DNA from: Eubacterium sp.
GTDB lineage: Bacteria; Bacillota; Clostridia; Oscillospirales; Acutalibacteraceae
Length of the DNA: 64,000 bases
Assembly (NCBI GenBank): GCA_017463985.1
Contig: JAFUEH010000001.1
Location: forward strand, 51,933-115,932
Direction of reading: 5' to 3'
Numbering within the stretch: the stretch's first letter is position 1; every line of letters starts with the position of its first letter. The translations under genes were made by a program, and so were the position numbers. Of the stretch, positions 1 to 64,000 are shown piece after piece. The notes beneath the pieces were generated by a model. It saw only the letters and a list, made by a program, of their open reading frames with translations. It was not told the origin of the DNA and did not search any database.

Positions 1-2128
1 CATCGACCATCTGATTATAAATATCGGAGGTCGTCTTTCTGTCTTGGTTGTCACCGCAGGTATAAACGCCGTCAGCGATCGCGTTCGCCAGCTCCGCATA
101 CTTATTTTCGCGGTCGATTGCGCCGCGGCTGGTCGGAAGCGGGTTATCGCTTCTGAAATAGCGCAGTGAGCGCGCCAGCCAGTTAGCATAATCGCAGATC
201 ACTGCCAGACTGGTGATACGTGAGAACGCCAGCTTCAAGTTAATATAGCCGGTGTACTGATCAAAATAGGCGATCGAATAGGCCAGGAAGTTATTCTTCA
301 GCGGATGCTGCTCAAAATGCTGTCTGAAATAATCATTCAGCCGATTGGCGTTTGCATCAGTCGATGTCTTAAAACAACGATAGAGCTGATCGGCCGGCAG
401 CGCATCGCCGCGGTTATACAGGTTCACAAGCCCTGTTGCGGTATTCCGAAAGTCCTCGTTTGTAATCACAGAATCAAAAGTGTCCAGCAGGCGAGAGAGG
501 TCATAAACGTCAATGCTGTACGCACTTGCCTCGCCGCCGGCCGTCAGCGTGTTCACTTGACGGACCGCAAAGTCGTTTATCGCGCTCTTAAGCTCCGGCG
601 TGCGCAGGTTACTGATAGACTGAATAATTTCAGTCAGCAGCGCAATGCTGCCGTTAACGGCATACAGGCCGTTCAGGCGGTTGACCACTGCCTCAATAAA
701 ATCCGGATTCGTGTTCAGCCCATCGTCAAGATACGGCTGATTTTTTTCAATATACGACACCTCGGCCATCAGGTCTCTGACGGTGCCGTGCTTTGCAAAC
801 TGCTCGCCGAAATACAGCGCGATCGCGCGGCTGTCCTTATTGATGAAACGGCTGTTTACCACGCCGCCGATCTCAAAATGATCGCCGCAGATCAAAAGCT
901 TTGCCAAAAATTCCTCTTTATTACCGTTGCTGACAGAATAGGCAATGGAGTTTAAAATCAGCTCAATCAGCGCGTCCTTTTCTGCCTCTGTGGCGGAGTC
1001 GTAAATATCGCACACACAGGGGAGCTCCTCCAGGTTGAGGTCGCCGCCCTTCGCAGCGGCTGCGCTGGCGATCAGGCCGCGCATATATGGCAGCACCGGC
1101 TGTGCCGTGCCGAACAGCTTCTGAATATCAAAATACACAGAGGCGGCCAGCGGCAGGGTATCCGGATCGCCCACTACAAACAGCTTCGCGACCTGTTCAA
1201 AGGACGCCATGGCGTCCGGCTTCAGCTGCGCCTGCTCATTGATAATGTCCAGTATGCTGCCGAAGGTTTCCGGCGAAGCATAAAACTGCTTTACCAGCTG
1301 AATATAATCAGAAGGCGTGTCGAGCGTTCCCTCACCGTCAAACAGCACGCGCTGCGAGGTCAGATCAAAGCAGTAATCCCGGTTAATAATGGAGCCGAAC
1401 AGGTTGCCCCTCTCGGCATCGGGCAGGTTACCGCTACTGATGAACGCAATGCTGATATTGGCCGGCAAGCCCTGATTGTTGAGCAGAGTGGTATAGCCGA
1501 TCTGATTGCGCAGGCAATACGGAATGAAATAATAGATTGCCTTTAAAATATCCAGAGACTCGTAAGTGTCCTCGATCTTCTTCGCCACCAGGTACACCTT
1601 TTTGCCGTTGAACACACTATTCATAACAGCGTGCACGATCTGTGCAAAAAAGCTGCCGTCGTACTGGCTGTTGATCAGGGTGATATACTCCGTTTGGGCA
1701 TATTTATCTTCAAACGGCAGCTCCGCCAGCTGGTCCAGCGGCTCATTAGAGCCGTCGACATGAGAGGAAATGAACTGCGTAACACCGGCCAGCTTGCGAA
1801 TATCAAGTGCCTGCGCCGCCAGCTCCGGCGAATCCTTTTTCATAATATAGGCATGCGCAATATGTACGTGCTTAATGCCGTCATAGCTCATATAGTCATA
1901 CGGCTTTGTACCGCACAGCATCACATTGCCGTCCGCCAGCGTCATACGGGTCACAACGTCCAGCTTGCCGGAGGCACCCTTTACGTCAGCACCGTTATAG
2001 GTATATAATTCGTTATAATTCTGCGCGTCGCCTGTGCTGAGACCAACGGAAAACCGAACGGTGTCATAACCGGCGCTTTGAAGAAAATAACCTTTACTGC
2101 TTCGCGTATATAACTGTTGCTCTATCAT
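1..2128 (-). CDS. GAP1-like GTPase-associated protein (partial, 3' end off window)
   Basis: The minus-strand frame is open from an ATG at 2128 to the window edge, about 709 codons with no stop, so the C-terminus is missing. A good ribosome site (AAGGAGACAGCC) precedes the ATG. The N-terminus (IEQQLYTRSSKGYF, then SAGYDTVRFSVGL) and the later FIPYCLRNQIGYTT segment resemble the N-terminal and middle parts of the GTPase-associated protein 1 (GAP1) family, which is known from operons with P-loop GTPases in bacterial conflict-type loci. It starts 11 bp after the stop of the zinc-ribbon GTPase gene and is probably its partner or regulator. No catalytic residues are recognised. The family call rests on remembered motif similarity and operon context, not on a search. 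Confidence 0.6.
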   Translation of the reverse strand, partial: MIEQQLYTRSSKGYFLQSAGYDTVRFSVGLSTGDAQNYNELYTYNGADVKGASGKLDVVTRMTLADGNVMLCGTKPYDYMSYDGIKHVHIAHAYIMKKDSPELAAQALDIRKLAGVTQFISSHVDGSNEPLDQLAELPFEDKYAQTEYITLINSQYDGSFFAQIVHAVMNSVFNGKKVYLVAKKIEDTYESLDILKAIYYFIPYCLRNQIGYTTLLNNQGLPANISIAFISSGNLPDAERGNLFGSIINRDYCFDLTSQRVLFDGEGTLDTPSDYIQLVKQFYASPETFGSILDIINEQAQLKPDAMASFEQVAKLFVVGDPDTLPLAASVYFDIQKLFGTAQPVLPYMRGLIASAAAAKGGDLNLEELPCVCDIYDSATEAEKDALIELILNSIAYSVSNGNKEEFLAKLLICGDHFEIGGVVNSRFINKDSRAIALYFGEQFAKHGTVRDLMAEVSYIEKNQPYLDDGLNTNPDFIEAVVNRLNGLYAVNGSIALLTEIIQSISNLRTPELKSAINDFAVRQVNTLTAGGEASAYSIDVYDLSRLLDTFDSVITNEDFRNTATGLVNLYNRGDALPADQLYRCFKTSTDANANRLNDYFRQHFEQHPLKNNFLAYSIAYFDQYTGYINLKLAFSRITSLAVICDYANWLARSLRYFRSDNPLPTSRGAIDRENKYAELANAIADGVYTCGDNQDRKTTSDIYNQMVD

Positions 2129-2139
2129 GGCTGTCTCCT

Positions 2140-3954
2140 TTATTGATTCAAATACTGCGCGTTGATAATACCGAATTTAGAAAGCACCCAAAGCAACGGC
2201 TCGTCCACACGCCACGGTGTGATCTCACCGTCCAGCACCTTCACGGTTTCTGTCTTTTGCTCACCGGTCGCCGCATCCACTATATCATTTTGATAGGTGA
2301 TATAGCTATAACCGTCCAGCTCCTTGATTGCCTTCTTGTTACCGCTCTCGTCCATCACGATCTTATCGACATAACGGGTACCAAGTGCGGATACAGCGAA
2401 GAACTTGTTATCCGTGAATTTACCGTCAACATAGCTGACATAACCGGAGTCATTGCGCGAGAGCAGCTGCTGACGCACAAAAGCGTCGATCATATCCACG
2501 TCTCTCAGATTGAGGCAATTCACGGTCTTTGTAGTACCGCCGGACAGGATGTGGGCGTTCTCCGCCAGCACACTGTCGTCAATACAGTTATTCTGCACGG
2601 CTCGGTAGATCTCGTCGCTCTTCGTACCGACAAAGGCCACCGGACGGTCATCCTGCGCACTGGCATCCATATCCGAAAATGCAGAATTATAGGTGGTTGT
2701 CAGCCAGTCAAGCGAGGTCGGCTGGTTACCGATACGCGAGGCGCGCTTCTTATCAATCTGTCGCTTTGTATCATTCACCGACTTCAGCGCCGCGATCTCG
2801 TTAGCGGAAAGCTCCTTGCCGATAATGCTCTTGACCTGCTCCGAAAAGCGCTCCATCGTCGCCAGCTCTTCTGTATAACGCTCGCGCAGGCTGCGCTCCT
2901 TGGCTTCCTTTTCTGCCAGCTGACTTTTCAGTCTGTCCTGCATAATACCGGTCGCGTTCGCCACCTGTCTTGCCAGGCTTTCCCGTTCCTCCGCAACGCC
3001 TTGAATCATCGCACGGGTGTTTTCAACATCCGGCAGGTTGACGTTCAGACGGCTCAGCGCGTCATACTGATCCGGCGAAAAGCCCATGCCGCTGTACACC
3101 GCGTTAATGCTCTCCTGCAGCTCACGGATATTATTCTTTTTACACGCGTCATAGAGCGAACGCGTCGCCGTGAGGTCAAAGAGCAAAATCAAGCCATCCG
3201 CGTGCTGGAACTGATCCTGGCTATACTTGGCGATATCGTCCGGCGTTGACTCACCCGGAAAATCATAAAAGCTAAGAACCGTCGTGGCGCGTGTAACGTT
3301 GTTATACAGCTTGCAGATGATGGGACGGATGTAACCGCGGTTGGTGGCAACGATCTCGCCGTTTTCAATCGCTTTCTTCTGCTGTCTGTAATCCTCTATC
3401 ATCGACGGTTCCTCGAAGTTAAAGGTGAAATTATTAAATTTACGGTTAATGTTGAGCATCTCAGCAATCAGGCTGTTGATGAACACCGTTTTACCGATCT
3501 GGGTAGAACCGATTACCGCGATTACCTTTGCATCGCCGTTACCTGCAGAGGAAGGAATCTTATTGTGGCAATGCGGACAAAGCCTGGTTTTGGCCGGCAC
3601 ATTAGAGCCAGCCGGCGTAAACTCATCCAGGATCTTGACCTTTTTGCCGTCCGTTGTGCTGACAATCTTATAGGTAGCATTACCCGGATCTACAGCCGGA
3701 TTATACGCCTTTCTCACGACGCACGGATAGCTGCTGTGCTTGAAGTCCGTATAGAAGGCTTTTAACAGCTGATCCTCCTCAACCTCGTCTGAGGCATCCG
3801 CTCTGAAATGTACATCGTTCACAGAAAACTGCTTAAAGCAGTAAGGGCATACGATCATGCCCTTCTTTCTGTTTTTGGCAGCCGTCTTTTCATTCTTCTT
3901 GACCTTGGCTGCCTTGTCGTTGTTGTTTCCTTTTAATTTATCAAACAGTCCCAC
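2140..3954 (-). CDS. Zinc-ribbon GTPase with coiled-coil insert (double-GTPase 2 type)
   Basis: 604 aa from a GTG start preceded by AGGAGGGG at a rather long spacing. Two CxxC pairs (CPYC at 36-39, CPHC at 126-129) form a probable split zinc ribbon ahead of the GTPase. An intact Walker A (GSTQIGKT, 149-156), a switch-II-like DFPG (231-234) and a base-recognition TKSD (444-447) define a TRAFAC-type GTPase. Between the DFPG and TKSD motifs lies a long charged helical region (about 315-405) that reads as a coiled coil. The layout fits the double-GTPase 2 family. Membrane recruitment or filament regulation next to a tubulin-like protein is inferred from context. It lies between a pseudo-GTPase paralogue and the GAP1-like gene in one tight operon. 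Confidence 0.7.
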
Positions 3955-3987
3955 GGTTTATTTTGTCCCCTCCTGTACCTTGCTAAT

Positions 3988-5268
3988 TTATGCCTGCGGC
4001 GGCTGTGCTGCCTGTGGCGGTTGCGTTGCCTGCGGCGGTTGCGCTACCTGCGGCGGTTGTGCTGCCTGCGGCGGTTGCGTTGCCTGCGGCTGTTGCGCTA
4101 CCTGCAACGGCTGTGTTGCCTGCGGCGGCTGCGCTGTCTGTGGCGGTTGCGCTGCCTGTGGCGTCTCCTTTTGCTTCAGCTCTTTCAGATTGAAGCTCTT
4201 GATGAGCCATTTGATCGGATTTTCAAAATCCGGTGTTGCAGCGCCGCTCACATTACCGACGCTGAAAAAGCAATTATTACGCAGCGTGCTTTCCACAGTG
4301 ATACGTAAATTGTTGTCCAGCTCGCTCAAAACACTGTCTGTGTAACCGTCGATCGCATCCGCCTCATAATTGCCAAAGCTGCGCCGATCCGGCGTAATAT
4401 GGGTTTTGTGTGAATAAAGATAGTCCTTGTCCGTCAGCACGATCGCCGCCGGGAAGGCATCCTCTGCAGTGCCGCTGTAGCCAATGGTACCGCCGATATG
4501 CAGCAGGTATTCCATCGCGTTGGTATTATCCACAGAGCGATGCACACTGCGGTCCATAAAGCACTCCAGATCGCTGTACTCCTCTACCAGGATCATACCG
4601 TTAGCCATTGCCAGCAGATCATGCAGCAGCGCCGGAGAATAACGGCCGAGCTCCTCCATGCCGAGCGGTAAGTAGGTCACCGTGAATTCACACAGCAAAC
4701 TGCCTTTAATACTGTAGAGCAGCTTGCCCATCAGCAGCTTTTCCTCCTCAAAGGTCAGCCCGTCCATCGCGTTGGTGTCCAGCGCCCGTGCAACCTGCTC
4801 CTGCGGCGAGAAAAAGTCGACATATTCTATCGTACAGTCGCGGTACAATACCTCAAACAGCTTTTTTGTGTACTGAAAAGCCAGCTCCGCGTTGCTGCCG
4901 GCAACAATAATATTGGCCGTATTGACAAAGCCGATATTCGGCGGCAGCGGATTGTGACAAACAGGACAGAGGCGTTCCTGTGAAACAGCGCCGCTTTCGT
5001 CGGTATACGCCACCGGCACCTGCCGCAGCGCCTTGTTCATCACCGTGATGACGCCTCTGCCGTGCCCGCGAGAGGTAACGGCCATATTGCGAAAGCAGAA
5101 TTCCGTTTTATCTCCCGTCACCTGCTGACGGTACTGTGTCAGCTTCTGATCCGGCTTATTGGCCAGATACGGACTTAAACTGCGGAACTGAATGTGATCC
5201 AGCTTCGACTGATGTAAACAGAACGGGCATACAAATGTATCCCCGATTTTGTTGATTTTGTTACTCAT
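3988..5268 (-). CDS. Zinc-ribbon pseudo-GTPase with Gln/Pro repeat tail
   Basis: 426 aa. It is a paralogue of the downstream GTPase: CPFC (14-17) and CPVC (101-104) sit in the same split-ribbon arrangement, followed by a beta-strand and loop where the P-loop should be. That loop reads GSNAELA (124-130), so the Walker A lysine and Ser/Thr are gone. No DxxG or NKxD-like motif is evident. The last 55 or so residues are a 6-residue repeat of the QPPQA(T/A) type, which should be disordered and may tether or bind a partner. The ATG at 5268 has GGAG upstream. It is probably a structural or regulatory subunit of the active GTPase (inference). The exact fold beyond the shared ribbon layout is uncertain. 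Confidence 0.65.
3990..4165 (-). repeat. In-frame 18-bp tandem repeat encoding Gln/Pro hexapeptides
   Basis: About nine imperfect copies of an 18-bp unit lie at the 3' end of the pseudo-GTPase gene and encode [12 protein letters not shown] variants. Translated on the plus strand the same DNA gives a spurious Cys/Gly-rich ORF. The unit length keeps frame, so copy number could vary between strains without disrupting the protein. Confidence 0.85.
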
Positions 5269-5290
5269 GTTTGCTTGCTTCTCCGAAAAA

Positions 5291-5917
5291 TTATCCGCCG
5301 ATCAAAACGTAGGAATTTGCCATCTGACTATCCCTGAATTCCAGCTGAATGCCCGTCTCACTATATTGTGCCATACTGATTCTTGCCGTCTTAACCACAG
5401 CAGGCAGCGGGAAGAAAAAGCCGTTCATCACATAGCCGATCGTACCGGCCGCCAGCTCCTGGTCACAGTTGATTACCAGCTCCGCCGGCGTCACGCTTTT
5501 TATCTTGCCGAACAGGTTCTTGGTGATCACCTGCGGTGTAAAGCTGTACGTAATGGGAATTTTCACCTGCACCACTTTGACAATGTTCGTTTTGTCATCC
5601 TCCGGCGCCAGCTGCACGCGGCAGTGCTCGCCGTTTTGAAAGATCACCGGTGCAATACGGTAATAGGTATCGCCCTCCGCGCTGGCCGGCAGCTGAAAGC
5701 GTCTGTTTTGGTGGTTAAACGCCTCCAGCGACACGCGCATCGCCCGATCGAACTGATAATTTTCTCCGCCCTCGTCGCAGGGAATCACGTCCAGCGCGAT
5801 CACGCTGATGCCGCTGGGGTCATTAATATTCAGCAACGGAATATGTACATTGATTTTATTCGGCTCCGGTGCCCGTTCCAGCACGACTGACCGAATGAAC
5901 AAACTTTCAAAAGCCAT
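5291..5917 (-). CDS. Hypothetical beta-rich protein of the GTPase/tubulin operon
   Basis: 208 aa, not recognised. The ATG at 5917 follows GGAAGG and starts 2 bp after the stop of the membrane vWA gene, so the two are co-transcribed and probably coupled. There is no signal peptide or membrane segment. Alternating hydrophobic and polar residues with many Val/Ile strands and few helices suggest an all-beta fold. Two stretches (KINVHIPLLNIND and VKIPITYSFTP) look like edge strands of a sandwich. It may be an adaptor between the membrane vWA protein and the GTPases, but only position supports that. Confidence 0.6.
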   Translation of the reverse strand: MAFESLFIRSVVLERAPEPNKINVHIPLLNINDPSGISVIALDVIPCDEGGENYQFDRAMRVSLEAFNHQNRRFQLPASAEGDTYYRIAPVIFQNGEHCRVQLAPEDDKTNIVKVVQVKIPITYSFTPQVITKNLFGKIKSVTPAELVINCDQELAAGTIGYVMNGFFFPLPAVVKTARISMAQYSETGIQLEFRDSQMANSYVLIGG

Positions 5918-5919
5918 CG

Positions 5920-7230
5920 TTAAAACCTTCCTATCGGACCGGTATAATCGTTACCGGTGGTACTCTGTCCGAATTGATTCACCTGTTGCGAGCCGTACAT
6001 AGCGGTGGGATCCCACTGATTGGCCGGCTTCGCAAACTCGTCCTTGATCTCGTAGGAAATTGCCGCCGTAAAGATGCAGACCACAATGGAAAGCAAAATA
6101 TCCATCAAGGTACGGCAGAAGCGTGTATTCAGGTAAGCATACATACCGAGCTCCATAGCCAGACCGGCTAACAGACCGGTGACGGCGCCGCCCAGCAGCA
6201 GGTTTTTGAAAAGCTGCTTGTTGTCAAACATCGCACCGATCGCCGTGCCGAGCAGCAGACCGAACAGTGCAATAAAGATGACGCGCTCAATGCCGTAAAT
6301 CGCGGTCGTTCTCTCTCTGCCGTAGCGTCTTGCCAGCAGCAGGCGAGAGTTGCCGATATGGCGCTTAATGTTGGTGAATACGCCTACCAGCTGGTCAGCT
6401 GACTGAATGTCGTAATAATTACCGCCGGTACCGTCCGCCAGCTCGTTCATGATCTTGCCGCTGGAGAACATGCTGATACCGAGACCGATACAGTCAACCG
6501 AAATGTTGTTTTTGGTGCACTCCTGGATAATCGGATTGGTATCGAAGAAATCCTCACCGTCCGACAGCAGTACCAGCGCCATGCTTCTGCCCGGGATCGC
6601 CTGGCTCTTCACATCCTCCAGCGCCATGGTCAGCGCGCCGTTAATATCCGTTCCGCCGCCGTCGTTATAGGCATTGTCGATCGCGGCGTGCATCTGCTCC
6701 TTACCGGCAGCGGTTGCATACTGAAAATCGAATACCGGCGTTACGGTATCGCTGAAAAGATAGTAAGCCACACGTTTGGAATCGTCCAGCTCATCGATCA
6801 GCTTGTTGACCTCGGAATAGCGGAGCTCCTGCGGGTCGTTGCCGTACATACTGCCGGAATCGTCAATAATAAATACATAGTCGTCGATCGGAGGCGCCGC
6901 TACCTGCTTTACATTCAGACCGTAGATGAACTGCGTCAGGCAGCCCGTGCCGAACATCAGGATCGCTGCCAGCGGAATCACGATCAGTGCATTTTTCCAA
7001 TCCTTGCTCTGCCACTTAACACCGGTCAGACGCGGCTTGATTTTCTCTGCAAGCAGACACATCGTCAGCACGCACAGGCCAAATACGCCAAAATACATAC
7101 CGACCAGCAGTACGTTCGGGATACGGTACATATAGAAGTTAATGATCGCCTCACCGAAGATGTAGCCAATGATGCCGCCGATGATAGAAAACACCAGCAT
7201 CAGTCCGTTAATATGTCTTGATTTGTTCAT
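5920..7230 (-). CDS. Membrane-anchored vWA-domain protein (3+3 TM helices)
   Basis: 436 aa. Three hydrophobic helices in residues 8-105 are followed by a von Willebrand factor A domain with a complete metal site: DDSGSM (123-128), the GGGTD threonine about 70 residues later, and LLSDGED. Three more helices follow (about 290-400), then a Gly/Gln-rich polar tail. vWA domains with an intact MIDAS bind Mg2+ and a partner acidic residue, so this is likely the membrane docking component of the operon. Which side of the membrane holds the vWA domain is not clear, because the positive charges near helix 4 conflict with an outside placement. The ATG has AGGAGGTAA upstream; the previous gene ends 5 bp away. 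Confidence 0.75.
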   Translation of the reverse strand: MNKSRHINGLMLVFSIIGGIIGYIFGEAIINFYMYRIPNVLLVGMYFGVFGLCVLTMCLLAEKIKPRLTGVKWQSKDWKNALIVIPLAAILMFGTGCLTQFIYGLNVKQVAAPPIDDYVFIIDDSGSMYGNDPQELRYSEVNKLIDELDDSKRVAYYLFSDTVTPVFDFQYATAAGKEQMHAAIDNAYNDGGGTDINGALTMALEDVKSQAIPGRSMALVLLSDGEDFFDTNPIIQECTKNNISVDCIGLGISMFSSGKIMNELADGTGGNYYDIQSADQLVGVFTNIKRHIGNSRLLLARRYGRERTTAIYGIERVIFIALFGLLLGTAIGAMFDNKQLFKNLLLGGAVTGLLAGLAMELGMYAYLNTRFCRTLMDILLSIVVCIFTAAISYEIKDEFAKPANQWDPTAMYGSQQVNQFGQSTTGNDYTGPIGRF

Positions 7231-7235
7231 GAGCG

Positions 7236-9140
7236 TTACCTCCTGTTAATATTCTGTAAAACGGTTAAATCGTCGGCCGCAGCCACCGTTCTGTAGGACA
7301 GGCACCGGAAAATGGAGGTACCCTTGACGTTCAGCACAGAAAAGTCGCCGTTCTTCGCCCGTTCATTCATGAGGTCAACCACCTTGCTCTTGTGGTTGCC
7401 GTCTACCGTCATATCTGTCATAATTATTTGCCGTGTCGTCTGCGTCTGATTCGTCACGCACATCGACAAATCAGCCTTTGCCAGCTGATTGCTCAGCCAA
7501 TGACCGGCCTCGTCATAGCTCAGGTTTTCAATGTCCTGCTCATAGCTGTTCATCTGGCCGAGCAGCACCGTCCTGACAACATGCTCTTCAAAGAAATTGA
7601 AGATCGTTCTTTCAAAATTATCGATATTGTCAACATCCAGGACAATATCATTACTTTTAATAATACTTTGAATCGTGGCCGTTTTTTCAATCACGGCGCC
7701 CTCATAGCGCTTGGCCAGCGCCATGTTCATTTCGTTGTCCATGGCGATCGCTTCGTTCTTGCAGCGCTCGGTAGCGTCCCTGATGCTGCGCATCGTTTTG
7801 TCAATCTTGGTCACGATATTGGCGTCAGGGTCGCTGAGGTATCTCAGCACCACCTGTCTGGCAGTCGAGATCATCTCATTGACCTTGCTTTGGATAATAT
7901 CCATGATAATGCCATCCACGGCAGCGTCCTCGCGCGCCGTAAACTGGTAGCTCTTGGCTTCATAAGCGTTTGACGCACCAAAGCCCTGCAGCAGCTGCTG
8001 CTCCTTCGCCCTGATGGTTTCCGCCAGCTTTTTGGTATTGTCTAAGCCGTACTGATTAAAATAGTTCATTAGATACGCTACGAAGGCTTCACGTATCTGC
8101 TCCTCGCTGAGCGTATTGATATGGCGCCTGTTCAGATTGATTTCCACAAAATCCCGAATAGCGTTGTTATATTCTGCGTCGATCGCTTTAAACGGATATA
8201 ACCCGTCCGTCAGCTGATTCCGGCGCAGCAGGTATTTGGTGTTAGCAAGGCACTCCTGCGCAAAGGCTTCGATCGCGCCGACCTGCTGTCTCAGGAGCGT
8301 ATTACGAATATCAAAGCTGTATTCCGGCGGAATCTTGCTCCCGTGCTGGAATACATCCAGAATCGTATCGGAGAAAATATCGAAGCCGATAATGTACACG
8401 GTTTCCATCGGCAGGTCCGCCTTAGAAAAGCCGGTCAGCACACTCTTGCCGGCTACCACGCAGTCATTCAGCGAGGCAGGCTTGTCCACGTTATTAATGA
8501 TAATAATATTAGAAGCGACGCTGTTATAGATCGTCGTCTTAGGAATCGGCTGGTTAGAAACCTCAGACACATCGCCAAACAGCAAGGACTTGATGGAGAA
8601 ACGGAACTCTGGCGAAAGCAATGTTTCCTGTAAAGAAAAATAGAACTCGCTCAGCTTTTCGCACATCTCCAAACTGGCAGTAGAAATAAGAGAATACAGA
8701 TAGGTATCCATGTTAGAAAAGCGGAATGACGTTTTCTTGTAAATCGTCGTCAGGATCTCCTTCAGCCAGTCCACCGCACCGTCATAGGTTTTCATAACGA
8801 TATTGACGGATAAGGTGTGCGCGTCCGTGGCGGTAGAATCGCCCAGCGCCTGATCACAGACCTTGCCCAAGACGTCCTGTAACGTTGCTGTCTCCTTAAT
8901 CGTGGCATACGCAACAGAGTCGTAATTCATCCAGAAATTGCCCGTCAGCGCTTCCACCGTGTTACGGCAGGTATCGAGATCGATCACCGGCTCCTTGCCG
9001 TCCTCAGCCGCCTCATTATCCAAAAACAGCACGATCATCGGATGATCGTGTTTTTTACGCGCCTCGATGGTGGTGTCCACGTTTTTTCTATACGCCTGTA
9101 TATATTCTTTTGCTCGTAAAATAATGTCCTTATCTTCCAT
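7236..9140 (-). CDS. Hypothetical 634-aa helical protein of the tubulin-like operon
   Basis: Not recognised. The frame extends to a TTG at 9230, but that codon has no ribosome site and would add a low-complexity Ala-rich leader. The ATG at 9140 (MEDKDIILRAKEY) has GGAG 11 bp upstream and is preferred. No signal peptide or membrane segment is seen. The N-terminal 250 residues mix strands (PMIVLFLDN, IIIINNVD, VYIIGFDIF) and helices; the C-terminal half is strongly helical (about 350-550) with likely coiled coils. No Walker A motif is present. Its place between the tubulin-like and membrane vWA genes suggests it links filament to membrane, but this is inference. Confidence 0.65.
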   Translation of the reverse strand: MEDKDIILRAKEYIQAYRKNVDTTIEARKKHDHPMIVLFLDNEAAEDGKEPVIDLDTCRNTVEALTGNFWMNYDSVAYATIKETATLQDVLGKVCDQALGDSTATDAHTLSVNIVMKTYDGAVDWLKEILTTIYKKTSFRFSNMDTYLYSLISTASLEMCEKLSEFYFSLQETLLSPEFRFSIKSLLFGDVSEVSNQPIPKTTIYNSVASNIIIINNVDKPASLNDCVVAGKSVLTGFSKADLPMETVYIIGFDIFSDTILDVFQHGSKIPPEYSFDIRNTLLRQQVGAIEAFAQECLANTKYLLRRNQLTDGLYPFKAIDAEYNNAIRDFVEINLNRRHINTLSEEQIREAFVAYLMNYFNQYGLDNTKKLAETIRAKEQQLLQGFGASNAYEAKSYQFTAREDAAVDGIIMDIIQSKVNEMISTARQVVLRYLSDPDANIVTKIDKTMRSIRDATERCKNEAIAMDNEMNMALAKRYEGAVIEKTATIQSIIKSNDIVLDVDNIDNFERTIFNFFEEHVVRTVLLGQMNSYEQDIENLSYDEAGHWLSNQLAKADLSMCVTNQTQTTRQIIMTDMTVDGNHKSKVVDLMNERAKNGDFSVLNVKGTSIFRCLSYRTVAAADDLTVLQNINRR

Positions 9141-9235
9141 AATGTCAACCGCTCCAAAAGATGATTGCACAGCTGCCGCCGCTTGTATTGCATTGGCGGC
9201 AGCCGTCTGCGCCGTGACCGGCGCTTTCAAGTTTT

Positions 9236-9259
9236 GGGAGGGCAGCTCACTGCCCTCCC
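9236..9259 (-). other. GC-rich intercistronic hairpin after the tubulin-like gene
   Basis: A perfect 10-bp inverted repeat (GGGAGGGCAG / CTGCCCTCCC) with a 4-nt loop lies between the tubulin-like stop (9294) and the next start (9140). On the minus transcript it is followed by AAAAC, not a U-run, so it is not a standard terminator. It could stabilise the upstream message or set the ratio of tubulin-like protein to downstream subunits. Confidence 0.6.
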
Positions 9260-9293
9260 GTTATGAATTGTGCATTACAGCACCGCAAGGGGC

Positions 9294-12200
9294 TTACTGG
9301 ATACCTCTCAGATAAGCGATCACGATGTTATAGAACGTGATGATTGCCTCTGCATCGCCAAGGAAATCTCTGTTGAATTCCGCTGTCTGCTTCTTGCTCT
9401 CCAGCTCTTCACGCAGCGCCTGAATGGTCGGTACATATACCGTATCATAATCGCTGTTCTCAAACTCCTGGAATTTTGCTTCAATATCCTTCTTGAACTG
9501 TGCAAACTGTGCCGTCGGCAGCTTGCCCTCGTTGTAAAGAAGATTGAAGAGGTCAAAATGCGGATATTCCTTGTTCTTCAGCTGAGAGTTGCTGACCAGC
9601 TCGATCGCTTCGATCGCGTCGTTAGCAGGATTGTAAAGATACTTCGGACCCTGTCTTACAAGAATCTTGGTCAGGTAAGCCTGCGCAAATTCTGTGTAAG
9701 CTTCGAACTGCTTCATATCCTCAGAAATCTCTTCTACTGCCTTTTCGATCGCTGCATACTTGGCATTTTCCTTCTCTACTCTCTTGATGAGCTGGTAGGA
9801 GGAGGCGAACCAAAGCTTGGCAGATTCTAAGGTCTTACCGTGCTGAATCTGAATTCTCTGATAACCGTCGCCGGCATAAGCAGGTACGTCGCCCGGCAGG
9901 TCGGTGGTGGTGTTCAGATAGCTCTTCAGCTGGTTGCACAGTGCACCAAGTGCGCTCGGTGTCTTCGCCGTACCGGCGCGCAGTGCCTCGATGTCAATAT
10001 TGCCGGCAAATACCGCAATATGGTTGTCGTCCGGCTCAGAAAATCTGATAACGCCGTACTTCACAGCCTCGTCAAAGATCGCGTTCGCCTTGGCAACACG
10101 CTCTTTTTCACGCGGGTTCTGATAATTTGCGGACCAGGTGCTCTCCGGACACAGAGCCGGCAGGTCTCTCCAGTTGACATCACCGTGCTGATACAGATGT
10201 ACACCTGCTGCACCGGTAACAAGCTGGCTCTCATATACCTTCTCATAATTCTCGATAATGGCATAGCTGTAAATCGGCACACCGTAAAGCGCCTTCGTAT
10301 AGGTGATTCTTGAACGGCTGTCGGACTCTGCTACCTGCTCGCCCTTCTTGCCGGCATGAGCAGCCTTCACGGCGGTCAGGATTCTGTTGCACTGCTTCGG
10401 TACCTGAATCAGCATTCTGCCGGGGATCGTAGAACCGGCGTCAACCTTGAAGCCCGGACGGTCATTGAACATGATCGCCGCCTCGCTGGTCAGCTGATGA
10501 TCAAACTGGTACTGAATATACTCTTCAAAGGAGTTTGCACCGTTCGGCTCTCTGTTGTACTTTTCTTCCAGGAAGGCCTCCAGACCGAGATCCAGTGCAT
10601 CCGTAAATTCCTGCGTCAGGAAATTGGTAAGGTCATCAAAGACAGTATACTGGCTGACATCGTCGGTGCTCCAGCTTTCTCTCTTGTCCCAGATCATTTT
10701 GTACAGGTCGTTAACCGGCACCTCTAAGCCCTTCTTGTCAAGAATTTCCTGAATCTTGGAATTGACATCGGTAAAGCTGACAACATACCAGCTCATGACA
10801 ACGCCCTCGTAGGTCTTTCTTCTGTCAACGTTGCCCATGATGTCCATATTCTCATCAAAAATCTTATGGAGCGAGGTCAGGGTTTCATAGATAACGCCGA
10901 ATACCTCGTGGTTGGCCTTGATGATCATATCCCGCAGATCCTGATAAATCTTAATCAGGCGGGTATTGATATGCTGCTGCAGCATCGTGCCGAACAGCGT
11001 TTCCATCGCCGTCATGTACTCGCCGTAGTATTTTTTCTTGTTAAACAGCGTGCTCTGCAGCTCCTGTAACGCCTGCTGTGCCGCTGCCTGCAGATTCTGC
11101 AGTCTGGCATTGATATCGTTATTGGCCGCTACAAGCATATTTAACTGCTGGAAGCAGTAATCGTAGGCATTCAGCTGCGTACCGCCGCCGACGCCGACAA
11201 GAATATCGTTCGCAAAGCGCGGACCGTAGTTCGGCTTTTTATTCGGGTTCAGCGGATCGGGGAAGAGCAACGGCGCCGTGTTCTCAAAGAAGCCGCGCAG
11301 CTTATCGGTAAAGTTATCTTCGATATTCTTCATGAACAGATCGCTGGCGAAGTTAGCGTCCACCTGTGCTTTGATCTGATTGTACATGCCAATGAAGTCC
11401 GGGCTGCCGCCGGAATTCTTCTGCGAAACTCTGTCAACAGCGGAAGCCGGATAGGACTGCGGCTCCTGCTTAATGCTCGAAAAGCTGAACGGTACGTTCG
11501 CCATCAGCTTCTGGGTCAGCGTGCCGGGGTCAAAGCCAAAGTAGGCCGGACCGACGATCTGCTGTACCTCTTGCGTCGACGGCTCACCGTGAGCCTCCCA
11601 CATCTCGTTCACGCGGTCAAGCAGCTTGGAGGCAAGGCAGGTCATGATGTCCTGTACCGGCAGGATACGGCCGGAGGAGCCGATGATACCGTAGCGATAG
11701 CCAACCGGCTTTACCAAACCCTTAGCGGACAGGCTGGCCACCATGTCGATAATGTCCTTGTTGACATTATTCTGGAACGACCACGGACCGATGGAATCGT
11801 TGTTAGCATCGTTAGCAATGAAGAAAATAACATTCTCCGCAATGACCTGCATCGCCGTATCGTACGGATCGCTAACCGGGTTACCGCCCTCAAAATAGGA
11901 GGTAACGAAGTTAACCAGGGAGTACGGCTTATTTCTGGAATAGATCGTACGCGGACCGTAATCCTGTACAAAGGTTTCGTGACGGTCTTCCAGACCCATC
12001 AGGTAGTCCAGCTCTTTCATAGCGGCATAGCCGTTACGGCCGATACACTCAGCGCTCTTATTCTTTTCGTTAATATCCGGTGTTACGAAGTAGCCGAACA
12101 TAACCAGTCTGTCCCAAATCAGATCTGCGTCCGTCATACCGAGCGCGCTCTTAGCAGCAGACTGAATAATATACGGGATATCCAGGAAGGTACCCGAACC

Positions 12201-12818
12201 GGTACCACCGGAAATACCGCCCAGTACATAAACATACAGCTTACTGTTCGGGTCATTACGGCTGGAAGCCGTCAGCGCGTTGATTGTGCTGGTGAACTTG
12301 TTGTAGATGGTGTCAAAGGTATTGAACAGGCACAGTCTGGCGATCTGACGTACGCCGTTCGCACCGCCGGAAGCATCCTCGATCGCAAGACCGGAAGCAA
12401 GCCAGTCGGTTACATAAGTACGCTTATTCTCTACCGCGTGCTGTACAAAGCCGGACAGCGTCGTGGTACCGATATTCAGCTCCTCGTCTCTTTCGATATA
12501 CATACCCCTGTACATTCTGCCGGGCTGACCGCTCGCCTTGTCAGGGAAGAAGGTTTTATCGGTATCAATACCGATGAACTTGATGTTATCCGGCACAGTC
12601 TTACGCTTGCCGCTGTGAACATCCTTACCTGTCTTAAAGATTTCGTTAACCTTCGCCTTAACTCTCAGTAACGCATCGATACCGGAGCCGCCAAGACCAA
12701 CTACCAGGATCGGTTCACTCTGGATATTGATTTTAGACAAATCCGAGATGAAATTAATACCGCCCTCTGAGAAATTGGCTTGGTTAAGAACATCTTTTTG
12801 TTGTGGTGAAATAGCCAT
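9294..12818 (-). CDS. Very large tubulin/FtsZ-like protein (Tubulin_2 type)
   Basis: 1174 aa from ATG 12818, which has GAGGAGGAAATTT upstream (the longer MRRKF start lacks a site). Residues 37-48 (LVVGLGGSGID) form the N-terminal nucleotide-binding turn. Residues 200-211 (GGISGGTGSGTF) are the glycine-rich tubulin signature that contacts GTP phosphates, GGxxGGTGSG-type as in FtsZ and tubulin. FtsZ has about 350-400 aa, so some 700 residues here are extra and mostly helical. Divergent bacterial tubulin-like families with vWA and GTPase neighbours are known and have been proposed to act in membrane remodelling. It is the first full-length gene of the operon. Polymerisation is predicted, not shown. 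Confidence 0.85.
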   Translation of the reverse strand: MAISPQQKDVLNQANFSEGGINFISDLSKINIQSEPILVVGLGGSGIDALLRVKAKVNEIFKTGKDVHSGKRKTVPDNIKFIGIDTDKTFFPDKASGQPGRMYRGMYIERDEELNIGTTTLSGFVQHAVENKRTYVTDWLASGLAIEDASGGANGVRQIARLCLFNTFDTIYNKFTSTINALTASSRNDPNSKLYVYVLGGISGGTGSGTFLDIPYIIQSAAKSALGMTDADLIWDRLVMFGYFVTPDINEKNKSAECIGRNGYAAMKELDYLMGLEDRHETFVQDYGPRTIYSRNKPYSLVNFVTSYFEGGNPVSDPYDTAMQVIAENVIFFIANDANNDSIGPWSFQNNVNKDIIDMVASLSAKGLVKPVGYRYGIIGSSGRILPVQDIMTCLASKLLDRVNEMWEAHGEPSTQEVQQIVGPAYFGFDPGTLTQKLMANVPFSFSSIKQEPQSYPASAVDRVSQKNSGGSPDFIGMYNQIKAQVDANFASDLFMKNIEDNFTDKLRGFFENTAPLLFPDPLNPNKKPNYGPRFANDILVGVGGGTQLNAYDYCFQQLNMLVAANNDINARLQNLQAAAQQALQELQSTLFNKKKYYGEYMTAMETLFGTMLQQHINTRLIKIYQDLRDMIIKANHEVFGVIYETLTSLHKIFDENMDIMGNVDRRKTYEGVVMSWYVVSFTDVNSKIQEILDKKGLEVPVNDLYKMIWDKRESWSTDDVSQYTVFDDLTNFLTQEFTDALDLGLEAFLEEKYNREPNGANSFEEYIQYQFDHQLTSEAAIMFNDRPGFKVDAGSTIPGRMLIQVPKQCNRILTAVKAAHAGKKGEQVAESDSRSRITYTKALYGVPIYSYAIIENYEKVYESQLVTGAAGVHLYQHGDVNWRDLPALCPESTWSANYQNPREKERVAKANAIFDEAVKYGVIRFSEPDDNHIAVFAGNIDIEALRAGTAKTPSALGALCNQLKSYLNTTTDLPGDVPAYAGDGYQRIQIQHGKTLESAKLWFASSYQLIKRVEKENAKYAAIEKAVEEISEDMKQFEAYTEFAQAYLTKILVRQGPKYLYNPANDAIEAIELVSNSQLKNKEYPHFDLFNLLYNEGKLPTAQFAQFKKDIEAKFQEFENSDYDTVYVPTIQALREELESKKQTAEFNRDFLGDAEAIITFYNIVIAYLRGIQ

Positions 12819-12876
12819 AAATTTCCTCCTCAAAGAATTTTTTCTGCATTGCTATAATACAAAATAATGCAAAAGT

Positions 12877-12919
12877 ATAATATCATAATATGCGCCGTAA
12901 AGTAAAGGAATTTTCGACA
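12877..12919 (-). promoter_or_regulatory. Candidate promoter and Spo0A box for the tubulin-like operon
   Basis: On the minus strand, TTTACT (12906-12901), 18 bp, then TATTAT (12882-12877) form a moderate sigma-A promoter. A perfect 0A-box heptamer TGTCGAA lies at 12919-12913, upstream of the -35, about 95 bp from the start codon. The heptamer is expected several times by chance in 64 kb, so the regulatory reading is tentative. Confidence 0.4.
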
Positions 12920-12993
12920 TTTTTTATGAAAAAATCAACATTCTTTTGCCCTGCGGAGCACAATTATAAAAAGGGTTAAAATTTTATGAAAAT

Positions 12994-13272
12994 TCAATAA
13001 AAATCGGATCGATTTTTTAACTGAATTGTAACTTTTTTGGATGCTTTTTCCATTATTCGGTTGCCCGTTGAGAACGCTGTCAAACTGACGTTGAAGATAT
13101 CGTTGACAGCTTCCTTCACGCGCAGCATCGCGTCAATACCGGTACCGCCTAGGCCAATCACCAACGCCGGTCCTCCTTGATAGGGATACTGTTGCTCGTG
13201 CGGCGGACGGTACAGCTCACCGCTCGCAGCGCGGAAACAGTCCAGATTGCTCTTTTGTTCTTGTGTCAGCAT
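12994..13272 (-). pseudogene. Truncated tubulin-like paralogue (N-terminal fragment)
   Basis: 92 codons with a strong ribosome site (AAGGAGGAGAAACC). Residues 34-60 (LVIGLGGTGIDAMLRVKEAV and on) closely match residues 38-65 of the full-length tubulin-like protein (LVVGLGGSGIDALLRVKAKV). The similarity then fades and the frame stops, so the glycine-rich GTP signature is absent. It sits directly upstream of the intact gene in the same orientation. The simplest view is a decayed tandem duplicate. An expressed short form that binds or caps the full-length protein is an alternative, since the ribosome site is well preserved. Confidence 0.65.
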
Positions 13273-13577
13273 GGTTTCTCCTCCTTAATGTTGCTGCCTG
13301 TCGCAGTACTACAAAAAAGTGATCGCTCGGCATTCAGGAAAATCGCACGGGCAGATGCATTTTTTTGCTACGTCGACAAAATGTGACAGTAATATAATCA
13401 TATTATACTGCGATCAACGCCAAAAAGCTATTAGCTGGCAGCGTACATTTTCAGTAAAATTTTGCAAAAAATCACGATGTAAGAAAAACCGAACGCGAAT
13501 TATTTGAATTTAGTTGACAAAAAGCAATATTTTATGATAAAATTTTTTTACTGATTTTCTAAGGAGAGATGATAAAC
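13273..13577. other. Intergenic region between truncated tubulin-like ORF and vWA gene
   Basis: About 300 bp, AT-rich. It holds the vWA promoter (13514-13543), a near-match 0A box on the minus strand (TGTCGAC, 13378-13372, about 100 bp before the truncated ORF) and an imperfect palindrome of CAGTAATATAAT-type sequence around 13387-13411 that could be an operator. No gene is seen. Confidence 0.4.
13514..13543 (+). promoter_or_regulatory. Sigma-A promoter of the exported vWA gene
   Basis: TTGACA (13514-13519), 18-bp spacer, TAAAAT (13538-13543), about 35 bp before the start codon of the vWA gene. Confidence 0.6.
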
Positions 13578-15395
13578 ATGAAAAAGCTTTTATCCGTAAT
13601 GTTCGCTGTGCTGCTGGCGTTCGCGGCGTGCCTGCCGTTTACGGCCATGGCTGACAGCAATGACGGTGCTGACGTCGTGTTCGTGGTCGACGTTTCCCGT
13701 TCCATGCAGCATAACGACCCGCAGTACTTAACCAGCTTAGCGATCAATAAATATGTCGATAAGCTGGACGCCTCTACGCAGAATAATAACGTCGGTATCG
13801 TTACCTTCTGCGGCGATGTATCTGAGCAGATGCCGCTGACCGCGATCACACCGGACAGCGTGGCACAGATCAACCAGTTTGTCAGCGATCACGTTGTACA
13901 GACCGAGCGCCAGACAGACGCCTCTACCGGTATCAAGGCCGCCGTTGATATGCTCAGCAGCAGTCAGTCCTCCAACAAGGCGATCATTCTGGTAACCGAC
14001 GGCGAGTACAGCTACGCCGGCGCAGATGACAAGGAGCCGGCCGACGCACAGACGCGCGCCGAGGCCTCCAACACCGTCATGGCGGAGCAGGTTCAAAAGG
14101 CGCAAGCCCAGCAGATCAAGATTTTTACGCTGAAAATCAAGGACGACAGCACTGCCGGCGTTCCGGAATTCCTGAAGGTCGATTTTGCCGGTGTGGCAAA
14201 GGACACCGCCGGTAAGGACTATTATCCGAACAGTGCCGATGAGGTAGATGAGTTTATCAGCGACATTCAGTCCTCACTGATTTCCGGCATGGTGACGGTT
14301 CATGAGGATAAGAACGTTGAAGCCGGTGTACCGACCATTTGCACCTTCAATGTTCCCGAGGGAATTGTGTACGCAAAGGTACAGATTTCACACGATCCGA
14401 AGTCTAAAATTGAGATTATCAGTGTAAAAGATAAGGACGGCAATGCCGTTAATTACGACAAGCCGAATGTCGTGAAGGATAAGAACGCCGGTAACAAGCG
14501 TGCGCTGACCAGCTTTAAGATCGATAATCCGGCACCGGGCGAGTTGAATATCGAGATTTTAAGCGACCAAAAGCAGACCATCTCTATCGACTACGCAGCC
14601 TCCTCTGCCTTTACGATCGTCGCACAGCCGACGCAGGTAACGGCACCGGCCAAGTCGCCGCTGAAGATCACCGCACAGCTGTTCCAGGCCGTTGGCACCC
14701 AGAACGAGCTTGTATCAGACGCTGACGGCAGCCTGAAAATCATCGGTAAGGTATATGACAAGGACGGCAAGGAAGTGGCCAGCCAGGAGCTTTCCGGCAA
14801 GGACGGTCACTACGATACCGGCAAGCTGGCCGCACCGGACGAGGGCGACTATACTGCTGTTGTTTCCGTACAGGACCTGAACGGCATCGAGATCTGCGCA
14901 ACGCCGGAGATCCCCGTCACTGCCACCAAGGCTAAGCCGAACATCCTGCTGTTCGTGCTGATCGGCGTTGGCGTACTCGTACTCGTTGGTCTCATCTTAC
15001 TGTTGCTCAAGAAGACGGGCGGAAATAGAAGACCGCCGCTGTTCGGTAAATTCCAGTACTCCTATTCCAATATGCTTGCTCAGGAATACGAATCCCTGCA
15101 AATCTGGAACCTACAGGCATATTCAGGCGGTAATAAGAAGATTACCTCTGCTTCGGTTTATGACCTGATGAAAACCTATCATCCGAACCTTACCAACCTC
15201 GGAACCGTCATGTTCGTCACGGCAGGCAACAATCAGGCACCGCAGTTACAGGTGGTGAATAATTCCTCCGACCTGAACGTCACGATCTCCGGTATTCCGA
15301 TCTCCACCACACCGACCAATATCAATATCGGTGACGAGCTGCGCATCGACTCCATGGACGGCAGCATCTCGATTTCCGCAAGAAGACTTGCATAA
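13578..15395 (+). CDS. Exported vWA protein with single TM and cytoplasmic tail
   Basis: 605 aa from the ATG at 13578; an ATG 9 bp earlier is too close to the AAGGAGAG site. A signal peptide (KKLLSVMFAVLLAF, cut near TAMA-DS) leads into a vWA domain with DVSRSM at about 38-43, a threonine at TDASTG and VTDGEYS, so the metal site is complete. Beta-rich, Ig-like segments follow (about 230-450). One strong membrane helix (about 455-477, LLFVLIGVGVLVLVGLI) precedes a 125-residue cytoplasmic tail of unknown fold. The vWA domain therefore faces outward. It is divergent from the tubulin-like operon, which also encodes a vWA protein, and the two may be parts of one apparatus (inference). Confidence 0.75.
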   Translation: MKKLLSVMFAVLLAFAACLPFTAMADSNDGADVVFVVDVSRSMQHNDPQYLTSLAINKYVDKLDASTQNNNVGIVTFCGDVSEQMPLTAITPDSVAQINQFVSDHVVQTERQTDASTGIKAAVDMLSSSQSSNKAIILVTDGEYSYAGADDKEPADAQTRAEASNTVMAEQVQKAQAQQIKIFTLKIKDDSTAGVPEFLKVDFAGVAKDTAGKDYYPNSADEVDEFISDIQSSLISGMVTVHEDKNVEAGVPTICTFNVPEGIVYAKVQISHDPKSKIEIISVKDKDGNAVNYDKPNVVKDKNAGNKRALTSFKIDNPAPGELNIEILSDQKQTISIDYAASSAFTIVAQPTQVTAPAKSPLKITAQLFQAVGTQNELVSDADGSLKIIGKVYDKDGKEVASQELSGKDGHYDTGKLAAPDEGDYTAVVSVQDLNGIEICATPEIPVTATKAKPNILLFVLIGVGVLVLVGLILLLLKKTGGNRRPPLFGKFQYSYSNMLAQEYESLQIWNLQAYSGGNKKITSASVYDLMKTYHPNLTNLGTVMFVTAGNNQAPQLQVVNNSSDLNVTISGIPISTTPTNINIGDELRIDSMDGSISISARRLA

Positions 15396-15415
15396 TCAAT
15401 CGCCGCAAGGCATAA

Positions 15416-15458
15416 CAAAAAGCTGCAGATCAGTTCCCTGATCTGCAGCTTATTTATT
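15416..15458. terminator. Terminator after the exported vWA gene
   Basis: A perfect 14-bp stem (AAGCTGCAGATCAG, loop TTCC) at 15420-15451 is followed by a T-rich stretch. An A-run on the left side lets it also work for the convergent minus-strand operon. Confidence 0.85.
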
Positions 15459-15592
15459 TTCCGTTTAACCCTCTGTTTAAGTCGCTATATTATTCTATAC
15501 GCTTTATGATGTTCTGTCCCGTAGGCACCGTGAAGTGCTATGAGCGATTGGATACTTTCCGTTTGCGTATCGCTAAACGAATTAGCTATCTG

Positions 15593-16435
15593 TCAGGAGC
15601 GCCGGCTGCGGCTGCTGCCCTCTCTTTGCTGCCGGACAAAGGTTACCAGCAGTACATAAAACAGCACGCTCAGCACCAGTCCTACTGCCAGCAACAGCGA
15701 AAAATATTTCTGTACCAATCCGGCCGCTACCGCCTGATAAACCGCAGGCGACAGCAAAATCCGTTCATTCACGTGGAGCAGGAGGCAAACAGCTGCGCCC
15801 AGCAGGATGCCGAACGAGCCGGCCGCTGCACCGCTGCACAAATACACCGCTGCCTTTTTACGGTCGGAATAAAGCAGCGTTATCAGCAATGCGCTCAGTA
15901 CTGCCAAGCCGGCAGCCAGCGCCAGGATACCGGAAACACGGTGTCGGATCGACAGCACCTTACTGCTCACGCTTTCCACCTCGTGCAGGCCGACAGTTTC
16001 ACCGTAAATCACAGCAGCCTTATCGGCGGCACGGTGAACGTCCGCCTCCTCGTAGCGCGCGCCGCTCTCGTCCAAATATTCCGTGCAGAGGTTCTCGAAA
16101 TAATCCACCATATTGTCGTTATACAGCAGCGTATCCTCCGCGCCGAACGCATTCTGGAACACGCTAGACAGCGTGGTGCGCACCGGATTTTCCTCCGTCA
16201 CCGCCATGAACACCCTGGAGGGAATACCCGTTTCCTCCTCCAGCACTGTGTACTTTACCTCCAGCTGGTCAGTGCAGGCAGTCGCCAACTCGTCCGTCAC
16301 AAAGTTTTGTTCCAGATAGGTACGGTTGGAGAGCGTCACATTCATCGCCAGCATACTGATCAGCAGTGCCATCGCAATCGCCAGCAGCACCGACAGCACA
16401 GTTGATAAAATTCTTCTGGTTGCACTAATGCCCAT
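15593..16435 (-). CDS. Hypothetical four-helix membrane protein
   Basis: 280 aa, not recognised. A first membrane helix (about 10-32) is followed by an outward-facing soluble region of some 130 residues (acidic, with AAVIYGETVGLHEVE near its end), then three helices (about 168-190, 200-222, 240-265) and a short basic tail (RQQREGSSRSRRS). Its start overlaps the stop of the upstream gene in a TAATG arrangement, so translation is coupled. It is the last gene of a three-gene operon that converges on the exported vWA gene. The topology resembles an envelope sensor or assembly factor, but nothing fixes a function. Confidence 0.65.
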   Translation of the reverse strand: MGISATRRILSTVLSVLLAIAMALLISMLAMNVTLSNRTYLEQNFVTDELATACTDQLEVKYTVLEEETGIPSRVFMAVTEENPVRTTLSSVFQNAFGAEDTLLYNDNMVDYFENLCTEYLDESGARYEEADVHRAADKAAVIYGETVGLHEVESVSSKVLSIRHRVSGILALAAGLAVLSALLITLLYSDRKKAAVYLCSGAAAGSFGILLGAAVCLLLHVNERILLSPAVYQAVAAGLVQKYFSLLLAVGLVLSVLFYVLLVTFVRQQREGSSRSRRS

Positions 16436-16992
16436 TATGCCACCTCCCCGTAAATCATCAGATGATAATTATCGGACAGGCCGACGCCTTCGGTGTTTTG
16501 ATAATAGATCACCACACTGCTCCCATCGAACGGTGCCACCGCCAGCGCCTGCGTCTCGTTATCGACATCATACTCCTCTGTAAAGCGGAAATACTTTTGC
16601 GTACCGTCTGACAGCGTCACTGTCAGCTCCGTACCGAAATCGGCCGCGCGGCTGTTCAGAATTTTCAGATACCGGCAGCCGGAGGCTGTCCATTCGCTGC
16701 TCGACGGGTCGACCGAAATACAGTCCGTCATCAGGGTGTAGTCCGCGTTTTTTACCATGAGCATCCCTTCGGCCGTTGCACCGATTGGCTCGTTATCCGC
16801 TGCGTTCTGTATCGAGTCCGCCGCGCTGTCCTGCGGCAGCGCCAGCGCCTCATGATTAGCCAGCTGTGCGTCACGGTTAAAGGGCATCACGCTGTTGACA
16901 GCATTGCTGAAGCACAGCACCGCTACTGCACTGAGCAGCACGCCGGTAATGACCGGCAGCAGAATCACTTTTTTTACAAAATCAAAATCCAT
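16435..16992 (-). CDS. Hypothetical single-pass exported protein
   Basis: 185 aa, not recognised. An N-terminal helix (about 8-32) anchors an extracellular domain. A Gln/Ala/Asp-rich linker (about 40-70) leads to a compact beta-rich domain (about 75-185) with strands such as YLKILNSRAADFGTELTVTL and SSVVIYYQNTEG. No catalytic motif or lipobox is seen. It is preceded by GCAGGGA and is coupled by TAATG to the four-helix membrane gene downstream, so the two products probably form a complex. Confidence 0.6.
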   Translation of the reverse strand: MDFDFVKKVILLPVITGVLLSAVAVLCFSNAVNSVMPFNRDAQLANHEALALPQDSAADSIQNAADNEPIGATAEGMLMVKNADYTLMTDCISVDPSSSEWTASGCRYLKILNSRAADFGTELTVTLSDGTQKYFRFTEEYDVDNETQALAVAPFDGSSVVIYYQNTEGVGLSDNYHLMIYGEVA

Positions 16993-17045
16993 ATTAAAAT
17001 CCCTGCCTTGTGTCTGTCGGATTAAAATAACGGGTGGTTGCTGTT

Positions 17046-17897
17046 TTAATTTCGCATATTGTTGGCATCGTTCAGCGTGTTCGCCAGCGACAGGCCTCTT
17101 TTCTTCTTAGGACGGTAGGCCGGCGGATTGCTGAGCTTTTTGGTGTAACGGTTTTTTTTGGCCGTAATTTTGTTGACCTCACGCACAGGGCCGGCCATAT
17201 AGTCAGACATATACTGCTCCGCCACTTCCATCAGCTTCGGGTCGTTCTTCATTTCCCCGAGGATCGTCACGGCAATAATATCCTGCACCTCATTTGTGCC
17301 GTCCTCAAACACCTCGTTGAGCATCTTAAACAGCTTCTGGCACTCGCTGCGCTCGCCGCGCTTGAGCACGTCCATCACCTTGGCGTTGCCGTGCTCCGTA
17401 AAGAACGTCTCCGGCAGGAACTCACCGTACGTCAAAATATTGCGCTTAATTTCGTCCTTCATATCGGGATAGAGCCCGCCAAAGCGGCTTGCCAGCGAAT
17501 CCACATCATAATTCACCGTGCCTTTTTTTGCCTTAGAGCGCGATACGGACTTGGGCATTTTTACTTTGTCCAGATCCACCTTCTTCTTGACTTTAAAGAG
17601 GCGCTCTACCTCATCAATCATTTCGTTCGCCGCTGAACGCGCCTCGCGCTCATCGGCGCTGTCCGGCTCAAACAGCGTCTTGGACACCGTACTGTATTCT
17701 GCCGTTTCCGGGTCGCCGTCATACGCCACTTCAAAGGCAAGAACGCTGTTCTCCTTATCGCAGACAATACGGTAATTCCCCTGCTCGCCGGTATAGATCA
17801 GGCTGTTTTCCGTCTCTGCCGCCATTTTAAAGCCAAGCTCACCGTTCACGGCGTCCAGGCTTTTTTTCATTACGTTAAATGCTTCGTTCAACTGCAT
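17046..17897 (-). CDS. Hypothetical cytoplasmic protein, first gene of membrane operon
   Basis: 283 aa from the ATG at 17897 (AAAGGA upstream); the longer start lacks a site. Not recognised. Residues 1-95 form an alpha/beta domain (IYTGEQGNYRIVCDKENSVLAFEV) of the small nucleotide- or protein-binding type. A Lys-rich linker (about 105-130) leads to a helical domain (about 135-245), and the C-terminus is very basic (KKNRYTKKLSNPPAYRPKKKR). The basic tail could bind nucleic acid or acidic lipid. It precedes two membrane-protein genes and, with them, faces the exported vWA gene. Confidence 0.6.
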   Translation of the reverse strand: MQLNEAFNVMKKSLDAVNGELGFKMAAETENSLIYTGEQGNYRIVCDKENSVLAFEVAYDGDPETAEYSTVSKTLFEPDSADEREARSAANEMIDEVERLFKVKKKVDLDKVKMPKSVSRSKAKKGTVNYDVDSLASRFGGLYPDMKDEIKRNILTYGEFLPETFFTEHGNAKVMDVLKRGERSECQKLFKMLNEVFEDGTNEVQDIIAVTILGEMKNDPKLMEVAEQYMSDYMAGPVREVNKITAKKNRYTKKLSNPPAYRPKKKRGLSLANTLNDANNMRN

Positions 17898-18017
17898 GGC
17901 TGTTTCCTTTCGCACAAATAATATTTTTTCACGGAATACTCCATTTTATTTTCTCATATATTATACATCAAAAAAAGGCTGTTGTCACTAATTATTTTCT
18001 ATTAATTCATTTTTATG

Positions 18018-18046
18018 TTGATATTGTCCGCAATTTGTGTTAAAAT
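18018..18046 (+). promoter_or_regulatory. Sigma-A promoter of murI
   Basis: TTGATA (18018-18023), 17-bp spacer, TAAAAT (18041-18046), about 54 bp before the murI ATG. Confidence 0.7.
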
Positions 18047-18099
18047 ACTTAATCTATAAGAATGGATAAGTATGCATATTTATATATGAGGATGATTTT

Positions 18100-18915
18100 A
18101 TGAACACAAGCCCTATCGGGGTATTTGATTCGGGCCTCGGCGGCCTGTCGACGGTGCGTGCGCTGAAGCGGCTGCTGCCGAACGAGGACATAATATATTT
18201 CGGAGACACCGGCCGTGTACCGTACGGCACACGCTCCAATGAAACGATCGAAACCTACTCGGCGCAGGATATCAAGTTTTTGCAGACCTTTGGCTGCAAA
18301 ATGATCGTCGTGGCCTGCGGCACGGTATCCACCGTATCCGCTCCGCTGATCGAACGCCTGCCGGTACCGGCTACCGGTATCGCCAAGCCCTCGGCGGCCG
18401 CCGCTGCTGCCGCCACGCAAAACGGCCGCGTCGGCATCATGGGCACCAGCGCCACCATCAACAGCGGTGCCTTTGACAGAGAGCTGCACCGACACAATCC
18501 GTCGATCACCGTGACCGCCGTGGCGTGTCCGCTGCTGGTTTCACTGGTGGAGGCGAACTGGATCAGTCCCGACGACGAGGTCACCAACGCCGCGGTGCGC
18601 CGTTACCTGCAGCCGATTCTAGCTGCCGGTGCGGATACAATCATCTTAGGCTGCACCCACTTTCCGCTGCTGGCGCCGATCATTCAGCGCCTTGCCGGCG
18701 AAAACGTTACCCTGATCGACTCCGGTCTAGAGGAGGCAAAGCACGTCAAGGCGGTGCTGGAGGCACAGGGGCTCACCAACCGCGCCGACCACGTCGGCAC
18801 GCACCGCTATTTCGTGTCGGATAAAACGCAGAATTTTTCTGTTGCCGCCGGCGCACTTTTAGGCGAGGACATCTCGGACCGGTGCGAATTTGTGGATATT
18901 ATGAAACGGATATAG
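18100..18915 (+). CDS. murI: Glutamate racemase
   Basis: 271 aa, usual length. It interconverts L- and D-glutamate in the cytoplasm to supply D-Glu for peptidoglycan. Visible marks are the N-terminal IGVFDSGLGGLSTVRAL, YFGDTGRVPYG, the first catalytic cysteine in VVACGTVSTV and the second in LGCTHFPLL. The first cysteine loop reads CGT where many racemases have CNT, a variant I would expect in clostridial enzymes. The ATG has GAGG 8 bp upstream. It starts a plus-strand run followed by the DUF1934 gene 7 bp later, then argS. Confidence 0.93.
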   Translation: MNTSPIGVFDSGLGGLSTVRALKRLLPNEDIIYFGDTGRVPYGTRSNETIETYSAQDIKFLQTFGCKMIVVACGTVSTVSAPLIERLPVPATGIAKPSAAAAAAATQNGRVGIMGTSATINSGAFDRELHRHNPSITVTAVACPLLVSLVEANWISPDDEVTNAAVRRYLQPILAAGADTIILGCTHFPLLAPIIQRLAGENVTLIDSGLEEAKHVKAVLEAQGLTNRADHVGTHRYFVSDKTQNFSVAAGALLGEDISDRCEFVDIMKRI

Positions 18916-18922
18916 GTACACT

Positions 18923-19348
18923 ATGGCAAAGAAAACACTGATCAAGGTCACGGGCACACAGCGGCTCGGCCGTGATAAGGATAAAATTGAACTCACCACT
19001 GTCGGCACGATGGAGGAAAAGCCGAACAGCTATGTCTTTTGTTATAACGAGGAGCAGGAACCGCCGCTGCGGCCGGTGCAGGCGACGCTGACGGTGTTCA
19101 AGGACGAAAAGCGTGTAGAGATCCTGCGCTCCGGCGACAACGGTTCGCTGCTGATCATCGAGCGCGCCAAGCGCAATCTGTGCTCCTACGGCACACCGTA
19201 CGGTGAGCTGCTGATGGGCATTTACGGCAAAAGCATAGAAAACCGTATCGGTGAAAAGCAAGGTACGGTCACCTTCGGCTATGACATTGATGTCAACGGG
19301 GCGCTCACCTCACAAAACGAGGTCAAGCTGGAATACAAAATTCACTAA
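18923..19348 (+). CDS. DUF1934 beta-barrel protein (YwiB-like)
   Basis: 141 aa. It belongs to the DUF1934 family, small lipocalin-like beta-barrels common in Firmicutes and often found beside argS, as here. Recognisable features are the repeated short strands, the KDEKRVEILRSGDNGSLLIIE segment and the C-terminal GYDIDVNGALTSQNEVKLEY, which is characteristic of the family. There is no signal peptide. The biochemical role is unknown. It lies 7 bp after murI and 22 bp before argS, so the three are probably one transcript. Confidence 0.85.
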   Translation: MAKKTLIKVTGTQRLGRDKDKIELTTVGTMEEKPNSYVFCYNEEQEPPLRPVQATLTVFKDEKRVEILRSGDNGSLLIIERAKRNLCSYGTPYGELLMGIYGKSIENRIGEKQGTVTFGYDIDVNGALTSQNEVKLEYKIH

Positions 19349-19370
19349 CAACGCATTAAAGGAAACAATC

Positions 19371-21059
19371 ATGTCAAAAATAGTAAAAGAAACCCAAGAG
19401 CTGTTAAAACTGAAGATCACCGAGGCGATCGCCGGTGCGATTGCCGACGGCGCGCTACCGGAGGCGGAAGTACCTGAATTTATTATTGAGAGACCGGCAG
19501 ACAAAAAGAACGGCGATTTTTCCACCAATGCCGCGATGGCCGGCGCCCGTGCCTTCCGAAAGGCGCCGCGGATGATTGCGGAGGCAATCGTGGCGCATCT
19601 GAGCCTCCAAGGCACGCTGTTTGACCGGGCAGAAATTGCCGGTCCTGGCTTCATCAATTTTTATCTTTCACAGGAATACTATGCCGCGATCGTGGCGGAC
19701 GTACTGGCCTGCGGCGACGATTACGGCAGGAGCAACTACGGCGAAGACAAAAAGGTCATCGTCGAATTCGTTTCCGCCAATCCGACCGGTCCGATGCATA
19801 TCGGCAACGCACGCGGCGGTGCGATCGGAGACTGTTTGGCCGCAGTGCTCGACCGCGCCGGCTATCAGGTATGGCGTGAGTTTTACGTCAATGACGCCGG
19901 CAATCAGATTGAAAAATTTGCGACGTCGCTGGAGGTGCGCTATCTGCAGGCGTGCGGCCAGGATATCGCCCTGCCGGAGGACGCCTATCACGGCGCTGAC
20001 ATCACAGAGCACGCCGAAAACTTCAAAGCCGTCTACGGCGACCGTTACGTTGATACGGACAGTGCCGAGCGCCGCCAGGCGCTGGTCGATTACGCCTTAC
20101 CTAAGAATATTGAAGGCTTGGAGCGTGATCTGAAGCAGTACCGCATTGTCTATGACAACTGGTTCCGCGAATCCTCGGTGCACGAGAGCGGCGCCGTCAC
20201 GGCTGTGATCGAGCAGCTTAAGGCCAAGGGCGTCACTTATGAGCAGGACGGCGCGCTTTGGTTCAAGGCCAGCGAATTCGGTAACGACAAGGACATCGTG
20301 CTGGTACGCGCCAACGGTCTGCCGACCTATATCGTACCGGATATCGCCTATCACTATAACAAGCTGGTAACGCGCGGCTTTGATAAAGCGATCGACGTGC
20401 TCGGTGCCGATCACCACGGCTATGTACCGCGCATGAAGGCAGCGCTGACAGCGCTCGGCCTTGACGCCTCCCGACTGGACTGCGTGATCATGCAGATGGT
20501 ACGGCTGGTGCGTGACGGCGAAACCATTAAGCTCTCCAAGCGTTCGGGCAAAGCGATCACGCTCAACACCCTGCTGGAGGAGATCCCGATCGACGCAGCG
20601 CGCTTTTTCTTCAACCTGCGCGAGCCGAACTCTCATTTCGACTTTGACCTGGAGCTGGCGGCAAAGCAGAGCAGCGACAACCCGGTCTACTATGTGCAGT
20701 ATGCCCACGCGCGTATCTGCTCTATCCTCAAGCGCGCAGCCGACCGCGGCGTAACGCTAGAGAATGCAACACCGGAGCTGCTGCAGCTGCTGACGACGGA
20801 GGAGGAGCACGACCTGATCGCGCATCTCTCCGCCCTAACGGACGAGATCATTGCCGCCGCCAAGCAATACGATCCGGCCAGGATCACCCACTATGTGACG
20901 CAGCTTGCCACGCTGTTCCACAAGTTCTATAACGCGCAGCGCGTAATGTGCGAGGACGCTGCGCTGACGGAAGCAAGGCTGTACCTGTGCACCGCCGTCA
21001 AGAACACCATCAAAAACATTTTGACCATGCTCAAAATTGAAGCGCCGGAATCCATGTAA
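19371..21059 (+). CDS. argS: Arginyl-tRNA synthetase
   Basis: 562 aa, class I synthetase that charges tRNA-Arg. The start is the ATG at 19371 (AAAGGAAACAATC upstream); the open frame extends further left but overlaps DUF1934. Visible are the N-terminal Add-1 domain, the HIGH-type signature in SANPTGPMHIGNARGG, the KLSKRSG loop near residue 387 and the C-terminal DALR-type anticodon-binding helices ending in KNILTMLKIEAPESM. Length and motifs are normal. Confidence 0.95.
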   Translation: MSKIVKETQELLKLKITEAIAGAIADGALPEAEVPEFIIERPADKKNGDFSTNAAMAGARAFRKAPRMIAEAIVAHLSLQGTLFDRAEIAGPGFINFYLSQEYYAAIVADVLACGDDYGRSNYGEDKKVIVEFVSANPTGPMHIGNARGGAIGDCLAAVLDRAGYQVWREFYVNDAGNQIEKFATSLEVRYLQACGQDIALPEDAYHGADITEHAENFKAVYGDRYVDTDSAERRQALVDYALPKNIEGLERDLKQYRIVYDNWFRESSVHESGAVTAVIEQLKAKGVTYEQDGALWFKASEFGNDKDIVLVRANGLPTYIVPDIAYHYNKLVTRGFDKAIDVLGADHHGYVPRMKAALTALGLDASRLDCVIMQMVRLVRDGETIKLSKRSGKAITLNTLLEEIPIDAARFFFNLREPNSHFDFDLELAAKQSSDNPVYYVQYAHARICSILKRAADRGVTLENATPELLQLLTTEEEHDLIAHLSALTDEIIAAAKQYDPARITHYVTQLATLFHKFYNAQRVMCEDAALTEARLYLCTAVKNTIKNILTMLKIEAPESM

Positions 21060-21092
21060 CAAGGATACCGGCAGCATAGAAAGGCTGTTGTT

Positions 21093-22526
21093 ATGAAAAA
21101 AATAAGCCCCAAGGTATTACACAAAATCGGTGACAAGCTGCTGGATTATACCTACAAAGACCCGAAGCGCAATATGCTCCGGCTGTTGAAGGTTGCCCGA
21201 CTGGCTGTGGGCGGTATGTACCCCGAAAGCACCTTCACCAAGCCGGTGGAGATCATTTCGGACGAAACCAACATCTGGCACCAATACCTATTTCAGGGAT
21301 TGGAGGACATCGACCGTGAGCATTTCAAAAGCATTGCGCTCACCTTTGCGATCGACGCCGGCTATGTCGGCACGTCCTCGCTGCGTGCAAACCGTGAAAA
21401 ATACGAATGTAATATTCCTTGGGTCATTCTGCTCGATCCGACCAGCGCCTGCAACCTGAAGTGCAAGGGCTGCTGGGCGGCGGAATACGGTCACCGCTCC
21501 AACCTTGCGCTGGACGATATGCGCCGACTCATCAGCGAGGCCAAGGCGCTCGGCACGCACTTCTTTATGTTTACCGGCGGCGAGCCGTTGGTACGCAAAA
21601 AAGATCTGCTCACGCTGGTCAGCGAAAACCGCGACTGTATTTTCCTGTGCTTTACAAACGGCACGCTGATCGACGACCAATTCTGTGAGGATATGAAAAA
21701 GGCCGGCAACCTGACGCTGGCGCTTTCCGTGGAGGGCACGCAGGAGACCACCGACGCACGCCGCGGTCCCGGCGTATACGACAAGGTCATGGACGCCATG
21801 CGCCTGCTCAAAAAGCACCAATGCCTGTTCGGCACCTCCGTTTGCTACACAAGCCAAAACTATGAGGCCGTCACCAGCGACGCCTTCTATGATATGGAAA
21901 TCGAGATGGGCGCCAAATTTGCCTGGTATTTCCACTATATGCCGATCGGCAGCGACGCGGATACCAGCCTGTTGCTGACGCCGGAGCAGCGCGAGCACGT
22001 GTATCGCGCGATCCGTGATAAGCGCAACAGCAAGACCGGTAAGCCGATCTTCACGGTAGACTTCCAGAACGACGGCGAATTTGTCGGCGGCTGTATCGCC
22101 GGCGGCAGAAACTATTTCCACGTGAACAGCGAGGGCGATGTGGAGCCGTGCGTATTCATCCATTACAGCGACTGCAATATTAAAGAAAAGAGCGTATTAG
22201 AGTGCTTAAAGTCACCGCTGTTCCACGAATATTACAAGGGTCAGCCCTTCAACGACAATATGCTGCGGCCCTGTCCGATGCTGGAAAATCCGGAGGCGCT
22301 GCGTGCACTGATCAAAAAGACCGGTGCCAAATCAACGAACCTGATTTTACCGGAAAGCGTTGAGGAGCTGTGCGCCAAGTGCGACGACTATGCCGCTGAC
22401 TGGGCGCCGGTGGCCAAGCGCATCTGGGAAGAAAAGGAACGCTTCAAGCCCTTTACGCAATACTGGCGCGATACGCCGGAGGGTCAGCGAGCGGCAGCGC
22501 AGCGGCTGCAAAGCAACGGTAAATAA
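21093..22526 (+). CDS. Radical SAM protein with C-terminal cysteine cluster
   Basis: 477 aa. The CxxxCxxC motif (CNLKCKGC, about residue 117) binds the [4Fe-4S] cluster that cleaves S-adenosylmethionine, and GGEPL follows as in the radical SAM barrel. An extra N-terminal region of about 105 residues precedes the barrel. The C-terminal part has spaced cysteines (CIAGG, GDVEPCVF, DCNIK, RPCPM, CAKCDDY) typical of SPASM or twitch-type auxiliary cluster domains. Substrate is unknown. It follows argS by 33 bp and may be co-transcribed. It ends before a strong bidirectional terminator. Confidence 0.85.
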   Translation: MKKISPKVLHKIGDKLLDYTYKDPKRNMLRLLKVARLAVGGMYPESTFTKPVEIISDETNIWHQYLFQGLEDIDREHFKSIALTFAIDAGYVGTSSLRANREKYECNIPWVILLDPTSACNLKCKGCWAAEYGHRSNLALDDMRRLISEAKALGTHFFMFTGGEPLVRKKDLLTLVSENRDCIFLCFTNGTLIDDQFCEDMKKAGNLTLALSVEGTQETTDARRGPGVYDKVMDAMRLLKKHQCLFGTSVCYTSQNYEAVTSDAFYDMEIEMGAKFAWYFHYMPIGSDADTSLLLTPEQREHVYRAIRDKRNSKTGKPIFTVDFQNDGEFVGGCIAGGRNYFHVNSEGDVEPCVFIHYSDCNIKEKSVLECLKSPLFHEYYKGQPFNDNMLRPCPMLENPEALRALIKKTGAKSTNLILPESVEELCAKCDDYAADWAPVAKRIWEEKERFKPFTQYWRDTPEGQRAAAQRLQSNGK

Positions 22527-22542
22527 TCTATATATGAACGGC

Positions 22543-22579
22543 AAAGCCGCCGCGGAGAATATCCGCGGCGGCTTTTGTC
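22543..22579. terminator. Bidirectional terminator between radical SAM and pfk genes
   Basis: A 14-bp perfect stem (AAAGCCGCCGCGGA, loop GAATA) is followed by TTTTG on the plus strand and preceded by AAA, so it can serve both convergent genes. Confidence 0.85.
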
Positions 22580-22616
22580 TTGCCTGTCGGTTAACGTGAA
22601 AAGTTTAATATTTCGG

Positions 22617-23864
22617 TCAATCCTTATATTTTTGTGCTTTGATATCCAGATGACGTATATCGATATAATCCGGCAGACCGCTGCGGAATGGCGTTTGCAC
22701 CGTGCCGCGAATCAGCGGTCGGAGGTAGGTCACCATTTCCTCGGTGACATCGTTCCCCTCCTGGTTGATCCAGCCGCGCGGCACCCGTTTTTCATTGTTG
22801 GCCACCACGGCAACATCCTCTGTATAATACTCCACACAGTACGGCTTGTCAGAGGTGCGGCGCAGCGTAGAGAATACGCCGGTTTTGCCGTCCAGCGCCG
22901 CTCTCACGGCAACAGAGCCGAGATTGAACGCCTCGTTGACATCACACAGCGAACAGATATGCCCGGCACTGCGCTGCAGTACGCTCGGCTCCAGGGCTCT
23001 TACCTTACAGCCCACCTCCTCTTCGATCACGCTTTTCAGATAAGCGGAGGTACCGCTGAGGCGCGCGTGACCGAACCTGTCAGCGCCGGTATCCTGCTTG
23101 GCCGAAATATACTCGCCGTTTTCGTCCTTGATGCCCTCCGACACCACCACAATGACAGAGTTATATTCCTCCAGCTTCTTCTTCACATCCCGTATAAACT
23201 GCTCTACCGAAAACGGCACCTCGGGCAGATAGACGAGGTGCGGCGCCGGCATATTGTCCTGCCGCGCCAATACAGACGCCGCCGTCAGCCAACCGGCGTC
23301 CCGACCCATTGCCTCGATGATATGCACGCTTTTAATAGAATAAATACTGGTATCGTACGCCACCTCACGCACGCACGCCGCAATATATTTGGCGGCGCTG
23401 CCGAAGCCGGGAGAATGATCAATACCCACCAGGTCATTATCGATCGTCTTGGGTATGCCGACAATGCGGACATCAATATTATGACGTGCGCCGTAATCGG
23501 ACAGCTGCTTTACCGTGTCCATCGAATCGTTACCGCCGATATAGATAAAATAGCCGACCTGATGCTTTTCCAGCAGGTTAAATATGTTCCGGTATTCCTC
23601 CTCGCTGCCGCTCAGCTTGTAGCGGCAGGAGCCCAAAAACATCGCCGGCGAGTGTTTCAGCCGGTTCAGCTCGTGCGGCAGGCTTTTGAACATCAGCGTC
23701 AAATTGATAATATTGTCCTCCAGCAGTCCCTCAATACCGTTGATCATGCCGTAGATATTATCAATTTCCTCCGCCAGCAAGCCGTATTCAATGGCACCGG
23801 CGAGGCTGGAATTGATCACGGCGGTCGGTCCGCCGGACTGTCCGATCATCATATTTTTACCCAT
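22617..23864 (-). CDS. Phosphofructokinase, pyrophosphate-type
   Basis: 415 aa, cytoplasmic glycolytic enzyme making fructose 1,6-bisphosphate. Motifs are the N-terminal GQSGGPTAVINSSLAG, GGNDSMDT (about 104-111) and PKTIDNDL (about 135-142). The aspartate in GGND(S) at the position where ATP enzymes have Gly, and the lysine in PKTIDND where ATP enzymes have Gly, are the known marks of PPi-dependent enzymes. I therefore predict PPi as phosphoryl donor; the sequence does not prove it. It follows the PI-PLC-like gene by 14 bp with AGGAG in between, so the two are one operon. Confidence 0.88.
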   Translation of the reverse strand: MGKNMMIGQSGGPTAVINSSLAGAIEYGLLAEEIDNIYGMINGIEGLLEDNIINLTLMFKSLPHELNRLKHSPAMFLGSCRYKLSGSEEEYRNIFNLLEKHQVGYFIYIGGNDSMDTVKQLSDYGARHNIDVRIVGIPKTIDNDLVGIDHSPGFGSAAKYIAACVREVAYDTSIYSIKSVHIIEAMGRDAGWLTAASVLARQDNMPAPHLVYLPEVPFSVEQFIRDVKKKLEEYNSVIVVVSEGIKDENGEYISAKQDTGADRFGHARLSGTSAYLKSVIEEEVGCKVRALEPSVLQRSAGHICSLCDVNEAFNLGSVAVRAALDGKTGVFSTLRRTSDKPYCVEYYTEDVAVVANNEKRVPRGWINQEGNDVTEEMVTYLRPLIRGTVQTPFRSGLPDYIDIRHLDIKAQKYKD

Positions 23865-23878
23865 AGTGTTCTCCTGTT

Positions 23879-24724
23879 TTAAAAATTGGTTTCCACCAGC
23901 TGACGTGCCAGCGCTTCGGTGATGAAGTCATAGTAAACCGTGCCGTAGTATTTTCCCTTTTCAAAGGGATAAGCTGCCAGCAGGCGGTTAATATAAGCGG
24001 CGTTTTTCCTTGGGCCACCGCGGCCGCCTGCGGTGGAGGTATAGTGATAATGCACCTGTCCGTCGTAGGCCTTGGCGCGGTCCAGCTGGGGCAAAAGCAC
24101 CTGCTCCCATTTTTCGGCAGGCGGATAGGCGTACCGGTCCTGAATCAAAAACCGCGTGTTTCCTGTTTTCAGCACCAGCGGCTGCGGCTCACGAAAATCC
24201 TGCTCGCGCCAGCGCGAAAAGTCGATCCCAAAGGGCTTGTCCGAAGCACAGCGGCGCACCAGCACCAGCTTGCCGCGCGCCTCCTCCAGTGACGGCGGCG
24301 CCGTACCGAGCCACCAAGCTGCCTGCATCGGGGCAATATATTGCTCCCGTAAGCGCCGAGCGCACAGCTGCTGATGACGGTTGTTGTCGTTTTTAAACTG
24401 TAAGACGACCGCCTCCTGCGGATGCTCCTCTAAAAAGCGGCGGCACTGTGCCGTGACCGCGGCAAAATCCATTGCCCGACCGTTCCCGTCCAGCACCCGA
24501 TCGATACCGTGCACCACTACTAAGCCGCCGTCCCTCTTCGGCGCAACGCGGATATCGAGCGAGCGCACACCCAAACACAGCTGCTCGTAAATGCTGTAGC
24601 GCTGGCACTGTGAACGGCGCGGAAAGTGTACCTTCACCGCTGCGCTGTCATGCGTCGCCGGCAGGTTCAGCGACAGCAACGGCTGCGTGCCGTCCAGCGC
24701 CCTCATCCAATCTGTCAGTTCCAT
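23879..24724 (-). CDS. PI-PLC X-domain phosphodiesterase-like protein
   Basis: 281 aa. It matches bacterial phosphatidylinositol-specific phospholipase C: the first catalytic histidine in LPATHDSAA (about 25), the LGVRSLDIRV strand and the second histidine in LVVVHG (about 72). These enzymes use general acid-base histidines in a TIM barrel. Unlike secreted PI-PLCs, no signal peptide is visible, so it may act inside the cell or on another phosphodiester. The ribosome site is weak. It is co-directional with and 14 bp upstream of the PPi-type PFK gene. Confidence 0.8.
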   Translation of the reverse strand: MELTDWMRALDGTQPLLSLNLPATHDSAAVKVHFPRRSQCQRYSIYEQLCLGVRSLDIRVAPKRDGGLVVVHGIDRVLDGNGRAMDFAAVTAQCRRFLEEHPQEAVVLQFKNDNNRHQQLCARRLREQYIAPMQAAWWLGTAPPSLEEARGKLVLVRRCASDKPFGIDFSRWREQDFREPQPLVLKTGNTRFLIQDRYAYPPAEKWEQVLLPQLDRAKAYDGQVHYHYTSTAGGRGGPRKNAAYINRLLAAYPFEKGKYYGTVYYDFITEALARQLVETNF

Positions 24725-24756
24725 TTGACATCACCGAAAAAAGTATAACAAAAATG

Positions 24757-24785
24757 TTGCAGATAATCAATAGGCAGGCTATAAT
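24757..24785 (+). promoter_or_regulatory. Sigma-A promoter of the 143-aa/PHP operon
   Basis: TTGCAG (24757-24762), 17-bp spacer, TATAAT (24780-24785), 36 bp before the ATG at 24822. Confidence 0.65.
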
Positions 24786-24821
24786 TATAATATAAAATAG
24801 AAGTTAAGCATAGGAAATAAC

Positions 24822-25253
24822 ATGAAGCTATTCACACACAGCGGCACTGTCACGCCGCAGCAAAGCAAAACCAATATCGATCTGTCCTTTACCGTACCGG
24901 AGGGCGTGGACGCCGTGCGCGTGGTTTATACCTATACGCCCAAAACCGTCGCCTCCCCTGCCGCGGAGCGTGCCGTACGCGAGGGCATGGCGGCGTGCGG
25001 CGTTACATCCTTCGATCTGGCGGCACAGCTGCCGGTCAAAAATCTGATCACGCTGTCCTTTGACGATCCCGAAGGCTACCGCGGTGCGTGTCACCGACAG
25101 CCAAACGAGCAGCACATCCTGCTGGGCACCGACAGTACCCCCGGTATCCTGAACCGTCCCGTTACGGCCGGTACATGGCACGCGGTACTCAACGTACACT
25201 ACGCCGGCTGTACGGTACAGTACACGCTGACGGCAGAGGGGGTGAGCGCATGA
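24822..25253 (+). CDS. Hypothetical protein coupled to PHP phosphoesterase
   Basis: 143 aa, not recognised by family name. It looks like a beta-sandwich: DLSFTVPEGVDAVRVVYTYT near the N-terminus and a C-terminal WHAVLNVHYAGCTVQYTLTA strand pair. No signal peptide is seen. Its stop overlaps the next start (ATGA at 25250-25253), so translation is coupled to the PHP-domain enzyme. That suggests it acts as a partner or carbohydrate/phosphate-binding accessory domain of that enzyme. In other organisms such domains can be fused N-terminally to PHP proteins (inference). Confidence 0.6.
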   Translation: MKLFTHSGTVTPQQSKTNIDLSFTVPEGVDAVRVVYTYTPKTVASPAAERAVREGMAACGVTSFDLAAQLPVKNLITLSFDDPEGYRGACHRQPNEQHILLGTDSTPGILNRPVTAGTWHAVLNVHYAGCTVQYTLTAEGVSA

Positions 25254-26203
25254 GCTGGCTTCCGTGTGAGCTGCATTGCCACACCGTACACTCTGACGGT
25301 GATTTTTTACCGCAAGCGCTGCAGCAGGCAGCCGTGGACAACGAGCTGGCGATGATCGCCCTGACAGACCACAACACCTTCAGCGGTGCCGCCGCCATGG
25401 ATAGCGCTGTGTTACCGTTCGTGCAGGGAATCGAATGGACGACCTACTTTGGTCACTTGCTTGTGTTAGGCGCTAACACTTTTGTTGACTGGCGCGACGC
25501 GGTGCCGGACAATATTGACGAAAAAATCAGCGCCGTCCGCGCGACCGGCGCTTTGGTCGGCGTAGCGCATCCGTTCCAGCTCGGCTCCCCGATGTGTACC
25601 GGCGGCCGATGGGAATTCCGTGTGCAGCAGTGGGAGCAGGTCAATTATATCGAAATCTGGCACGAGCGCTTTACGGCCGACAGCTACGAAAACCGCAACG
25701 CCCTGCAGCTTTGGACGTCGCTGCTGGACCGCGGCTACCGGCTGGCAGCGAGCTACGGCAGGGACTGGCACCGTCCGGCAAAGGGCGGTCACTTCTGTTG
25801 TACCTACCTTGATCTGCACGGCGCGCCGAGTCAGGCGAAGGCACTGGCAGCGATTGCCGGCGGCAGAACGGTTGTTTCCACCGGCGCACGCTTCTTTTTC
25901 ACCGTCACGCAGAACGGTCAGGTGTATCATATCGGTGATACGGTGCCGACCGGCGAAGCAGTGCTGGATTTTTACACAGACATCTACGCGCGCAGCCGCT
26001 TTAACGGCGCTAAGCTTGTGCACCAAACGGTTCGTGTGGTGACGAACGGCGGCGAAACCGTTACAGAAGCTTCGGTCAGCGATAGCCGCGTCGCCGTCAC
26101 GCTCGCGCCGGATCACTGGTATCGCGCCGAGCTTTACGGCACGTTCAACGGCGAGCCGGCGCTGCTGGCCGTCACCTCTCCGGTCTATACAGAGAAAGCC
26201 TGA
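25250..26203 (+). CDS. PHP-domain metal-dependent phosphoesterase
   Basis: 317 aa from the ATG overlapping the previous stop. The N-terminus ELHCHTVHSDGDF carries the HxH motif of PHP domains, followed by ALTDHNTFSG and later AHPFQLG and a GRDWH motif, which together supply the metal ligands. PHP enzymes hydrolyse phosphoesters with Mn, Fe or Zn. The last 110 residues are beta-rich and probably form an accessory domain. Substrate is unknown. A terminator overlaps the stop codon. Confidence 0.85.
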   Translation: MSWLPCELHCHTVHSDGDFLPQALQQAAVDNELAMIALTDHNTFSGAAAMDSAVLPFVQGIEWTTYFGHLLVLGANTFVDWRDAVPDNIDEKISAVRATGALVGVAHPFQLGSPMCTGGRWEFRVQQWEQVNYIEIWHERFTADSYENRNALQLWTSLLDRGYRLAASYGRDWHRPAKGGHFCCTYLDLHGAPSQAKALAAIAGGRTVVSTGARFFFTVTQNGQVYHIGDTVPTGEAVLDFYTDIYARSRFNGAKLVHQTVRVVTNGGETVTEASVSDSRVAVTLAPDHWYRAELYGTFNGEPALLAVTSPVYTEKA

Positions 26204-26229
26204 AGCTGCGACACAGCCTCAGGCTTTTT
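26195..26229 (+). terminator. Terminator after PHP gene
   Basis: AAAGCCTGA-GCTG pairs with CAGC-TCAGGCTTT around a CGACA loop and is followed by TT. The left arm contains the PHP stop codon. Confidence 0.8.
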
Positions 26230-26232
26230 CCA

Positions 26233-26415
26233 TTAATTTTGTTTGCGTACAATGCCGTATTCGTCCACGTCAGGGCGAAAATAGCGGCATTGCTTTCCGC
26301 TGTTCTGCAAGGCTAAAAAACGGGCGTACTCGTCCTCATCCAGCTGCAGACTGCAGTATGCCTCCTCGCTTTCCTCATCGAAGCGGTTATACCAACATTC
26401 GTCGCACAGTGCCAT
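26233..26415 (-). CDS. DUF6472-like small cysteine protein
   Basis: 60 aa with GAGGAGA before the ATG. The pattern CDECWYN, YCSLQLDEDEYARF, CRYFRP and a C-terminal VRKQN tail fits the small clostridial DUF6472 family. The four cysteines (CxxC plus two) probably bind zinc or another metal. Function is unknown. It is the last gene of the GH28/SecB-like operon, 10 bp after the preceding stop. Confidence 0.75.
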   Translation of the reverse strand: MALCDECWYNRFDEESEEAYCSLQLDEDEYARFLALQNSGKQCRYFRPDVDEYGIVRKQN

Positions 26416-26425
26416 AGCCGTCTCC

Positions 26426-26836
26426 TCAGTTCAGCAGGGAATCATCCGAGGGCGGCGTCATTTTGCTGACGACGCTGGTTTTTTTCAGGTGCATCATCGG
26501 CAGCATCAGTCCAGCCATGCCGCTCATCGCGGTGACGGAATGCACCGTCTGGCGCAAAAACGGAAACAGCTGATCAAAGGACGCTACGTGGATATCCGCC
26601 CGATCGTCGCCCTCCTCATAAGTAAACAGCGCCTCCATCGTCACCTTAATACTGAACGGACGCAGCTCCTCGTCGGCAATACGGAATTCCAGCACGCCAA
26701 GGCAGCGCTGCTCCGCCTCGTTGTAGCGTAATTCATAACGGTTGACGCTATGCTTTAAGCGCATTTCCGTTCCCATCTGAACACGGTTTTCATATTCAAT
26801 ACCGGTCACTCTGCTCCATTTAATATCTACCATCAT
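26426..26836 (-). CDS. SecB-like chaperone-fold protein
   Basis: 136 aa. Strand-rich N-terminal half with LGVLEFRI and FSIKVTMEALFTYE, then LFPFLRQTVHSVTAMSGMAGLMLP. This order resembles the SecB export chaperone fold, whose core ends in a similar hydrophobic helix and LP turn. SecB binds unfolded client proteins; distant Firmicute relatives are often linked to toxin-antitoxin or unknown roles, and no toxin is adjacent here. The ATG overlaps the GH28 stop (ATGA). The call rests on motif resemblance and should be taken as moderate. Confidence 0.55.
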   Translation of the reverse strand: MMVDIKWSRVTGIEYENRVQMGTEMRLKHSVNRYELRYNEAEQRCLGVLEFRIADEELRPFSIKVTMEALFTYEEGDDRADIHVASFDQLFPFLRQTVHSVTAMSGMAGLMLPMMHLKKTSVVSKMTPPSDDSLLN

Positions 26837-28209
26837 TCACCCTCCGTTACTTCTTTTAAATGTATTGCCTCGTCCGTCGGCACAGCAGCCTCGCCGCTGA
26901 AGCGGATTAGCGACAGCCCCTCGACAGCCTCGGCGTCCACCGCGTGGCCGTAGCTGTCGCACAGCGTGCCCCAGGCGGTTTTTGTTTTTTCGATCGTAAT
27001 ATGCTTCGCGTAGCGAATAAAGAACGCCGCATTTTGATGCTGCTCCACACCCCATTCAAGGCACGGCCGCAGATCGTACAGACCGCACGGCCACTTAGAG
27101 GTTTTCCCTACCGTGATACGGCAGCTGTCAAAGGTAACGTCCTCAATGAGGTTCTGCGCATTACCGTGCAGCAGCACACCGTTTTCGCCGTTCGCCGTCA
27201 CGTTGAAAAAGCGTACATGACGGATATGGCCGCTGGTCGTGTTCTCGTCGCGGTTGAAGGTCGTGAGCACGATCGGCTCCGCTGTTCCCCACCAGTCCGG
27301 ACAAAAGCGGCGTGTTTCGATCATAATATTAGAATAGCTGACATTTTCCACGTTGCCGCCGTCACGGATCTGGATCGACAGGCCGCGGTTAGAGCGGCTG
27401 ATCACGCAGTCGGACACATTGATATTGCGGAAGTCGCCCACGCCCTCCGTGCCGATTTTGATCGCCGCAGAGGTGGAGACGAGCGTACAGCCCTGAATCA
27501 GGATATTTTCACACGGGCCGTACTCACGATTACCGGCAGTGGTCTTGAGGCAGATACAGTCGTCCGCACACTCGATATGACAGCCAAGGATGCGCACATT
27601 GCGGCAGTGATCCGGATCAATACCGTCAGAGTTCGCCACATCCAGATCGTTGAGTATCCGGATACGGTCGATCAGCACGTCGTCACAGCCGGCAGGATGC
27701 AGCGTCCAGAACGGCGCGTCCTTCACCGTGAAATCCTTGAAGGTGATATGATCGCTTTTTTCGATATAGATCACCGTCGGCCGCGGATAAAAATCGCCCG
27801 TCACATAGTAGCGATCCTTGCGCTGCACAAACGCGTGGCCGTTGGCGTCGATCACACCCTCGCCGCTGACCGTACAGCCGTCCGCTTCAAAGCCGTAGAT
27901 AAAAACAAAGCTGGGCTTGCCCGTCACCGGATTGCCGATCAGCGCCGTTTTCGGGTCGTTGATGAGCTTGTTCGGGCGGATGTAGCCGTCGATATTACCG
28001 GTCGCCTTCAGCGTCGCGCCCTTTTGGATATGCAGATCCACCCCGCTGCGCAGGCGTACAGAATCGCTGTAAAACACCCTGCCGCTCGGCAGCACCACCT
28101 GACCGCCGCCGTGGCGGGCGCAGTCGTCGATCGCGTGCTGGATCGCAAAAGCGTCGTTCGTCACGCCGTCGCCCTTGGCGCCGTATTGTATGACATTATA
28201 TTCCTTCAT
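26833..28209 (-). CDS. Glycoside hydrolase family 28 (polygalacturonase-like)
   Basis: 458 aa right-handed beta-helix enzyme. The N-terminus (YNVIQYGAKGDGVTNDA) is the usual GH28/pectate-lyase-3 start. NSDGIDPD and ADDCICLKT carry the catalytic aspartates of GH28, which hydrolyse galacturonosyl or related linkages by inversion. There is no signal peptide, so it should act on oligosaccharides taken into the cell. It leads an operon with the SecB-like and DUF6472 genes from a promoter that overlaps the divergent HGSNAT-like promoter. Exact substrate is unknown. Confidence 0.85.
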   Translation of the reverse strand: MKEYNVIQYGAKGDGVTNDAFAIQHAIDDCARHGGGQVVLPSGRVFYSDSVRLRSGVDLHIQKGATLKATGNIDGYIRPNKLINDPKTALIGNPVTGKPSFVFIYGFEADGCTVSGEGVIDANGHAFVQRKDRYYVTGDFYPRPTVIYIEKSDHITFKDFTVKDAPFWTLHPAGCDDVLIDRIRILNDLDVANSDGIDPDHCRNVRILGCHIECADDCICLKTTAGNREYGPCENILIQGCTLVSTSAAIKIGTEGVGDFRNINVSDCVISRSNRGLSIQIRDGGNVENVSYSNIMIETRRFCPDWWGTAEPIVLTTFNRDENTTSGHIRHVRFFNVTANGENGVLLHGNAQNLIEDVTFDSCRITVGKTSKWPCGLYDLRPCLEWGVEQHQNAAFFIRYAKHITIEKTKTAWGTLCDSYGHAVDAEAVEGLSLIRFSGEAAVPTDEAIHLKEVTEGE

Positions 28210-28239
28210 GCCGTGTACCGTCCTTTCGCTTTCGGTAAT

Positions 28240-28290
28240 ACTATACCATATAATTTTTTTATTTACAATCCTTTTAAAATGCGCTATGAT
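28240..28290. promoter_or_regulatory. Overlapping divergent promoters (GH28 and HGSNAT-like genes)
   Basis: Minus strand: TTGTAA (28268-28263), 17 bp, TATAGT (28245-28240), for GH28. Plus strand: TTTACA (28262-28267), 17 bp, TATGAT (28285-28290), for the membrane protein. The two -35 elements occupy the same bases, so the promoters should compete for polymerase. Confidence 0.65.
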
Positions 28291-28319
28291 AAAACTATTA
28301 CCAAACGGAGGTGACGCCG

Positions 28320-29099
28320 GTGAAAAAGGAGACCAAACGCATTGAGCTGCTGGATGAGCTGCGCGGCTTTGCCATCCTTGCCATGATCGTCCACCACTTT
28401 TTTCTCGATCTCGGATTTGTGTTAGGGCTGGACATCGGGTATGAGATCTTTGACCGGCTCTGTGTGCTGCAGCCGCTGTTTTGGAGCATTTTTATTATCA
28501 TTTCCGGTATCTGCTCACGCCTGTCGCGCAATACGGTGAAGCGCGGCGCGGTGGTGCTCGGCGCAGGACTGGCCGTAACGCTGGTCACCGCTGTGATCAT
28601 GCCGCGGCTTGGGATCACCGGCGCAGAGATCTATTTTGGGATTCTTTCCTGCCTCGGGTGCTGCATGATCCTAACCGGACTGCTGCTGCCGCTGATCAGG
28701 AAGATACCGCCCGTTGCCGGCATGCTCGGCTGTGCCGCGCTCTTTGCGCTCACCTACAGCGTCAGCGCGCATTCCCTGCTGTTCGGCGCCATTCCGCTGC
28801 CGGAGGCACTGTACCGCACCAATGTACTGATGCCGCTCGGCTTTTACAACAGCAGCTTTCAGAGCGCCGATTATTTTTCATTGCTGCCTTGGCTCTTTAT
28901 GTTTTTGTTCGGCGCCTTTCTCGGGCAATATGCGGCGGACGGCGTCTTTCCGGCATGGACGTATAAGCGGCGCGTCAAATTTTTTGCCTTCATCGGGCGC
29001 AACAGCCTGTGGGTCTATCTCGGTCACCAGCCGGTGATCTATGCCCTGCTGTACGCCTTTATGGGACTCCTGAAGCTCTATGTTTACTTAACCGTATAA
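28320..29099 (+). CDS. HGSNAT-like (DUF1624) membrane protein
   Basis: 259 aa from the GTG at 28320; GGAGGTG ends 6 bp before it, and the GTG at 28311 lies inside that site. The N-terminus RIELLDELRGFAILAMIVHHF is typical of the heparan-alpha-glucosaminide N-acetyltransferase/DUF1624 family, multi-helix membrane proteins thought to move acyl groups across the membrane. About seven helices follow and GHQPVIYAL near the C-terminus is also family-like. Acceptor sugar or polymer is unknown. It is divergent from GH28, so a role in handling a related glycan is possible. Confidence 0.8.
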   Translation: MKKETKRIELLDELRGFAILAMIVHHFFLDLGFVLGLDIGYEIFDRLCVLQPLFWSIFIIISGICSRLSRNTVKRGAVVLGAGLAVTLVTAVIMPRLGITGAEIYFGILSCLGCCMILTGLLLPLIRKIPPVAGMLGCAALFALTYSVSAHSLLFGAIPLPEALYRTNVLMPLGFYNSSFQSADYFSLLPWLFMFLFGAFLGQYAADGVFPAWTYKRRVKFFAFIGRNSLWVYLGHQPVIYALLYAFMGLLKLYVYLTV

Positions 29100-29103
29100 A
29101 CGC

Positions 29104-29145
29104 AGAAAGTGCTGACCAAAACAATTGGTCAGCACTTTCTGTTAG
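29104..29145 (+). terminator. Terminator after HGSNAT-like gene
   Basis: Perfect 16-bp stem (AGAAAGTGCTGACCAA, loop AACAA) followed by GTTAG; the T-run is within the right arm and short, so efficiency is uncertain. Confidence 0.7.
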
Positions 29146-29259
29146 GAGAGAAAATAATGAAAAATCTAAAGTATGGAAGGGTTATCTCCCTTCGTTGACT
29201 AAAGAATACCTCTCCTTTATTAAATCAACATTAAACGAATATAAAGTTTTGAAAAATTT

Positions 29260-30282
29260 TTATCGTCTTTGATAGCGAACGCTATAGCGGTCGAGCAGCT
29301 GCTTGATCTGGTTGAATTCCGGAATCGTGAAGCCCGGATCAAGCTGATACTTATTGCAATACTCGATGTAAAGGAAACGGCTGAAGGTGTCGTCACTGAG
29401 CTGCTGAAGCTGTAGCAGCTGTTGAAGATTTGCTTTTTCAACAGCTTGATGGTTATTGCCGCTGCTAACGGTTTGTTTTTCTTTGGCTATCTCGCTCTTT
29501 AGCTGACTGAGCGATAAACGACCTTTTTGGTTTTGATATTTGATATCAACGATTCCACCAAATATACCAAGTAAAATTGCACCTAAGCTGATTATGCCAC
29601 CCGAATCGTTGAAAATTTCATACATCGCATAAGTCCCGATCAAAGCGAGCAAACACAGCGCTACTATTAAATGGGTAATTTGTTTGATTTTCTCTTTTTT
29701 TAATTTTTTTAATCGGTTCTCCGCGGTGGAAATCGCATTGGCAAAATCGGCAATATTCGCTCTTGTTTTGTCGACGGTTTCCCCCAGCGAACATCTTACT
29801 GCAGTCGTATCATGCTGTGCCAAGATATAAAGATAGCCCTTATAAGCATCCTCCATTTTCGCCAGTTCGTTTCTGTCGGTACAGAGCTTGGTAATATAGG
29901 AATAACAGCTGTTGATCCTGTTGGTATCCACACCCGTTAAGGCCGTGAAATCATGCGTATGCGCACGGATAAAGCCCCACCAGCCCTGGTAGGCCTCCGG
30001 ATAGCTTTTTGTGCACTTGGTATACGTTTCCAGCGCTAAGCTGTAATTTTTGATACGCAGAGAGGTCTCACCGTTTTGGAGCAGCTTCTCCAGCGAGTCG
30101 GTGCTGTGGATATTCACCGTCGCGCCTTCACCGATATGGTAACCGTTCGTGATGTTGTAATTGTGGATAGCTTTTTCTACGATGAACGCAGAGCCGCAGT
30201 ATTCACAGATCGCAGCCTCCTTGCTGTTATCCACCTGTAAAACCTGGCCGCAATTTGGGCATTTTGCATCAAGCAGCGGCAT
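29260..30282 (-). CDS. Zinc-ribbon, TPR-like membrane protein
   Basis: 340 aa from the ATG at 30282 (AGGAGA upstream; the ATG five codons earlier overlaps that site). The N-terminus has a zinc ribbon, CPNCGQ (about 8-13) and CEYCGS (about 26-31). A helical region with TPR-like spacing follows (GETSLRIKNYSLALETYTKC). Two membrane helices lie around 205-250, then a coiled coil (LSQLKSEIAKEKQTVSS) and a C-terminal helical tail. This layout is common in uncharacterised Firmicute proteins that may sense or scaffold at the membrane. Function unknown. Confidence 0.7.
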   Translation of the reverse strand: MPLLDAKCPNCGQVLQVDNSKEAAICEYCGSAFIVEKAIHNYNITNGYHIGEGATVNIHSTDSLEKLLQNGETSLRIKNYSLALETYTKCTKSYPEAYQGWWGFIRAHTHDFTALTGVDTNRINSCYSYITKLCTDRNELAKMEDAYKGYLYILAQHDTTAVRCSLGETVDKTRANIADFANAISTAENRLKKLKKEKIKQITHLIVALCLLALIGTYAMYEIFNDSGGIISLGAILLGIFGGIVDIKYQNQKGRLSLSQLKSEIAKEKQTVSSGNNHQAVEKANLQQLLQLQQLSDDTFSRFLYIEYCNKYQLDPGFTIPEFNQIKQLLDRYSVRYQRR

Positions 30283-30360
30283 ATTGTTTCTCCTCATTTT
30301 ATTGGTCTACACTGTTGCTATCGCTGCGGTTCCGCCATTGTCGGACGGAACCGAAAAATT

Positions 30361-31824
30361 TTATGACTGATGCACCTCGCAGGTCACGCGCACGCCGATC
30401 TTTTTCAGCGTACCGGCGTCTACCTCCGTTAAGATAACAGTGGAGTGCATTTCGGCATTATTCAGGTTTTTCAGCTGCGCCATTGCCTTCGCGGCATTTT
30501 CGTCCGTCACGGCAGAGATCGACAGCGCGATCAGCGTTTCGTCGGTATGCAGGCGCGGATTTTTGCTGCCGAGATAGCCGAGCTTCAGCTGCTGCACCGG
30601 CTTAATGACCTCCGGATTGATCAGCAGGATGTCATCGTCAATACCGGCAAGATATTTCAGCGCGTTGAGCAGCATCGCGGAGGAACAGCCCAGCAGGTCG
30701 GTCGTTCTGCCGGTAATGATGGCGCCGTCCGGCAGCTCCATCGCCGCAGCCGGCTCACCCGTGCGCGCCGCTAATTCTCTGGCGGCAGGGACGCACGCTC
30801 TGTCCGTCACGCTGATATTCGCCTGATTCATCAGCAGCTCGAGCTTATACAGCTCGTCGCTCCGGCGTTCATCGGCGGCGGCAGCACAATACGCCGTAAA
30901 GTAGCGGCGAATAATTTCCTGATAAGACGCTTCGCGGCACGCCTCGTCGTCAACAATACAGTTACCGGCCATGTTCACGCCCATATCGGTAGGCGATTTA
31001 TAGGGACACTCGCCGTAGATCCGGTCAAAGGTCGCCTTCAGTACCGGAAAGATCTCCACGTCACGGTTATAGTTAACGGTGGTTTTGCCGTAAGCCTCCA
31101 GATGCCACGGGTCGATCATGTTCACATCGTTGAGGTCGGCGGTAGCGGCCTCATAAGCGATATTGACCGGATGCTTGAGCGGAATATTCCAGATCGGGAA
31201 GGTCTCAAACTTGGCGTAGCCGGCCTTGATGCCGCGCTTGTTTTCATGGTAAAGCTGTGACAGACAGGTGGCCATCTTGCCGCTGCCGGGACCGGGGGCG
31301 GTAATCACCACCAGCTGGCGGCTGGTCCGGATGTAATCGTTACGGCCGTAACCATCGTCGCTGACGATCTTCGTAATATTCGACGGATAGCCGTCGATCA
31401 CGTAATGATGATACACCGGATAGCCCATCTTCTTCAGGCGCTCCTCAAAGTGATTCACCTTTTCGCTGGGCGCATACTTGGTGAGCACGACGCTGCCGAC
31501 CATCAGCCCGATACCGGTGAACTCACCGATCAGGCGCACCACGTCGTCGTCATAGGTGATGCCGAGATCGCCGCGCAGCTTTGCCTTCTCAATATCCTGC
31601 GCGCTGATGACGATCACGATCTCCGCCTCGTCCTTCAGCTGCAGCAGCATCTGCAGCTTGCTGTCCGGCTGAAAGCCCGGCAGCACACGGGAGGCATGGT
31701 AATCGTCAAACAGCTTGCCGCCGAATTCCAGATACAGCTTGCCGCCGAATTCGCTGATACGCTCGCGGATGCGTTCGCTCTGCATGGATAGATATTTGTT
31801 GTTATCAAAACCTATTTTATACAT
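30361..31824 (-). CDS. DUF1846 family protein
   Basis: 487 aa from the ATG at 31824 (AGAGGA 8 bp upstream); an upstream in-frame TTG is less likely. It matches the DUF1846 family in length and in motifs such as YKIGFDNNKYL at the start, APGPGSGKMATCLSQLYHE (a P-loop-like GPGSGK) and DMGVNMAGNCI. Structures of this family are known but no activity is settled; the GPGSGK loop suggests phosphate or nucleotide binding. Monocistronic on the minus strand. Confidence 0.88.
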   Translation of the reverse strand: MYKIGFDNNKYLSMQSERIRERISEFGGKLYLEFGGKLFDDYHASRVLPGFQPDSKLQMLLQLKDEAEIVIVISAQDIEKAKLRGDLGITYDDDVVRLIGEFTGIGLMVGSVVLTKYAPSEKVNHFEERLKKMGYPVYHHYVIDGYPSNITKIVSDDGYGRNDYIRTSRQLVVITAPGPGSGKMATCLSQLYHENKRGIKAGYAKFETFPIWNIPLKHPVNIAYEAATADLNDVNMIDPWHLEAYGKTTVNYNRDVEIFPVLKATFDRIYGECPYKSPTDMGVNMAGNCIVDDEACREASYQEIIRRYFTAYCAAAADERRSDELYKLELLMNQANISVTDRACVPAARELAARTGEPAAAMELPDGAIITGRTTDLLGCSSAMLLNALKYLAGIDDDILLINPEVIKPVQQLKLGYLGSKNPRLHTDETLIALSISAVTDENAAKAMAQLKNLNNAEMHSTVILTEVDAGTLKKIGVRVTCEVHQS

Positions 31825-31907
31825 ACCGTCGTCCTCTTTCACAAAATTCAATCAATATTGTATCATTTATACCATTTTTTTGCAACGATTAATACGAAAA
31901 AGTTTTC

Positions 31908-31936
31908 TTGACATTATAAGGGGATTATGTTAGTAT
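31908..31936 (+). promoter_or_regulatory. Sigma-A promoter of the DUF1858 gene
   Basis: TTGACA (31908-31913), 17-bp spacer, TAGTAT (31931-31936), 63 bp before the ATG. Confidence 0.75.
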
Positions 31937-31999
31937 AGCAAATTGGTAGGAATTGTTCTTCTACCTAAGCAGCTTCAAACCTTAAAGGAGGAAATAAAT

Positions 32000-32212
32000 A
32001 TGGAAATCACAAAGCAGACCACCATGGGCGATATGCTGGCTTATGACAGAGGCATTGCGCTGGTACTGATGCAGTCCGGTATGCACTGCGTAGGCTGTCC
32101 TGCTTCCATTGGCGAAAGCCTGGAGGAGGCATGCATGGTACACGGCATCGACAGCGACGTAGTCTTAAAGCAAATTCAGGATTACCTGGCTGAAAATCAC
32201 ACCGAAGCATAA
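32000..32212 (+). CDS. DUF1858 redox-disulfide protein
   Basis: 70 aa from ATG 32000 with AAGGAGG. It carries the CxxC motif of the DUF1858 (hybrid-cluster-protein-associated redox disulfide) family in MHCVGCPAS, with the family's N-terminal TMGDML helix. The two cysteines could cycle between dithiol and disulfide or bind a cluster. Monocistronic between its own consensus promoter and terminator, which implies a stand-alone redox role. Confidence 0.88.
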   Translation: MEITKQTTMGDMLAYDRGIALVLMQSGMHCVGCPASIGESLEEACMVHGIDSDVVLKQIQDYLAENHTEA

Positions 32213-32230
32213 AGGCATTCACAACAAAGC

Positions 32231-32260
32231 AAAAACGGTTCCTACACAGGAACCGTTTTT
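32231..32260 (+). terminator. Terminator after DUF1858 gene
   Basis: Perfect 12-bp stem (AAAAACGGTTCC, loop TACACA) ending in TTTTT. The A-run on the left gives it bidirectional potential for the convergent GH3 gene. Confidence 0.85.
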
Positions 32261-32285
32261 ATGATAGATATGATGAAAATCGAAA

Positions 32286-34706
32286 TTATGATAACCGCAG
32301 GATCATGTTCAGGACGTTCATCGCACTGCGCTGCAGCTCGCCGAGGGTAATTCCCTGCGGCGCTTTTTTATAATAGGAAGCCAGCAGCGTACCGTCCGGC
32401 CTGCCGTTATTCAAACGCTTTGCGCCGGGCATCAGCACGTCCACCTGGGCGCGCACACGGTAGGCCTGGTCGCGCAGACACGGAAATTCCGGACTCTGCG
32501 ACGGCTTCATCCACCAGTCGGTCATCACATTGCCCTGATACCCCCACTCACCGCGCAGGATCGTGGTACACAGATCGTAATGATAATGTCCCCACACGCC
32601 GTTGATCTTGTTATAGGAGGTCATGATATTTTTCGGTGCGGCTTCCTTCACGCAGATTTCAAAGCCCTTCAGATAGATCTCACGCAGGGCACGCTCGCTC
32701 ATGCGTGAATCACATACATTGCGGCGGTACTCCTGTGAATTACAGGCAAAGTGCTTCGGACAGGCCGACGCGCCGCCGCTCTGAATGCCGCGCACATAAG
32801 CCGCCGCCAGCTTGCCGGTCAGGTACGGATCTTCGCTGAAATATTCAAAATTTCGTCCGCACAGCGGATTGCGGTGAATGTTCATGCCCGGCGCCAGCAG
32901 CACATTCGTGCCTTTTTCCTGCATCTCTGCCGCCAGCGCGGTGCAGAGCGTCTCCACCAGTTCCGTATTAAAGCTGCAGGCCAGCAGCGTACCGCTCGGC
33001 AGTAAGGAACAGGAGGCCTGCAGGCGAATACCGGAAGGCCCGTCCGTTGTGATCACCGGCGGCACGCCCTTTTCGCGCAGCGACGGCAGCACGCCGCCCA
33101 GTGCGCCGGCATTGCCTTTTGCGCCGAGCGCGCTGTCCATATTGTAATCGCCGCGCGTGATCGCCTCCAGCTCGTCTAAGCTGAGCTGTGCGGTGAACTG
33201 CGCCAAGCTCGCCTTACCGGCCTTGACGTCGCTCAGCTGAATGCCGCGGTCGCCTGTCAGCGGTAACGCCGGCGGCAGACGGTTGATGATCCGCGTCGCT
33301 AAGTCATATTTTTGCGCCTGTGCATTTTTGATCTTTTCCACGCGCTTGCCGCTCTCCTCACGCGCACAGAGGATCTCCAGGGACTGCGGCGGCGCGGCAG
33401 CCTGACGCAGCTGCGCTGTCACCACGGTGTCCGCCTGATAATAGGAGAACACCGGCGCCGCGCGGCGCACATCCTGTCCGAGATAAAAGCGGTATTCCCC
33501 CTGCTCTGCCACGTAAGCATACGCATGACCTGTTGCGCCGCAGTCATCATACGACGCCAGCTGTGCAAAATCGACGTGCAGCGTGATCTGCTGCGTCTTC
33601 CCCGGTGACAACGTGCGCGTTTTAGCAAAGGCAACCAGCCCGCGCGAGGGATTGCCCAGCTTGCCGCACGGCTTTTCCAAATACAGCTGTATCACCTCTT
33701 TGGCGTCACAGGCACCGGTGTTTTTGACGCTGACCGTAAAGGCGAAGCCGGTGTCGGTTGCCCGTGCCTTGAGACAGCGGTGCTTAAAATCGCTGTAGGA
33801 CAAACCGTAGCCAAACGGGTACAGCACCCGTTCCGGCGCAAAGGTCTCGAAATAGCGGTAGCCGACGTAGATATCCTCAAAGTAATCGTTATATTGCTTG
33901 CCGCCGAAGTGACTGCTCGACGGATAATCCTCATAGCGCTTGGCGATCGTGTCCGACAGCCTGCCGCTCGGAGAGACCCGACCGCTCAGCAGATCCGCGA
34001 CAGCATTGCCGCTCTCCATACCGCCCTGCCATACGATCATCAGCGCGTTGATGTCAAACGCCTGCAGCGCAGAAAAATCCATCACGCCGCCGATATTCAT
34101 CAGCACAACAACTCGGTTGAAGGCGGCTGTCACGCGGCGGAGCAGCACCAGCTCCTCCGGATGGAGATAATAGCTTTCCTCGGTCAGGGCGTTGTCACGG
34201 TCCTCACCGGCTGCCCTGCCAACCGTCACGATCGCCACCTCGCTCTCCGCAGCCGCCTGCTGCAGCAGCTCGTCGCTGAGCGGCATTTCCGGATAGCGCA
34301 GCGGCCAGTGCGCCCAATAGCCGTGGTTGATCGGGTTTTCCTGTCGCCATGCCTCATAAGCCGACGCGACCGTTTCGTTCAGCGTCAGCGTTTCGCACTG
34401 ACGGATACCGTCCGCCAGGCTGACCGTGTATGGGCGGTTCACATCGCCGCCCGAACCATAGCCAACGTAAAAGTAATCGTAGCAAACACGCGACAATAGC
34501 GCCACCCCCGTACCCTGCGGCAGCGGCAGTACGCCGTCATTTTCGAGCAGCACCGCGCCCTCGGCGGCCGCCGCGCGCAGCTTTTCCGGCATACCGGGCG
34601 TGACGGTTTTCGGCACGCCTGCTCTGTTCGTTTCAGCCTGTGCCAGTGTGCTCGCCAGGCTCACGGCCTTGGTCACGGTACGGTTCCATTCTTCCTTGAT
34701 GCTCAT
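32286..34706 (-). CDS. Glycoside hydrolase family 3 beta-glucosidase, inverted domain order
   Basis: 806 aa. The catalytic TIM barrel is C-terminal: DGPSGIRL (about 560), the APGMNIHRNP and GRNFEYFSEDP motifs, ACPKHFACN and the nucleophile aspartate in VMTDWW near 760. The alpha/beta sandwich domain that normally follows is N-terminal (AAAEGAVLLENDGVLPLP, about 47-64), then an FnIII-like domain (about 300-420). Such inverted GH3 enzymes are known from rumen bacteria such as Ruminococcus albus. It likely removes beta-linked glucose or xylose from oligosaccharides inside the cell, as no signal peptide is seen. Confidence 0.88.
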   Translation of the reverse strand: MSIKEEWNRTVTKAVSLASTLAQAETNRAGVPKTVTPGMPEKLRAAAAEGAVLLENDGVLPLPQGTGVALLSRVCYDYFYVGYGSGGDVNRPYTVSLADGIRQCETLTLNETVASAYEAWRQENPINHGYWAHWPLRYPEMPLSDELLQQAAAESEVAIVTVGRAAGEDRDNALTEESYYLHPEELVLLRRVTAAFNRVVVLMNIGGVMDFSALQAFDINALMIVWQGGMESGNAVADLLSGRVSPSGRLSDTIAKRYEDYPSSSHFGGKQYNDYFEDIYVGYRYFETFAPERVLYPFGYGLSYSDFKHRCLKARATDTGFAFTVSVKNTGACDAKEVIQLYLEKPCGKLGNPSRGLVAFAKTRTLSPGKTQQITLHVDFAQLASYDDCGATGHAYAYVAEQGEYRFYLGQDVRRAAPVFSYYQADTVVTAQLRQAAAPPQSLEILCAREESGKRVEKIKNAQAQKYDLATRIINRLPPALPLTGDRGIQLSDVKAGKASLAQFTAQLSLDELEAITRGDYNMDSALGAKGNAGALGGVLPSLREKGVPPVITTDGPSGIRLQASCSLLPSGTLLACSFNTELVETLCTALAAEMQEKGTNVLLAPGMNIHRNPLCGRNFEYFSEDPYLTGKLAAAYVRGIQSGGASACPKHFACNSQEYRRNVCDSRMSERALREIYLKGFEICVKEAAPKNIMTSYNKINGVWGHYHYDLCTTILRGEWGYQGNVMTDWWMKPSQSPEFPCLRDQAYRVRAQVDVLMPGAKRLNNGRPDGTLLASYYKKAPQGITLGELQRSAMNVLNMILRLS

Positions 34707-34768
34707 TTTCTATCACCCGTCCTTATTATAACAGCTTTTCCTGTTTTTGTAAAATGTTCTTTTGGCGC

Positions 34769-34808
34769 CGTCGAATTGACAAAATCCGCAGGCACCGGTG
34801 GTTATAAT
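34769..34808 (+). promoter_or_regulatory. Spo0A-type promoter of spoIIE
   Basis: TTGACA (34776-34781) and TATAAT (34803-34808), both perfect, are separated by 21 bp instead of 17. CGTCGAA (34769-34775), one mismatch from the 0A box TGTCGAA, abuts the -35. Bacillus subtilis spoIIE and spoIIG promoters have the same long spacing and need Spo0A-P. Confidence 0.75.
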
Positions 34809-34841
34809 CGGGTTGAATCAACACAAAAAGGACAGGCTAGC

Positions 34842-36959
34842 ATGAAAATAAAAACAAAATTTCCTATTCCGTCGGCACTCCGCAACAACCGGCAGCTGGC
34901 GCACCTGACGAAGGCCTTGCTGTACGGTGCGCTCGGCTTTGTGCTGAGCGTCGGCAACGTACTCGACGGACTGCACCCGTTTGGGATCGCGGCGGTGGCA
35001 GTGGCGAAGCGCCGTTATTTTGCCTACTGCGCGGTCGGTGCCGTGCTCGGTACGCTCCTCACCGGCCTGAACGCCGTGTCTGCACGCTATCTTTGCGCCG
35101 TCGCGCTCGCGACGCTCGGCGCGCTGGCCTCAGCGGCCTTCCGTTTCAATGACCGACCGCTCTTTTCCGTGGCCGTAGCGCTGGCAGCCTGCCTTGTTAC
35201 CGGCTTGCTCTACGATCTCAAGACGAACCAGCCGCCGGCGGCGTACCTGCTGACAGCCGGTGAAACGGTCTTATGCAGCGGTGCCGCCGCCGTTTTTTAC
35301 CGCGCACTGCACGCCAATTACAAGCAGCTGCGGCTGAATGCCCTGCCGGCTAACGACTTGGCGTGTATCCTCATTGCGCTCGCCCTTGTCCTGCTGAACA
35401 CCGCGCGTTTACAGCTGGGGCCTTGGTTTCCGGCGGTCACCGTCGCTGCCGCGGCGGTATTGACGTCCGTATTCTATGACAGCGGCAAGACCGGCTTTTT
35501 TGCCGCAGCGGCTTTCGGCTTTGCGCTGGCTGTCTGCTATCCGGACAGGCTGTTCATGGCCGGCTCATTGACCTGTGCCGCCGTGGCAGCCTCGCTCTGC
35601 GTACCGGCCGGCACCGTTTTTACCGCGCTGGCCTTCACGGCCTGCACCGCCTTTTTTGCCGTTGCCTCCGGCGCAGAGACAGCCCTGCCGTTTTTTGTCA
35701 GCAGCGCTGTCGGCGCCTTACTGTTTGTGCTGCTGCCGTCGACGTTGACGGAGCGCCTGGAGGACCTAGCTGATCGCCGCCGTGACGCCAAAAACGACGG
35801 TTCGCTGCGGCAATCGCTGGTGCTGAAGCTGCGCTTTGCCGGCTCTGCAATGGCAGCCATCAGCGAAAGCGTGGAACAGGTACGGGAGAAGATTAACGAA
35901 ATCACCCGCCGTGAAAACAGCCGCCTACGGGAGGAGATCAGCGAACAGGAATACCTCTGCCGCGAAACGGTACTGGAAAAAACGAACCAGCTACGCCGTG
36001 TGGCGTCGGATCAATTCTTTTCGATCGCGGATATGCTGGAGGATCTCGCCTTTGAATTTGACGAAGCAGAGGTGTTTGACGCGGCCGCTTCCGGACGCAT
36101 CCGCCGCCTGCTCACCGAATACGATATCTATCCGCACAGCATCTCTGCCGTAGAGGACCGTTACGGCCGGATGCGCGTGGAGATACTGACGGATCGCAGC
36201 ACGGAAGGGCTGGACAATCCTGCGCTCGCCTCCGAGATCGGCAAGCTCTGTTCCCGCTATTTTGACAGCGGCAGCGTCACACAGTTTCAAAACGACGCGA
36301 TGCTGTCCTTTTTTGAGCGGCCGAATTACCGTTTAGACATCGGCTTTTCCCAGCACAGCGCGGAGGGAAAGCTCTGCGGCGACACCGTAAAAATCATCAA
36401 TGACCGCAAAGGTCATACCATCCTGATCATCAGCGACGGTATGGGAACCGGCTCACGCGCCGCACTGGATGGGGCGATGGGTGCCGGCTTGCTGTCAAAG
36501 CTGATCAACGCCGGCTTTGGTTTTGACAGCGCGCTCAAGGTCGTGAACTGTGCGCTGCTCGTCAAGAGCAACGACGAAAGTCTGGCGACCCTGGATATTG
36601 CCAACATCGACCTGTTCACCGGCAAAACGGAGCTGCTGAAGGCCGGCGCACCGGCAGGCTTCCTGCTGAAAGCCGACGGCGTAACCAAATGCGAGCTGAG
36701 CTCCATGCCGGCCGGCATTCTGAGAGGCATTGAATTTGCGCGGCGCACCGCCGTGTTGCGGCCGGAGGAAAAGATCGTCCTTGTCAGCGACGGCGTCTGC
36801 GAACCGGATGAGACATGGCTGCCGGAGGCACTGCTTTCGCTGGGTGACCGCGACGCACAAACGTGCGCCGATCACCTTTTAGCGGAGGCGTTAGCAGCCC
36901 GCGGTAACCGAAAACAGGATGATATGAGCGTGATTGTGGCAACACTGGAAAGGAACTGA
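34842..36959 (+). CDS. spoIIE: Stage II sporulation protein E (SpoIIE phosphatase)
   Basis: 705 aa from ATG 34842 (AAAAGGACA upstream). The N-terminal 300 residues hold about ten membrane helices, then a linker helix region (RREENS-type, about 340-400), and the C-terminal PP2C-type domain with ISDGMGTGSRA (metal-binding aspartate), LDIANIDLFTG and LVSDGVCEPD. In Bacilli it dephosphorylates SpoIIAA to activate sigma-F in the forespore and localises to the septum. Length is slightly below the 827 aa of B. subtilis, as in many clostridia. Regulation is likely by Spo0A (see promoter). Confidence 0.92.
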   Translation: MKIKTKFPIPSALRNNRQLAHLTKALLYGALGFVLSVGNVLDGLHPFGIAAVAVAKRRYFAYCAVGAVLGTLLTGLNAVSARYLCAVALATLGALASAAFRFNDRPLFSVAVALAACLVTGLLYDLKTNQPPAAYLLTAGETVLCSGAAAVFYRALHANYKQLRLNALPANDLACILIALALVLLNTARLQLGPWFPAVTVAAAAVLTSVFYDSGKTGFFAAAAFGFALAVCYPDRLFMAGSLTCAAVAASLCVPAGTVFTALAFTACTAFFAVASGAETALPFFVSSAVGALLFVLLPSTLTERLEDLADRRRDAKNDGSLRQSLVLKLRFAGSAMAAISESVEQVREKINEITRRENSRLREEISEQEYLCRETVLEKTNQLRRVASDQFFSIADMLEDLAFEFDEAEVFDAAASGRIRRLLTEYDIYPHSISAVEDRYGRMRVEILTDRSTEGLDNPALASEIGKLCSRYFDSGSVTQFQNDAMLSFFERPNYRLDIGFSQHSAEGKLCGDTVKIINDRKGHTILIISDGMGTGSRAALDGAMGAGLLSKLINAGFGFDSALKVVNCALLVKSNDESLATLDIANIDLFTGKTELLKAGAPAGFLLKADGVTKCELSSMPAGILRGIEFARRTAVLRPEEKIVLVSDGVCEPDETWLPEALLSLGDRDAQTCADHLLAEALAARGNRKQDDMSVIVATLERN

Positions 36960-36963
36960 TCTT

Positions 36964-38673
36964 ATGAACGCAATTTTTGCATACACTGGCGACCGTCCGT
37001 GCCGGGAGCTGTTATGGCAGGGACTGCTGCGATGCAGTGAGGGCGATCTTGCCGGCGTGACGGTACAAACGGAAAAGGGACTGGCCGCCGCCAAGGCAGC
37101 TTGCTCGCAACAGGAGCTGGCGCAGCGCTGCCGTCACCTGCAGGAGGACGGCACAGCAGGGCTGGCTGCCGCCTGTACTGCGCTGCAGGCACAGCCGATG
37201 GATATCACGGCGCCGCCTTATGCCGAAAAAGAGACGGCGCTGGCGCTGGACGGCACCTTGCAAGACGACAGCCGTTTGCTCACCGCGGTAAGCAGCGGCG
37301 ATAACCGGTCGCCCGAGGCGCTGTGGCTGCGGCATCTGATGAGCTTGGGTGCAGACGGGTGCCTGCAGGCACTGCGCCGCGCCGCCGGCGGCGAACAGGT
37401 ATCCACCGTTTTGCTTTCCGCCAAGGACAACTGTCTTTATTGCCGCAGCGGCGTCAATCCCCTGTATATCGGCGTGGCGGAGCACGGCTTTTTTGTGACG
37501 AACGAGCTGTCGGCGCTGCCTGAAGACGCCGTTCGCTTCTATCTGCTCCGTGACGGTGAAGGCGCTAAGCTGACGGCAGAGCATGCGACGCTGCTGGACG
37601 CCCGCCTACGTAAAATCAAAAAGCCGCTCTTATCCACTGAAACAGCACTGCTGTCTGCAGCAGGCGCGCCGCCGTCTCCCTTTGCCTGTCCGCTCGCCGT
37701 AAAGGCCTGCATCGCGCAATATATCAGCGGCGGGACGCTCAACCGCGAGGCACTCCCCTCCTCTAAAAAAATGCTGCTGCGCTGCCATAAAGCAATTCTC
37801 GCCGGCAGCGGTGAGGCCTACGCTGCCGCCTGTTTGGCAGCGCACCGTTTTCCGCAGCTGACGGACATGGACGCTGTTGCGCATGAGACCGGCGCGCTTT
37901 TGCTCGACAACCCGTTGATGGATCGCAACACCTTGGTGATCGTCCTGTCGGGCGGCGGCAAGGAGGACGGTATGACAGCCGTTCTGCAGCGCGCCGCACG
38001 GCTTGGTGCGCCGACCGTTGCCGTAACGGAAAGCCGCTATTCCCCGATCGCATTACTGGCTGACGAGGTGCTGACAATACCGGCAGGCAGCGGCGTGATC
38101 GGCGCGTATCTGGCACTGACGTTTTTCATGCTGTATATCGGCAGCAAAAGCGAGATCCTGTCTGACGTTTACCTGAGCGTGACGGTACAGCTGGCTGAAA
38201 TGCTGGCCGGCAAGGTGAGCGCCGCGATCAAGGCGGTGCCGCCGGTGCAGCGCCTTTCCGGCAGGCTGATCCATGCTGACACGGTAATCACCGCCGGTAT
38301 CGGCGCAGACGCAGCCGTCGCGGAGGAGGCAGCCGCCACCCTGCGGCGTACCCTGCGCGTGCCGGCATTCCGCCAAAGCCTGTATTCCCTCGTATCGGAA
38401 AGCCGCTCGCCGCTCGGCGGTCTGCTGGTGCTGTCCTTTTTGACTGACCCGGCGGCAGCGCCGGAAACCCTGCGCCTGCTCCGTCGGCTGCACCTGCACG
38501 GTGCCGAAGTGCTGCTCGTCACTACCGAAAGCATTGAGTCAGACCTGACGGACGAGCTGCCGGTCATTGCCTATCCGGACAGCCTGCCGCTGTTTAATCC
38601 GGTAATCTGCCTGTCAGGCCTGCAAAAGGTATGCGCGTCGGCGCAGGAGCTGCTGCAAGCGAAGGCTGTCTGA
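36964..38673 (+). CDS. Degenerate GlmS-like protein (dead glutaminase plus two SIS domains)
   Basis: 569 aa from ATG 36964, 4 bp after spoIIE. It lines up end to end with glutamine-fructose-6-phosphate aminotransferase: MNAIFAYTGD in place of MCGIxGY, LLWQGLLRC for LLxGLxRLEYRGYD, ALDGTLQD for VHNGIIEN, and YCRSGVNPLYIG for ARSGSPLVIG. The N-terminal catalytic cysteine is replaced by Asn, and the Arg and Asn-Gly glutamine-binding motifs are lost, so it cannot hydrolyse glutamine. Two SIS sugar-phosphate domains follow (about 285-400 and 430-560) with SGGGKEDG where GlmS has SQSGET. A sugar-phosphate-sensing role in sporulation is inferred from spoIIE co-transcription. Confidence 0.75.
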   Translation: MNAIFAYTGDRPCRELLWQGLLRCSEGDLAGVTVQTEKGLAAAKAACSQQELAQRCRHLQEDGTAGLAAACTALQAQPMDITAPPYAEKETALALDGTLQDDSRLLTAVSSGDNRSPEALWLRHLMSLGADGCLQALRRAAGGEQVSTVLLSAKDNCLYCRSGVNPLYIGVAEHGFFVTNELSALPEDAVRFYLLRDGEGAKLTAEHATLLDARLRKIKKPLLSTETALLSAAGAPPSPFACPLAVKACIAQYISGGTLNREALPSSKKMLLRCHKAILAGSGEAYAAACLAAHRFPQLTDMDAVAHETGALLLDNPLMDRNTLVIVLSGGGKEDGMTAVLQRAARLGAPTVAVTESRYSPIALLADEVLTIPAGSGVIGAYLALTFFMLYIGSKSEILSDVYLSVTVQLAEMLAGKVSAAIKAVPPVQRLSGRLIHADTVITAGIGADAAVAEEAAATLRRTLRVPAFRQSLYSLVSESRSPLGGLLVLSFLTDPAAAPETLRLLRRLHLHGAEVLLVTTESIESDLTDELPVIAYPDSLPLFNPVICLSGLQKVCASAQELLQAKAV

Positions 38674-38683
38674 AACATTTTTA

Positions 38684-38711
38684 TTGCAATCCCCGTCTGA
38701 AGTGCTATAAT
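38684..38711 (+). promoter_or_regulatory. Sigma-A promoter of guaA
   Basis: TTGCAA (38684-38689), 16-bp spacer, TATAAT (38706-38711), 34 bp before the ATG. No purine riboswitch fits in the short leader. Confidence 0.65.
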
Positions 38712-38745
38712 ATACCTATTAAATTAAAAGGCGGGAGGCGTTTAC

Positions 38746-40275
38746 ATGGAAAAGATTCTTGTGCTGGATTTCGGCGGTCAGTATAACCAGCTGATCGCGC
38801 GCCGTGTGCGTGACCATCGGGTATTTGCAGAAATTTTACCCTATACCACGCCGCTGGAAACCATCCGAGCGAATAAATATAAAGGTATTATTTTTACCGG
38901 CGGGCCGAACTCGGTGTTTGATATGGCATCGCCGCATTACAGCAAGGACATCCTGTCCCTCGGCATTCCGGTGCTCGGTATCTGCTACGGCTGCCAGCTG
39001 ATTGCCTGGATGGCCGGCGGCACCGTTAAAACCGCGCCGGTATCCGAATACGGCAAAATAGAGCTGACGGTGAAGCAGCCGTCGCCGCTGTTTGAAAACA
39101 TTCCTGAAAAATCCGTTGTCTGGATGAGCCATACGGACTATATCGCCGCTGCGCCGGAGGGCTATGAGGTCGTCGCGACAACGCCTGACTGCCCCTGCGC
39201 GGCAATGCAAAATGAAAAAAAGGGCATTTACGCCGTCCAGTTTCATCCGGAGGTCACCCATTCAGAATACGGCAACCAGCTGCTGTACAATTTCTTGTAT
39301 GCTGTCTGCGGCTGTAAGGGCGACTGGGTAATGGACAGCTTTATCGAGGATACCGTCGCCAAGCTGCGCCGTCAGATCGGTGATAAAAACGTTATTCTCG
39401 GCCTCTCCGGCGGTGTCGATTCCTCGGTGGCCGCCGCACTGCTGTCGCGTGCCGTAGGCAAGCAGCTTACCTGCGTATTCCTTGATCAGGGCTTAATGCG
39501 CAAGGACGAGGGCGACTTTGTGGAAAATACCTTCACCACCCTCTTTGATATGAACTTTATCCGCGTGAACTGCGGCGAGCAGTTCCTGACCGCCCTAAAG
39601 GGCGTGACCGATCCGGAGGAAAAGCGTCATATCATCGGCACTGAATTTTTCAACGCCTTTTGGAATGAGATCCGAAAGCAGAACGACAAGGGCTATTTTG
39701 CCCAAGGTACGATTTATCCTGACTGTATTGAATCCGGCAAGGGCGATGCCGATACGATCAAGACCCACCACAACCGTGTCAAAATGCCGGACGACGTGGA
39801 ATTCCTCGGTATTATTGAACCGCTGGCCGACCTGTTCAAGGACGAGGTGCGGCGCGTGGGCGAACGCCTTGGCATTCCGAAGGAGCTGGTGTGGCGCCAG
39901 CCCTTCCCAGGTCCAGGCCTCGGCGTCAGGATCATTGGCGAAATCACCGCCGAAAAGATCAAAACCCTGCAGGAAGCGGACGCCATTCTACGTGATGAAA
40001 TGGCCAAAAACGGCTATGAACGGAACCTGGCGCAGTTTTTCTGCGTGCTGCCGGGCGTCAAAACCGTCGGCGTCATGGGCGATCACCGCACCTACGAGCA
40101 ACTGATCGCAATCCGTGCCGTCACAACGGACGATTTCATGACGGCGGACTGGGCGCGCATTCCTTACGATATTCTCGCGAAGGTATCGAACCGTATCACA
40201 AATGAATGCCCCAACGTCAACCGCGTTGTGTACGATATCACCAGCAAACCCCCCGGCACCGTCGAGTGGGAATAA
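38746..40275 (+). CDS. guaA: GMP synthase (glutamine-hydrolysing)
   Basis: 509 aa, usual length. It converts XMP to GMP with ATP and glutamine. The N-terminal class I amidotransferase has the nucleophile cysteine in GICYGCQL and HPEVTHSEYG. The ATP-pyrophosphatase domain carries LGLSGGVDSSVAAALL (about 220), and the C-terminal dimerisation domain ends in TSKPPGTVEWE. All key residues are present. It has its own promoter and a terminator 90 bp downstream. Confidence 0.96.
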   Translation: MEKILVLDFGGQYNQLIARRVRDHRVFAEILPYTTPLETIRANKYKGIIFTGGPNSVFDMASPHYSKDILSLGIPVLGICYGCQLIAWMAGGTVKTAPVSEYGKIELTVKQPSPLFENIPEKSVVWMSHTDYIAAAPEGYEVVATTPDCPCAAMQNEKKGIYAVQFHPEVTHSEYGNQLLYNFLYAVCGCKGDWVMDSFIEDTVAKLRRQIGDKNVILGLSGGVDSSVAAALLSRAVGKQLTCVFLDQGLMRKDEGDFVENTFTTLFDMNFIRVNCGEQFLTALKGVTDPEEKRHIIGTEFFNAFWNEIRKQNDKGYFAQGTIYPDCIESGKGDADTIKTHHNRVKMPDDVEFLGIIEPLADLFKDEVRRVGERLGIPKELVWRQPFPGPGLGVRIIGEITAEKIKTLQEADAILRDEMAKNGYERNLAQFFCVLPGVKTVGVMGDHRTYEQLIAIRAVTTDDFMTADWARIPYDILAKVSNRITNECPNVNRVVYDITSKPPGTVEWE

Positions 40276-40364
40276 TAGCAAGGACTCAATAAGATCGGAA
40301 TTTTTGTAGCTTTCAGCGATTCGGAATCGCTTTGCGACACTAATTAAAGTGATTTCAAGTAATT

Positions 40365-40402
40365 AAGAGGCTGTCTTGCGAGAGCAAGATAGCCTCTTGT
40401 TG
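40365..40402 (+). terminator. Terminator after guaA
   Basis: 15-bp stem (AAGAGGCTGTCTTGC with one G-U pair, loop GAGA) ending in CTTGTTG. Confidence 0.75.
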
Positions 40403-40465
40403 ACGATTGAAATATTGTGGTGTAGGACGTTTTAGAGCCTATAAACACTGACTGTTTGGCATAGA

Positions 40466-40641
40466 TTGAAAAAGCATTTTTGATATGGTAAAATAGTAAT
40501 GACTTGTCAGCACGTGACTTGTATTTTCTTTTACGGCATACCGAATTATCTCCTTCGCTGGAAGAATCAATTAATGCTTTTGAGGTTCTTTCTAACGAAG
40601 TGGGAATTTTAACACAAATAATCAGACGTAATAAAAGATAA
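40466..40641 (+). pseudogene. Short coding remnant with its own promoter
   Basis: TTGAAA (40466-40471), 17 bp, TAAAAT (40489-40494) is a good promoter, yet it serves only a frame from 40492 to a TAA at 40639-40641. The translated part (DLSARDLYFLLRHTELSPSL, then INAFEVLSNEVGILTQIIRR) reads like the C-terminus of a real helical protein, but there is no proper start or ribosome site. Probably the remnant of a lost gene; not identified. Confidence 0.35.
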
Positions 40642-40781
40642 ATCTCTAGAGTTTTTTTGCAGAGCTGGAATGACGCTGCTAAGCGCGGGAAGGGCATATC
40701 AGTGCTGTTTTGAGGTGATCTTGACAATGCAGGCAGGCGTTTCCATGATCGACAATCTCAATTGAGTTTATCTAAAAAAGT

Positions 40782-40823
40782 AAGAGCTATCTGATTCTGT
40801 TAAAGGATCGGATAGCTCTTTTC
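40782..40823 (+). terminator. Terminator upstream of padR
   Basis: AAGAGCTATC pairs with GATAGCTCTT (inner CTGAT/ATCGG partly paired) and is followed by TTC. It closes off the remnant transcript before padR. Confidence 0.7.
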
Positions 40824-40858
40824 TTGATAGCTCATAAAAAAATCGCGCAAAGAATACC

Positions 40859-40887
40859 TTGACAAGCGATATACTTCGTGTTATGAT
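40859..40887 (+). promoter_or_regulatory. Sigma-A promoter of the padR operon
   Basis: TTGACA (40859-40864), 17-bp spacer, TATGAT (40882-40887). An ATAC...GTAT inverted pair flanks the -10 (40872-40891) and could be part of a PadR operator for autoregulation; that part is weak. Confidence 0.7.
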
Positions 40888-40911
40888 GTATTCTGAAAGG
40901 AGCAATACACT

Positions 40912-41232
40912 ATGGACAATCAGTTAAAGCGTGGCTTGCTGGATGTGTGCGTACTGGCGGCGATCAAAAGCAAGGATTCCTACGGCTATCAAATCATCAA
41001 GGATATGAAGCCGTATCTTACCCTGTCCGAATCGACGCTGTACACGATACTGAAACGGCTCGAAGCGGCGGATATGCTCACCGTCCGGAGCGTAGAACAC
41101 GACGGTCGGCTCAGAAAGTATTATCACATTACCGATACCGGCATCAAGCGTATCGAGGAATTTCGGGAGGATTGGAAGGAAATCCAGTCCATCTATCATT
41201 TTATCACCAGAGAGGATGGGGAGCATGAATAA
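40912..41232 (+). CDS. PadR-family transcriptional regulator
   Basis: 106 aa with GAAAGGAG before the ATG. Winged-helix repressor: LKRGLLDVCVLAAIKSKDSYGYQIIKDM, SESTLYTILKRLEAADM (recognition helix) and KYYHITDTG wing are the PadR hallmarks. The short C-terminal helix dimerises. It heads an operon with DUF1700 and DUF4097 genes, a common Firmicute arrangement in which the regulator responds to envelope or drug stress and represses its own operon. Confidence 0.92.
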   Translation: MDNQLKRGLLDVCVLAAIKSKDSYGYQIIKDMKPYLTLSESTLYTILKRLEAADMLTVRSVEHDGRLRKYYHITDTGIKRIEEFREDWKEIQSIYHFITREDGEHE

Positions 41233-41839
41233 GGAAAATTTCTTACGCCAGTTACGCGATCGGCTGTCTTTTCTTCCGCGGGAGGAAGCGGAGGAACGGA
41301 TTGCATTTTATAATGAGATGATCAGCGACCTGATAGAGGACGGTCTGACCGAGGAGGAGGCGGTTGCCAAAATCGGCAGCGTTGACGACGTAACCCAAAA
41401 GATCATGGCAGAAATGCCATTTTTGTCCATTGTCAAGGAAAAGGTCAAGCCCAAAAGAAAGCTGAAAGCATGGGAGCTCGTGCTGCTGATCCTCGGGGCA
41501 CCGCTCTGGGTGCCGCTCGTGCTTACCGTCTTGGCCGTGTTGGCGTCGCTGTATATCACAGTATGGGCGGCTTTGATCTGCTTGTGGGCGGCTGATCTGT
41601 CCTTGACATTCTGTGCAGTGTCCTGCCTCATCGGAACGGTTGAATATATCCGGCTCGGCAATCCGGCCGGCGCGCTGTTTGCCTTGGGTGCCGCTGCTGT
41701 CTGTGCCGGTCTGTCCATATTGGTATTTTTCGCCTGTCGTTGGCTCACGAAGCAGCTGATCCAGGCGACCGGCAGGCTTGCCGTCAAAATAAAGCTATCA
41801 TGCGCAGGTAAGGAGGATACGAAAAATGAGCAAAACTAA
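41225..41839 (+). CDS. DUF1700 (HAAS-type) membrane protein
   Basis: 204 aa from ATG 41225, overlapping the padR stop by 8 bp (GGGGAG upstream). Residues 1-75 form the DUF1700 helical domain (FLRQLRDRLSFLPREEAEER, then LTEEEAVAKIGSVDDVTQKI), followed by three to four membrane helices (about 85-165). The family is nearly always encoded between PadR and DUF4097 and is thought to relay or buffer an envelope signal. The stop overlaps the next start. Confidence 0.88.
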   Translation: MNKENFLRQLRDRLSFLPREEAEERIAFYNEMISDLIEDGLTEEEAVAKIGSVDDVTQKIMAEMPFLSIVKEKVKPKRKLKAWELVLLILGAPLWVPLVLTVLAVLASLYITVWAALICLWAADLSLTFCAVSCLIGTVEYIRLGNPAGALFALGAAAVCAGLSILVFFACRWLTKQLIQATGRLAVKIKLSCAGKEDTKNEQN

Positions 41840-42785
41840 GAAATGGGCGATTGCCGGGTTCGCGCTTGTCGGCGCAGGGCTGTTGATCTGTTTGATAACG
41901 CTGGCGGTCTTTGGCTTCTATCCGTCACAGCTGCGCACCGGCACCATGGTATCGAACACCTACGAGGTCAGCGAAGCCTTTGACAGCCTCCGCATCGACG
42001 CGGATACGGAGGAAATACGCTTCGTTCCGTCAGCGGACGGCGCGTGCAGTGTGGTCTGCTATGAGGAGGAAAACGCGCCGCACCAAGTCAGGGTGGAGAA
42101 CGCAACCTTAATGATCGGCGGCGAGAAAAAGCCGAAGGTGAATTTCTTCCTTTTTACCGTAACAGAACATCTCACTATCACAGTCTATCTGCCGCAGAAC
42201 AGCTATCGGACGCTCACCGTCGCTGCCGATACCGGCGATACCGTGATCCCGCAGGACTTTTCCTTCGACAGCATCAGCGTGTCGCTTTCAACCGGTGACG
42301 TGACCTGCTCCGCCTCTGCCGACGGCACCGTTGCCATTGAAACAGACACCGGCGCGATCAACCTGTCGGACTGCACAGCGGCTGCCATGGCGCTGACCTC
42401 CGATACAGGAAAGATCTCCTTGTCTGATGTGACGCTAACAGAGAACCTGCAGCTCACGTCGAACACCGGCGCCGTCACCCTGAACCGCGTGCTTTGTCAA
42501 CAGCTGAACGGCACCAGCGATACTGCCGACCTCCTTTTGACCGACGTCCTTGCAGAAGGTGAATTCCGGCTGGTGAGCGACACCGGCGATATTACGTTCA
42601 ACAGCTGCGACGCGGCAGCCATCTATGCCAAGACCGATACGGGCGATATTGCTGGCACGCTGCGTGGCGAGAAGGTATTCCTGACGGAGACGGACACCGG
42701 CCGGATCAACGTGCCGAAAACCGTTACCGGCGGCCGCTGCGAGCTGATCACCGATACCGGCGATATCACGATCGAGCTGACATAG
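41826..42785 (+). CDS. DUF4097 beta-repeat protein
   Basis: 319 aa. One N-terminal membrane helix (about 8-32), then an extracytoplasmic right-handed beta-helix-like domain with repeats such as DTGDTVIPQ, STGDVTCSA, DTGAINLSD, DTGKISLSD, NTGAVTLNR, DTGDITFNS, DTGDIAGTL and DTGDITIEL, spaced about 20 residues. This is the DUF4097 signature. The role is unknown; it is probably the surface partner of the DUF1700 protein. The gene overlaps DUF1700 by 14 bp. Confidence 0.9.
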   Translation: MSKTKKWAIAGFALVGAGLLICLITLAVFGFYPSQLRTGTMVSNTYEVSEAFDSLRIDADTEEIRFVPSADGACSVVCYEEENAPHQVRVENATLMIGGEKKPKVNFFLFTVTEHLTITVYLPQNSYRTLTVAADTGDTVIPQDFSFDSISVSLSTGDVTCSASADGTVAIETDTGAINLSDCTAAAMALTSDTGKISLSDVTLTENLQLTSNTGAVTLNRVLCQQLNGTSDTADLLLTDVLAEGEFRLVSDTGDITFNSCDAAAIYAKTDTGDIAGTLRGEKVFLTETDTGRINVPKTVTGGRCELITDTGDITIELT

Positions 42786-42834
42786 CCTGACCACCACCGT
42801 CAAAACGCGCCGCTTTTCGACCGCGTTTTCCCGC

Positions 42835-42863
42835 TTGCCAAGGCTTAGACAGTACGGTACAAT
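42835..42863 (+). promoter_or_regulatory. Sigma-A promoter of the flavodoxin gene
   Basis: TTGCCA (42835-42840), 17-bp spacer, TACAAT (42858-42863), 39 bp before the ATG. Confidence 0.6.
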
Positions 42864-42901
42864 AGAGTGACTAAAAAACAGACGAACAAAAGGAGAAACG
42901 T

Positions 42902-43417
42902 ATGAAAACACTGGTGATCTATTATTCCAGAAAAGGAGAAAACTACTGGAACGGTTCGATCAAAAACCTGACGAAGGGTAACACGGAAATTATCGCTGAA
43001 TATGTCAAGGACGCGACCGGCGCTGACCTGTTTGAGGTAGAGACCGTCCGCGAATATGACAAGTCCTACATGACGTGTATTGAGGAGGCGAAGGAGGAGC
43101 TGAACGCCGACGCCCGTCCGGAGCTCAGGCAATACCTTGACGACATCAGCGGCTATAACAACATCGTCGTTGCCGGTCCGTGCTGGTGGGGCACGTATCC
43201 GATGGCGATTTTCACCCAGCTTGACCGGCTGGACTTTTCCGGCAAAGCCGTATTCCCGATCATGACCCACGAGGGCAGCGGTCTGGCCGGCGCGCCGCAG
43301 GCGCTGAAAAGGCACTGCAAGGGCTCAAGGGTCGGTACCGGCTTAGCCGTGCACGGTGCAGACGCTGCCGCTTCGCAAAAGGCAGTGGAAAAGTGGGTAA
43401 AAAAGAACCTTTTTTAA
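42902..43417 (+). CDS. Flavodoxin-family protein
   Basis: 171 aa. The N-terminal phosphate loop for FMN is VIYYSRKGEN, longer than in short flavodoxins; GPCWWGTYPMAIFTQLD is the second flavin-contacting loop and THEGSGLAG follows. This class is annotated as flavodoxin or NAD(P)H-dependent oxidoreductase and moves electrons in the cytoplasm. It precedes a frameshifted small membrane gene and an SDR gene, possibly on one transcript. Confidence 0.88.
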   Translation: MKTLVIYYSRKGENYWNGSIKNLTKGNTEIIAEYVKDATGADLFEVETVREYDKSYMTCIEEAKEELNADARPELRQYLDDISGYNNIVVAGPCWWGTYPMAIFTQLDRLDFSGKAVFPIMTHEGSGLAGAPQALKRHCKGSRVGTGLAVHGADAAASQKAVEKWVKKNLF

Positions 43418-43435
43418 TCGGTCAGGCACATTGGA

Positions 43436-43651
43436 GTGATGCATCATGAAAAAGACCATTTCCCTTTTACTGACCCTTCTTTTCATGCTGACCTGCGCCG
43501 CCGGTTTGTGGCTTTTGATACCGCCGGAGGACTGCCGCTGTTCCTGTTGAAATACCTGCTGATCGGCGGTATGTTCAGCGTAACGGGCTTTGCTTTGCTC
43601 GCCCTGCTGAACCGAAAAAAGCGGCTTCAGCCGTCAAAGAATGAAGAATAA
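43436..43651 (+). pseudogene. Frameshifted two-helix small membrane protein
   Basis: The best start is the ATG at 43446 (GGAG 9 bp upstream), encoding MKKTISLLLTLLFMLTCAAG, a clear first membrane helix, but this frame stops at 43550. The second helix (LLKYLLIGGMFSVTGFALLALLN, about 43550-43615) and a polar tail lie in the other frame, open from 43436. A single frameshift near 43510-43550 would join them into about 68 aa. It may be a real mutation, a sequencing error or a programmed event; nothing slippery was seen. Confidence 0.55.
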
Positions 43652-43673
43652 AAATGCAGAAAGGAAACACAAG

Positions 43674-44507
43674 ATGAAGGACGTTATGCTTGTCACCGGT
43701 GCCGGCCAGATCAGTATGGCCATTGCGCGCCGAATCGGTTACGGAAAAAAGATCATATTAGGTGACAAAAGGATAGAAAATGCGCAAACGGTCGCAAAAA
43801 TCATGAACGAGGCCGGCTACGATGTGGAGCCGATCGAAATGGACTTATCCTCACGCACGTCAATTTGTGCCATGATCGCCAAGGGTCAAAGCTATGGGCC
43901 GATCACGATGCTGGTCAACGGTGCCGGTGTATCGCCAAGCCAGGCGCCGATTGAGGCGATCCTGAAGGTAGACCTTTACGGCACTGCCGTGCTGCTCGAG
44001 GAGGTCGGCAAGGTCATTGCCAAGGGAGGCTGCGGTGTGACGATCTCCAGCCAAAGCGGCTGGCGTATGCCACAGCTCACGGCCGAGGAGGACCGACAGC
44101 TGGCCACCGCACCGACGGAGGAGTTGCTCAACCTGCCGCTGCTGCAGCCGGAAAATATTCGGGATACGCTGCACGCTTATCAGCTGGCCAAGCGCTGCAA
44201 CGAAAAACGTGTCATGGCCGAGTGCGTAAAATGGGGCGAGCGCGGCGCCCGCTTAAACGATATTGCGCCGGGCATCGTCGTGACGCCGCTGGCGATCGAT
44301 GAATTTAACGGACCGCGCGGCGATTTTTACAAGAATATGTTCGCCAAGTGCCCTGCCGGCAGACCAGCAACCGCGGACGAGATCGCCAATGTAGCCGAGC
44401 TGCTGATGAGTGATCGAGGCGCCTTTATTACCGGTACGACCGTCCTGATCGACGGCGGCGCAACGGCATCCTATTATTACGGCCCCCTACAACCAACAGC
44501 TGAATAA
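43674..44507 (+). CDS. Short-chain dehydrogenase/reductase (SDR)
   Basis: 277 aa from ATG 43674 (GAAAGGA upstream). Rossmann motif VTGAGQISMAIARRIG (a TGxxxIxx variant), NGAGVS, catalytic serine in ISSQSGW and YQLAKR for the YxxxK pair, with DIAPGIVVTPLA and ITGTTVLIDGG near the C-terminus. It should reduce or oxidise a carbonyl/alcohol with NAD(P); substrate unknown. The 40-residue spacing between the serine and the YxxxK is longer than usual, with an insert (TAEEDRQLATAPTEELLNLP). Ends before a terminator. Confidence 0.88.
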   Translation: MKDVMLVTGAGQISMAIARRIGYGKKIILGDKRIENAQTVAKIMNEAGYDVEPIEMDLSSRTSICAMIAKGQSYGPITMLVNGAGVSPSQAPIEAILKVDLYGTAVLLEEVGKVIAKGGCGVTISSQSGWRMPQLTAEEDRQLATAPTEELLNLPLLQPENIRDTLHAYQLAKRCNEKRVMAECVKWGERGARLNDIAPGIVVTPLAIDEFNGPRGDFYKNMFAKCPAGRPATADEIANVAELLMSDRGAFITGTTVLIDGGATASYYYGPLQPTAE

Positions 44508-44511
44508 GTCC

Positions 44512-44548
44512 AACTGTCCTTTCATTTTGAGAGGACAGTTTTTCTTTT
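44512..44548 (+). terminator. Terminator after SDR gene
   Basis: AACTGTCCT pairs with AGGACAGTT and is followed by TTTCTTTT. Confidence 0.85.
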
Positions 44549-44559
44549 GAAAATTAGCT

Positions 44560-44587
44560 TTGACAATCAGGCGGAATATGGTATGAT
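44560..44587 (+). promoter_or_regulatory. Sigma-A promoter of the lar operon
   Basis: TTGACA (44560-44565), 16-bp spacer, TATGAT (44582-44587). A leader of about 100 nt follows before larE; I see no known riboswitch in it. Confidence 0.65.
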
Positions 44588-44691
44588 AAGGGCATAAGCA
44601 GAGCAAGGGAAATCCGAACCGCCTAAAATACAGTATTTAAGCGAACTTTGGCATTTTCGTTTTTACTCTACGTCAGAAAGGAGCAGCGAAC

Positions 44692-45447
44692 ATGGAACTA
44701 CAGCAGTTTTTTGAACAGCATCCGTCAGTGGCGGTTGCCTTTTCAGGCGGTGTGGATTCCGCCGTATTGCTGTGCCTGGCAAAGCAGTACGCCGCCGATG
44801 TCAAGGCGTATTATGTTCAGTCGGCGTTTCAACCGCAGTTTGAGCTGGCGGACGCACGTGCGCTGGCGGCGCAGCTGGACGTTCCGTTGACCGTACTACC
44901 GCTTGACGTGCTGAGCGACGAGCGCATAGCCGCCAATCCGCCGAACCGTTGCTATTACTGCAAGCAAAAGATATTTGCTGCCATCCTCCGACAGGCAAAG
45001 GCGGACGGCCTTGCCGCGGTGCTGGACGGCACGAATGCCACGGACCGCGCCGACGACCGGCCCGGGATGCGCGCGCTGCAGGAGCTGGGCGTATTTTCGC
45101 CGCTGCGCCTGTGTGGCTATACCAAAGCGATGATCCGGCAAATCGCACGCGACCGGCAGCTACCGGTCAGCGATAAACCCTCTTACGCCTGCCTGGCAAC
45201 ACGGATTCCGGCCGGCACGGCGATCACCGACGAACTGTTGCAAAAAACAGAACGGGCGGAGGAGCAGCTGCGCGCGATGGGGCTGGTGAATTTTCGGGTG
45301 CGGTACCGCCGCGGGGCGGCGCTGCTGCAGCTCGGCAAAGACGATTTTCCGCGTCTTCTCGCGCAAAAGAACGCCGTCCTGCAGACCCTTTCCGCCGATT
45401 ACGAGGCGGTATATCTTGATTTAAAGGAGCGACCGGACGATGACTAA
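44692..45447 (+). CDS. larE: LarE, sacrificial sulfur transferase for nickel-pincer cofactor
   Basis: 251 aa. PP-loop ATP pyrophosphatase (VAFSGGVDSAVLL) that adenylylates P2CMN and donates sulfur. In the Lactobacillus plantarum enzyme the sulfur comes from a protein cysteine; the equivalent here is in SYACLATRIPAG (about residue 164), so it is probably the sacrificial single-cysteine type rather than the three-cysteine cluster type. CYYCKQKIF is also present, so extra cysteines exist near residue 85. The larB start overlaps its stop by 8 bp. Confidence 0.92.
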   Translation: MELQQFFEQHPSVAVAFSGGVDSAVLLCLAKQYAADVKAYYVQSAFQPQFELADARALAAQLDVPLTVLPLDVLSDERIAANPPNRCYYCKQKIFAAILRQAKADGLAAVLDGTNATDRADDRPGMRALQELGVFSPLRLCGYTKAMIRQIARDRQLPVSDKPSYACLATRIPAGTAITDELLQKTERAEEQLRAMGLVNFRVRYRRGAALLQLGKDDFPRLLAQKNAVLQTLSADYEAVYLDLKERPDDD

Positions 45448-46186
45448 GGAAGCATTAAAGGAGTTACTGGAGGCCGTTGCCGCCGGCGAAACCGCACCGG
45501 AGGACGCGCTAGAGCAAATCCGTTTACAGCCCTACCGCGACCTCGGCTTTGCCAAGGTGGACACGCAGCGCGGCGTTCGTCAGGGCGCTGCCGAGGTGAT
45601 CTACGGCGCCGGCAAAACGGTAGATCAGATTATTGCCATCACGCAGGAGCTGTTAGCCTCCGGCGAAAAATCCGTGCTGATCACACGCCTCAGCGCTGAC
45701 GCTGCGGCAGCTGTCGGCAAGGCGGTGCCGCTCTTCTATGACCCGACGGCGAAGCTCGCCGTTGCCGGTGAACGACCGGCGCAGTCGGATACCGGTCATA
45801 TTGTGATCGCTACCGGCGGCACCAGCGATATCCCCGTCGCTGAGGAGGCAGCGCTCACGGCAGAATTTTACGGTAACCGCGTCACGCGCCTGTACGATGT
45901 GGGCGTGGCCGGCGTGCACCGCCTGCTGGACAATACGGCGCTGCTGGCCGAAGCACGCGTCGTCATTGCCGTCGCCGGTATGGAAGGTGCGCTCGCGAGC
46001 GTGGTAGGCGGTTTGGTCGACTGTCCGGTGATTGCCGTGCCCACCAGCGTAGGCTACGGCGCCAATTTTGAAGGACTTGCCGCCCTGCTGGCCATGCTGA
46101 ATTCCTGCGCCAGCGGCGTCAGCGTCGTGAATATTGATAACGGATTCGGTGCCGGCTATCTGGCCGGTATGATCAACAAAATGTGA
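45440..46186 (+). CDS. larB: LarB, nicotinate adenine dinucleotide carboxylase/hydrolase
   Basis: 248 aa. LarB carboxylates the pyridinium ring of NaAD at C5 and hydrolyses AMP, the first step in nickel-pincer nucleotide synthesis. The C-terminal half is PurE-like: VIATGGTSDIPVAEEA, DVGVAGVHRLL, VAGMEGALASVVGGL and PVIAVPTSVGYG. The cysteine needed for covalent NaAD attachment is present in MLNSCASGVSVVNIDNGFGAG near the end. It overlaps larE and is 8 bp from larC. Confidence 0.93.
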   Translation: MTKEALKELLEAVAAGETAPEDALEQIRLQPYRDLGFAKVDTQRGVRQGAAEVIYGAGKTVDQIIAITQELLASGEKSVLITRLSADAAAAVGKAVPLFYDPTAKLAVAGERPAQSDTGHIVIATGGTSDIPVAEEAALTAEFYGNRVTRLYDVGVAGVHRLLDNTALLAEARVVIAVAGMEGALASVVGGLVDCPVIAVPTSVGYGANFEGLAALLAMLNSCASGVSVVNIDNGFGAGYLAGMINKM

Positions 46187-46194
46187 GGAACGCT

Positions 46195-47355
46195 ATGCAG
46201 CTATATTTTGAATGTGCCATGGGCGCTTCCGGCGATATGCTGGCCGGCGCGCTGCTGGATTTATTGGACGACAAAGAGGCCGTGCTGGCGGCGCTGAACG
46301 GCCTTTCCCTGCCCCATACCGTAGTAACGGCGGAAACGGCGACTGCCGGCGGTATCGGCGGTACGCACGTGCGTATGCTGATCGACGGCGCAGAGGAAAC
46401 GCCGGACGGCGCACACACCCATCACCACGGCAGACGGCTCGAAGAGGTCACGGCAATCATTGACGGACTGACGGCGCCGGTGCCGGTCAAGGAGGACGCC
46501 AAAGCCATCTACACACTGATCGCTGCGGCAGAGGCGGCGGCGCACCGACAGCCCGTCGGCGAGGTGCATTTTCATGAGCTGGGGATGTGGGACGCCATCG
46601 CGGATGTCACGGTCTGCGCCTATCTGATGCACCGTCTGCAGCCGGACGCCGTGCTGGCCTCCCCTGTGAACGTCGGTAACGGTACGGTACACTGTGCGCA
46701 CGGCGTACTGCCTGTGCCGACACCGGCGACGGAGCACCTGCTGCGCGGCATTCCGTATTATAAAAGTGAAATTGAAACCGAGCTTTGCACACCGACCGGC
46801 GCGGCGATTTTAAAATATTACGTGCAGGAATTTACCGATACGCCGCCGCTGGGCGGCACCGTGCGCACCGGCATCGGCACCGGCACCAAGCAGCTCCCAC
46901 AGGCGAATCTGCTGCGTGTATTTCAGTCCGAAGCGGACGAACGCATTGCTGAGCTTGCCTGCAATATCGACGACATGACCGGCGAGGAGGCTGCGTTTGC
47001 AGCGGAGCGCATGATGGCCGCCGGTGCGCTGGATTGCTTCATCACGCCGAGCTTTATGAAAAAGGGACGGCCGGCGTACCTGTTGACCGTGCTCTGCCGA
47101 CCGGACGAGCGTGAACGCTTTGCTGCCCTCCTGTTTCAGCACACCACCACGCTCGGCATTCGTCTGTACCTGCCGAGCCGCTACACGCTGCACCGTGAGC
47201 AGGTGGAGGAGAACGGCGTTCTCATCAAGCGTGCCAAAGGCTACGGAACGCAAACGGAAAAGCTGGAATTTGAAGCCGTCAAGCGCTATGCGCTGGAGCA
47301 GGATATCTCTCTGTTTGAGGCGCGCCGCCGACTGACGGAGCAGGCGCATCAATAA
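46195..47355 (+). CDS. larC: LarC, nickel insertion cyclometallase (single ORF)
   Basis: 386 aa from ATG 46195. LarC inserts Ni into the pincer nucleotide using CTP. Motifs are YFECAMGASGDMLAGALLDL, a short histidine run (AHTHHHGR, about 82-88), VHFHELGMWDAIADV, SPVNVGNGTV, and the C-terminal LarC2 part with NIDDMTGE and TPSFMKKGRPAYLL. In L. plantarum larC is split and needs a programmed frameshift; here both halves are one continuous frame. No larA lies in the window, so the client enzyme is elsewhere. Confidence 0.93.
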   Translation: MQLYFECAMGASGDMLAGALLDLLDDKEAVLAALNGLSLPHTVVTAETATAGGIGGTHVRMLIDGAEETPDGAHTHHHGRRLEEVTAIIDGLTAPVPVKEDAKAIYTLIAAAEAAAHRQPVGEVHFHELGMWDAIADVTVCAYLMHRLQPDAVLASPVNVGNGTVHCAHGVLPVPTPATEHLLRGIPYYKSEIETELCTPTGAAILKYYVQEFTDTPPLGGTVRTGIGTGTKQLPQANLLRVFQSEADERIAELACNIDDMTGEEAAFAAERMMAAGALDCFITPSFMKKGRPAYLLTVLCRPDERERFAALLFQHTTTLGIRLYLPSRYTLHREQVEENGVLIKRAKGYGTQTEKLEFEAVKRYALEQDISLFEARRRLTEQAHQ

Positions 47356-47378
47356 TCCAATAACCGTACCAAAGAATA

Positions 47379-47414
47379 AACCGCCTTGCCATTGCAGCAA
47401 AGCGGTTCTTTTTT
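47379..47414. terminator. Terminator after larC
   Basis: AACCGC...GCGGTT with a partly paired inner CTTGC/GCAG, followed by CTTTTTT. Confidence 0.75.
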
Positions 47415-47430
47415 ATGCTAAGGAATTTCG

Positions 47431-48960
47431 TTATTGTTGTTTAGTGACCCGATCAAAGGTTTCCGTAACAGCAGCCTCCGGTGCCGGCGTCAGTAAGGAA
47501 ACGACGACGTTCACGATGAGACCGATCAGGAACGCCGGCAGCAGCTCGTAGATCGCGAACACACCGCCAACCTTCACGGCGATGATGTATTTCCAGATGA
47601 ATACCATCGCACCGCCTGCCACCATACCGGCGAGAGCGCCGTACTTGTTGGAGCGCTTCCAGAACAGCGCCAGCAGCATCACCGGACCGAACGCCGCACC
47701 GAAGCCTGCCCACGCAAACGACACAATGCCGAACACGGAGGAATTGGAATCCCAGGCGATCACGACGCCGATCACGGAAATCACGATCAGTGTGACGCGG
47801 GCCACGACCATTTCGCCGGTTTCGCTGAGCTTCACCTTGAACAGACCGCCCAAAATATTTTCGCTGGCTGACGAGGAAGCCGCGAGCAGCTGGCTATCCG
47901 CCGTCGACATCGTGCTGGCCAAAATACCGGCCAGGATCAAACCGGCGACAAGCGCCAGCAGGAAGCTCCGCTGCGACAGCAGGTTCGCGATCTGAACGAT
48001 AATCGTTTCGCTGTCCTCCAGCGCACCGAGGCTACCGGCCTTGACCATGCCGAGACCGACCATACCGATCACGACCGCGATCGCCATAGAGATCACGACC
48101 CATACAGAAGCAACCCGACGGGAAAGCTTGATTTTTTCCGGCTTTTCGATCGCCATAAAACGCAGCAGGATATGCGGCATACCGAAGTAGCCGAGACCCC
48201 ACGCCATCGTGGACGCAATCGTCAGCGCGGTGTGCGGTACCTCCTTGCCCGTTTCCGGATTGTAGGTGCTGAACATACCGAGATAGCCCGGCAGGCTCTT
48301 GGCATTTTCCATGACGGCATCCATGCCGCCTGCCTGCGATACGCCGAAGCCCAGCACGATCACGAGCGCCACCGTCATGATGATCGACTGCAAAAAGTCC
48401 GTCGTAGAGGCCGCATTAAAGCCGCCCAGCGAGGTGTAACCAACGATGACGATCGCAGAGATCACCATCGCGAGATGATAATCGATCCCGAACAGCGCGC
48501 CGAACAGCTTGCCGCACGCCGCAAAGCCGGAGGCTGTGTACGGCACGAAGAACACAATGATCACCAGCGCCGCAATCGCCATCAGCACATTGTTTTTTTC
48601 CTGATACCGACGTGAAAAGAAATCGGGCACCGTGATGGCACCGATGTCAGCAGAATAATGCCGCAGCCGTTTCGCCACGATCAGCCAGTTGAAATACGTG
48701 CCGACCGCCAGTCCGATCGCCGTCCAGCCGGCGTCCGCCACACCGGAAAGATACGCCACGCCCGGCAGACCCATCAGCAGCCAGCTGGACATATCCGACG
48801 CCTCGGCGCTCATCGCCGCAACAAGCGGGCCGAGCCTTCTGCCGCCTAAATAAAAGTCCCCGACATTTTTTGTTTTTTTGGAATAAATTACGCCGATTAT
48901 CACCATCGCCGCAAGATAAATCACGATGGAAATCATGATACCGATCTGCGCTCTTGTCAT
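47431..48960 (-). CDS. putP: Sodium/proline symporter (PutP type)
   Basis: 509 aa with GAGGAGG before the ATG. Solute:sodium symporter of about 13 membrane helices. Motifs include the first-helix region, GGRRLGPLVAAMSAEASDMSSWLLMGLPG (the PutP sodium/proline site), YTSLGGFNAASTTDFLQ and LAGILASTMSTADSQLLAASS. It imports proline with Na+, as nutrient or compatible solute. Substrate is assigned from motifs. Monocistronic with its own promoter. Confidence 0.9.
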   Translation of the reverse strand: MTRAQIGIMISIVIYLAAMVIIGVIYSKKTKNVGDFYLGGRRLGPLVAAMSAEASDMSSWLLMGLPGVAYLSGVADAGWTAIGLAVGTYFNWLIVAKRLRHYSADIGAITVPDFFSRRYQEKNNVLMAIAALVIIVFFVPYTASGFAACGKLFGALFGIDYHLAMVISAIVIVGYTSLGGFNAASTTDFLQSIIMTVALVIVLGFGVSQAGGMDAVMENAKSLPGYLGMFSTYNPETGKEVPHTALTIASTMAWGLGYFGMPHILLRFMAIEKPEKIKLSRRVASVWVVISMAIAVVIGMVGLGMVKAGSLGALEDSETIIVQIANLLSQRSFLLALVAGLILAGILASTMSTADSQLLAASSSASENILGGLFKVKLSETGEMVVARVTLIVISVIGVVIAWDSNSSVFGIVSFAWAGFGAAFGPVMLLALFWKRSNKYGALAGMVAGGAMVFIWKYIIAVKVGGVFAIYELLPAFLIGLIVNVVVSLLTPAPEAAVTETFDRVTKQQ

Positions 48961-48993
48961 TCCGTCGCCTCCTCACAATAGATAGATATTCAT

Positions 48994-49022
48994 ATCATAG
49001 CACAAATGAATATATATTGCAA
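48994..49022 (-). promoter_or_regulatory. Sigma-A promoter of putP
   Basis: On the minus strand TTGCAA (49022-49017), 17-bp spacer, TATGAT (48999-48994), in a very AT-rich stretch. Confidence 0.7.
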
Positions 49023-49072
49023 ATAAAATTTGAATATTGTATATATATACATTTCATTCGCCGCGCCGACAA

Positions 49073-49110
49073 CAAAAAAGGACAGTACAGAACGACCTGT
49101 GCTGTCCTTT
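49073..49110 (-). terminator. Terminator of the ftsE-ftsX-M23 operon
   Basis: AAAGGACAGCACAG pairs with CTGTACTGTCCTTT with one mismatch, and TTTTTTG follows on the minus strand just after the M23 stop. Confidence 0.85.
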
Positions 49111-49122
49111 CGGCTATTTTGC

Positions 49123-50427
49123 TTATAAATAATTATACGGGTTCACACGCTGGCCGTTGACGCGCGCCTCAAGGTGCACGTGCGGTCCGGTAGAGTTACC
49201 GGTGCTGCCGCTGTAAGCAACGACCTGTCCCTGCGTCACGTGCTGTCCGGCACTGACTGCCAGGGAGGAGTTGTGCGCCACGATACTGCTCAGTCCGTTG
49301 CCGTGATCGATCAGCACGTAGTTACCGTAGCTGTAATGCCAGCCGGCATACACAACCGTTCCGCTGTCGACGGCATACACGCTCGTGCCGACAGGACACG
49401 GGAAGTCAAGCGCACCGTGGTAACGGCCGCTGGAGTAGTTCGGATAACCGCCCGATACCGTGTGATAGCTGGTCGGATAGATCCAGTTGCCGCTGCCGGC
49501 CGTTTCGCTCGACGGCGTCGTATCACGGCTGGAGGAGCTGCTTGAGGAGCTGCTGGAGCTACTCTGCTGCTGTTGCTGCTGCTTTTTGCGCTCGTTTTCG
49601 CGGATGATCGCCTGAATTTCGCTTTCGATCTCCTGCTGCTCCGCCTTGTTATCGCTGATGGATTCCAGGTATTCGCTCTGCTGCGCGCCGAGCTTACGGA
49701 TCAGCTCATTCGCCTCGTCGACCTCGCTCTTGAGCTCTGCCTTAGCCGCTTCAATCTTATCGCGCTCCGTTACCAGCTCCGCCTTGTCGGACTCACGGGT
49801 CGCCTTATCCTCCTGCAGCTGAATGCGGTCGGCCTCAAGCTGTGCCTTGGCCGCCTCGATCTCGCTCATCTTCGTCATCAGAGCGTCCAGCACGGCGCTG
49901 TCCTGCTCAGAGACGGACTTAATCATCTGCGAACGGGTCAGGATCGAGCTGATGTCGGGACAGGTCAGCAGTACCTCAATATTGCTGGCGCTGCCGGACA
50001 CATACATCGCACGCAGGCGCTGACAGTATTCCTCAAAGGTCTCGTCAAACTCCGCCTGCTTGGCGTCAATTTGCTTTTGGTTTTCCTCGATACGCGCTTC
50101 TTTATCCGCGATGTCGCTGTCGAGCTGATCGATTTCAGCCTGAATCGCGTCAACGCTCGCCTGCAGCACGTCAATTTCGTCCTGCTTGAGCTGGATCTTC
50201 GCATCCAGCGCCTCCACGTATTCCTGCGTTTCCTTTTTTTCGGCGGCGAGCTCGTTCACCTTTTTTTCGGCGGCGTCGATCTCCTGCTGAATTTTTTCCT
50301 TTTTATTCTCCAGCTCCTGTCGGGTGGTGCCGTAAGCGTCAAACGCAAAGGCGGTTGACAGCAGCATCGCAAGGGTCATGACGAGCGCCAGTGTTTTCGT
50401 TAACCGTTTAGATCGCACTAATCTCAC
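49123..50427 (-). CDS. M23 (LytM) peptidase with N-terminal coiled coil
   Basis: 434 aa from a GTG overlapping the ftsX stop. Signal peptide (LALVMTLAMLLSTAFA), long coiled coil (about 35-255), a Gln/Ser-rich linker (runs of Q and S at about 283-302), then a LytM domain with HGALD, IVAHNS and HVHLE. All zinc ligands are present, so it should cleave peptidoglycan cross-links itself, unlike E. coli EnvC. The coiled coil is the expected contact for FtsX, so the FtsEX complex probably switches this hydrolase on during division. Confidence 0.9.
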   Translation of the reverse strand: MRLVRSKRLTKTLALVMTLAMLLSTAFAFDAYGTTRQELENKKEKIQQEIDAAEKKVNELAAEKKETQEYVEALDAKIQLKQDEIDVLQASVDAIQAEIDQLDSDIADKEARIEENQKQIDAKQAEFDETFEEYCQRLRAMYVSGSASNIEVLLTCPDISSILTRSQMIKSVSEQDSAVLDALMTKMSEIEAAKAQLEADRIQLQEDKATRESDKAELVTERDKIEAAKAELKSEVDEANELIRKLGAQQSEYLESISDNKAEQQEIESEIQAIIRENERKKQQQQQQSSSSSSSSSSSSRDTTPSSETAGSGNWIYPTSYHTVSGGYPNYSSGRYHGALDFPCPVGTSVYAVDSGTVVYAGWHYSYGNYVLIDHGNGLSSIVAHNSSLAVSAGQHVTQGQVVAYSGSTGNSTGPHVHLEARVNGQRVNPYNYL

Positions 50428-51346
50428 TACCTTCCTTGTTAAGATATCTTCTCATCGTGATCAGGGAGCCGCCGACGCCGCTGATGATGCCGATCGCCAG
50501 GAAGGCCAACAGCATATACAGCGCATAATCGGCAAAGTTCAGCGGCACCAGCCGAATCGAATCCAGCAGATAGCTGAACTGCCGCAGCGCCAAAATATAG
50601 ACGCCCCATACCACGCCGAGCGAAACCACCGCGGAGATAATGCCGATGATCAAGCCCTCGACCACAAACGGCAGCCGGACGAACGAATTCGTCGCACCCA
50701 CGGATTTCATAATACTGATCTCCAGTCGGCGCGAATAAACGGCCAACCGGATGGTATTCGAGATAATGAACAGCGAAATGGCAAACAGCACGGCAATGAT
50801 CACGATCGCGATGATGGAAATACCGTGGCTGATGGTATCCAGCTTTTTGGCAAGGTCGGTATTCTCTCTGACCGTGTCAATGTAATCCAGCTGCTTGATC
50901 GCGCTGACGGTGTCAGAAAACTGCGCAAGATCAGTCACCGTAACCTTGAAGGCGTTCGGCAGCGGAATATCCGTCGTGATTTCCGTAAAGAACTGCGCCT
51001 GCGCGTCCTCCATGGTCTCCAGCTGCTCGGCCCAGGCCTCCTCCTTAGAGACGAACTCGACCTTTTCCACGTTCGCAATGCCGGTGAGCTGCTGCTCCAT
51101 GGCGTCGATATCCTCCTGCGTTACCGCGGTTTCATCCTCCTTTTTATCGGCGATATAGACCATGATAACGTTTTCGTCCTCAATACGGTCCACCAGCGAA
51201 TTGATATTCAAAAAGATCATGCCGGCGGAGCCGATCAGCACCAGACAGCTGAGCAGTACGCAGATCGACGCAAAGGTCATCATACGGTTTGTCCAGGTAT
51301 TTTTAAAGCCTTCCTTAATAAGATAACGTAAGCTTGATGCATTCAT
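50408..51346 (-). CDS. ftsX: Cell-division ABC transporter permease FtsX
   Basis: 312 aa. Four membrane helices: one near the N-terminus (about 22-44), then three (about 185-210, 235-260, 280-302), with a large extracytoplasmic loop between the first and second (about 50-180). That loop has the FtsX form (IMVYIADKKEDE, then VEFVSKEEAWAEQLE). It transmits ATP hydrolysis by FtsE to the murein hydrolase encoded next. It overlaps ftsE by 4 bp. Confidence 0.93.
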   Translation of the reverse strand: MNASSLRYLIKEGFKNTWTNRMMTFASICVLLSCLVLIGSAGMIFLNINSLVDRIEDENVIMVYIADKKEDETAVTQEDIDAMEQQLTGIANVEKVEFVSKEEAWAEQLETMEDAQAQFFTEITTDIPLPNAFKVTVTDLAQFSDTVSAIKQLDYIDTVRENTDLAKKLDTISHGISIIAIVIIAVLFAISLFIISNTIRLAVYSRRLEISIMKSVGATNSFVRLPFVVEGLIIGIISAVVSLGVVWGVYILALRQFSYLLDSIRLVPLNFADYALYMLLAFLAIGIISGVGGSLITMRRYLNKEGSEISAI

Positions 51347-52272
51347 TCCTGCTCACCTCCGTCCTTATTTTCAGCGGCTTCTTCGGGCTTGTCCTCCGCT
51401 TTTTCTTCTGTTTTTTCTTCTACCGGTTCCGCGGCAGCGGTCTCCGGCTTTTCTTCCTTTTCCGCCCCGTCTGCGGCAGCCTCCTCGCTGCCCTTGACGA
51501 CCGATTCAAATACGTCGGCCACCTGATCCTGCTGGACGCTCTCCTCAAAGTAGAACATATCCGTTACTTCCTCATGCTGCTGCGTCTTGAACTGCGCATA
51601 AGTCGGGTCGGGCGTATCGGACACGACCTGTCCGTTCTGGATCACGATCACGCGGCGCTGGAAGGTACGTACCAGCTCATGCTCGTGCGTAACCATAACG
51701 ACCGTCGTACCGCTGTTGTTGATCTTTGTCAGCAGGTCAACGATTTCGTGGCTCATTTCAGGGTCAACGTTACCGGTCGGCTCGTCCGCAATGATCAGGT
51801 CCGGATTATTCACCAGCGCACGCGCCAGCGAAACACGCTGCTGCTCACCGCCCGACAGCTCGTTAGGCATCGAGCGCGCTTTTTTTGACAGACCGACGAG
51901 GTTCAGGATATACGGCACGCGCTTGCGGATATCCTTTTCCCTGGCGCCGATAACGCGCATCGCGAACGCAACGTTGTCATAAACGGACATCTTCGGGATA
52001 ATACGGAAATCCTGGAACACGATACCCATGGTGCGGCGGTAATACGGCACCTTTCTTTTTTTCAGTGTTTTAGAAGAATAGCCGTTGACGATGACCTCAC
52101 CCTCGGTCGGCTTTTCCTCATGCATAATTAACTTCAGCAGGGTGCTCTTACCGGCACCCGATGCACCGACAACAAATACAAATTCGCCGTCCTCAATTTT
52201 CATGTTGACCTTGTCCAGCGCCTTTGTACCGTTACTGTCATACACCTTTGTTACGTCTTTCAGTTCAATCAC
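51343..52272 (-). CDS. ftsE: FtsE ATPase with long acidic C-terminal extension
   Basis: 309 aa from a GTG (GGGAG upstream). Residues 1-228 are a normal FtsE: Walker A VGASGAGKST, LSGGEQQRVSLARAL, Walker B LIIADEPTGNVD, VTHEH. FtsE is usually near 225-230 aa; here about 80 extra residues follow, beginning FYFEESVQQDQ and then a Glu/Ala/Lys/Pro tract that is almost certainly disordered. The extension could recruit a partner or tune the complex. It is the first gene of the ftsE-ftsX-M23 operon. Confidence 0.93.
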   Translation of the reverse strand: MIELKDVTKVYDSNGTKALDKVNMKIEDGEFVFVVGASGAGKSTLLKLIMHEEKPTEGEVIVNGYSSKTLKKRKVPYYRRTMGIVFQDFRIIPKMSVYDNVAFAMRVIGAREKDIRKRVPYILNLVGLSKKARSMPNELSGGEQQRVSLARALVNNPDLIIADEPTGNVDPEMSHEIVDLLTKINNSGTTVVMVTHEHELVRTFQRRVIVIQNGQVVSDTPDPTYAQFKTQQHEEVTDMFYFEESVQQDQVADVFESVVKGSEEAAADGAEKEEKPETAAAEPVEEKTEEKAEDKPEEAAENKDGGEQE

Positions 52273-52353
52273 AGTCGGTTACTCCCTTTTTATAGATTGG
52301 GTAAAATAAACAGATTATTTATTTTAGGGACACTTCCCTATATACACTCATCT

Positions 52354-52382
52354 ATCATATATCAAAAGCGGAAATTATGCAA
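52354..52382 (-). promoter_or_regulatory. Sigma-A promoter of ftsE
   Basis: On the minus strand TTGCAT (52382-52377), 17-bp spacer, TATGAT (52359-52354), about 80 bp before the GTG. Confidence 0.65.
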
Positions 52383-52464
52383 GGGTTTTGTGTTATTTTT
52401 TTGTAAATTTTGTAATATTTGTGTAAACAGCTGGCATTGTACAACGCTGTCACCTGTCACGAAT

Positions 52465-52505
52465 AAAAGGCAAAGCCTTGCAGGCACGAGGCTTGCAAGG
52501 ACTTT
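52465..52505 (-). terminator. Probable terminator of the beta-helix protein gene
   Basis: CCTTGCA pairs with TGCAAGG around an 11-nt loop and is followed on the minus strand by CTTTGCCTTTTA. The stem is only 7 bp and the T-run is broken, so it is moderate. Confidence 0.5.
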
Positions 52506-52560
52506 CCTGTTTTGATGTTTTATGCGCTTTTTCGACAATTGATGCCCTTTTGCGAGCGTC

Positions 52561-54645
52561 TTACTTGACTGCCACACCGTTGACATACAAGGTATATCCG
52601 TTGCAGTCAATGTTTGAATAAGTGCTGTCAGCGTCCTCGAGCGCGGTCAGATAGGTGTCGCCCGTTAGCTTCACGGTGGACGCCGCGTCGAGCGTGAGCG
52701 TGGCCGCCTTGGCCGTGTTGTCGCTGTTGATCGCGCCCTCGAAGGTCGAGCCGGTCAGGTTGATCGCGACGGTAGAAATCTCATCCGCTACCACCTCGCC
52801 GGTCAGGGTCTGGTTGGTGGCGTTCAGGGTCACATTGCCGCCGTTCGCGCCGCTGTTGCCCCATTCTGAGGTGGCGGTCGCGCTGAGCAGTACGCCGCTG
52901 CCAAAGCTGAGCTGCGTGTTCGTCAGGTTAATCACCGCGTCCGTATTGGTGACGAAGAACATCGGCGCAACCGTGTAATAATCGGAGCTTGCCTGCACAG
53001 ATAACGAGGAATCCGTCGCCGTGAAGGTGCCGGTGCCCTCGCCGGCGTCACCGCTCATGGATTGGTAGATCATGATACCGGCGTGGTCCGCGTCGTTGCG
53101 GTTGCCTTTGCCGGAGGCGGTCAGCGTGGAATTTGTCACCGTGGCGCTGTTTTTGCCCTCGATCACCACCATCTGTGAGCCGTTGGCCGTGCCGGTCGTA
53201 TTTTCAATCTGAATATCGCCGGTGGAATAGATGACCGGTGAACCGCTGCCGTTCGTCTCCAGCGTGGAGTTGCGCGCAATCACCGTTCCCTCGCCCCTGT
53301 CCGTCGCGAGGGCAGCACAGGAGCCGCCCTGTGTGGTGACCGTTACGCGGTCGGCTTCGATCGTGCCGCCGTAGGTGGCGTCCAGTCCTCTTGAGGAGGA
53401 GGCGCCGGTTGTCGTGATCGTGGAATCGGTAATCGTAATTTTTGCGTCTGTGCCGGTAGCAAACACCGCGTTCGCCCCCTTGGCGTCGGTCGTGATCTCG
53501 GCGTTCTCAATCGTTGCGGAGGAGCCCTCCTGCACCAGGATCGCCGCATTCACGCCGTAGAATTCTGAGTTTTCGGTATTCGTGCTGTCGCCGGTTTTCG
53601 TCACGGTCGCACCGCTCAGCGTTACACTGCTGCCGCCCGTCACGAGCACGGCGCTTTCGTCGCTTTCCGTCGCCGTATAGGTATCCGTCAGGGTGTCGTC
53701 CGCTGCGTCGAGCGTGAGCGCACCGGTCGCATCCGCGCCGCTGCTTTGACTATCGTTCACGGCGGCAATGCTTTCCGCCTTGTCAGCATAGACTCTTGCT
53801 GTCACTTCACCGTGTACGACGCCCAGCGCCGTACCGACGATCAGCGTGCACAGTACATAGATCAGCAGCGTTCTGACGCTCTTGATCGTTGCGTGCAAGC
53901 CTTTCTTGTTGAACTTCGACAAAATCAGGTACAGCACCAGCGCGACGATGCCGATCCATTCGACCGCCAGCAGCACGTAAAAGAAGGTATCGAGGCTTGT
54001 TTCCCCGTCGGCGTTCTTTGTCATCTCCGTGCCGTCCGTCGGCATTTCCGGTAATTCACCCTGCTGTGCATTCTCACCGTCCGGCATTTCCGGCGTTTCG
54101 CTCTGTTCTGTGTTCTCACCGTTCGGCATTGCAGGCGCTTCGCCCTGCTGTGCATTCTCGCCGTCAGGCATGGAAGGCATTTCGCCCTGCTGCGTATTCT
54201 CACCGTCCGGCATGGAAGGCATTTCGCCCTGCTGCATCTCCGGCGGTCCCTGTCGATTGTTGCCGTCGTCCTGCGGCATCTCCGGCCGTGTTCCCTGCGG
54301 TCCGGCCGCCGTTTGTGTGTCGGTCTGCTCCGCGCCGAAGGAATCGAATTCCTCTAAGGTCGTGTCGCCGGTGGCGCTGTCCGTCGCGCCCTCGGTGTCA
54401 CTGCTCTTTTTATGCACCTTGCCGCCGGTCTGACCGGCTTGGTCGGTACTGCTGTCGCCCGGGAACTGACCGTCGCCCATCGGGCCAAAGCCGCCCTTTC
54501 CGCCGAAATCACCCCACTGCGCAAAATCCGCCGTCGGCGTGTTCAGCTGGCTGCCGGCATAATCCATCGTAAAATAGGCACCGGCGCCGAGCGCCACGAT
54601 CATCAGGATCATCACGATATTTTTAAACGTTCTTCCGAATTTCAT
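52561..54645 (-). CDS. Membrane-anchored beta-helix surface protein with EMP repeats
   Basis: 694 aa from the ATG at 54645 (AAGGAG 8 bp upstream; the ATG two codons earlier is too close). N-terminal membrane helix (about 8-30), then a Gly/Asp/Gln-rich linker with five copies of a 13-residue QQGEMPSMPDGEN-type repeat (about 135-205). Two more helices (about 225-245 and 265-285) are followed by 400 residues of Ser/Thr/Asp-rich beta-helix with repeats such as SSVTLSGATVT, SSATIENAEIT, AKITITDSTIT. Secreted display is likely. Possibly an adhesin or carbohydrate-binding protein; no known domain is certain. It has its own OmpR-type site and appears controlled by the upstream two-component system. 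Confidence 0.75.
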   Translation of the reverse strand: MKFGRTFKNIVMILMIVALGAGAYFTMDYAGSQLNTPTADFAQWGDFGGKGGFGPMGDGQFPGDSSTDQAGQTGGKVHKKSSDTEGATDSATGDTTLEEFDSFGAEQTDTQTAAGPQGTRPEMPQDDGNNRQGPPEMQQGEMPSMPDGENTQQGEMPSMPDGENAQQGEAPAMPNGENTEQSETPEMPDGENAQQGELPEMPTDGTEMTKNADGETSLDTFFYVLLAVEWIGIVALVLYLILSKFNKKGLHATIKSVRTLLIYVLCTLIVGTALGVVHGEVTARVYADKAESIAAVNDSQSSGADATGALTLDAADDTLTDTYTATESDESAVLVTGGSSVTLSGATVTKTGDSTNTENSEFYGVNAAILVQEGSSATIENAEITTDAKGANAVFATGTDAKITITDSTITTTGASSSRGLDATYGGTIEADRVTVTTQGGSCAALATDRGEGTVIARNSTLETNGSGSPVIYSTGDIQIENTTGTANGSQMVVIEGKNSATVTNSTLTASGKGNRNDADHAGIMIYQSMSGDAGEGTGTFTATDSSLSVQASSDYYTVAPMFFVTNTDAVINLTNTQLSFGSGVLLSATATSEWGNSGANGGNVTLNATNQTLTGEVVADEISTVAINLTGSTFEGAINSDNTAKAATLTLDAASTVKLTGDTYLTALEDADSTYSNIDCNGYTLYVNGVAVK

Positions 54646-54707
54646 AACCATTACTCCTTTGTGATTTTTCGGGGAAGCTTCCCTTGTTGTGCTCATCCTA
54701 ACCGCCG

Positions 54708-54727
54708 AACCTTAAACCAATATTAAA
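54708..54727 (-). promoter_or_regulatory. OmpR-type direct repeat upstream of the beta-helix gene
   Basis: Plus-strand AACCTTAAA (54708-54716) and AATATTAAA (54719-54727), 11 bp apart start to start. Each differs by one base from AACATTAAA, the unit repeated before the response regulator gene. A TAGGAT -10-like hexamer lies 7 bp downstream on the minus strand. Confidence 0.65.
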
Positions 54728-54780
54728 ACCGCCGCCTTTTTCAAAATTTTTCAAAAATAGCTTTTCGCGGCTCGCTTTGC

Positions 54781-54810
54781 AAAAAAATACGGGAGGTCTC
54801 CGCCTCCCGT
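54781..54810 (-). terminator. Terminator after the histidine kinase gene
   Basis: ACGGGAGG pairs with CCTCCCGT (6-nt loop) and is followed on the minus strand by ATTTTTTT. It separates the two-component genes from the beta-helix gene. Confidence 0.85.
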
Positions 54811-54824
54811 TCATATATGATGCT

Positions 54825-56099
54825 TTATTTCTGTTTAAATACGACTTTAAAGGTCGTCAGCCCGTTCTCGCTCTTGGCGCTGATCTCGGCACGGTGCGCC
54901 GCGCAGATGTTTTTTGCGATCGCCAGTCCGAGTCCGTAGCGGTTTTCGTTACGGTTGCGCGATTCGTCAGCACGGTAGAAGCGTTCAAAGATCTTCTCCT
55001 CCTCGCCTGCCGGAATACCCTCGCCGCGGTTCGTCACCTTGAGGATAATGTCCTTTTCCTTTTTCAGGCTGACGGTGATCTGACCGCCCGGCTCGCTGTG
55101 CTTCACCGCGTTATCGAGCAAAATCGACAGCAGCTGCTGGATTTTGTACGAATTCATATTGAGCAGGATGCCCTCGTCAATACTGTCCTCCAGCGCGATC
55201 CCCTTTTCAAACATCACGCTCTCAAAGGTCAGCGTCGCCTTTTCCACCAGCTTCGAGAGGTTGCCCTCGGCGTACTGCTCCTTGTCGTTGACCGACTCGC
55301 TCTTCGCCAGCTCCAGCAGGTCGGCAATCAGCTTGCTCATGCGGTCGCTTTCGCTTTTAATGTTTTCGAGCCATTTTGCCTCCGCCGGATTGCTCTCCAG
55401 CGCGTCGGCGCTCGCAATGATCACGGCCAGCGGTGTTTTCAGCTCGTGCGAGGCGTCAGCGATGAACTGCTTTTGCTTGTCAAAGCTCTCCGCCACCGGC
55501 CGCGCGATCCAGCGCGTCAGCAGCAGCGCCAGTAAAACGATCACCGCCACGGCGACGAGCCACAGCAGCAGCGACACCAGCAGCGTGCGGCGCAGCAGCG
55601 CATTCGTTTCGCTGTTTTCCACAATGACCAGTGTGTTGCCCTGACGGGAATAGGCATACGGCTCCGTATAGAGATTGCCGATCTTGCTATCGCAATTTTC
55701 CGCCAGCAGCGCCGTCGCCACCGCGTCAATATCCTCCTCGGTCGACTCGCTTGGCGAATGGTTAATGATAAAATCCACCGCGCCGTCCTCAGTCAGGCAG
55801 ACCGTGTACACCGTGGAATCCAGAAAGCGCATATTGCCAAAGGCCTCGCGGTTAAACTCCGGCTCACCGTTCTCCGGCGGCGCCTCCAGCTCCCCGTCCG
55901 CCTTCGGCGGCAGCGTGTTGTCGTCCTTGTCGTTAAAGCTGTTTTTCATGCCGAATTCAAAGGCACTGTTCAGTGCGCGCTCCACCATCACCTGCTCCTG
56001 CTGATACAGCTGGATATTGTACAGCGCGACCGCGCCGGTGGCCACCAGCGTTAAGATCAAAAAAATGACCAAAAACACCTTTTTCTTTAGCTTTTTCAT
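54825..56099 (-). CDS. Sensor histidine kinase
   Basis: 424 aa. Helix 1 (about 7-27), an extracytoplasmic sensor region (about 28-165, acidic with Pro-rich stretch), helix 2 (about 170-193), then the kinase core: FIADASHELKTPLAV (phosphorylated His), DNAVKHSEPGG (N box), GEGIPAGEEEKIFERFYR (G1/F) and GLGLAIAKNI (G2). EnvZ/BaeS-like class. Its start overlaps the response regulator stop by 4 bp. Confidence 0.93.
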   Translation of the reverse strand: MKKLKKKVFLVIFLILTLVATGAVALYNIQLYQQEQVMVERALNSAFEFGMKNSFNDKDDNTLPPKADGELEAPPENGEPEFNREAFGNMRFLDSTVYTVCLTEDGAVDFIINHSPSESTEEDIDAVATALLAENCDSKIGNLYTEPYAYSRQGNTLVIVENSETNALLRRTLLVSLLLWLVAVAVIVLLALLLTRWIARPVAESFDKQKQFIADASHELKTPLAVIIASADALESNPAEAKWLENIKSESDRMSKLIADLLELAKSESVNDKEQYAEGNLSKLVEKATLTFESVMFEKGIALEDSIDEGILLNMNSYKIQQLLSILLDNAVKHSEPGGQITVSLKKEKDIILKVTNRGEGIPAGEEEKIFERFYRADESRNRNENRYGLGLAIAKNICAAHRAEISAKSENGLTTFKVVFKQK

Positions 56100-56776
56100 G
56101 CCTGCTCCATTCTGTAGCCCATACCGCGCACCGCCTTGATGTTGACCGTCGATTCGATCGCCTTGAGCTTGCGGCGGATGAACGACAGGTACGCCTCCAG
56201 GTTATTCGACTCAATTTCGTTATCATAGCCCCAAACCTTGTCGTAGATCTGCTCCTTTGACAAAATCTGGTTCGGATTGGACAGGAAGTATTCCAGCAGC
56301 TGGAACTCCTTGTTCACCACGCCGATCTCCTCGCCGGACGCGGTGCAAACCAGCTTAGAGGCCTTGGTGTTCAGCCGCAGGTCACCGAATTCGATATAAT
56401 CCTTCGGTACGTTTTGGACGTCCTGTCTGAGCTGCAGGTTCACGCGCGCCACCAGCTCGTCAATATGGAACGGCTTCGTCACGTAATCGTTCGCGCCGCC
56501 GGTCAGCCCCTCCAGCTTATCCTCCAGCATGGATTTGGCCGTCAGCATAATGACCTTGGACGTGATTTTTTCCGCGCGCAGCTCCTTTAAAATTTCAAAG
56601 CCGTTCATCTTCGGCAGCATCACGTCCAGAATGATCAGGTCGTAAATACCGCTTTCGGCGTTATACAGACCGTCCTCGCCGTCCGTGGAAATATCCACCT
56701 CGTAATTCTCTTTTTTCAGCCGTGCCGCCACGACGTCGGCCAGCTTAAATTCGTCCTCTACAATCAAAATACGCAT
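56096..56776 (-). CDS. OmpR-family response regulator
   Basis: 226 aa from ATG 56776 (GGGTGA upstream). Receiver domain with acidic pocket VEDE (about 8-11), phosphoacceptor in LIILDVMLPKMNG (about 51), TAK and a lysine in VTKPF. C-terminal winged helix of the OmpR/PhoB type (LDTKASKLV-like start, then YDKVWGYDNEIESNNLEAYLSFIRRKL). A direct repeat of the kind bound by this family lies just upstream, pointing to autoregulation. Confidence 0.94.
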   Translation of the reverse strand: MRILIVEDEFKLADVVAARLKKENYEVDISTDGEDGLYNAESGIYDLIILDVMLPKMNGFEILKELRAEKITSKVIMLTAKSMLEDKLEGLTGGANDYVTKPFHIDELVARVNLQLRQDVQNVPKDYIEFGDLRLNTKASKLVCTASGEEIGVVNKEFQLLEYFLSNPNQILSKEQIYDKVWGYDNEIESNNLEAYLSFIRRKLKAIESTVNIKAVRGMGYRMEQA

Positions 56777-56793
56777 CGTTATCACCCGTTTCT

Positions 56794-56825
56794 ATCATAG
56801 CCGGTAACATTAAACGAACATTAAA
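56794..56825 (-). promoter_or_regulatory. Autoregulatory direct repeats and promoter of the two-component operon
   Basis: On the minus strand TTTAATGTT-CG-TTTAATGTT (56825-56806), two perfect 9-mers one helical turn apart, lie where a -35 would be; TATGAT (56799-56794) follows 6 bp later. This is the arrangement of PhoB/OmpR-activated promoters. Confidence 0.75.
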
Positions 56826-56836
56826 GCTGTCCTGCC

Positions 56837-58117
56837 TCATGCGGTCAGCAGACCGATGGCCTTTTCGAGCAGGTCAAAGAAATGCTCGACGATGCGCCGG
56901 TCCTCCTCGTTGCCGCGCACGCACATCGACAGCGTCAGCTCCTTGCGCAGCGAGGTGGCAGACAGCAGCACATAAGGCTTGTATTTTACGGCGCCGCTCA
57001 TAAAGCCGTCCGTCGGCTCATGACCGGACAGAGCCAGCTTATCCGGCTCCAGGATACCGATATTACTCATCGCCAGCAGCGGATTGGCATAGCCGACCTT
57101 GATAATTTCCTCACTGGCCGCCAGCGGCATAATTTTATACCCCAGCGACAGCAGCGGCAGCCCGTGCAGCCCCATAAAGCGGTCCTGCTTAAACTGATTG
57201 GACGACGCTACCACATAATCCAGCGTCTCAAAAATATTGCCGCCGCGGCGCGGCACACGGCACTGCATCCATGCCGTCTGGTTCGTCACGCCCTGATCGC
57301 TGTTATCCTTGATATGGCGGCGCAGGTCGATCGCGCACGAAATCGAAACGCTGTCCTCCGGATCGTATAGCGCCAGCTCGTACAGGCTGTAAAAATACGC
57401 CGTCAGCAGCATATCGTTGACCGTCGCGCCGTGCTGTTTGCCGGCAGCGCGGATCTTATCAAAGGTTTCAGCCGACAGCTTGCGACGGGCAATAAAGGAT
57501 TTGTCCTGAATACTGTCCGGCGTGAGCGGAAAGCCGTGATCGTCCTTCGTGTTGATGTTCTTATACAGGCTCTTGGCCATCTTCCGTTCGGTGGCCGTAA
57601 AGTCCTCATACACAGCCTCGTACGAGCGCGTACCGGTGCGCAGCGCCACGGGGCTGATACCGTTTTCGACAAAATCTGTGTAATTCTGACACAGCGATTT
57701 CATAAAGTATTTGAGGTCGCCGCCGTCCATGCACATGTGATTTTCGACGAGGCACAGCGCCGAGCAGCTGCCGTAATAGAACACCGCCACCTTCATCTGT
57801 ACTGCGCTCTCCGGCGGAATGTACTGTACTAAAAAGGCATTGATCTCCTCGGCCAGCGCTTCCTCGCTGACCTCCTTCACCGTCAGAATATCGTTAATAT
57901 GATAATCCTTCACGGTCCAATAGGGATGAATACGGTTATCCGTAAAGGAGGAATGGAGCACCGGCGCCTTTTCAAAAAAGCAGGTGATCACCGTTTTCAG
58001 CGCGTCAATATCGATACGGAAATCATAGTGCAGCTCCACGTGCACCATGCGGTCGTTAAAATCGCGGAACAGGTAGTGCATCTTGTCCCACAGCTCGGCA
58101 TTCAGCTTTCGTTCCAT
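56837..58117 (-). CDS. Condensation-fold acyltransferase-like protein
   Basis: 426 aa. ENHMCMDGGDL (about 130-140) has the HxxxDG motif of the condensation/BAHD/alcohol-acetyltransferase superfamily, in which the histidine deprotonates the acceptor. Length and the LRRHIKDNSD, LAMSNIG segments fit the stand-alone Firmicute members. No carrier protein or NRPS lies nearby. It starts with GGAGGTGA inside the end of the upstream membrane-protein gene, so both are under the Mn2+ riboswitch. Acceptor and donor are unknown. Confidence 0.8.
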   Translation of the reverse strand: MERKLNAELWDKMHYLFRDFNDRMVHVELHYDFRIDIDALKTVITCFFEKAPVLHSSFTDNRIHPYWTVKDYHINDILTVKEVSEEALAEEINAFLVQYIPPESAVQMKVAVFYYGSCSALCLVENHMCMDGGDLKYFMKSLCQNYTDFVENGISPVALRTGTRSYEAVYEDFTATERKMAKSLYKNINTKDDHGFPLTPDSIQDKSFIARRKLSAETFDKIRAAGKQHGATVNDMLLTAYFYSLYELALYDPEDSVSISCAIDLRRHIKDNSDQGVTNQTAWMQCRVPRRGGNIFETLDYVVASSNQFKQDRFMGLHGLPLLSLGYKIMPLAASEEIIKVGYANPLLAMSNIGILEPDKLALSGHEPTDGFMSGAVKYKPYVLLSATSLRKELTLSMCVRGNEEDRRIVEHFFDLLEKAIGLLTA

Positions 58118-58911
58118 ATATCGGTCACCTCCATTTTTTCCGCACGGTTTCTGGCCAGCGCCGCCACAATGACCGCCACGTCAAGCACCAGCGACAGCGG
58201 AATGATCAGCCATGCAACGTTCCACGCCAGCAGGTGCAGCACGCCGACGATGATAAATAAAAACGTCGCGATGACCGGAATATACAGCAGCCAGTAAAAG
58301 ATCGTCAGCTTCGCCTTCGTCAGCGTAGCATACAACCCGTCCCCGACAAAGGCCAGGATCAGCCCGACGATCACCAGCAGCCACGTGTGCGGCCAATCGG
58401 TCAGCGCCACGAGGAACAGGAACGCCGCCACCGTGACGTTCACCACTGCACCGAACAGCGCGATCCGCGCAAAGATATGAAAAATCCGTTTCATCGACGT
58501 AAATTTTTTCACGCCGAGCAGCAGCAGGTAAACCACCCACAGCAGGATACCGTCCACGACGATGATCCACGTCATGCTCCACGCGTGCGTGGAAAAGCTC
58601 ACCATCAGGAACACGGTCACGAGCAGGAGAATATACACGACCGAGCCGAGGATATTGCCGATGATGCCGCGGCGCGTTTTGATTTGCGCCGTCTTTTTTT
58701 GATGGTACGCCGCATACTCCGCCGGCAGGTCCGGATGCTCGCTGATGATCAGGTCCTCCACGACCTTACGGCTGGCAATACCGCCGCGGCCGGTGACCTC
58801 CACCGCACGGGCGTTCATTTCGTCGAGCAGCTGCTTCTTGAACTGATAGCGCAGCTTGTCGCCGCGCTTGTCCGGCAGCGCCCCGTTAATATAGTCAATA
58901 AACCGTTCCAT
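58102..58911 (-). CDS. Six-to-seven-helix membrane protein under a Mn2+ riboswitch
   Basis: 269 aa from ATG 58911 (GGAGGG upstream). Residues 1-85 are soluble and helical, HAAS/DUF1700-like (LLDEMNARAVEVTGRGG, then SRKVVEDLIISEHPDLPAEY). Six or seven membrane helices fill about 88-255, and the tail is polar. No metal-transporter motif (MntP, TerC, P-type ATPase) is visible. The yybP-ykoY riboswitch, consensus promoter and terminator lie directly upstream. It overlaps the condensation-fold gene by 16 bp. Confidence 0.75.
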   Translation of the reverse strand: MERFIDYINGALPDKRGDKLRYQFKKQLLDEMNARAVEVTGRGGIASRKVVEDLIISEHPDLPAEYAAYHQKKTAQIKTRRGIIGNILGSVVYILLLVTVFLMVSFSTHAWSMTWIIVVDGILLWVVYLLLLGVKKFTSMKRIFHIFARIALFGAVVNVTVAAFLFLVALTDWPHTWLLVIVGLILAFVGDGLYATLTKAKLTIFYWLLYIPVIATFLFIIVGVLHLLAWNVAWLIIPLSLVLDVAVIVAALARNRAEKMEVTDIWNES

Positions 58912-58922
58912 AAGCCCTCCTG

Positions 58923-58953
58923 AAAAAAGACCGGACACTTGCCGTGCCCGGTC
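58923..58953 (-). terminator. Expression-platform terminator of the riboswitch
   Basis: GACCGGGCAC pairs with GTGTCCGGTC (one G-U, loop GGCAA) and TTTTTT follows, 12 bp before the start codon of the membrane-protein gene. Confidence 0.9.
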
Positions 58954-59006
58954 TGACTGCCTGTATCGGGAGCCACAGCAATAACGCAGAACGCGGCGGT
59001 CCTGCT

Positions 59007-59090
59007 GTGAGTCTCGCATTTTAAAGCAAGCCGGGCTTGCGCCGTGATGACGACTTGCTGCGGCCAACGCCGCTTGCTACTCCCTCCCTA
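59007..59090 (-). ncRNA. yybP-ykoY (Mn2+-sensing) riboswitch aptamer
   Basis: In RNA sense the minus strand reads GGGAGTAGC, a first hairpin (GCGGC-GTTG-GCCGC), GCAAGTCG-TCA, an inner GGC-GCAA-GCC hairpin, CGGCTTGC, then GCGAGACTC. GCAAGTCG and CGGCTTGC pair over 8 bp. The order and conserved bases (GGAGUAGC, GUCGUCA, ACGGC, GCRAGAC) are those of the yybP-ykoY manganese riboswitch. A short P1 is possible between GGGAG and CTC. The promoter lies 3 bp upstream and a terminator about 50 nt downstream, so Mn2+ should raise expression of the two genes behind it. Confidence 0.88.
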
Positions 59091-59092
59091 CT

Positions 59093-59122
59093 ATCATAAT
59101 ATTTTTCCGCCGTTCTTGTCAA
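59093..59122 (-). promoter_or_regulatory. Sigma-A promoter of the riboswitch operon
   Basis: On the minus strand TTGACA (59122-59117), 18-bp spacer, TATGAT (59098-59093). Confidence 0.8.
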
Positions 59123-59186
59123 GCGCTTTATTAAAAAAGAATCAACCCAAACGCCTATTCAGACGAAAGCTTGGAAACGGGCAATA

Positions 59187-60956
59187 TCAGTGGAAGCCGA
59201 GCGGTGCCGGCGACGGGCTGTTCACCTCCTGCGGTGCGCTGAAATCCTCGGCAAGGAGCACACGCGGCGGTGCGGCGGTGCACGGTGTGTCGCCGTATAC
59301 GCGCGTGGCATAGAAAAGAACGGCGTTTTCCACCAAATTCCGGCAGAATCGGCCGTTGCCGAAGCCGTCCTTGTCCTTTGCCTGTGTGCAAAGCGCCTTT
59401 ACCTTGCCGAGCGCGTCCGCGTGGATGTCGAAGCCGAGCTGCGCCGCCTGCAGGGTGACGATCTGCGCCATTTCCTCCACCGTGTAATCGCTGAAAACGA
59501 TCTGAAAGGGTACGCGTGATTTTAACCCCGGATTGCGTGAAAACAGGTCGTTCATCTCTTTTTGATAGCCGGCAAAAATCACCACGGTTTCGTGACGGCG
59601 GTTCTCCATCTCCTGCACGATCGTACTGATGGCCTCGTCGCCGTAGCCGCCCGTGATGTCCTCCACAAGGGAATAGGCCTCGTCAATAAAGAGCAGCCTG
59701 CCCTTCGCCTGCTCAAAGACCTCCTTCACCTTGGCGGCCGTGTGACCGACATACCTGCCGACTAAATCGGCGCGGCCGACCTCCACCGGCTCGGCGCTCT
59801 CCAGCAGTCCCTCCTCGTGCAAAATACCGGCCAGAATCCGCGCGACGGTCGTTTTGGCGGTGCCGGGATTCCCGACGAACTCCATATTCAGCGCCAGCGA
59901 AAGCTGCTTGCCGTCCTCCTGTTCCATCGCCTGCTTCATTCTGGCAAAGGCGGCGATCCGCCTGACCTGCTCCTTTACAGCCGCCAGACCGATCAGCTCT
60001 GCCAGGCGCTGGCGGTAATCGATGCTGCTGACCGCCTCCGCCGCTTCGGCTGGCGACGCCTGATAGTGCGCGAGCTTTTCCTTCACTTCCTCCGTGCTTT
60101 TTCTGCCCAGGAGGCGCACGCAGGCGAAGTCCTCATCGCTCATGGTCAGCAAGGTCTCGACGGTGTGAATCCCTGCCCGTTTCAGGCAGTTAAAGGCGCG
60201 CACGCTCAGGTCCAGCACCTCGATCGGCGTGTTGCGGACGGCAGGCGCGGCAGGCGTTTCTTTCCGCTGTTCAGGCTTTTGCTGACAGCGCTGCTGTATC
60301 ATTACGGCCTCTGCCAGTCCGGCCAAGCCGTCGGTAAAGCACGGCAGCTCCGTCAAGGACGAACGCTCTCCCTCCGGCAGCTCCGCTACGGTCACGGCGA
60401 AAAACGTCATCGTCAGCATCGCGCGCAGCCGCAAGGGAAGAACGCCCGGCGTGCTGACGTAAAGATGGCCACAGCCCACGCCGCCTTTGCCGTCAGAAAC
60501 AGCTGCCAGTCGGAGCAAAGCGCCGGCTTCCTGCAGCAGTTTCAGCAGCTCACGGTAATGCCGCTGCAGCATCAGCGGATCGCTGTCAATACCGATTGGC
60601 GACTCATTGTTCTCGCCGTCCGTCAGCAGCAGATACGCGCGGCGGCCGTCGGCATACAGGCTGTCCGGTGCCGCCTCGGGGCGGTAGGTGACGTCAGCAC
60701 AGTCCCCGAACATCCATGCCAGATCGTCAGCGCTGACGCTTTCAGCCGTGCTTGCCAAAACAAAGCAGTCGGTCGACCCTGACGCATTCGGTGACAGCTG
60801 CAACGCCAGGCAGTCCCCTTCCGGTAACAGGGAGACGGCGTGCATCAGCCTGTTCAGCGCTTTTTTGACGGCATCCGTCGGGAGGATGGCGATCTGTTTC
60901 ATAGCAAAGGTCAGTGCGGCAATACCGGTCATTTTTTCACAATAATTATTCATCAT
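59187..60956 (-). CDS. AAA+ (CbxX/SpoVK-like) ATPase with alpha-CTD-like domain
   Basis: 589 aa. Residues 1-225 are an unrecognised alpha/beta domain. Residues about 246-298 ([20 protein letters not shown], then [14 protein letters not shown]) closely resemble the C-terminal domain of the RNA polymerase alpha subunit. The AAA+ module of the CbxX/CfqX/SpoVK family follows: Walker [10 protein letters not shown] (362-370), Walker [11 protein letters not shown] (421-430), an arginine-finger-type segment near GLKSRVPF and a C-terminal lid. SpoVK-like ATPases remodel protein partners. The alpha-CTD could bind DNA or a transcription factor, or serve as a protein docking fold. Its message has a 260-nt structured leader. 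Confidence 0.85.
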
Positions 60957-60989
60957 AGCTTTGTGCCTCTCTTTCTTTACTTCGTTCGT

Positions 60990-61215
60990 AAAATTGATTC
61001 ATCGATTTTTCCGTTGCAGTCTGCAAAGGCGGTTCCGTTGGCACGCTCTTATCCTCGCGGTGCTTCCCCCGGCTAGCGCCCCCTTTGCAGCTGCAGATTC
61101 ACTTTTCAAGGTGCGATCGGCACAAAAAAAGCCGATATTCCAGTGTTTTGGGCGCAGTTTCCCCACTGCCCAATTTTACCGAAATATCAACTGATGATAA
61201 TTTTATGAAATTGTG
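60990..61215 (-). ncRNA. Long structured leader or ncRNA upstream of the AAA+ gene
   Basis: About 260 nt separate a perfect promoter from the start codon. On the minus strand the segment has hairpins GGGCAGT/ACTGCGCCC (around 61155-61180) and ATCGGC/GCCGAT (around 61113-61136), and a 9-bp long-range stem CTGCAAAGG/CCTTTGCAG (61090-61082 with 61029-61021). The stem encloses a GC-rich core with GGGGGCGCTAGCC, GGAAGCACCGCGAGGATAA and GCGTGCC. Such ordered complexity in an otherwise AT-rich spacer implies a functional RNA. The clostridial raiA-motif RNA (about 200 nt, linked to sporulation) is one candidate; I cannot confirm it by eye. Confidence 0.5.
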
Positions 61216-61220
61216 GAGGA

Positions 61221-61249
61221 ATTATAACATATATTTCATCGGTTGTCAA
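61221..61249 (-). promoter_or_regulatory. Perfect consensus promoter of the leader RNA/AAA+ gene
   Basis: On the minus strand TTGACA (61249-61244), 17-bp spacer, TATAAT (61226-61221): twelve of twelve consensus bases at ideal spacing, the strongest promoter in the window. Confidence 0.9.
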
Positions 61250-61358
61250 CTTTTTTCAGGAAGTGAAAGCCTGCGCAGGCTTTTTGGAGGACGCGGTTTT
61301 GCCTCCCCCTTTGGGCGGCAGCGCTTGTCGGAGAGGATTACGCTGCCGCCGCTTCGGA

Positions 61359-63560
61359 TTACTTGTTGGTGCAGACGCCCGAAGCGTTGAACCGGTAGGT
61401 TTTGTTGCCGAGCTTGCGCGAGGTGTTCGCCAGCATCACGCCGTTGCTGTCGAGGTAATACCACTTGCCGCCGTCCTTGAGCCAGCCGCGCTGCAGGATG
61501 CCGCCGCTGTTGAAGTAGTACCACTTGCCGCCGAGCTTTGCCCAACCGGTTTTCAGCACGCCGTTCGCGTCCGCATAGAGCCAATTGGCGCCTTTGATCC
61601 AGCCAGTCATCATCACGCCGTTGCCGTTGAAGTAATACAGCTTGCCGCCGATCGTCTGGCGGTATTTTTGCTTCACGCCGTTGCGGTAATAACAGCGCTT
61701 GCCGTTTTCCGTAGCCCAGCCGTTCTTCGCCTTTGGCGCGGTCGTGGACTGACTGAGCTGAACGGATTTGCCCTCGGTGTCGAAGCGGTAGGTCACGCCG
61801 TCGACCGCCAGCGTGCAGTTACGGCACAGATAGCCCTTCCAGCGGCCTGACGTGTAAAAATAATACTTCGTGCCGTTGAGGGTCTGCCAACCGGTAACCA
61901 TCTTCCCGTTCTTGACGTAATAACGCGGCTCCTCAGAGATAGACGATTCGCGCTTGATCGTGTGCCAGCCCTCCTTTGGGGTCACCAGCTTCACGGGCAG
62001 CGTCACGTGCTCGTTATATTCCGCAATACCGAGCAGGAGCGAGCCGCCGCTTTCGGTCAGCGTTACACCGCCGGCCAGATCGTATTCCACGGTCAACGCC
62101 CTGCCGCTCTTATTCACAAACTGCTTGCCGCCAAACGTATAGGTAACGTCGGTGGTGTCGCCGGACCGGTTGGCAAGGGTAATGACCAGCGTATCACCGA
62201 CCGTCAGATAGGAGGCAAGCGGCATAAAATCATAGCGGTAAACGCCGTTGTCCTCATAGCCGCCGACGCCGCGTTCAATTTCAGCAGGCTTTTGCGTGTT
62301 CAGCTTTGCACTGCGGAAGAAGCAGTAATCGCGGTCCGTGGAAGCGGACGTTGACGGCTGTGTTGGCTGTGTAGGTTGTGTTGGTTGTGTCGGCTGTGTC
62401 GGCGTAGCAGTCGCCTCTTGTCTGGTCGCCTTGCAGACGCTGCAGGTGTAGATTTTTACGTATTTTCCCTGCTGCGCAGTCGACGGACGCACAACGCCGC
62501 TGTCCCACTTATGACCCTTCGCCTTCGTGTAGGTGTCCACCACCTTTTTGCCGCATTTTGTACAGGTTTTGGTGGTGTAGCCCTGTGCCGTGCAGGTCGG
62601 CGCTGTGACAACGCTTTTGTAGGTGTGGGAGCAGGCAGCCGATCCCTTTACCGTAATGCTCACGGTGCCGCTGCCGCTTTTTGACGCTGCCGTAAAGCGC
62701 GCCGTGGCGGTGGCGGTTCCGGCCTTTTTACCGGTGATTTTTCCGCCCGAAACGGTCGCAACCGCAGTGTTGGAAACGCTCCAGGTAACGTTTGCAGCAA
62801 CGGGAACCCCTCTGTTTTGCGGCCAGTGATTTTTGACGGTCAGCATCGGCGTAGCGGTAGGAAGCTGCGCGGTTTTCTGCGCGTCCACGCTGACAGCGGA
62901 GGACGACAGCTGCACCGATGCGCCGGTGACGGACGACGGCGTAATGCCGACAGCCACCTTCGCCGCGCTGTTGTTCGCCGTCGTGGCCTTGGTGTCCTTC
63001 GTGCCGGTACGGAACTCCTGTACCCAATAATGCACGCCGTTGCATACAAAATGCGCAATGCCGATGGCCGTAAAGCTGCTGTTGAGCATATTGCGGCGAT
63101 GCCCTTGACCGGCGTACTTTTCGCTGTCCTCGCGCCACTGCTTTAACGCGCCGTCGTAGGTGGCGGAGCCGGCAGCAATGTTTTCGCCGCAGCCCTTGCC
63201 GCGGTAGGTGTAGGCGGTGAAGCAGTCCTTGCCGTTGGGACGCGTGTGCGACCAAACGAGCGCTACCTCGGCGGCACGCTGCATCGCCGTGCGTTCCAGA
63301 TCGTAGTCATACGTGAGGTTCTTCAAGCCCTTGCAATAGGTCTTGGTTTTGTTGTTGGCGTTCCAATACCACGCATCGCTGCCGCGGCGGAAGGTGTTGA
63401 TGCCCGCAAGCATTTTGCGCGCCTCCGTCTGGCCGTAGGTGCCCACTACGCTGACCGTAACGGCGCTTTCCGCAGCCGCTGGCATACAAGCGCCGATCCC
63501 CACACTGACCAGCATGATCAGGGATAATACAAAGCTTACTATTTTTTTCATTCTTTTCAT
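61359..63560 (-). CDS. Secreted CAP-domain protein with Big2 and cell-wall-binding repeats
   Basis: 733 aa. Signal peptide (KKIVSFVLSLIMLVSVGIGA, cut near AAA-ES). CAP/SCP domain (about 45-185) with WSHTRPNGKDCF, GENIAAGS and GQGHRRNML. A Big2-type Ig domain follows (about 205-305, VTWSVSNTAVATVSGGKITG), then a cysteine-bearing segment (TCTKCGKK, YTCSVCKATRQ), a TQP repeat linker, a beta domain and at least four choline-binding-like repeats (about 600-733, GWAKLGGKWYYFNSGG type). It should sit on the cell wall. CAP proteins are found in many secreted bacterial roles, activity unclear. Confidence 0.9.
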   Translation of the reverse strand: MKRMKKIVSFVLSLIMLVSVGIGACMPAAAESAVTVSVVGTYGQTEARKMLAGINTFRRGSDAWYWNANNKTKTYCKGLKNLTYDYDLERTAMQRAAEVALVWSHTRPNGKDCFTAYTYRGKGCGENIAAGSATYDGALKQWREDSEKYAGQGHRRNMLNSSFTAIGIAHFVCNGVHYWVQEFRTGTKDTKATTANNSAAKVAVGITPSSVTGASVQLSSSAVSVDAQKTAQLPTATPMLTVKNHWPQNRGVPVAANVTWSVSNTAVATVSGGKITGKKAGTATATARFTAASKSGSGTVSITVKGSAACSHTYKSVVTAPTCTAQGYTTKTCTKCGKKVVDTYTKAKGHKWDSGVVRPSTAQQGKYVKIYTCSVCKATRQEATATPTQPTQPTQPTQPTQPSTSASTDRDYCFFRSAKLNTQKPAEIERGVGGYEDNGVYRYDFMPLASYLTVGDTLVITLANRSGDTTDVTYTFGGKQFVNKSGRALTVEYDLAGGVTLTESGGSLLLGIAEYNEHVTLPVKLVTPKEGWHTIKRESSISEEPRYYVKNGKMVTGWQTLNGTKYYFYTSGRWKGYLCRNCTLAVDGVTYRFDTEGKSVQLSQSTTAPKAKNGWATENGKRCYYRNGVKQKYRQTIGGKLYYFNGNGVMMTGWIKGANWLYADANGVLKTGWAKLGGKWYYFNSGGILQRGWLKDGGKWYYLDSNGVMLANTSRKLGNKTYRFNASGVCTNK

Positions 63561-63586
63561 AAATTTTCTCCTTATTTTGTGATAAT

Positions 63587-63610
63587 TAACAGTTTACATA
63601 ACAGTTTACA
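63587..63610 (-). promoter_or_regulatory. Tandem 12-bp repeats upstream of the CAP gene
   Basis: Two perfect head-to-tail copies of TGTAAACTGTTA (minus strand), 27 bp before the start codon. TTGTAA, 17 bp, TAATTA can be read across them as a promoter, so a protein bound here would control the gene directly. Confidence 0.6.
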
Positions 63611-63869
63611 ATTGACTTTTTTCCATTCACACGTGTTTCCCGGCGTTCCCACCGGCAGATGGCCATCTCTCTGTTGTGAGTTGATTATACCACCGCGCAC
63701 CCCCTGCTATTTTTCATTTTTTGTACCAATTTTGCCAACCCTCCGCCGTCTCCCTGCTTCAGGAATACACTTCACAAGGAGCGCTCTCAATAGGTTACGA
63801 ATGAATATAATGTTACTAATACGCACACAAAAAGGCGCTGTAAAAAAACGGCCTGAATAAAAAAAGTCG

Positions 63870-63900
63870 ACTGCATTCCGCCGAAGGGTAGGAATGCAGT
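63870..63900. terminator. Hairpin just before the transposase gene
   Basis: Perfect 10-bp stem (ACTGCATTCC / GGAATGCAGT, 11-nt loop) followed by CATTTTA and preceded by AAAAAA. It could be a terminator that blocks outside transcription into the element. Confidence 0.55.
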
Positions 63901-63926
63901 CATTTTAGTGATATAATGTAGTTGAA

Positions 63927-64000
63927 ATGAAAAAACAAAAAATCACTAAAATATATAATACACCATATCAATTAAAATTACCACTGGAGATTTCAAAAAA
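63927..64000 (+). mobile_element. 5' end of an IS1182-type transposase (partial)
   Basis: The last 74 bp open from ATG 63927 and encode a start of the form MKKQKITKIYNTPYQLKLPL, matching N-termini of IS1182-family transposases (…YQLKLPLEI…). TATAAT lies 14 bp before the ATG. The frame runs off the window, so the call rests on 24 residues. Confidence 0.6.

What the first reader, a model, noticed from the sequence alone, without database searches (positions are those of the whole stretch)
1..12818. Seven-gene tubulin-like / GTPase / pseudo-GTPase / GAP1 / vWA operon
A very large tubulin-superfamily protein with the intact GGxSGGTGSG signature is encoded with an active zinc-ribbon GTPase, a catalytically dead paralogue of that GTPase, a GAP1-like protein, a membrane vWA protein and two unknown proteins, all co-directional with gaps from 2 to about 150 bp. 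The combination reads as one membrane-associated nucleotide-driven machine. Tubulin-like, vWA and GTPase links are known in outline from comparative genomics, but this particular full set, with the pseudo-GTPase and the 634-aa and 208-aa subunits, is to my knowledge not functionally described.
Basis: partly seen in the sequence, partly recalled or inferred. Interest (0 to 1): 0.9.

Follow-up and report, generated by a model that had tools for sequence, protein, structure and literature searches.

The report
Tubulin–GTPase operon carrying a toxin-like cassette
The seven genes are the front half of a longer bacterial operon: a tubulin/GTPase/membrane-sensor set already known from genome surveys, joined here to a motor ATPase and what looks like an effector-and-immunity gene pair, which suggests a cytoskeleton-like machine that deploys antibacterial toxins.

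Summary
In detail: all seven genes are present, co-directional and tightly packed. The core set is not new. It is the Firmicutes tubulin theme of the GAP1-N2/DO-GTPase systems predicted by Kaur et al. 2020; 62 of 79 named loci keep one gene order.

The window edge cuts the finding. The run continues to 14 co-directional genes: GAP1, three predicted membrane proteins, a zinc-ribbon/4-TM protein, a HerA-like ATPase, a 617-aa acidic-repeat protein and a 133-aa protein. A divergent vWA gene (13569-15395) belongs too.

Genomes of three other genera carry a related HerA downstream of tubulin/vWA. In two of them the next genes are an LHH nuclease toxin, a SUKH immunity protein and a TNT toxin. Other HerA relatives sit with dynamin or HSP70 proteins, often beside toxins.

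The 634-aa protein is probably the degenerate second tubulin (weak direct evidence). The 208-aa protein is a standard subunit. The pseudo-GTPase is peculiar to this genome.

Best reading: a tubulin/GTPase-gated, HerA-driven polymorphic-toxin machine. This genome's own effector has no known family. The HerA/toxin link was not found in nine paper searches. Function is inferred from gene context only.

The parts
9294..12833 (-). Tubulin-superfamily (FtsZl1/Tubulin_2) protein, 1179 aa (ATG at 12818), intact T4 loop GGISGGTGSG
   Evidence: Pfam PF13809 E 2.6e-44; motif at residue 205; relatives in 79 named loci
7236..9230 (-). 634/664-aa protein; positional counterpart of the ~800-aa degenerate second tubulin (no GTP-binding loop)
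   Evidence: ~800-aa family vs tubulin family hhalign 96.4%, E 1.2e-9; GG[TS]G[SAT]G in 0 of 72 of that family, GGTGSG in 73 of 78 tubulins. The window protein itself: score 35 (14.5%) to the family plus order-level relatives, against a maximum of 26 in 30 shuffles; only 0.7% to the order-level relatives alone and 0.2% to the tubulins
5920..7230 (-). vWA protein with five predicted TM segments, MIDAS DxSxS intact
   Evidence: Pfam VWA E 3.3e-19; hydropathy and motif scan
5291..5917 (-). 208-aa subunit, counterpart of the ~211-aa core gene
   Evidence: hhalign 71.8%, E 3.5e-5 over 80 columns to the ~211-aa family, same operon position
3988..5268 (-). Pseudo-GTPase: DO-GTPase paralogue with zinc ribbon, P-loop lost, low-complexity tail
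   Evidence: hhalign to the GTPase family 98.7%, E 4.6e-16; the only one of 79 clustered members without a P-loop
2140..3954 (-). Active-type DO-GTPase with two N-terminal CxxC pairs, P-loop, DFPGE, TKSD
   Evidence: Pfam DO-GTPase2 26.0 bits, just under the cut-off of 27; hhalign to family 99.9%, E 1.1e-35; motifs
1..2128 (-). GAP1 (N2 type), 891 aa with one predicted TM and a polar acidic tail; runs past the window edge to -547 (L002:13386-16061)
   Evidence: GAP1-M 33.5 bits, GAP1-N2 23.2 bits and 26.7 bits; hhalign to family 99.7%. The run continues outside the window in L002: 230-aa 2TM, 159-aa TM, 796-aa TM, 374-aa Zn-ribbon-like/4TM, 885-aa HerA, 617-aa acidic-repeat protein, 133-aa
13569..15395 (+). 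Divergent second vWA protein, 608 aa: N-terminal hydrophobic (signal-like) segment, vWA domain, C-terminal TM
   Evidence: VWA E 2e-17; TM scan; a vWA-family gene lies within two co-directional ORFs upstream of the tubulin in 75 of 79 named loci
12994..13272 (-). 92-aa N-terminal remnant of another tubulin gene
   Evidence: 54% identity over 39 aa to the tubulin N-terminus; G086 and G104 carry two tubulin genes

Best explanation
This is a GAP1-N2/DO-GTPase/tubulin system that has acquired a HerA-ATPase, effector and immunity module, and it works as a membrane-anchored machine that deploys polymorphic antibacterial toxins. Inferred steps: (1) the two vWA proteins sit at the cell surface and sense or bind an external ligand; (2) the GTPase/pseudo-GTPase pair with GAP1 is the switch; (3) the tubulin, with its degenerate partner, forms the GTP-dependent scaffold at the membrane; (4) the HerA hexamer, held by the zinc-ribbon/4-TM protein, captures the next gene's product by its acidic disordered N-terminus and threads or delivers it; (5) the last small gene protects the producer. 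Shown: the gene set, its order, its repeated linkage in four genera, and toxin/immunity identity in two tubulin-linked relatives. Not shown: polymerisation, export, toxicity or delivery, and the toxin nature of this genome's own effector.
For: Four genomes of four genera have a related HerA downstream of tubulin/vWA genes: G000 (this genome), G303 (49% identical, another family) and G580 (50%, same family), and G866 (39% to the G580 HerA, another family). In G303 and G580 the genes after HerA are LHH nuclease (E 2e-19, 1e-17), SUKH immunity (1e-11, 2e-12) and TNT (3e-20, 3e-19). G866 has vWA, tubulin, vWA-TM and DO-GTPase in the same order ahead of HerA. Of 29 HerA loci examined (27 genomes), 14 have a toxin next to HerA or one gene away: 10 over Pfam cut-off, 4 by homology to those. 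SUKH immunity was recognised in five. The gene after HerA (27 of 29 loci have one) has a less hydrophobic first 80 residues (median 0.26 vs 0.39 in 254 other genes of the same loci, one-sided p 2e-10) and more acidic ones (0.19 vs 0.125, p 4e-6; loci are not fully independent). In the four tubulin loci it is 26-36% D/E. HerA-toxin modules also pair with dynamins (Pfam in two HerA loci; Lactococcus plasmid annotation), and HerA pairs with HSP70 (G952, G840), so a swappable NTPase partner recurs. The window's 14 genes have gaps of at most 63 bp, or about 153 bp with the 634-aa start.
Against: The window's own effector candidate (617 aa) and 133-aa gene match no Pfam or NCBIfam family, and the effector's C-terminal domain has no relative at E <= 0.001 in 294 other genomes of the order; its papain-like Cys/His/Asp set is my reading only. 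15 of 29 HerA loci, among them G000, G866 and both HSP70 loci, have no recognised toxin. In G866 the genes in the places of the 634-aa, 208-aa and GAP1 genes are assigned by position only (hhalign 0.7%, 11.5%, 25.7%; no GAP1 in Pfam). HerA was not found in 23 of 23 searched core-carrying genomes, so the core does something without it. G303 and G580 show no GTPase/GAP1 in the stretches fetched. No secretion channel was identified.
Confidence: 0.4

Rival explanations
1. An intracellular anti-invader (altruistic) system, as Kaur et al. propose for GAP1 systems: GTPase/GAP1 sense infection and set a threshold, tubulin and HerA form a cage or ring, and the effector kills or disables the infected producer. 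HerA-nuclease phage-defence pairs are a precedent.
For: The core is predicted as a conflict system in PMC7159879 (passages and section 27). HerA-DUF4297, an ATPase-nuclease phage-defence complex, is reported (search listing with abstract starts only). The G580 HerA's sequence relatives among solved structures are DNA helicases/HerA, and NCBIfam gives the window's HerA a weak match to antiphage HerA, 28 bits against a cut-off of 800. Nuclease and TNT domains can act inside a cell (recalled).
Against: SUKH-type immunity genes sit beside the toxins in five loci, a hallmark of toxins delivered to neighbours (recalled; PMC3482391 seen in passages only). PADLOC, run on six window genes and the fragment but not on GAP1 or HerA, gives one weak match (mad8, E 1.7e-4, to the GTPase).
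Confidence: 0.3
2. The core is a cell-envelope or membrane-remodelling apparatus (FtsZl1 hypothesis of Makarova and Koonin 2010), and the HerA/effector genes are an unrelated passenger inserted downstream.
For: PMC2875224 (parts 1-2 of 5 read) proposes membrane remodelling; HerA was not found in 23 of 23 core-carrying genomes searched; this genome's locus lies in a variable stretch beside a block conserved in nine congeners.
Against: A related HerA follows tubulin/vWA genes in four genera, with a zinc-ribbon/TM or TM gene upstream of it (in G303 separated from HerA by tubulin fragments); in G303 and G580 tubulin, vWA and HerA are joined without GTPase/GAP1 in the stretch fetched.
Confidence: 0.2
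3. A DNA-handling module: HerA with nucleases processes or transfers DNA, and tubulin positions it, as TubZ does for plasmids.
For: HerA family members are DNA translocases (NCBIfam CedD/HerA matches far below cut-off); plasmid-borne relatives exist in 42 records.
Against: Effectors beside HerA relatives include non-nucleases: TNT and papain-fold Gln_amidase and an annotated ADP-ribosyltransferase, with immunity proteins; no relaxase or partition family was hit among the operon's proteins.
Confidence: 0.08

Closest known systems
GAP1-N2-type DO-GTPase systems, Firmicutes tubulin theme (Kaur, Burroughs, Iyer, Aravind 2020, PMC7159879; abstract, section 27 and passages seen)
   Same: DO-GTPase with zinc ribbons, GAP1-N2/GAP1-M with polar tail, tubulin-domain genes, two vWA genes (one multi-TM)
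   Different: HerA appears in that main text only in a reference title, so HerA, the zinc-ribbon/4-TM protein and toxin/immunity genes are not described there with GAP1; one GTPase here has lost its P-loop; the 230/159/796-aa TM proteins have no relatives among the neighbourhoods clustered
FtsZl1 (Tubulin_2) / vWA / GTPase operons (Makarova and Koonin 2010, PMC2875224; parts 1-2 of 5 read)
   Same: Large tubulin protein with a long C-terminal region; vWA and GTPase partners
   Different: No occurrence of HerA, FtsK or peptidase in that main text; function proposed there is membrane remodelling
Polymorphic toxin systems (Zhang et al. 2012, PMC3482391; passages seen)
   Same: Toxin domains (LHH, TNT, WHH) at the C-terminus and an immunity gene next door, in relatives of this locus
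   Different: The HerA/FtsK links in the passages seen concern T7SS and T4SS; here the N-terminus is acidic and repetitive, with no WXG/LXG match; this genome's own effector domain is unrecognised
HerA-DUF4297 and related HerA phage defence (search listing only)
   Same: HerA ATPase next to an effector enzyme
   Different: Other effector families, SUKH immunity genes in relatives, and a large tubulin/vWA/GTPase set

Membership tests
GAP1-N2 DO-GTPase system (Kaur 2020) | DO-GTPase with N-terminal zinc ribbons | tested here: met
   DO-GTPase2 26.0 bits, under the cut-off of 27, but hhalign to the family 99.9%, E 1.1e-35, whose L100 member is over cut-off (29.3 bits); CPYC/CPHC
GAP1-N2 DO-GTPase system (Kaur 2020) | GAP1 with N2 and M domains, encoded after the GTPase | tested here: met
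   GAP1-M 33.5 bits; GAP1-N2 23.2 bits on the protein and 26.7 bits, over the cut-off of 24, in the genome search, in both over profile 1-48 of 139; gene directly downstream
GAP1-N2 DO-GTPase system, Firmicutes tubulin theme | Two tubulin-domain genes with C-terminal coiled coil | tested here: inconclusive
   One clear tubulin; in relatives the second is the degenerate ~800-aa family (hhalign 96.4%); the window's 634-aa member is only weakly tied to it; coiled coil not tested
GAP1-N2 DO-GTPase system, Firmicutes tubulin theme | Two vWA genes, one with several TM helices | tested here: met
   5920-7230 with five predicted TM and 13569-15395
GAP1-N2 DO-GTPase system, Firmicutes tubulin theme | Second vWA fused to YtkA | tested here: not met
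   No YtkA among Pfam hits of the 608-aa protein up to E 0.1; a subtype feature, not the system's definition
GAP1-N2 DO-GTPase system (Kaur 2020) | FNIII-repeat protein | tested here: inconclusive
   No FNIII match in the 14 genes; the 208-aa or 608-aa protein may hold a divergent beta-sandwich (untested)
FtsZl1 / Tubulin_2 | Tubulin_2 domain with GTP-binding loop | tested here: met
   E 2.6e-44 over profile 1-353 of 356; GGISGGTGSG
FtsZl1 / Tubulin_2 | Tubulin fold in a predicted structure | not testable with these tools
   Structure prediction switched off; the family profile against PDB finds FtsZ at the loop only, best E 0.25, not significant
Polymorphic toxin system | Known toxin domain plus immunity gene | tested here: inconclusive
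   Window's 617/133-aa pair: no family. Tubulin-linked relatives G303 and G580: met. G866: not recognised
Type VII secretion system | FtsK-type EssC ATPase with WXG100 or LXG substrates | tested here: not met
   No WXG/LXG match among the 14 proteins up to E 1; in Pfam the ATPase matches HerA/DUF87 best
HerA phage defence (DUF4297/SIR2) | DUF4297 or SIR2 effector with HerA | tested here: not met
   No such domain in the operon or in the relatives' effectors scanned

The most novel reading that the evidence does not exclude
A new class of Gram-positive toxin-deployment machine: a HerA motor with a membrane anchor moves polymorphic toxins that carry an acidic disordered N-terminal tag, and its assembly is controlled by interchangeable NTPase scaffolds: tubulin plus DO-GTPase/GAP1/vWA, dynamins, or HSP70. 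The present operon is the most elaborate form seen here, with a tubulin/pseudo-tubulin and a GTPase/pseudo-GTPase pair, and would be a cytoskeleton-type toxin delivery apparatus.
Probability: 0.27. Interest if true: 0.9.

Novelty: new variant of a known kind. Interest (0 to 1): 0.62.

Why it matters
FtsZl1-type tubulins and their vWA/GTPase partners were predicted in 2010, and I found no experimental function for them in the papers searched. Finding them followed, in four genera, by a HerA ATPase, and in two of these by recognisable toxins with an immunity gene, gives a concrete phenotype to look for (killing of relatives or competitors) and named cargo to trace. If true, it adds a tubulin-scaffolded route to toxin delivery in Gram-positive bacteria.

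Tried and rejected
Rejected: the core set as undescribed (Kaur 2020 describes it). Rejected: a single tubulin system in the order. Clustering splits the Tubulin_2 neighbourhoods into this system and a separate four-gene type in 18 genomes. Rejected: contig contamination. argS, about 6 kb from the tubulin gene, is 73-78% identical in 10 of 10 congeners searched. Not supported: phage origin. No tubulin match among phage records and no HerA relative in viral contigs, in a scan that finds close relatives only.

Led nowhere: empty-site comparison on the left (0 of 17 congeners hold the flanking gene). On the right, nine congeners share argS and the gene at 17046-17915, and beyond it no relative of the system at E <= 1e-15 in the stretch fetched; one (L287) ends there. 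One congener, G008, has a weak tubulin match at a contig end (E 8.7e-7), not followed. PDB sequence searches with the tubulin, its profile and the effector domain gave nothing significant. Rfam: none in 1-20000. The 230-aa protein's SLATT match is only E 0.19. A first N-terminus statistic missed 11 loci through a faulty pattern and was replaced. Results against the pseudo-tubulin reading: the window's 634-aa protein scores 0.7% against the order-level relatives alone and 0.2% against the tubulins, and G866's positional counterpart has no support.

Limits: one search was given 24 of the 80 named loci, one was not held, and it had no positive control of its own, though the same query found matches. 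The 29 HerA loci come from the order, family and class hits; not fetched were the weak hits G052 and G240, family hits G368, G509 and G589, class hits G652, G883 and G927, and second copies in G866 and G958. G302 gives three of the 29 loci, and G804 and G844 are near-identical. G349 and G410 lie on contigs of 7.7 and 9.9 kb, too short to show a downstream HerA. The best-explanation odds were lowered from 0.42 to 0.40, and the novel case from 0.28 to 0.27, after searches gave no firm support for three of G866's genes.
Full report
Observation. The seven ORFs are present as described, all on the - strand. The tubulin-like protein matches Tubulin_2 over nearly the whole profile (E 2.6e-44) and has GGISGGTGSG. 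The GTPase has a P-loop, DFPGE and TKSD plus two CxxC pairs. The 426-aa paralogue has the zinc-ribbon cysteines but no P-loop. The vWA protein has five predicted TM segments and an intact DxSxS. GAP1 is identified by GAP1-M (33.5 bits) and GAP1-N2 (23.2 bits, 26.7 bits; cut-off 24).

The operon is longer than the window. The window is G000:C18:51933-115932, and the left flank (L002) continues the run. Lengths are: GAP1 891 aa, then 230, 159, 796, 374, 885, 617 and 133 aa. Gaps there are at most 47 bp, and at most 63 bp in the whole 14-gene run (about 153 bp with the 634-aa start). The 885-aa protein is a HerA/DUF87 ATPase (E 1.1e-8) with Walker A GLTGGGKT and LLLIEEAH. The 374-aa protein has a zinc-ribbon-like start (E 0.02 only) and four predicted TM segments. 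The 617-aa protein has an acidic region coded by 15 copies of a 21-base unit. It ends in a domain in which I read a papain-like Cys/His/Asp set; no family search supports that. Upstream, the divergent 608-aa gene at 13569-15395 is a second vWA protein, and 12994-13272 is a tubulin N-terminal remnant.

The core is a known kind. Of the 79 with a long tubulin ORF on the expected strand, 62 have the order tubulin, ~800-aa, vWA-TM, ~211-aa, GTPase, GAP1 (unclustered ORFs ignored), and 75 have a vWA-family gene within two co-directional ORFs upstream. In Paenibacillus illinoisensis (L100) GAP1-N2 scores E 1e-42 and DO-GTPase2 29.3 bits. Kaur et al. 2020 (PMC7159879; abstract, section 27 and search passages) describe this Firmicutes theme as a predicted conflict system. 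Makarova and Koonin 2010 (PMC2875224; parts 1-2 of 5 and a term search) describe the tubulin family as FtsZl1 with vWA and GTPase partners and suggest membrane remodelling.

The unknown subunits. The ~800-aa family is a degenerate tubulin. It matches the tubulin family at 96.4% (E 1.2e-9) over 440 columns, and none of 72 members has the GG[TS]G[SAT]G loop, while 73 of 78 tubulins have GGTGSG. Order-level relatives (G255, G086, G349) tie to it at 94.5%. The window's 634-aa protein is tied mainly by position. Its score to the pooled family is 35 (14.5%), against at most 26 in 30 shuffles, but it scores only 0.7% against the order-level relatives alone and 0.2% against the tubulins. The 208-aa protein matches the ~211-aa family at 71.8%. 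The pseudo-GTPase is the only one of 79 clustered family members without a P-loop.

The HerA link. With the window's HerA, 15 of 295 genomes of the order have a match at E <= 0.001 and 7 of 300 of the family at E <= 1e-60. With the G580 HerA, 17 of 391 genomes of the class match at E <= 1e-40. Four genomes have it downstream of tubulin/vWA genes: G000, G303, G580 and G866. Of ten genomes with this tubulin type in the order and family samples (G000, G224, G255, G086, G303, G104, G272, G349, G410, G580), three show HerA. G303 and G580 have vWA, tubulin, vWA-TM, zinc-ribbon/TM and HerA (in G303 with tubulin fragments before HerA), then LHH nuclease, SUKH immunity and TNT toxin genes. G866, of another family, has vWA (E 8.5e-14), Tubulin_2 (E 1.5e-55), vWA-TM (by BLAST) and DO-GTPase2 (38.4 bits) in this order before a TM gene and HerA. 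Its 588-, 200- and 921-aa genes stand where the 634-aa, 208-aa and GAP1 genes stand, but searches give them no firm support (GAP1 family 25.7%). Its 1318-aa effector candidate has an acidic repeat region and no recognised domain.

Across 29 HerA loci (27 genomes), 14 have a toxin next to HerA or one gene away: 10 over Pfam cut-off and 4 by homology to those. The other 15, this genome included, have none recognised. SUKH immunity was recognised in five loci. Dynamin-family GTPases accompany HerA in seven order-level loci by clustering and four class-level loci by BLAST; Pfam was run on one from each group and confirms both (E 3.2e-17; 1.6e-16). A Lactococcus plasmid has annotated dynamins, a HerA-like ATPase and an HNH gene in one run. 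G952 pairs HerA with HSP70 (E 9.5e-130) and a DnaJ-TPR protein, and G840 with two HSP70-like proteins (E 2e-9, 2.5e-12); neither shows a recognised toxin. The gene after HerA has an unusually polar, acidic N-terminus (27 loci).

Distribution. The core occurs without HerA: 0 of 23 core-carrying genomes from the named set have a relative at E <= 1e-20 (24 of 80 loci given, one not held). So HerA and its effector look like an accessory joined to the core. In this genus the locus is variable: nine congeners share argS and the gene at 17046-17915, and beyond it no relative of the system was found in the stretch fetched.

Mechanism and rivals. The gene context favours a membrane machine that deploys toxins, with the GTPase/GAP1 switch and tubulin scaffold controlling a HerA motor. 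The intracellular anti-invader reading remains a serious rival, because HerA pairs with a nuclease effector in phage defence (listing only) and Kaur et al. predict such a role. The immunity genes argue for delivery to other cells. Nothing here is experimental.

Literature. Nine searches of an open-licence library showed, in their listings, no paper joining tubulin, HerA and toxin/immunity genes; subscription papers and preprints were not searched. PMC3482391 was seen in passages only.

Noticed in passing
L036-L085 (18 genomes, e.g. L043:1074-15333): A second, distinct Tubulin_2 operon type in the order: ~850-aa protein (vWA in L043, E 4.1e-6), tubulin ~1200 aa, ~700-aa, and a 1300-1900-aa protein; no member of the GTPase cluster among them.
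   Followed up: partly
L232 (Lactococcus cremoris plasmid pB26B): WYL regulator, two dynamin-family proteins, two hypotheticals, HerA-like ATPase, HNH endonuclease and a small hypothetical in one run: a plasmid-borne dynamin-HerA-nuclease operon (annotation).
   Followed up: partly
L234 (Streptomyces clavuligerus plasmid): HerA-like ATPase followed by an annotated ADP-ribosyltransferase and a small hypothetical protein.
   Followed up: no
L255:72-8713: HerA, a 960-aa acidic-repeat protein and a 135-aa protein with weak YbjN/chaperone similarity, followed by HSP70 and DnaJ-TPR genes.
   Followed up: partly
L069 near 9720-10814: A tubulin gene fragment (137-aa ORF, with a possible 88-aa one) lies between the zinc-ribbon/TM gene and HerA in G303, a second case of a decayed extra tubulin beside this system.
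   Followed up: no
window 13514-13543: Promoter-like TTGACA-18-TAAAAT (11 of 12) just upstream of the divergent vWA gene.
   Followed up: no
L256:7676-9637: In G866, a 653-aa protein two genes after the effector candidate carries an NADase-translocation F5/8 type C domain (E 1.3e-24) and a weak SH3_3 match.
   Followed up: no
window 17046-17915: DUF7674 protein near argS marks the edge of the block shared with nine congeners; the tubulin system lies in the variable stretch beside it.
   Followed up: yes
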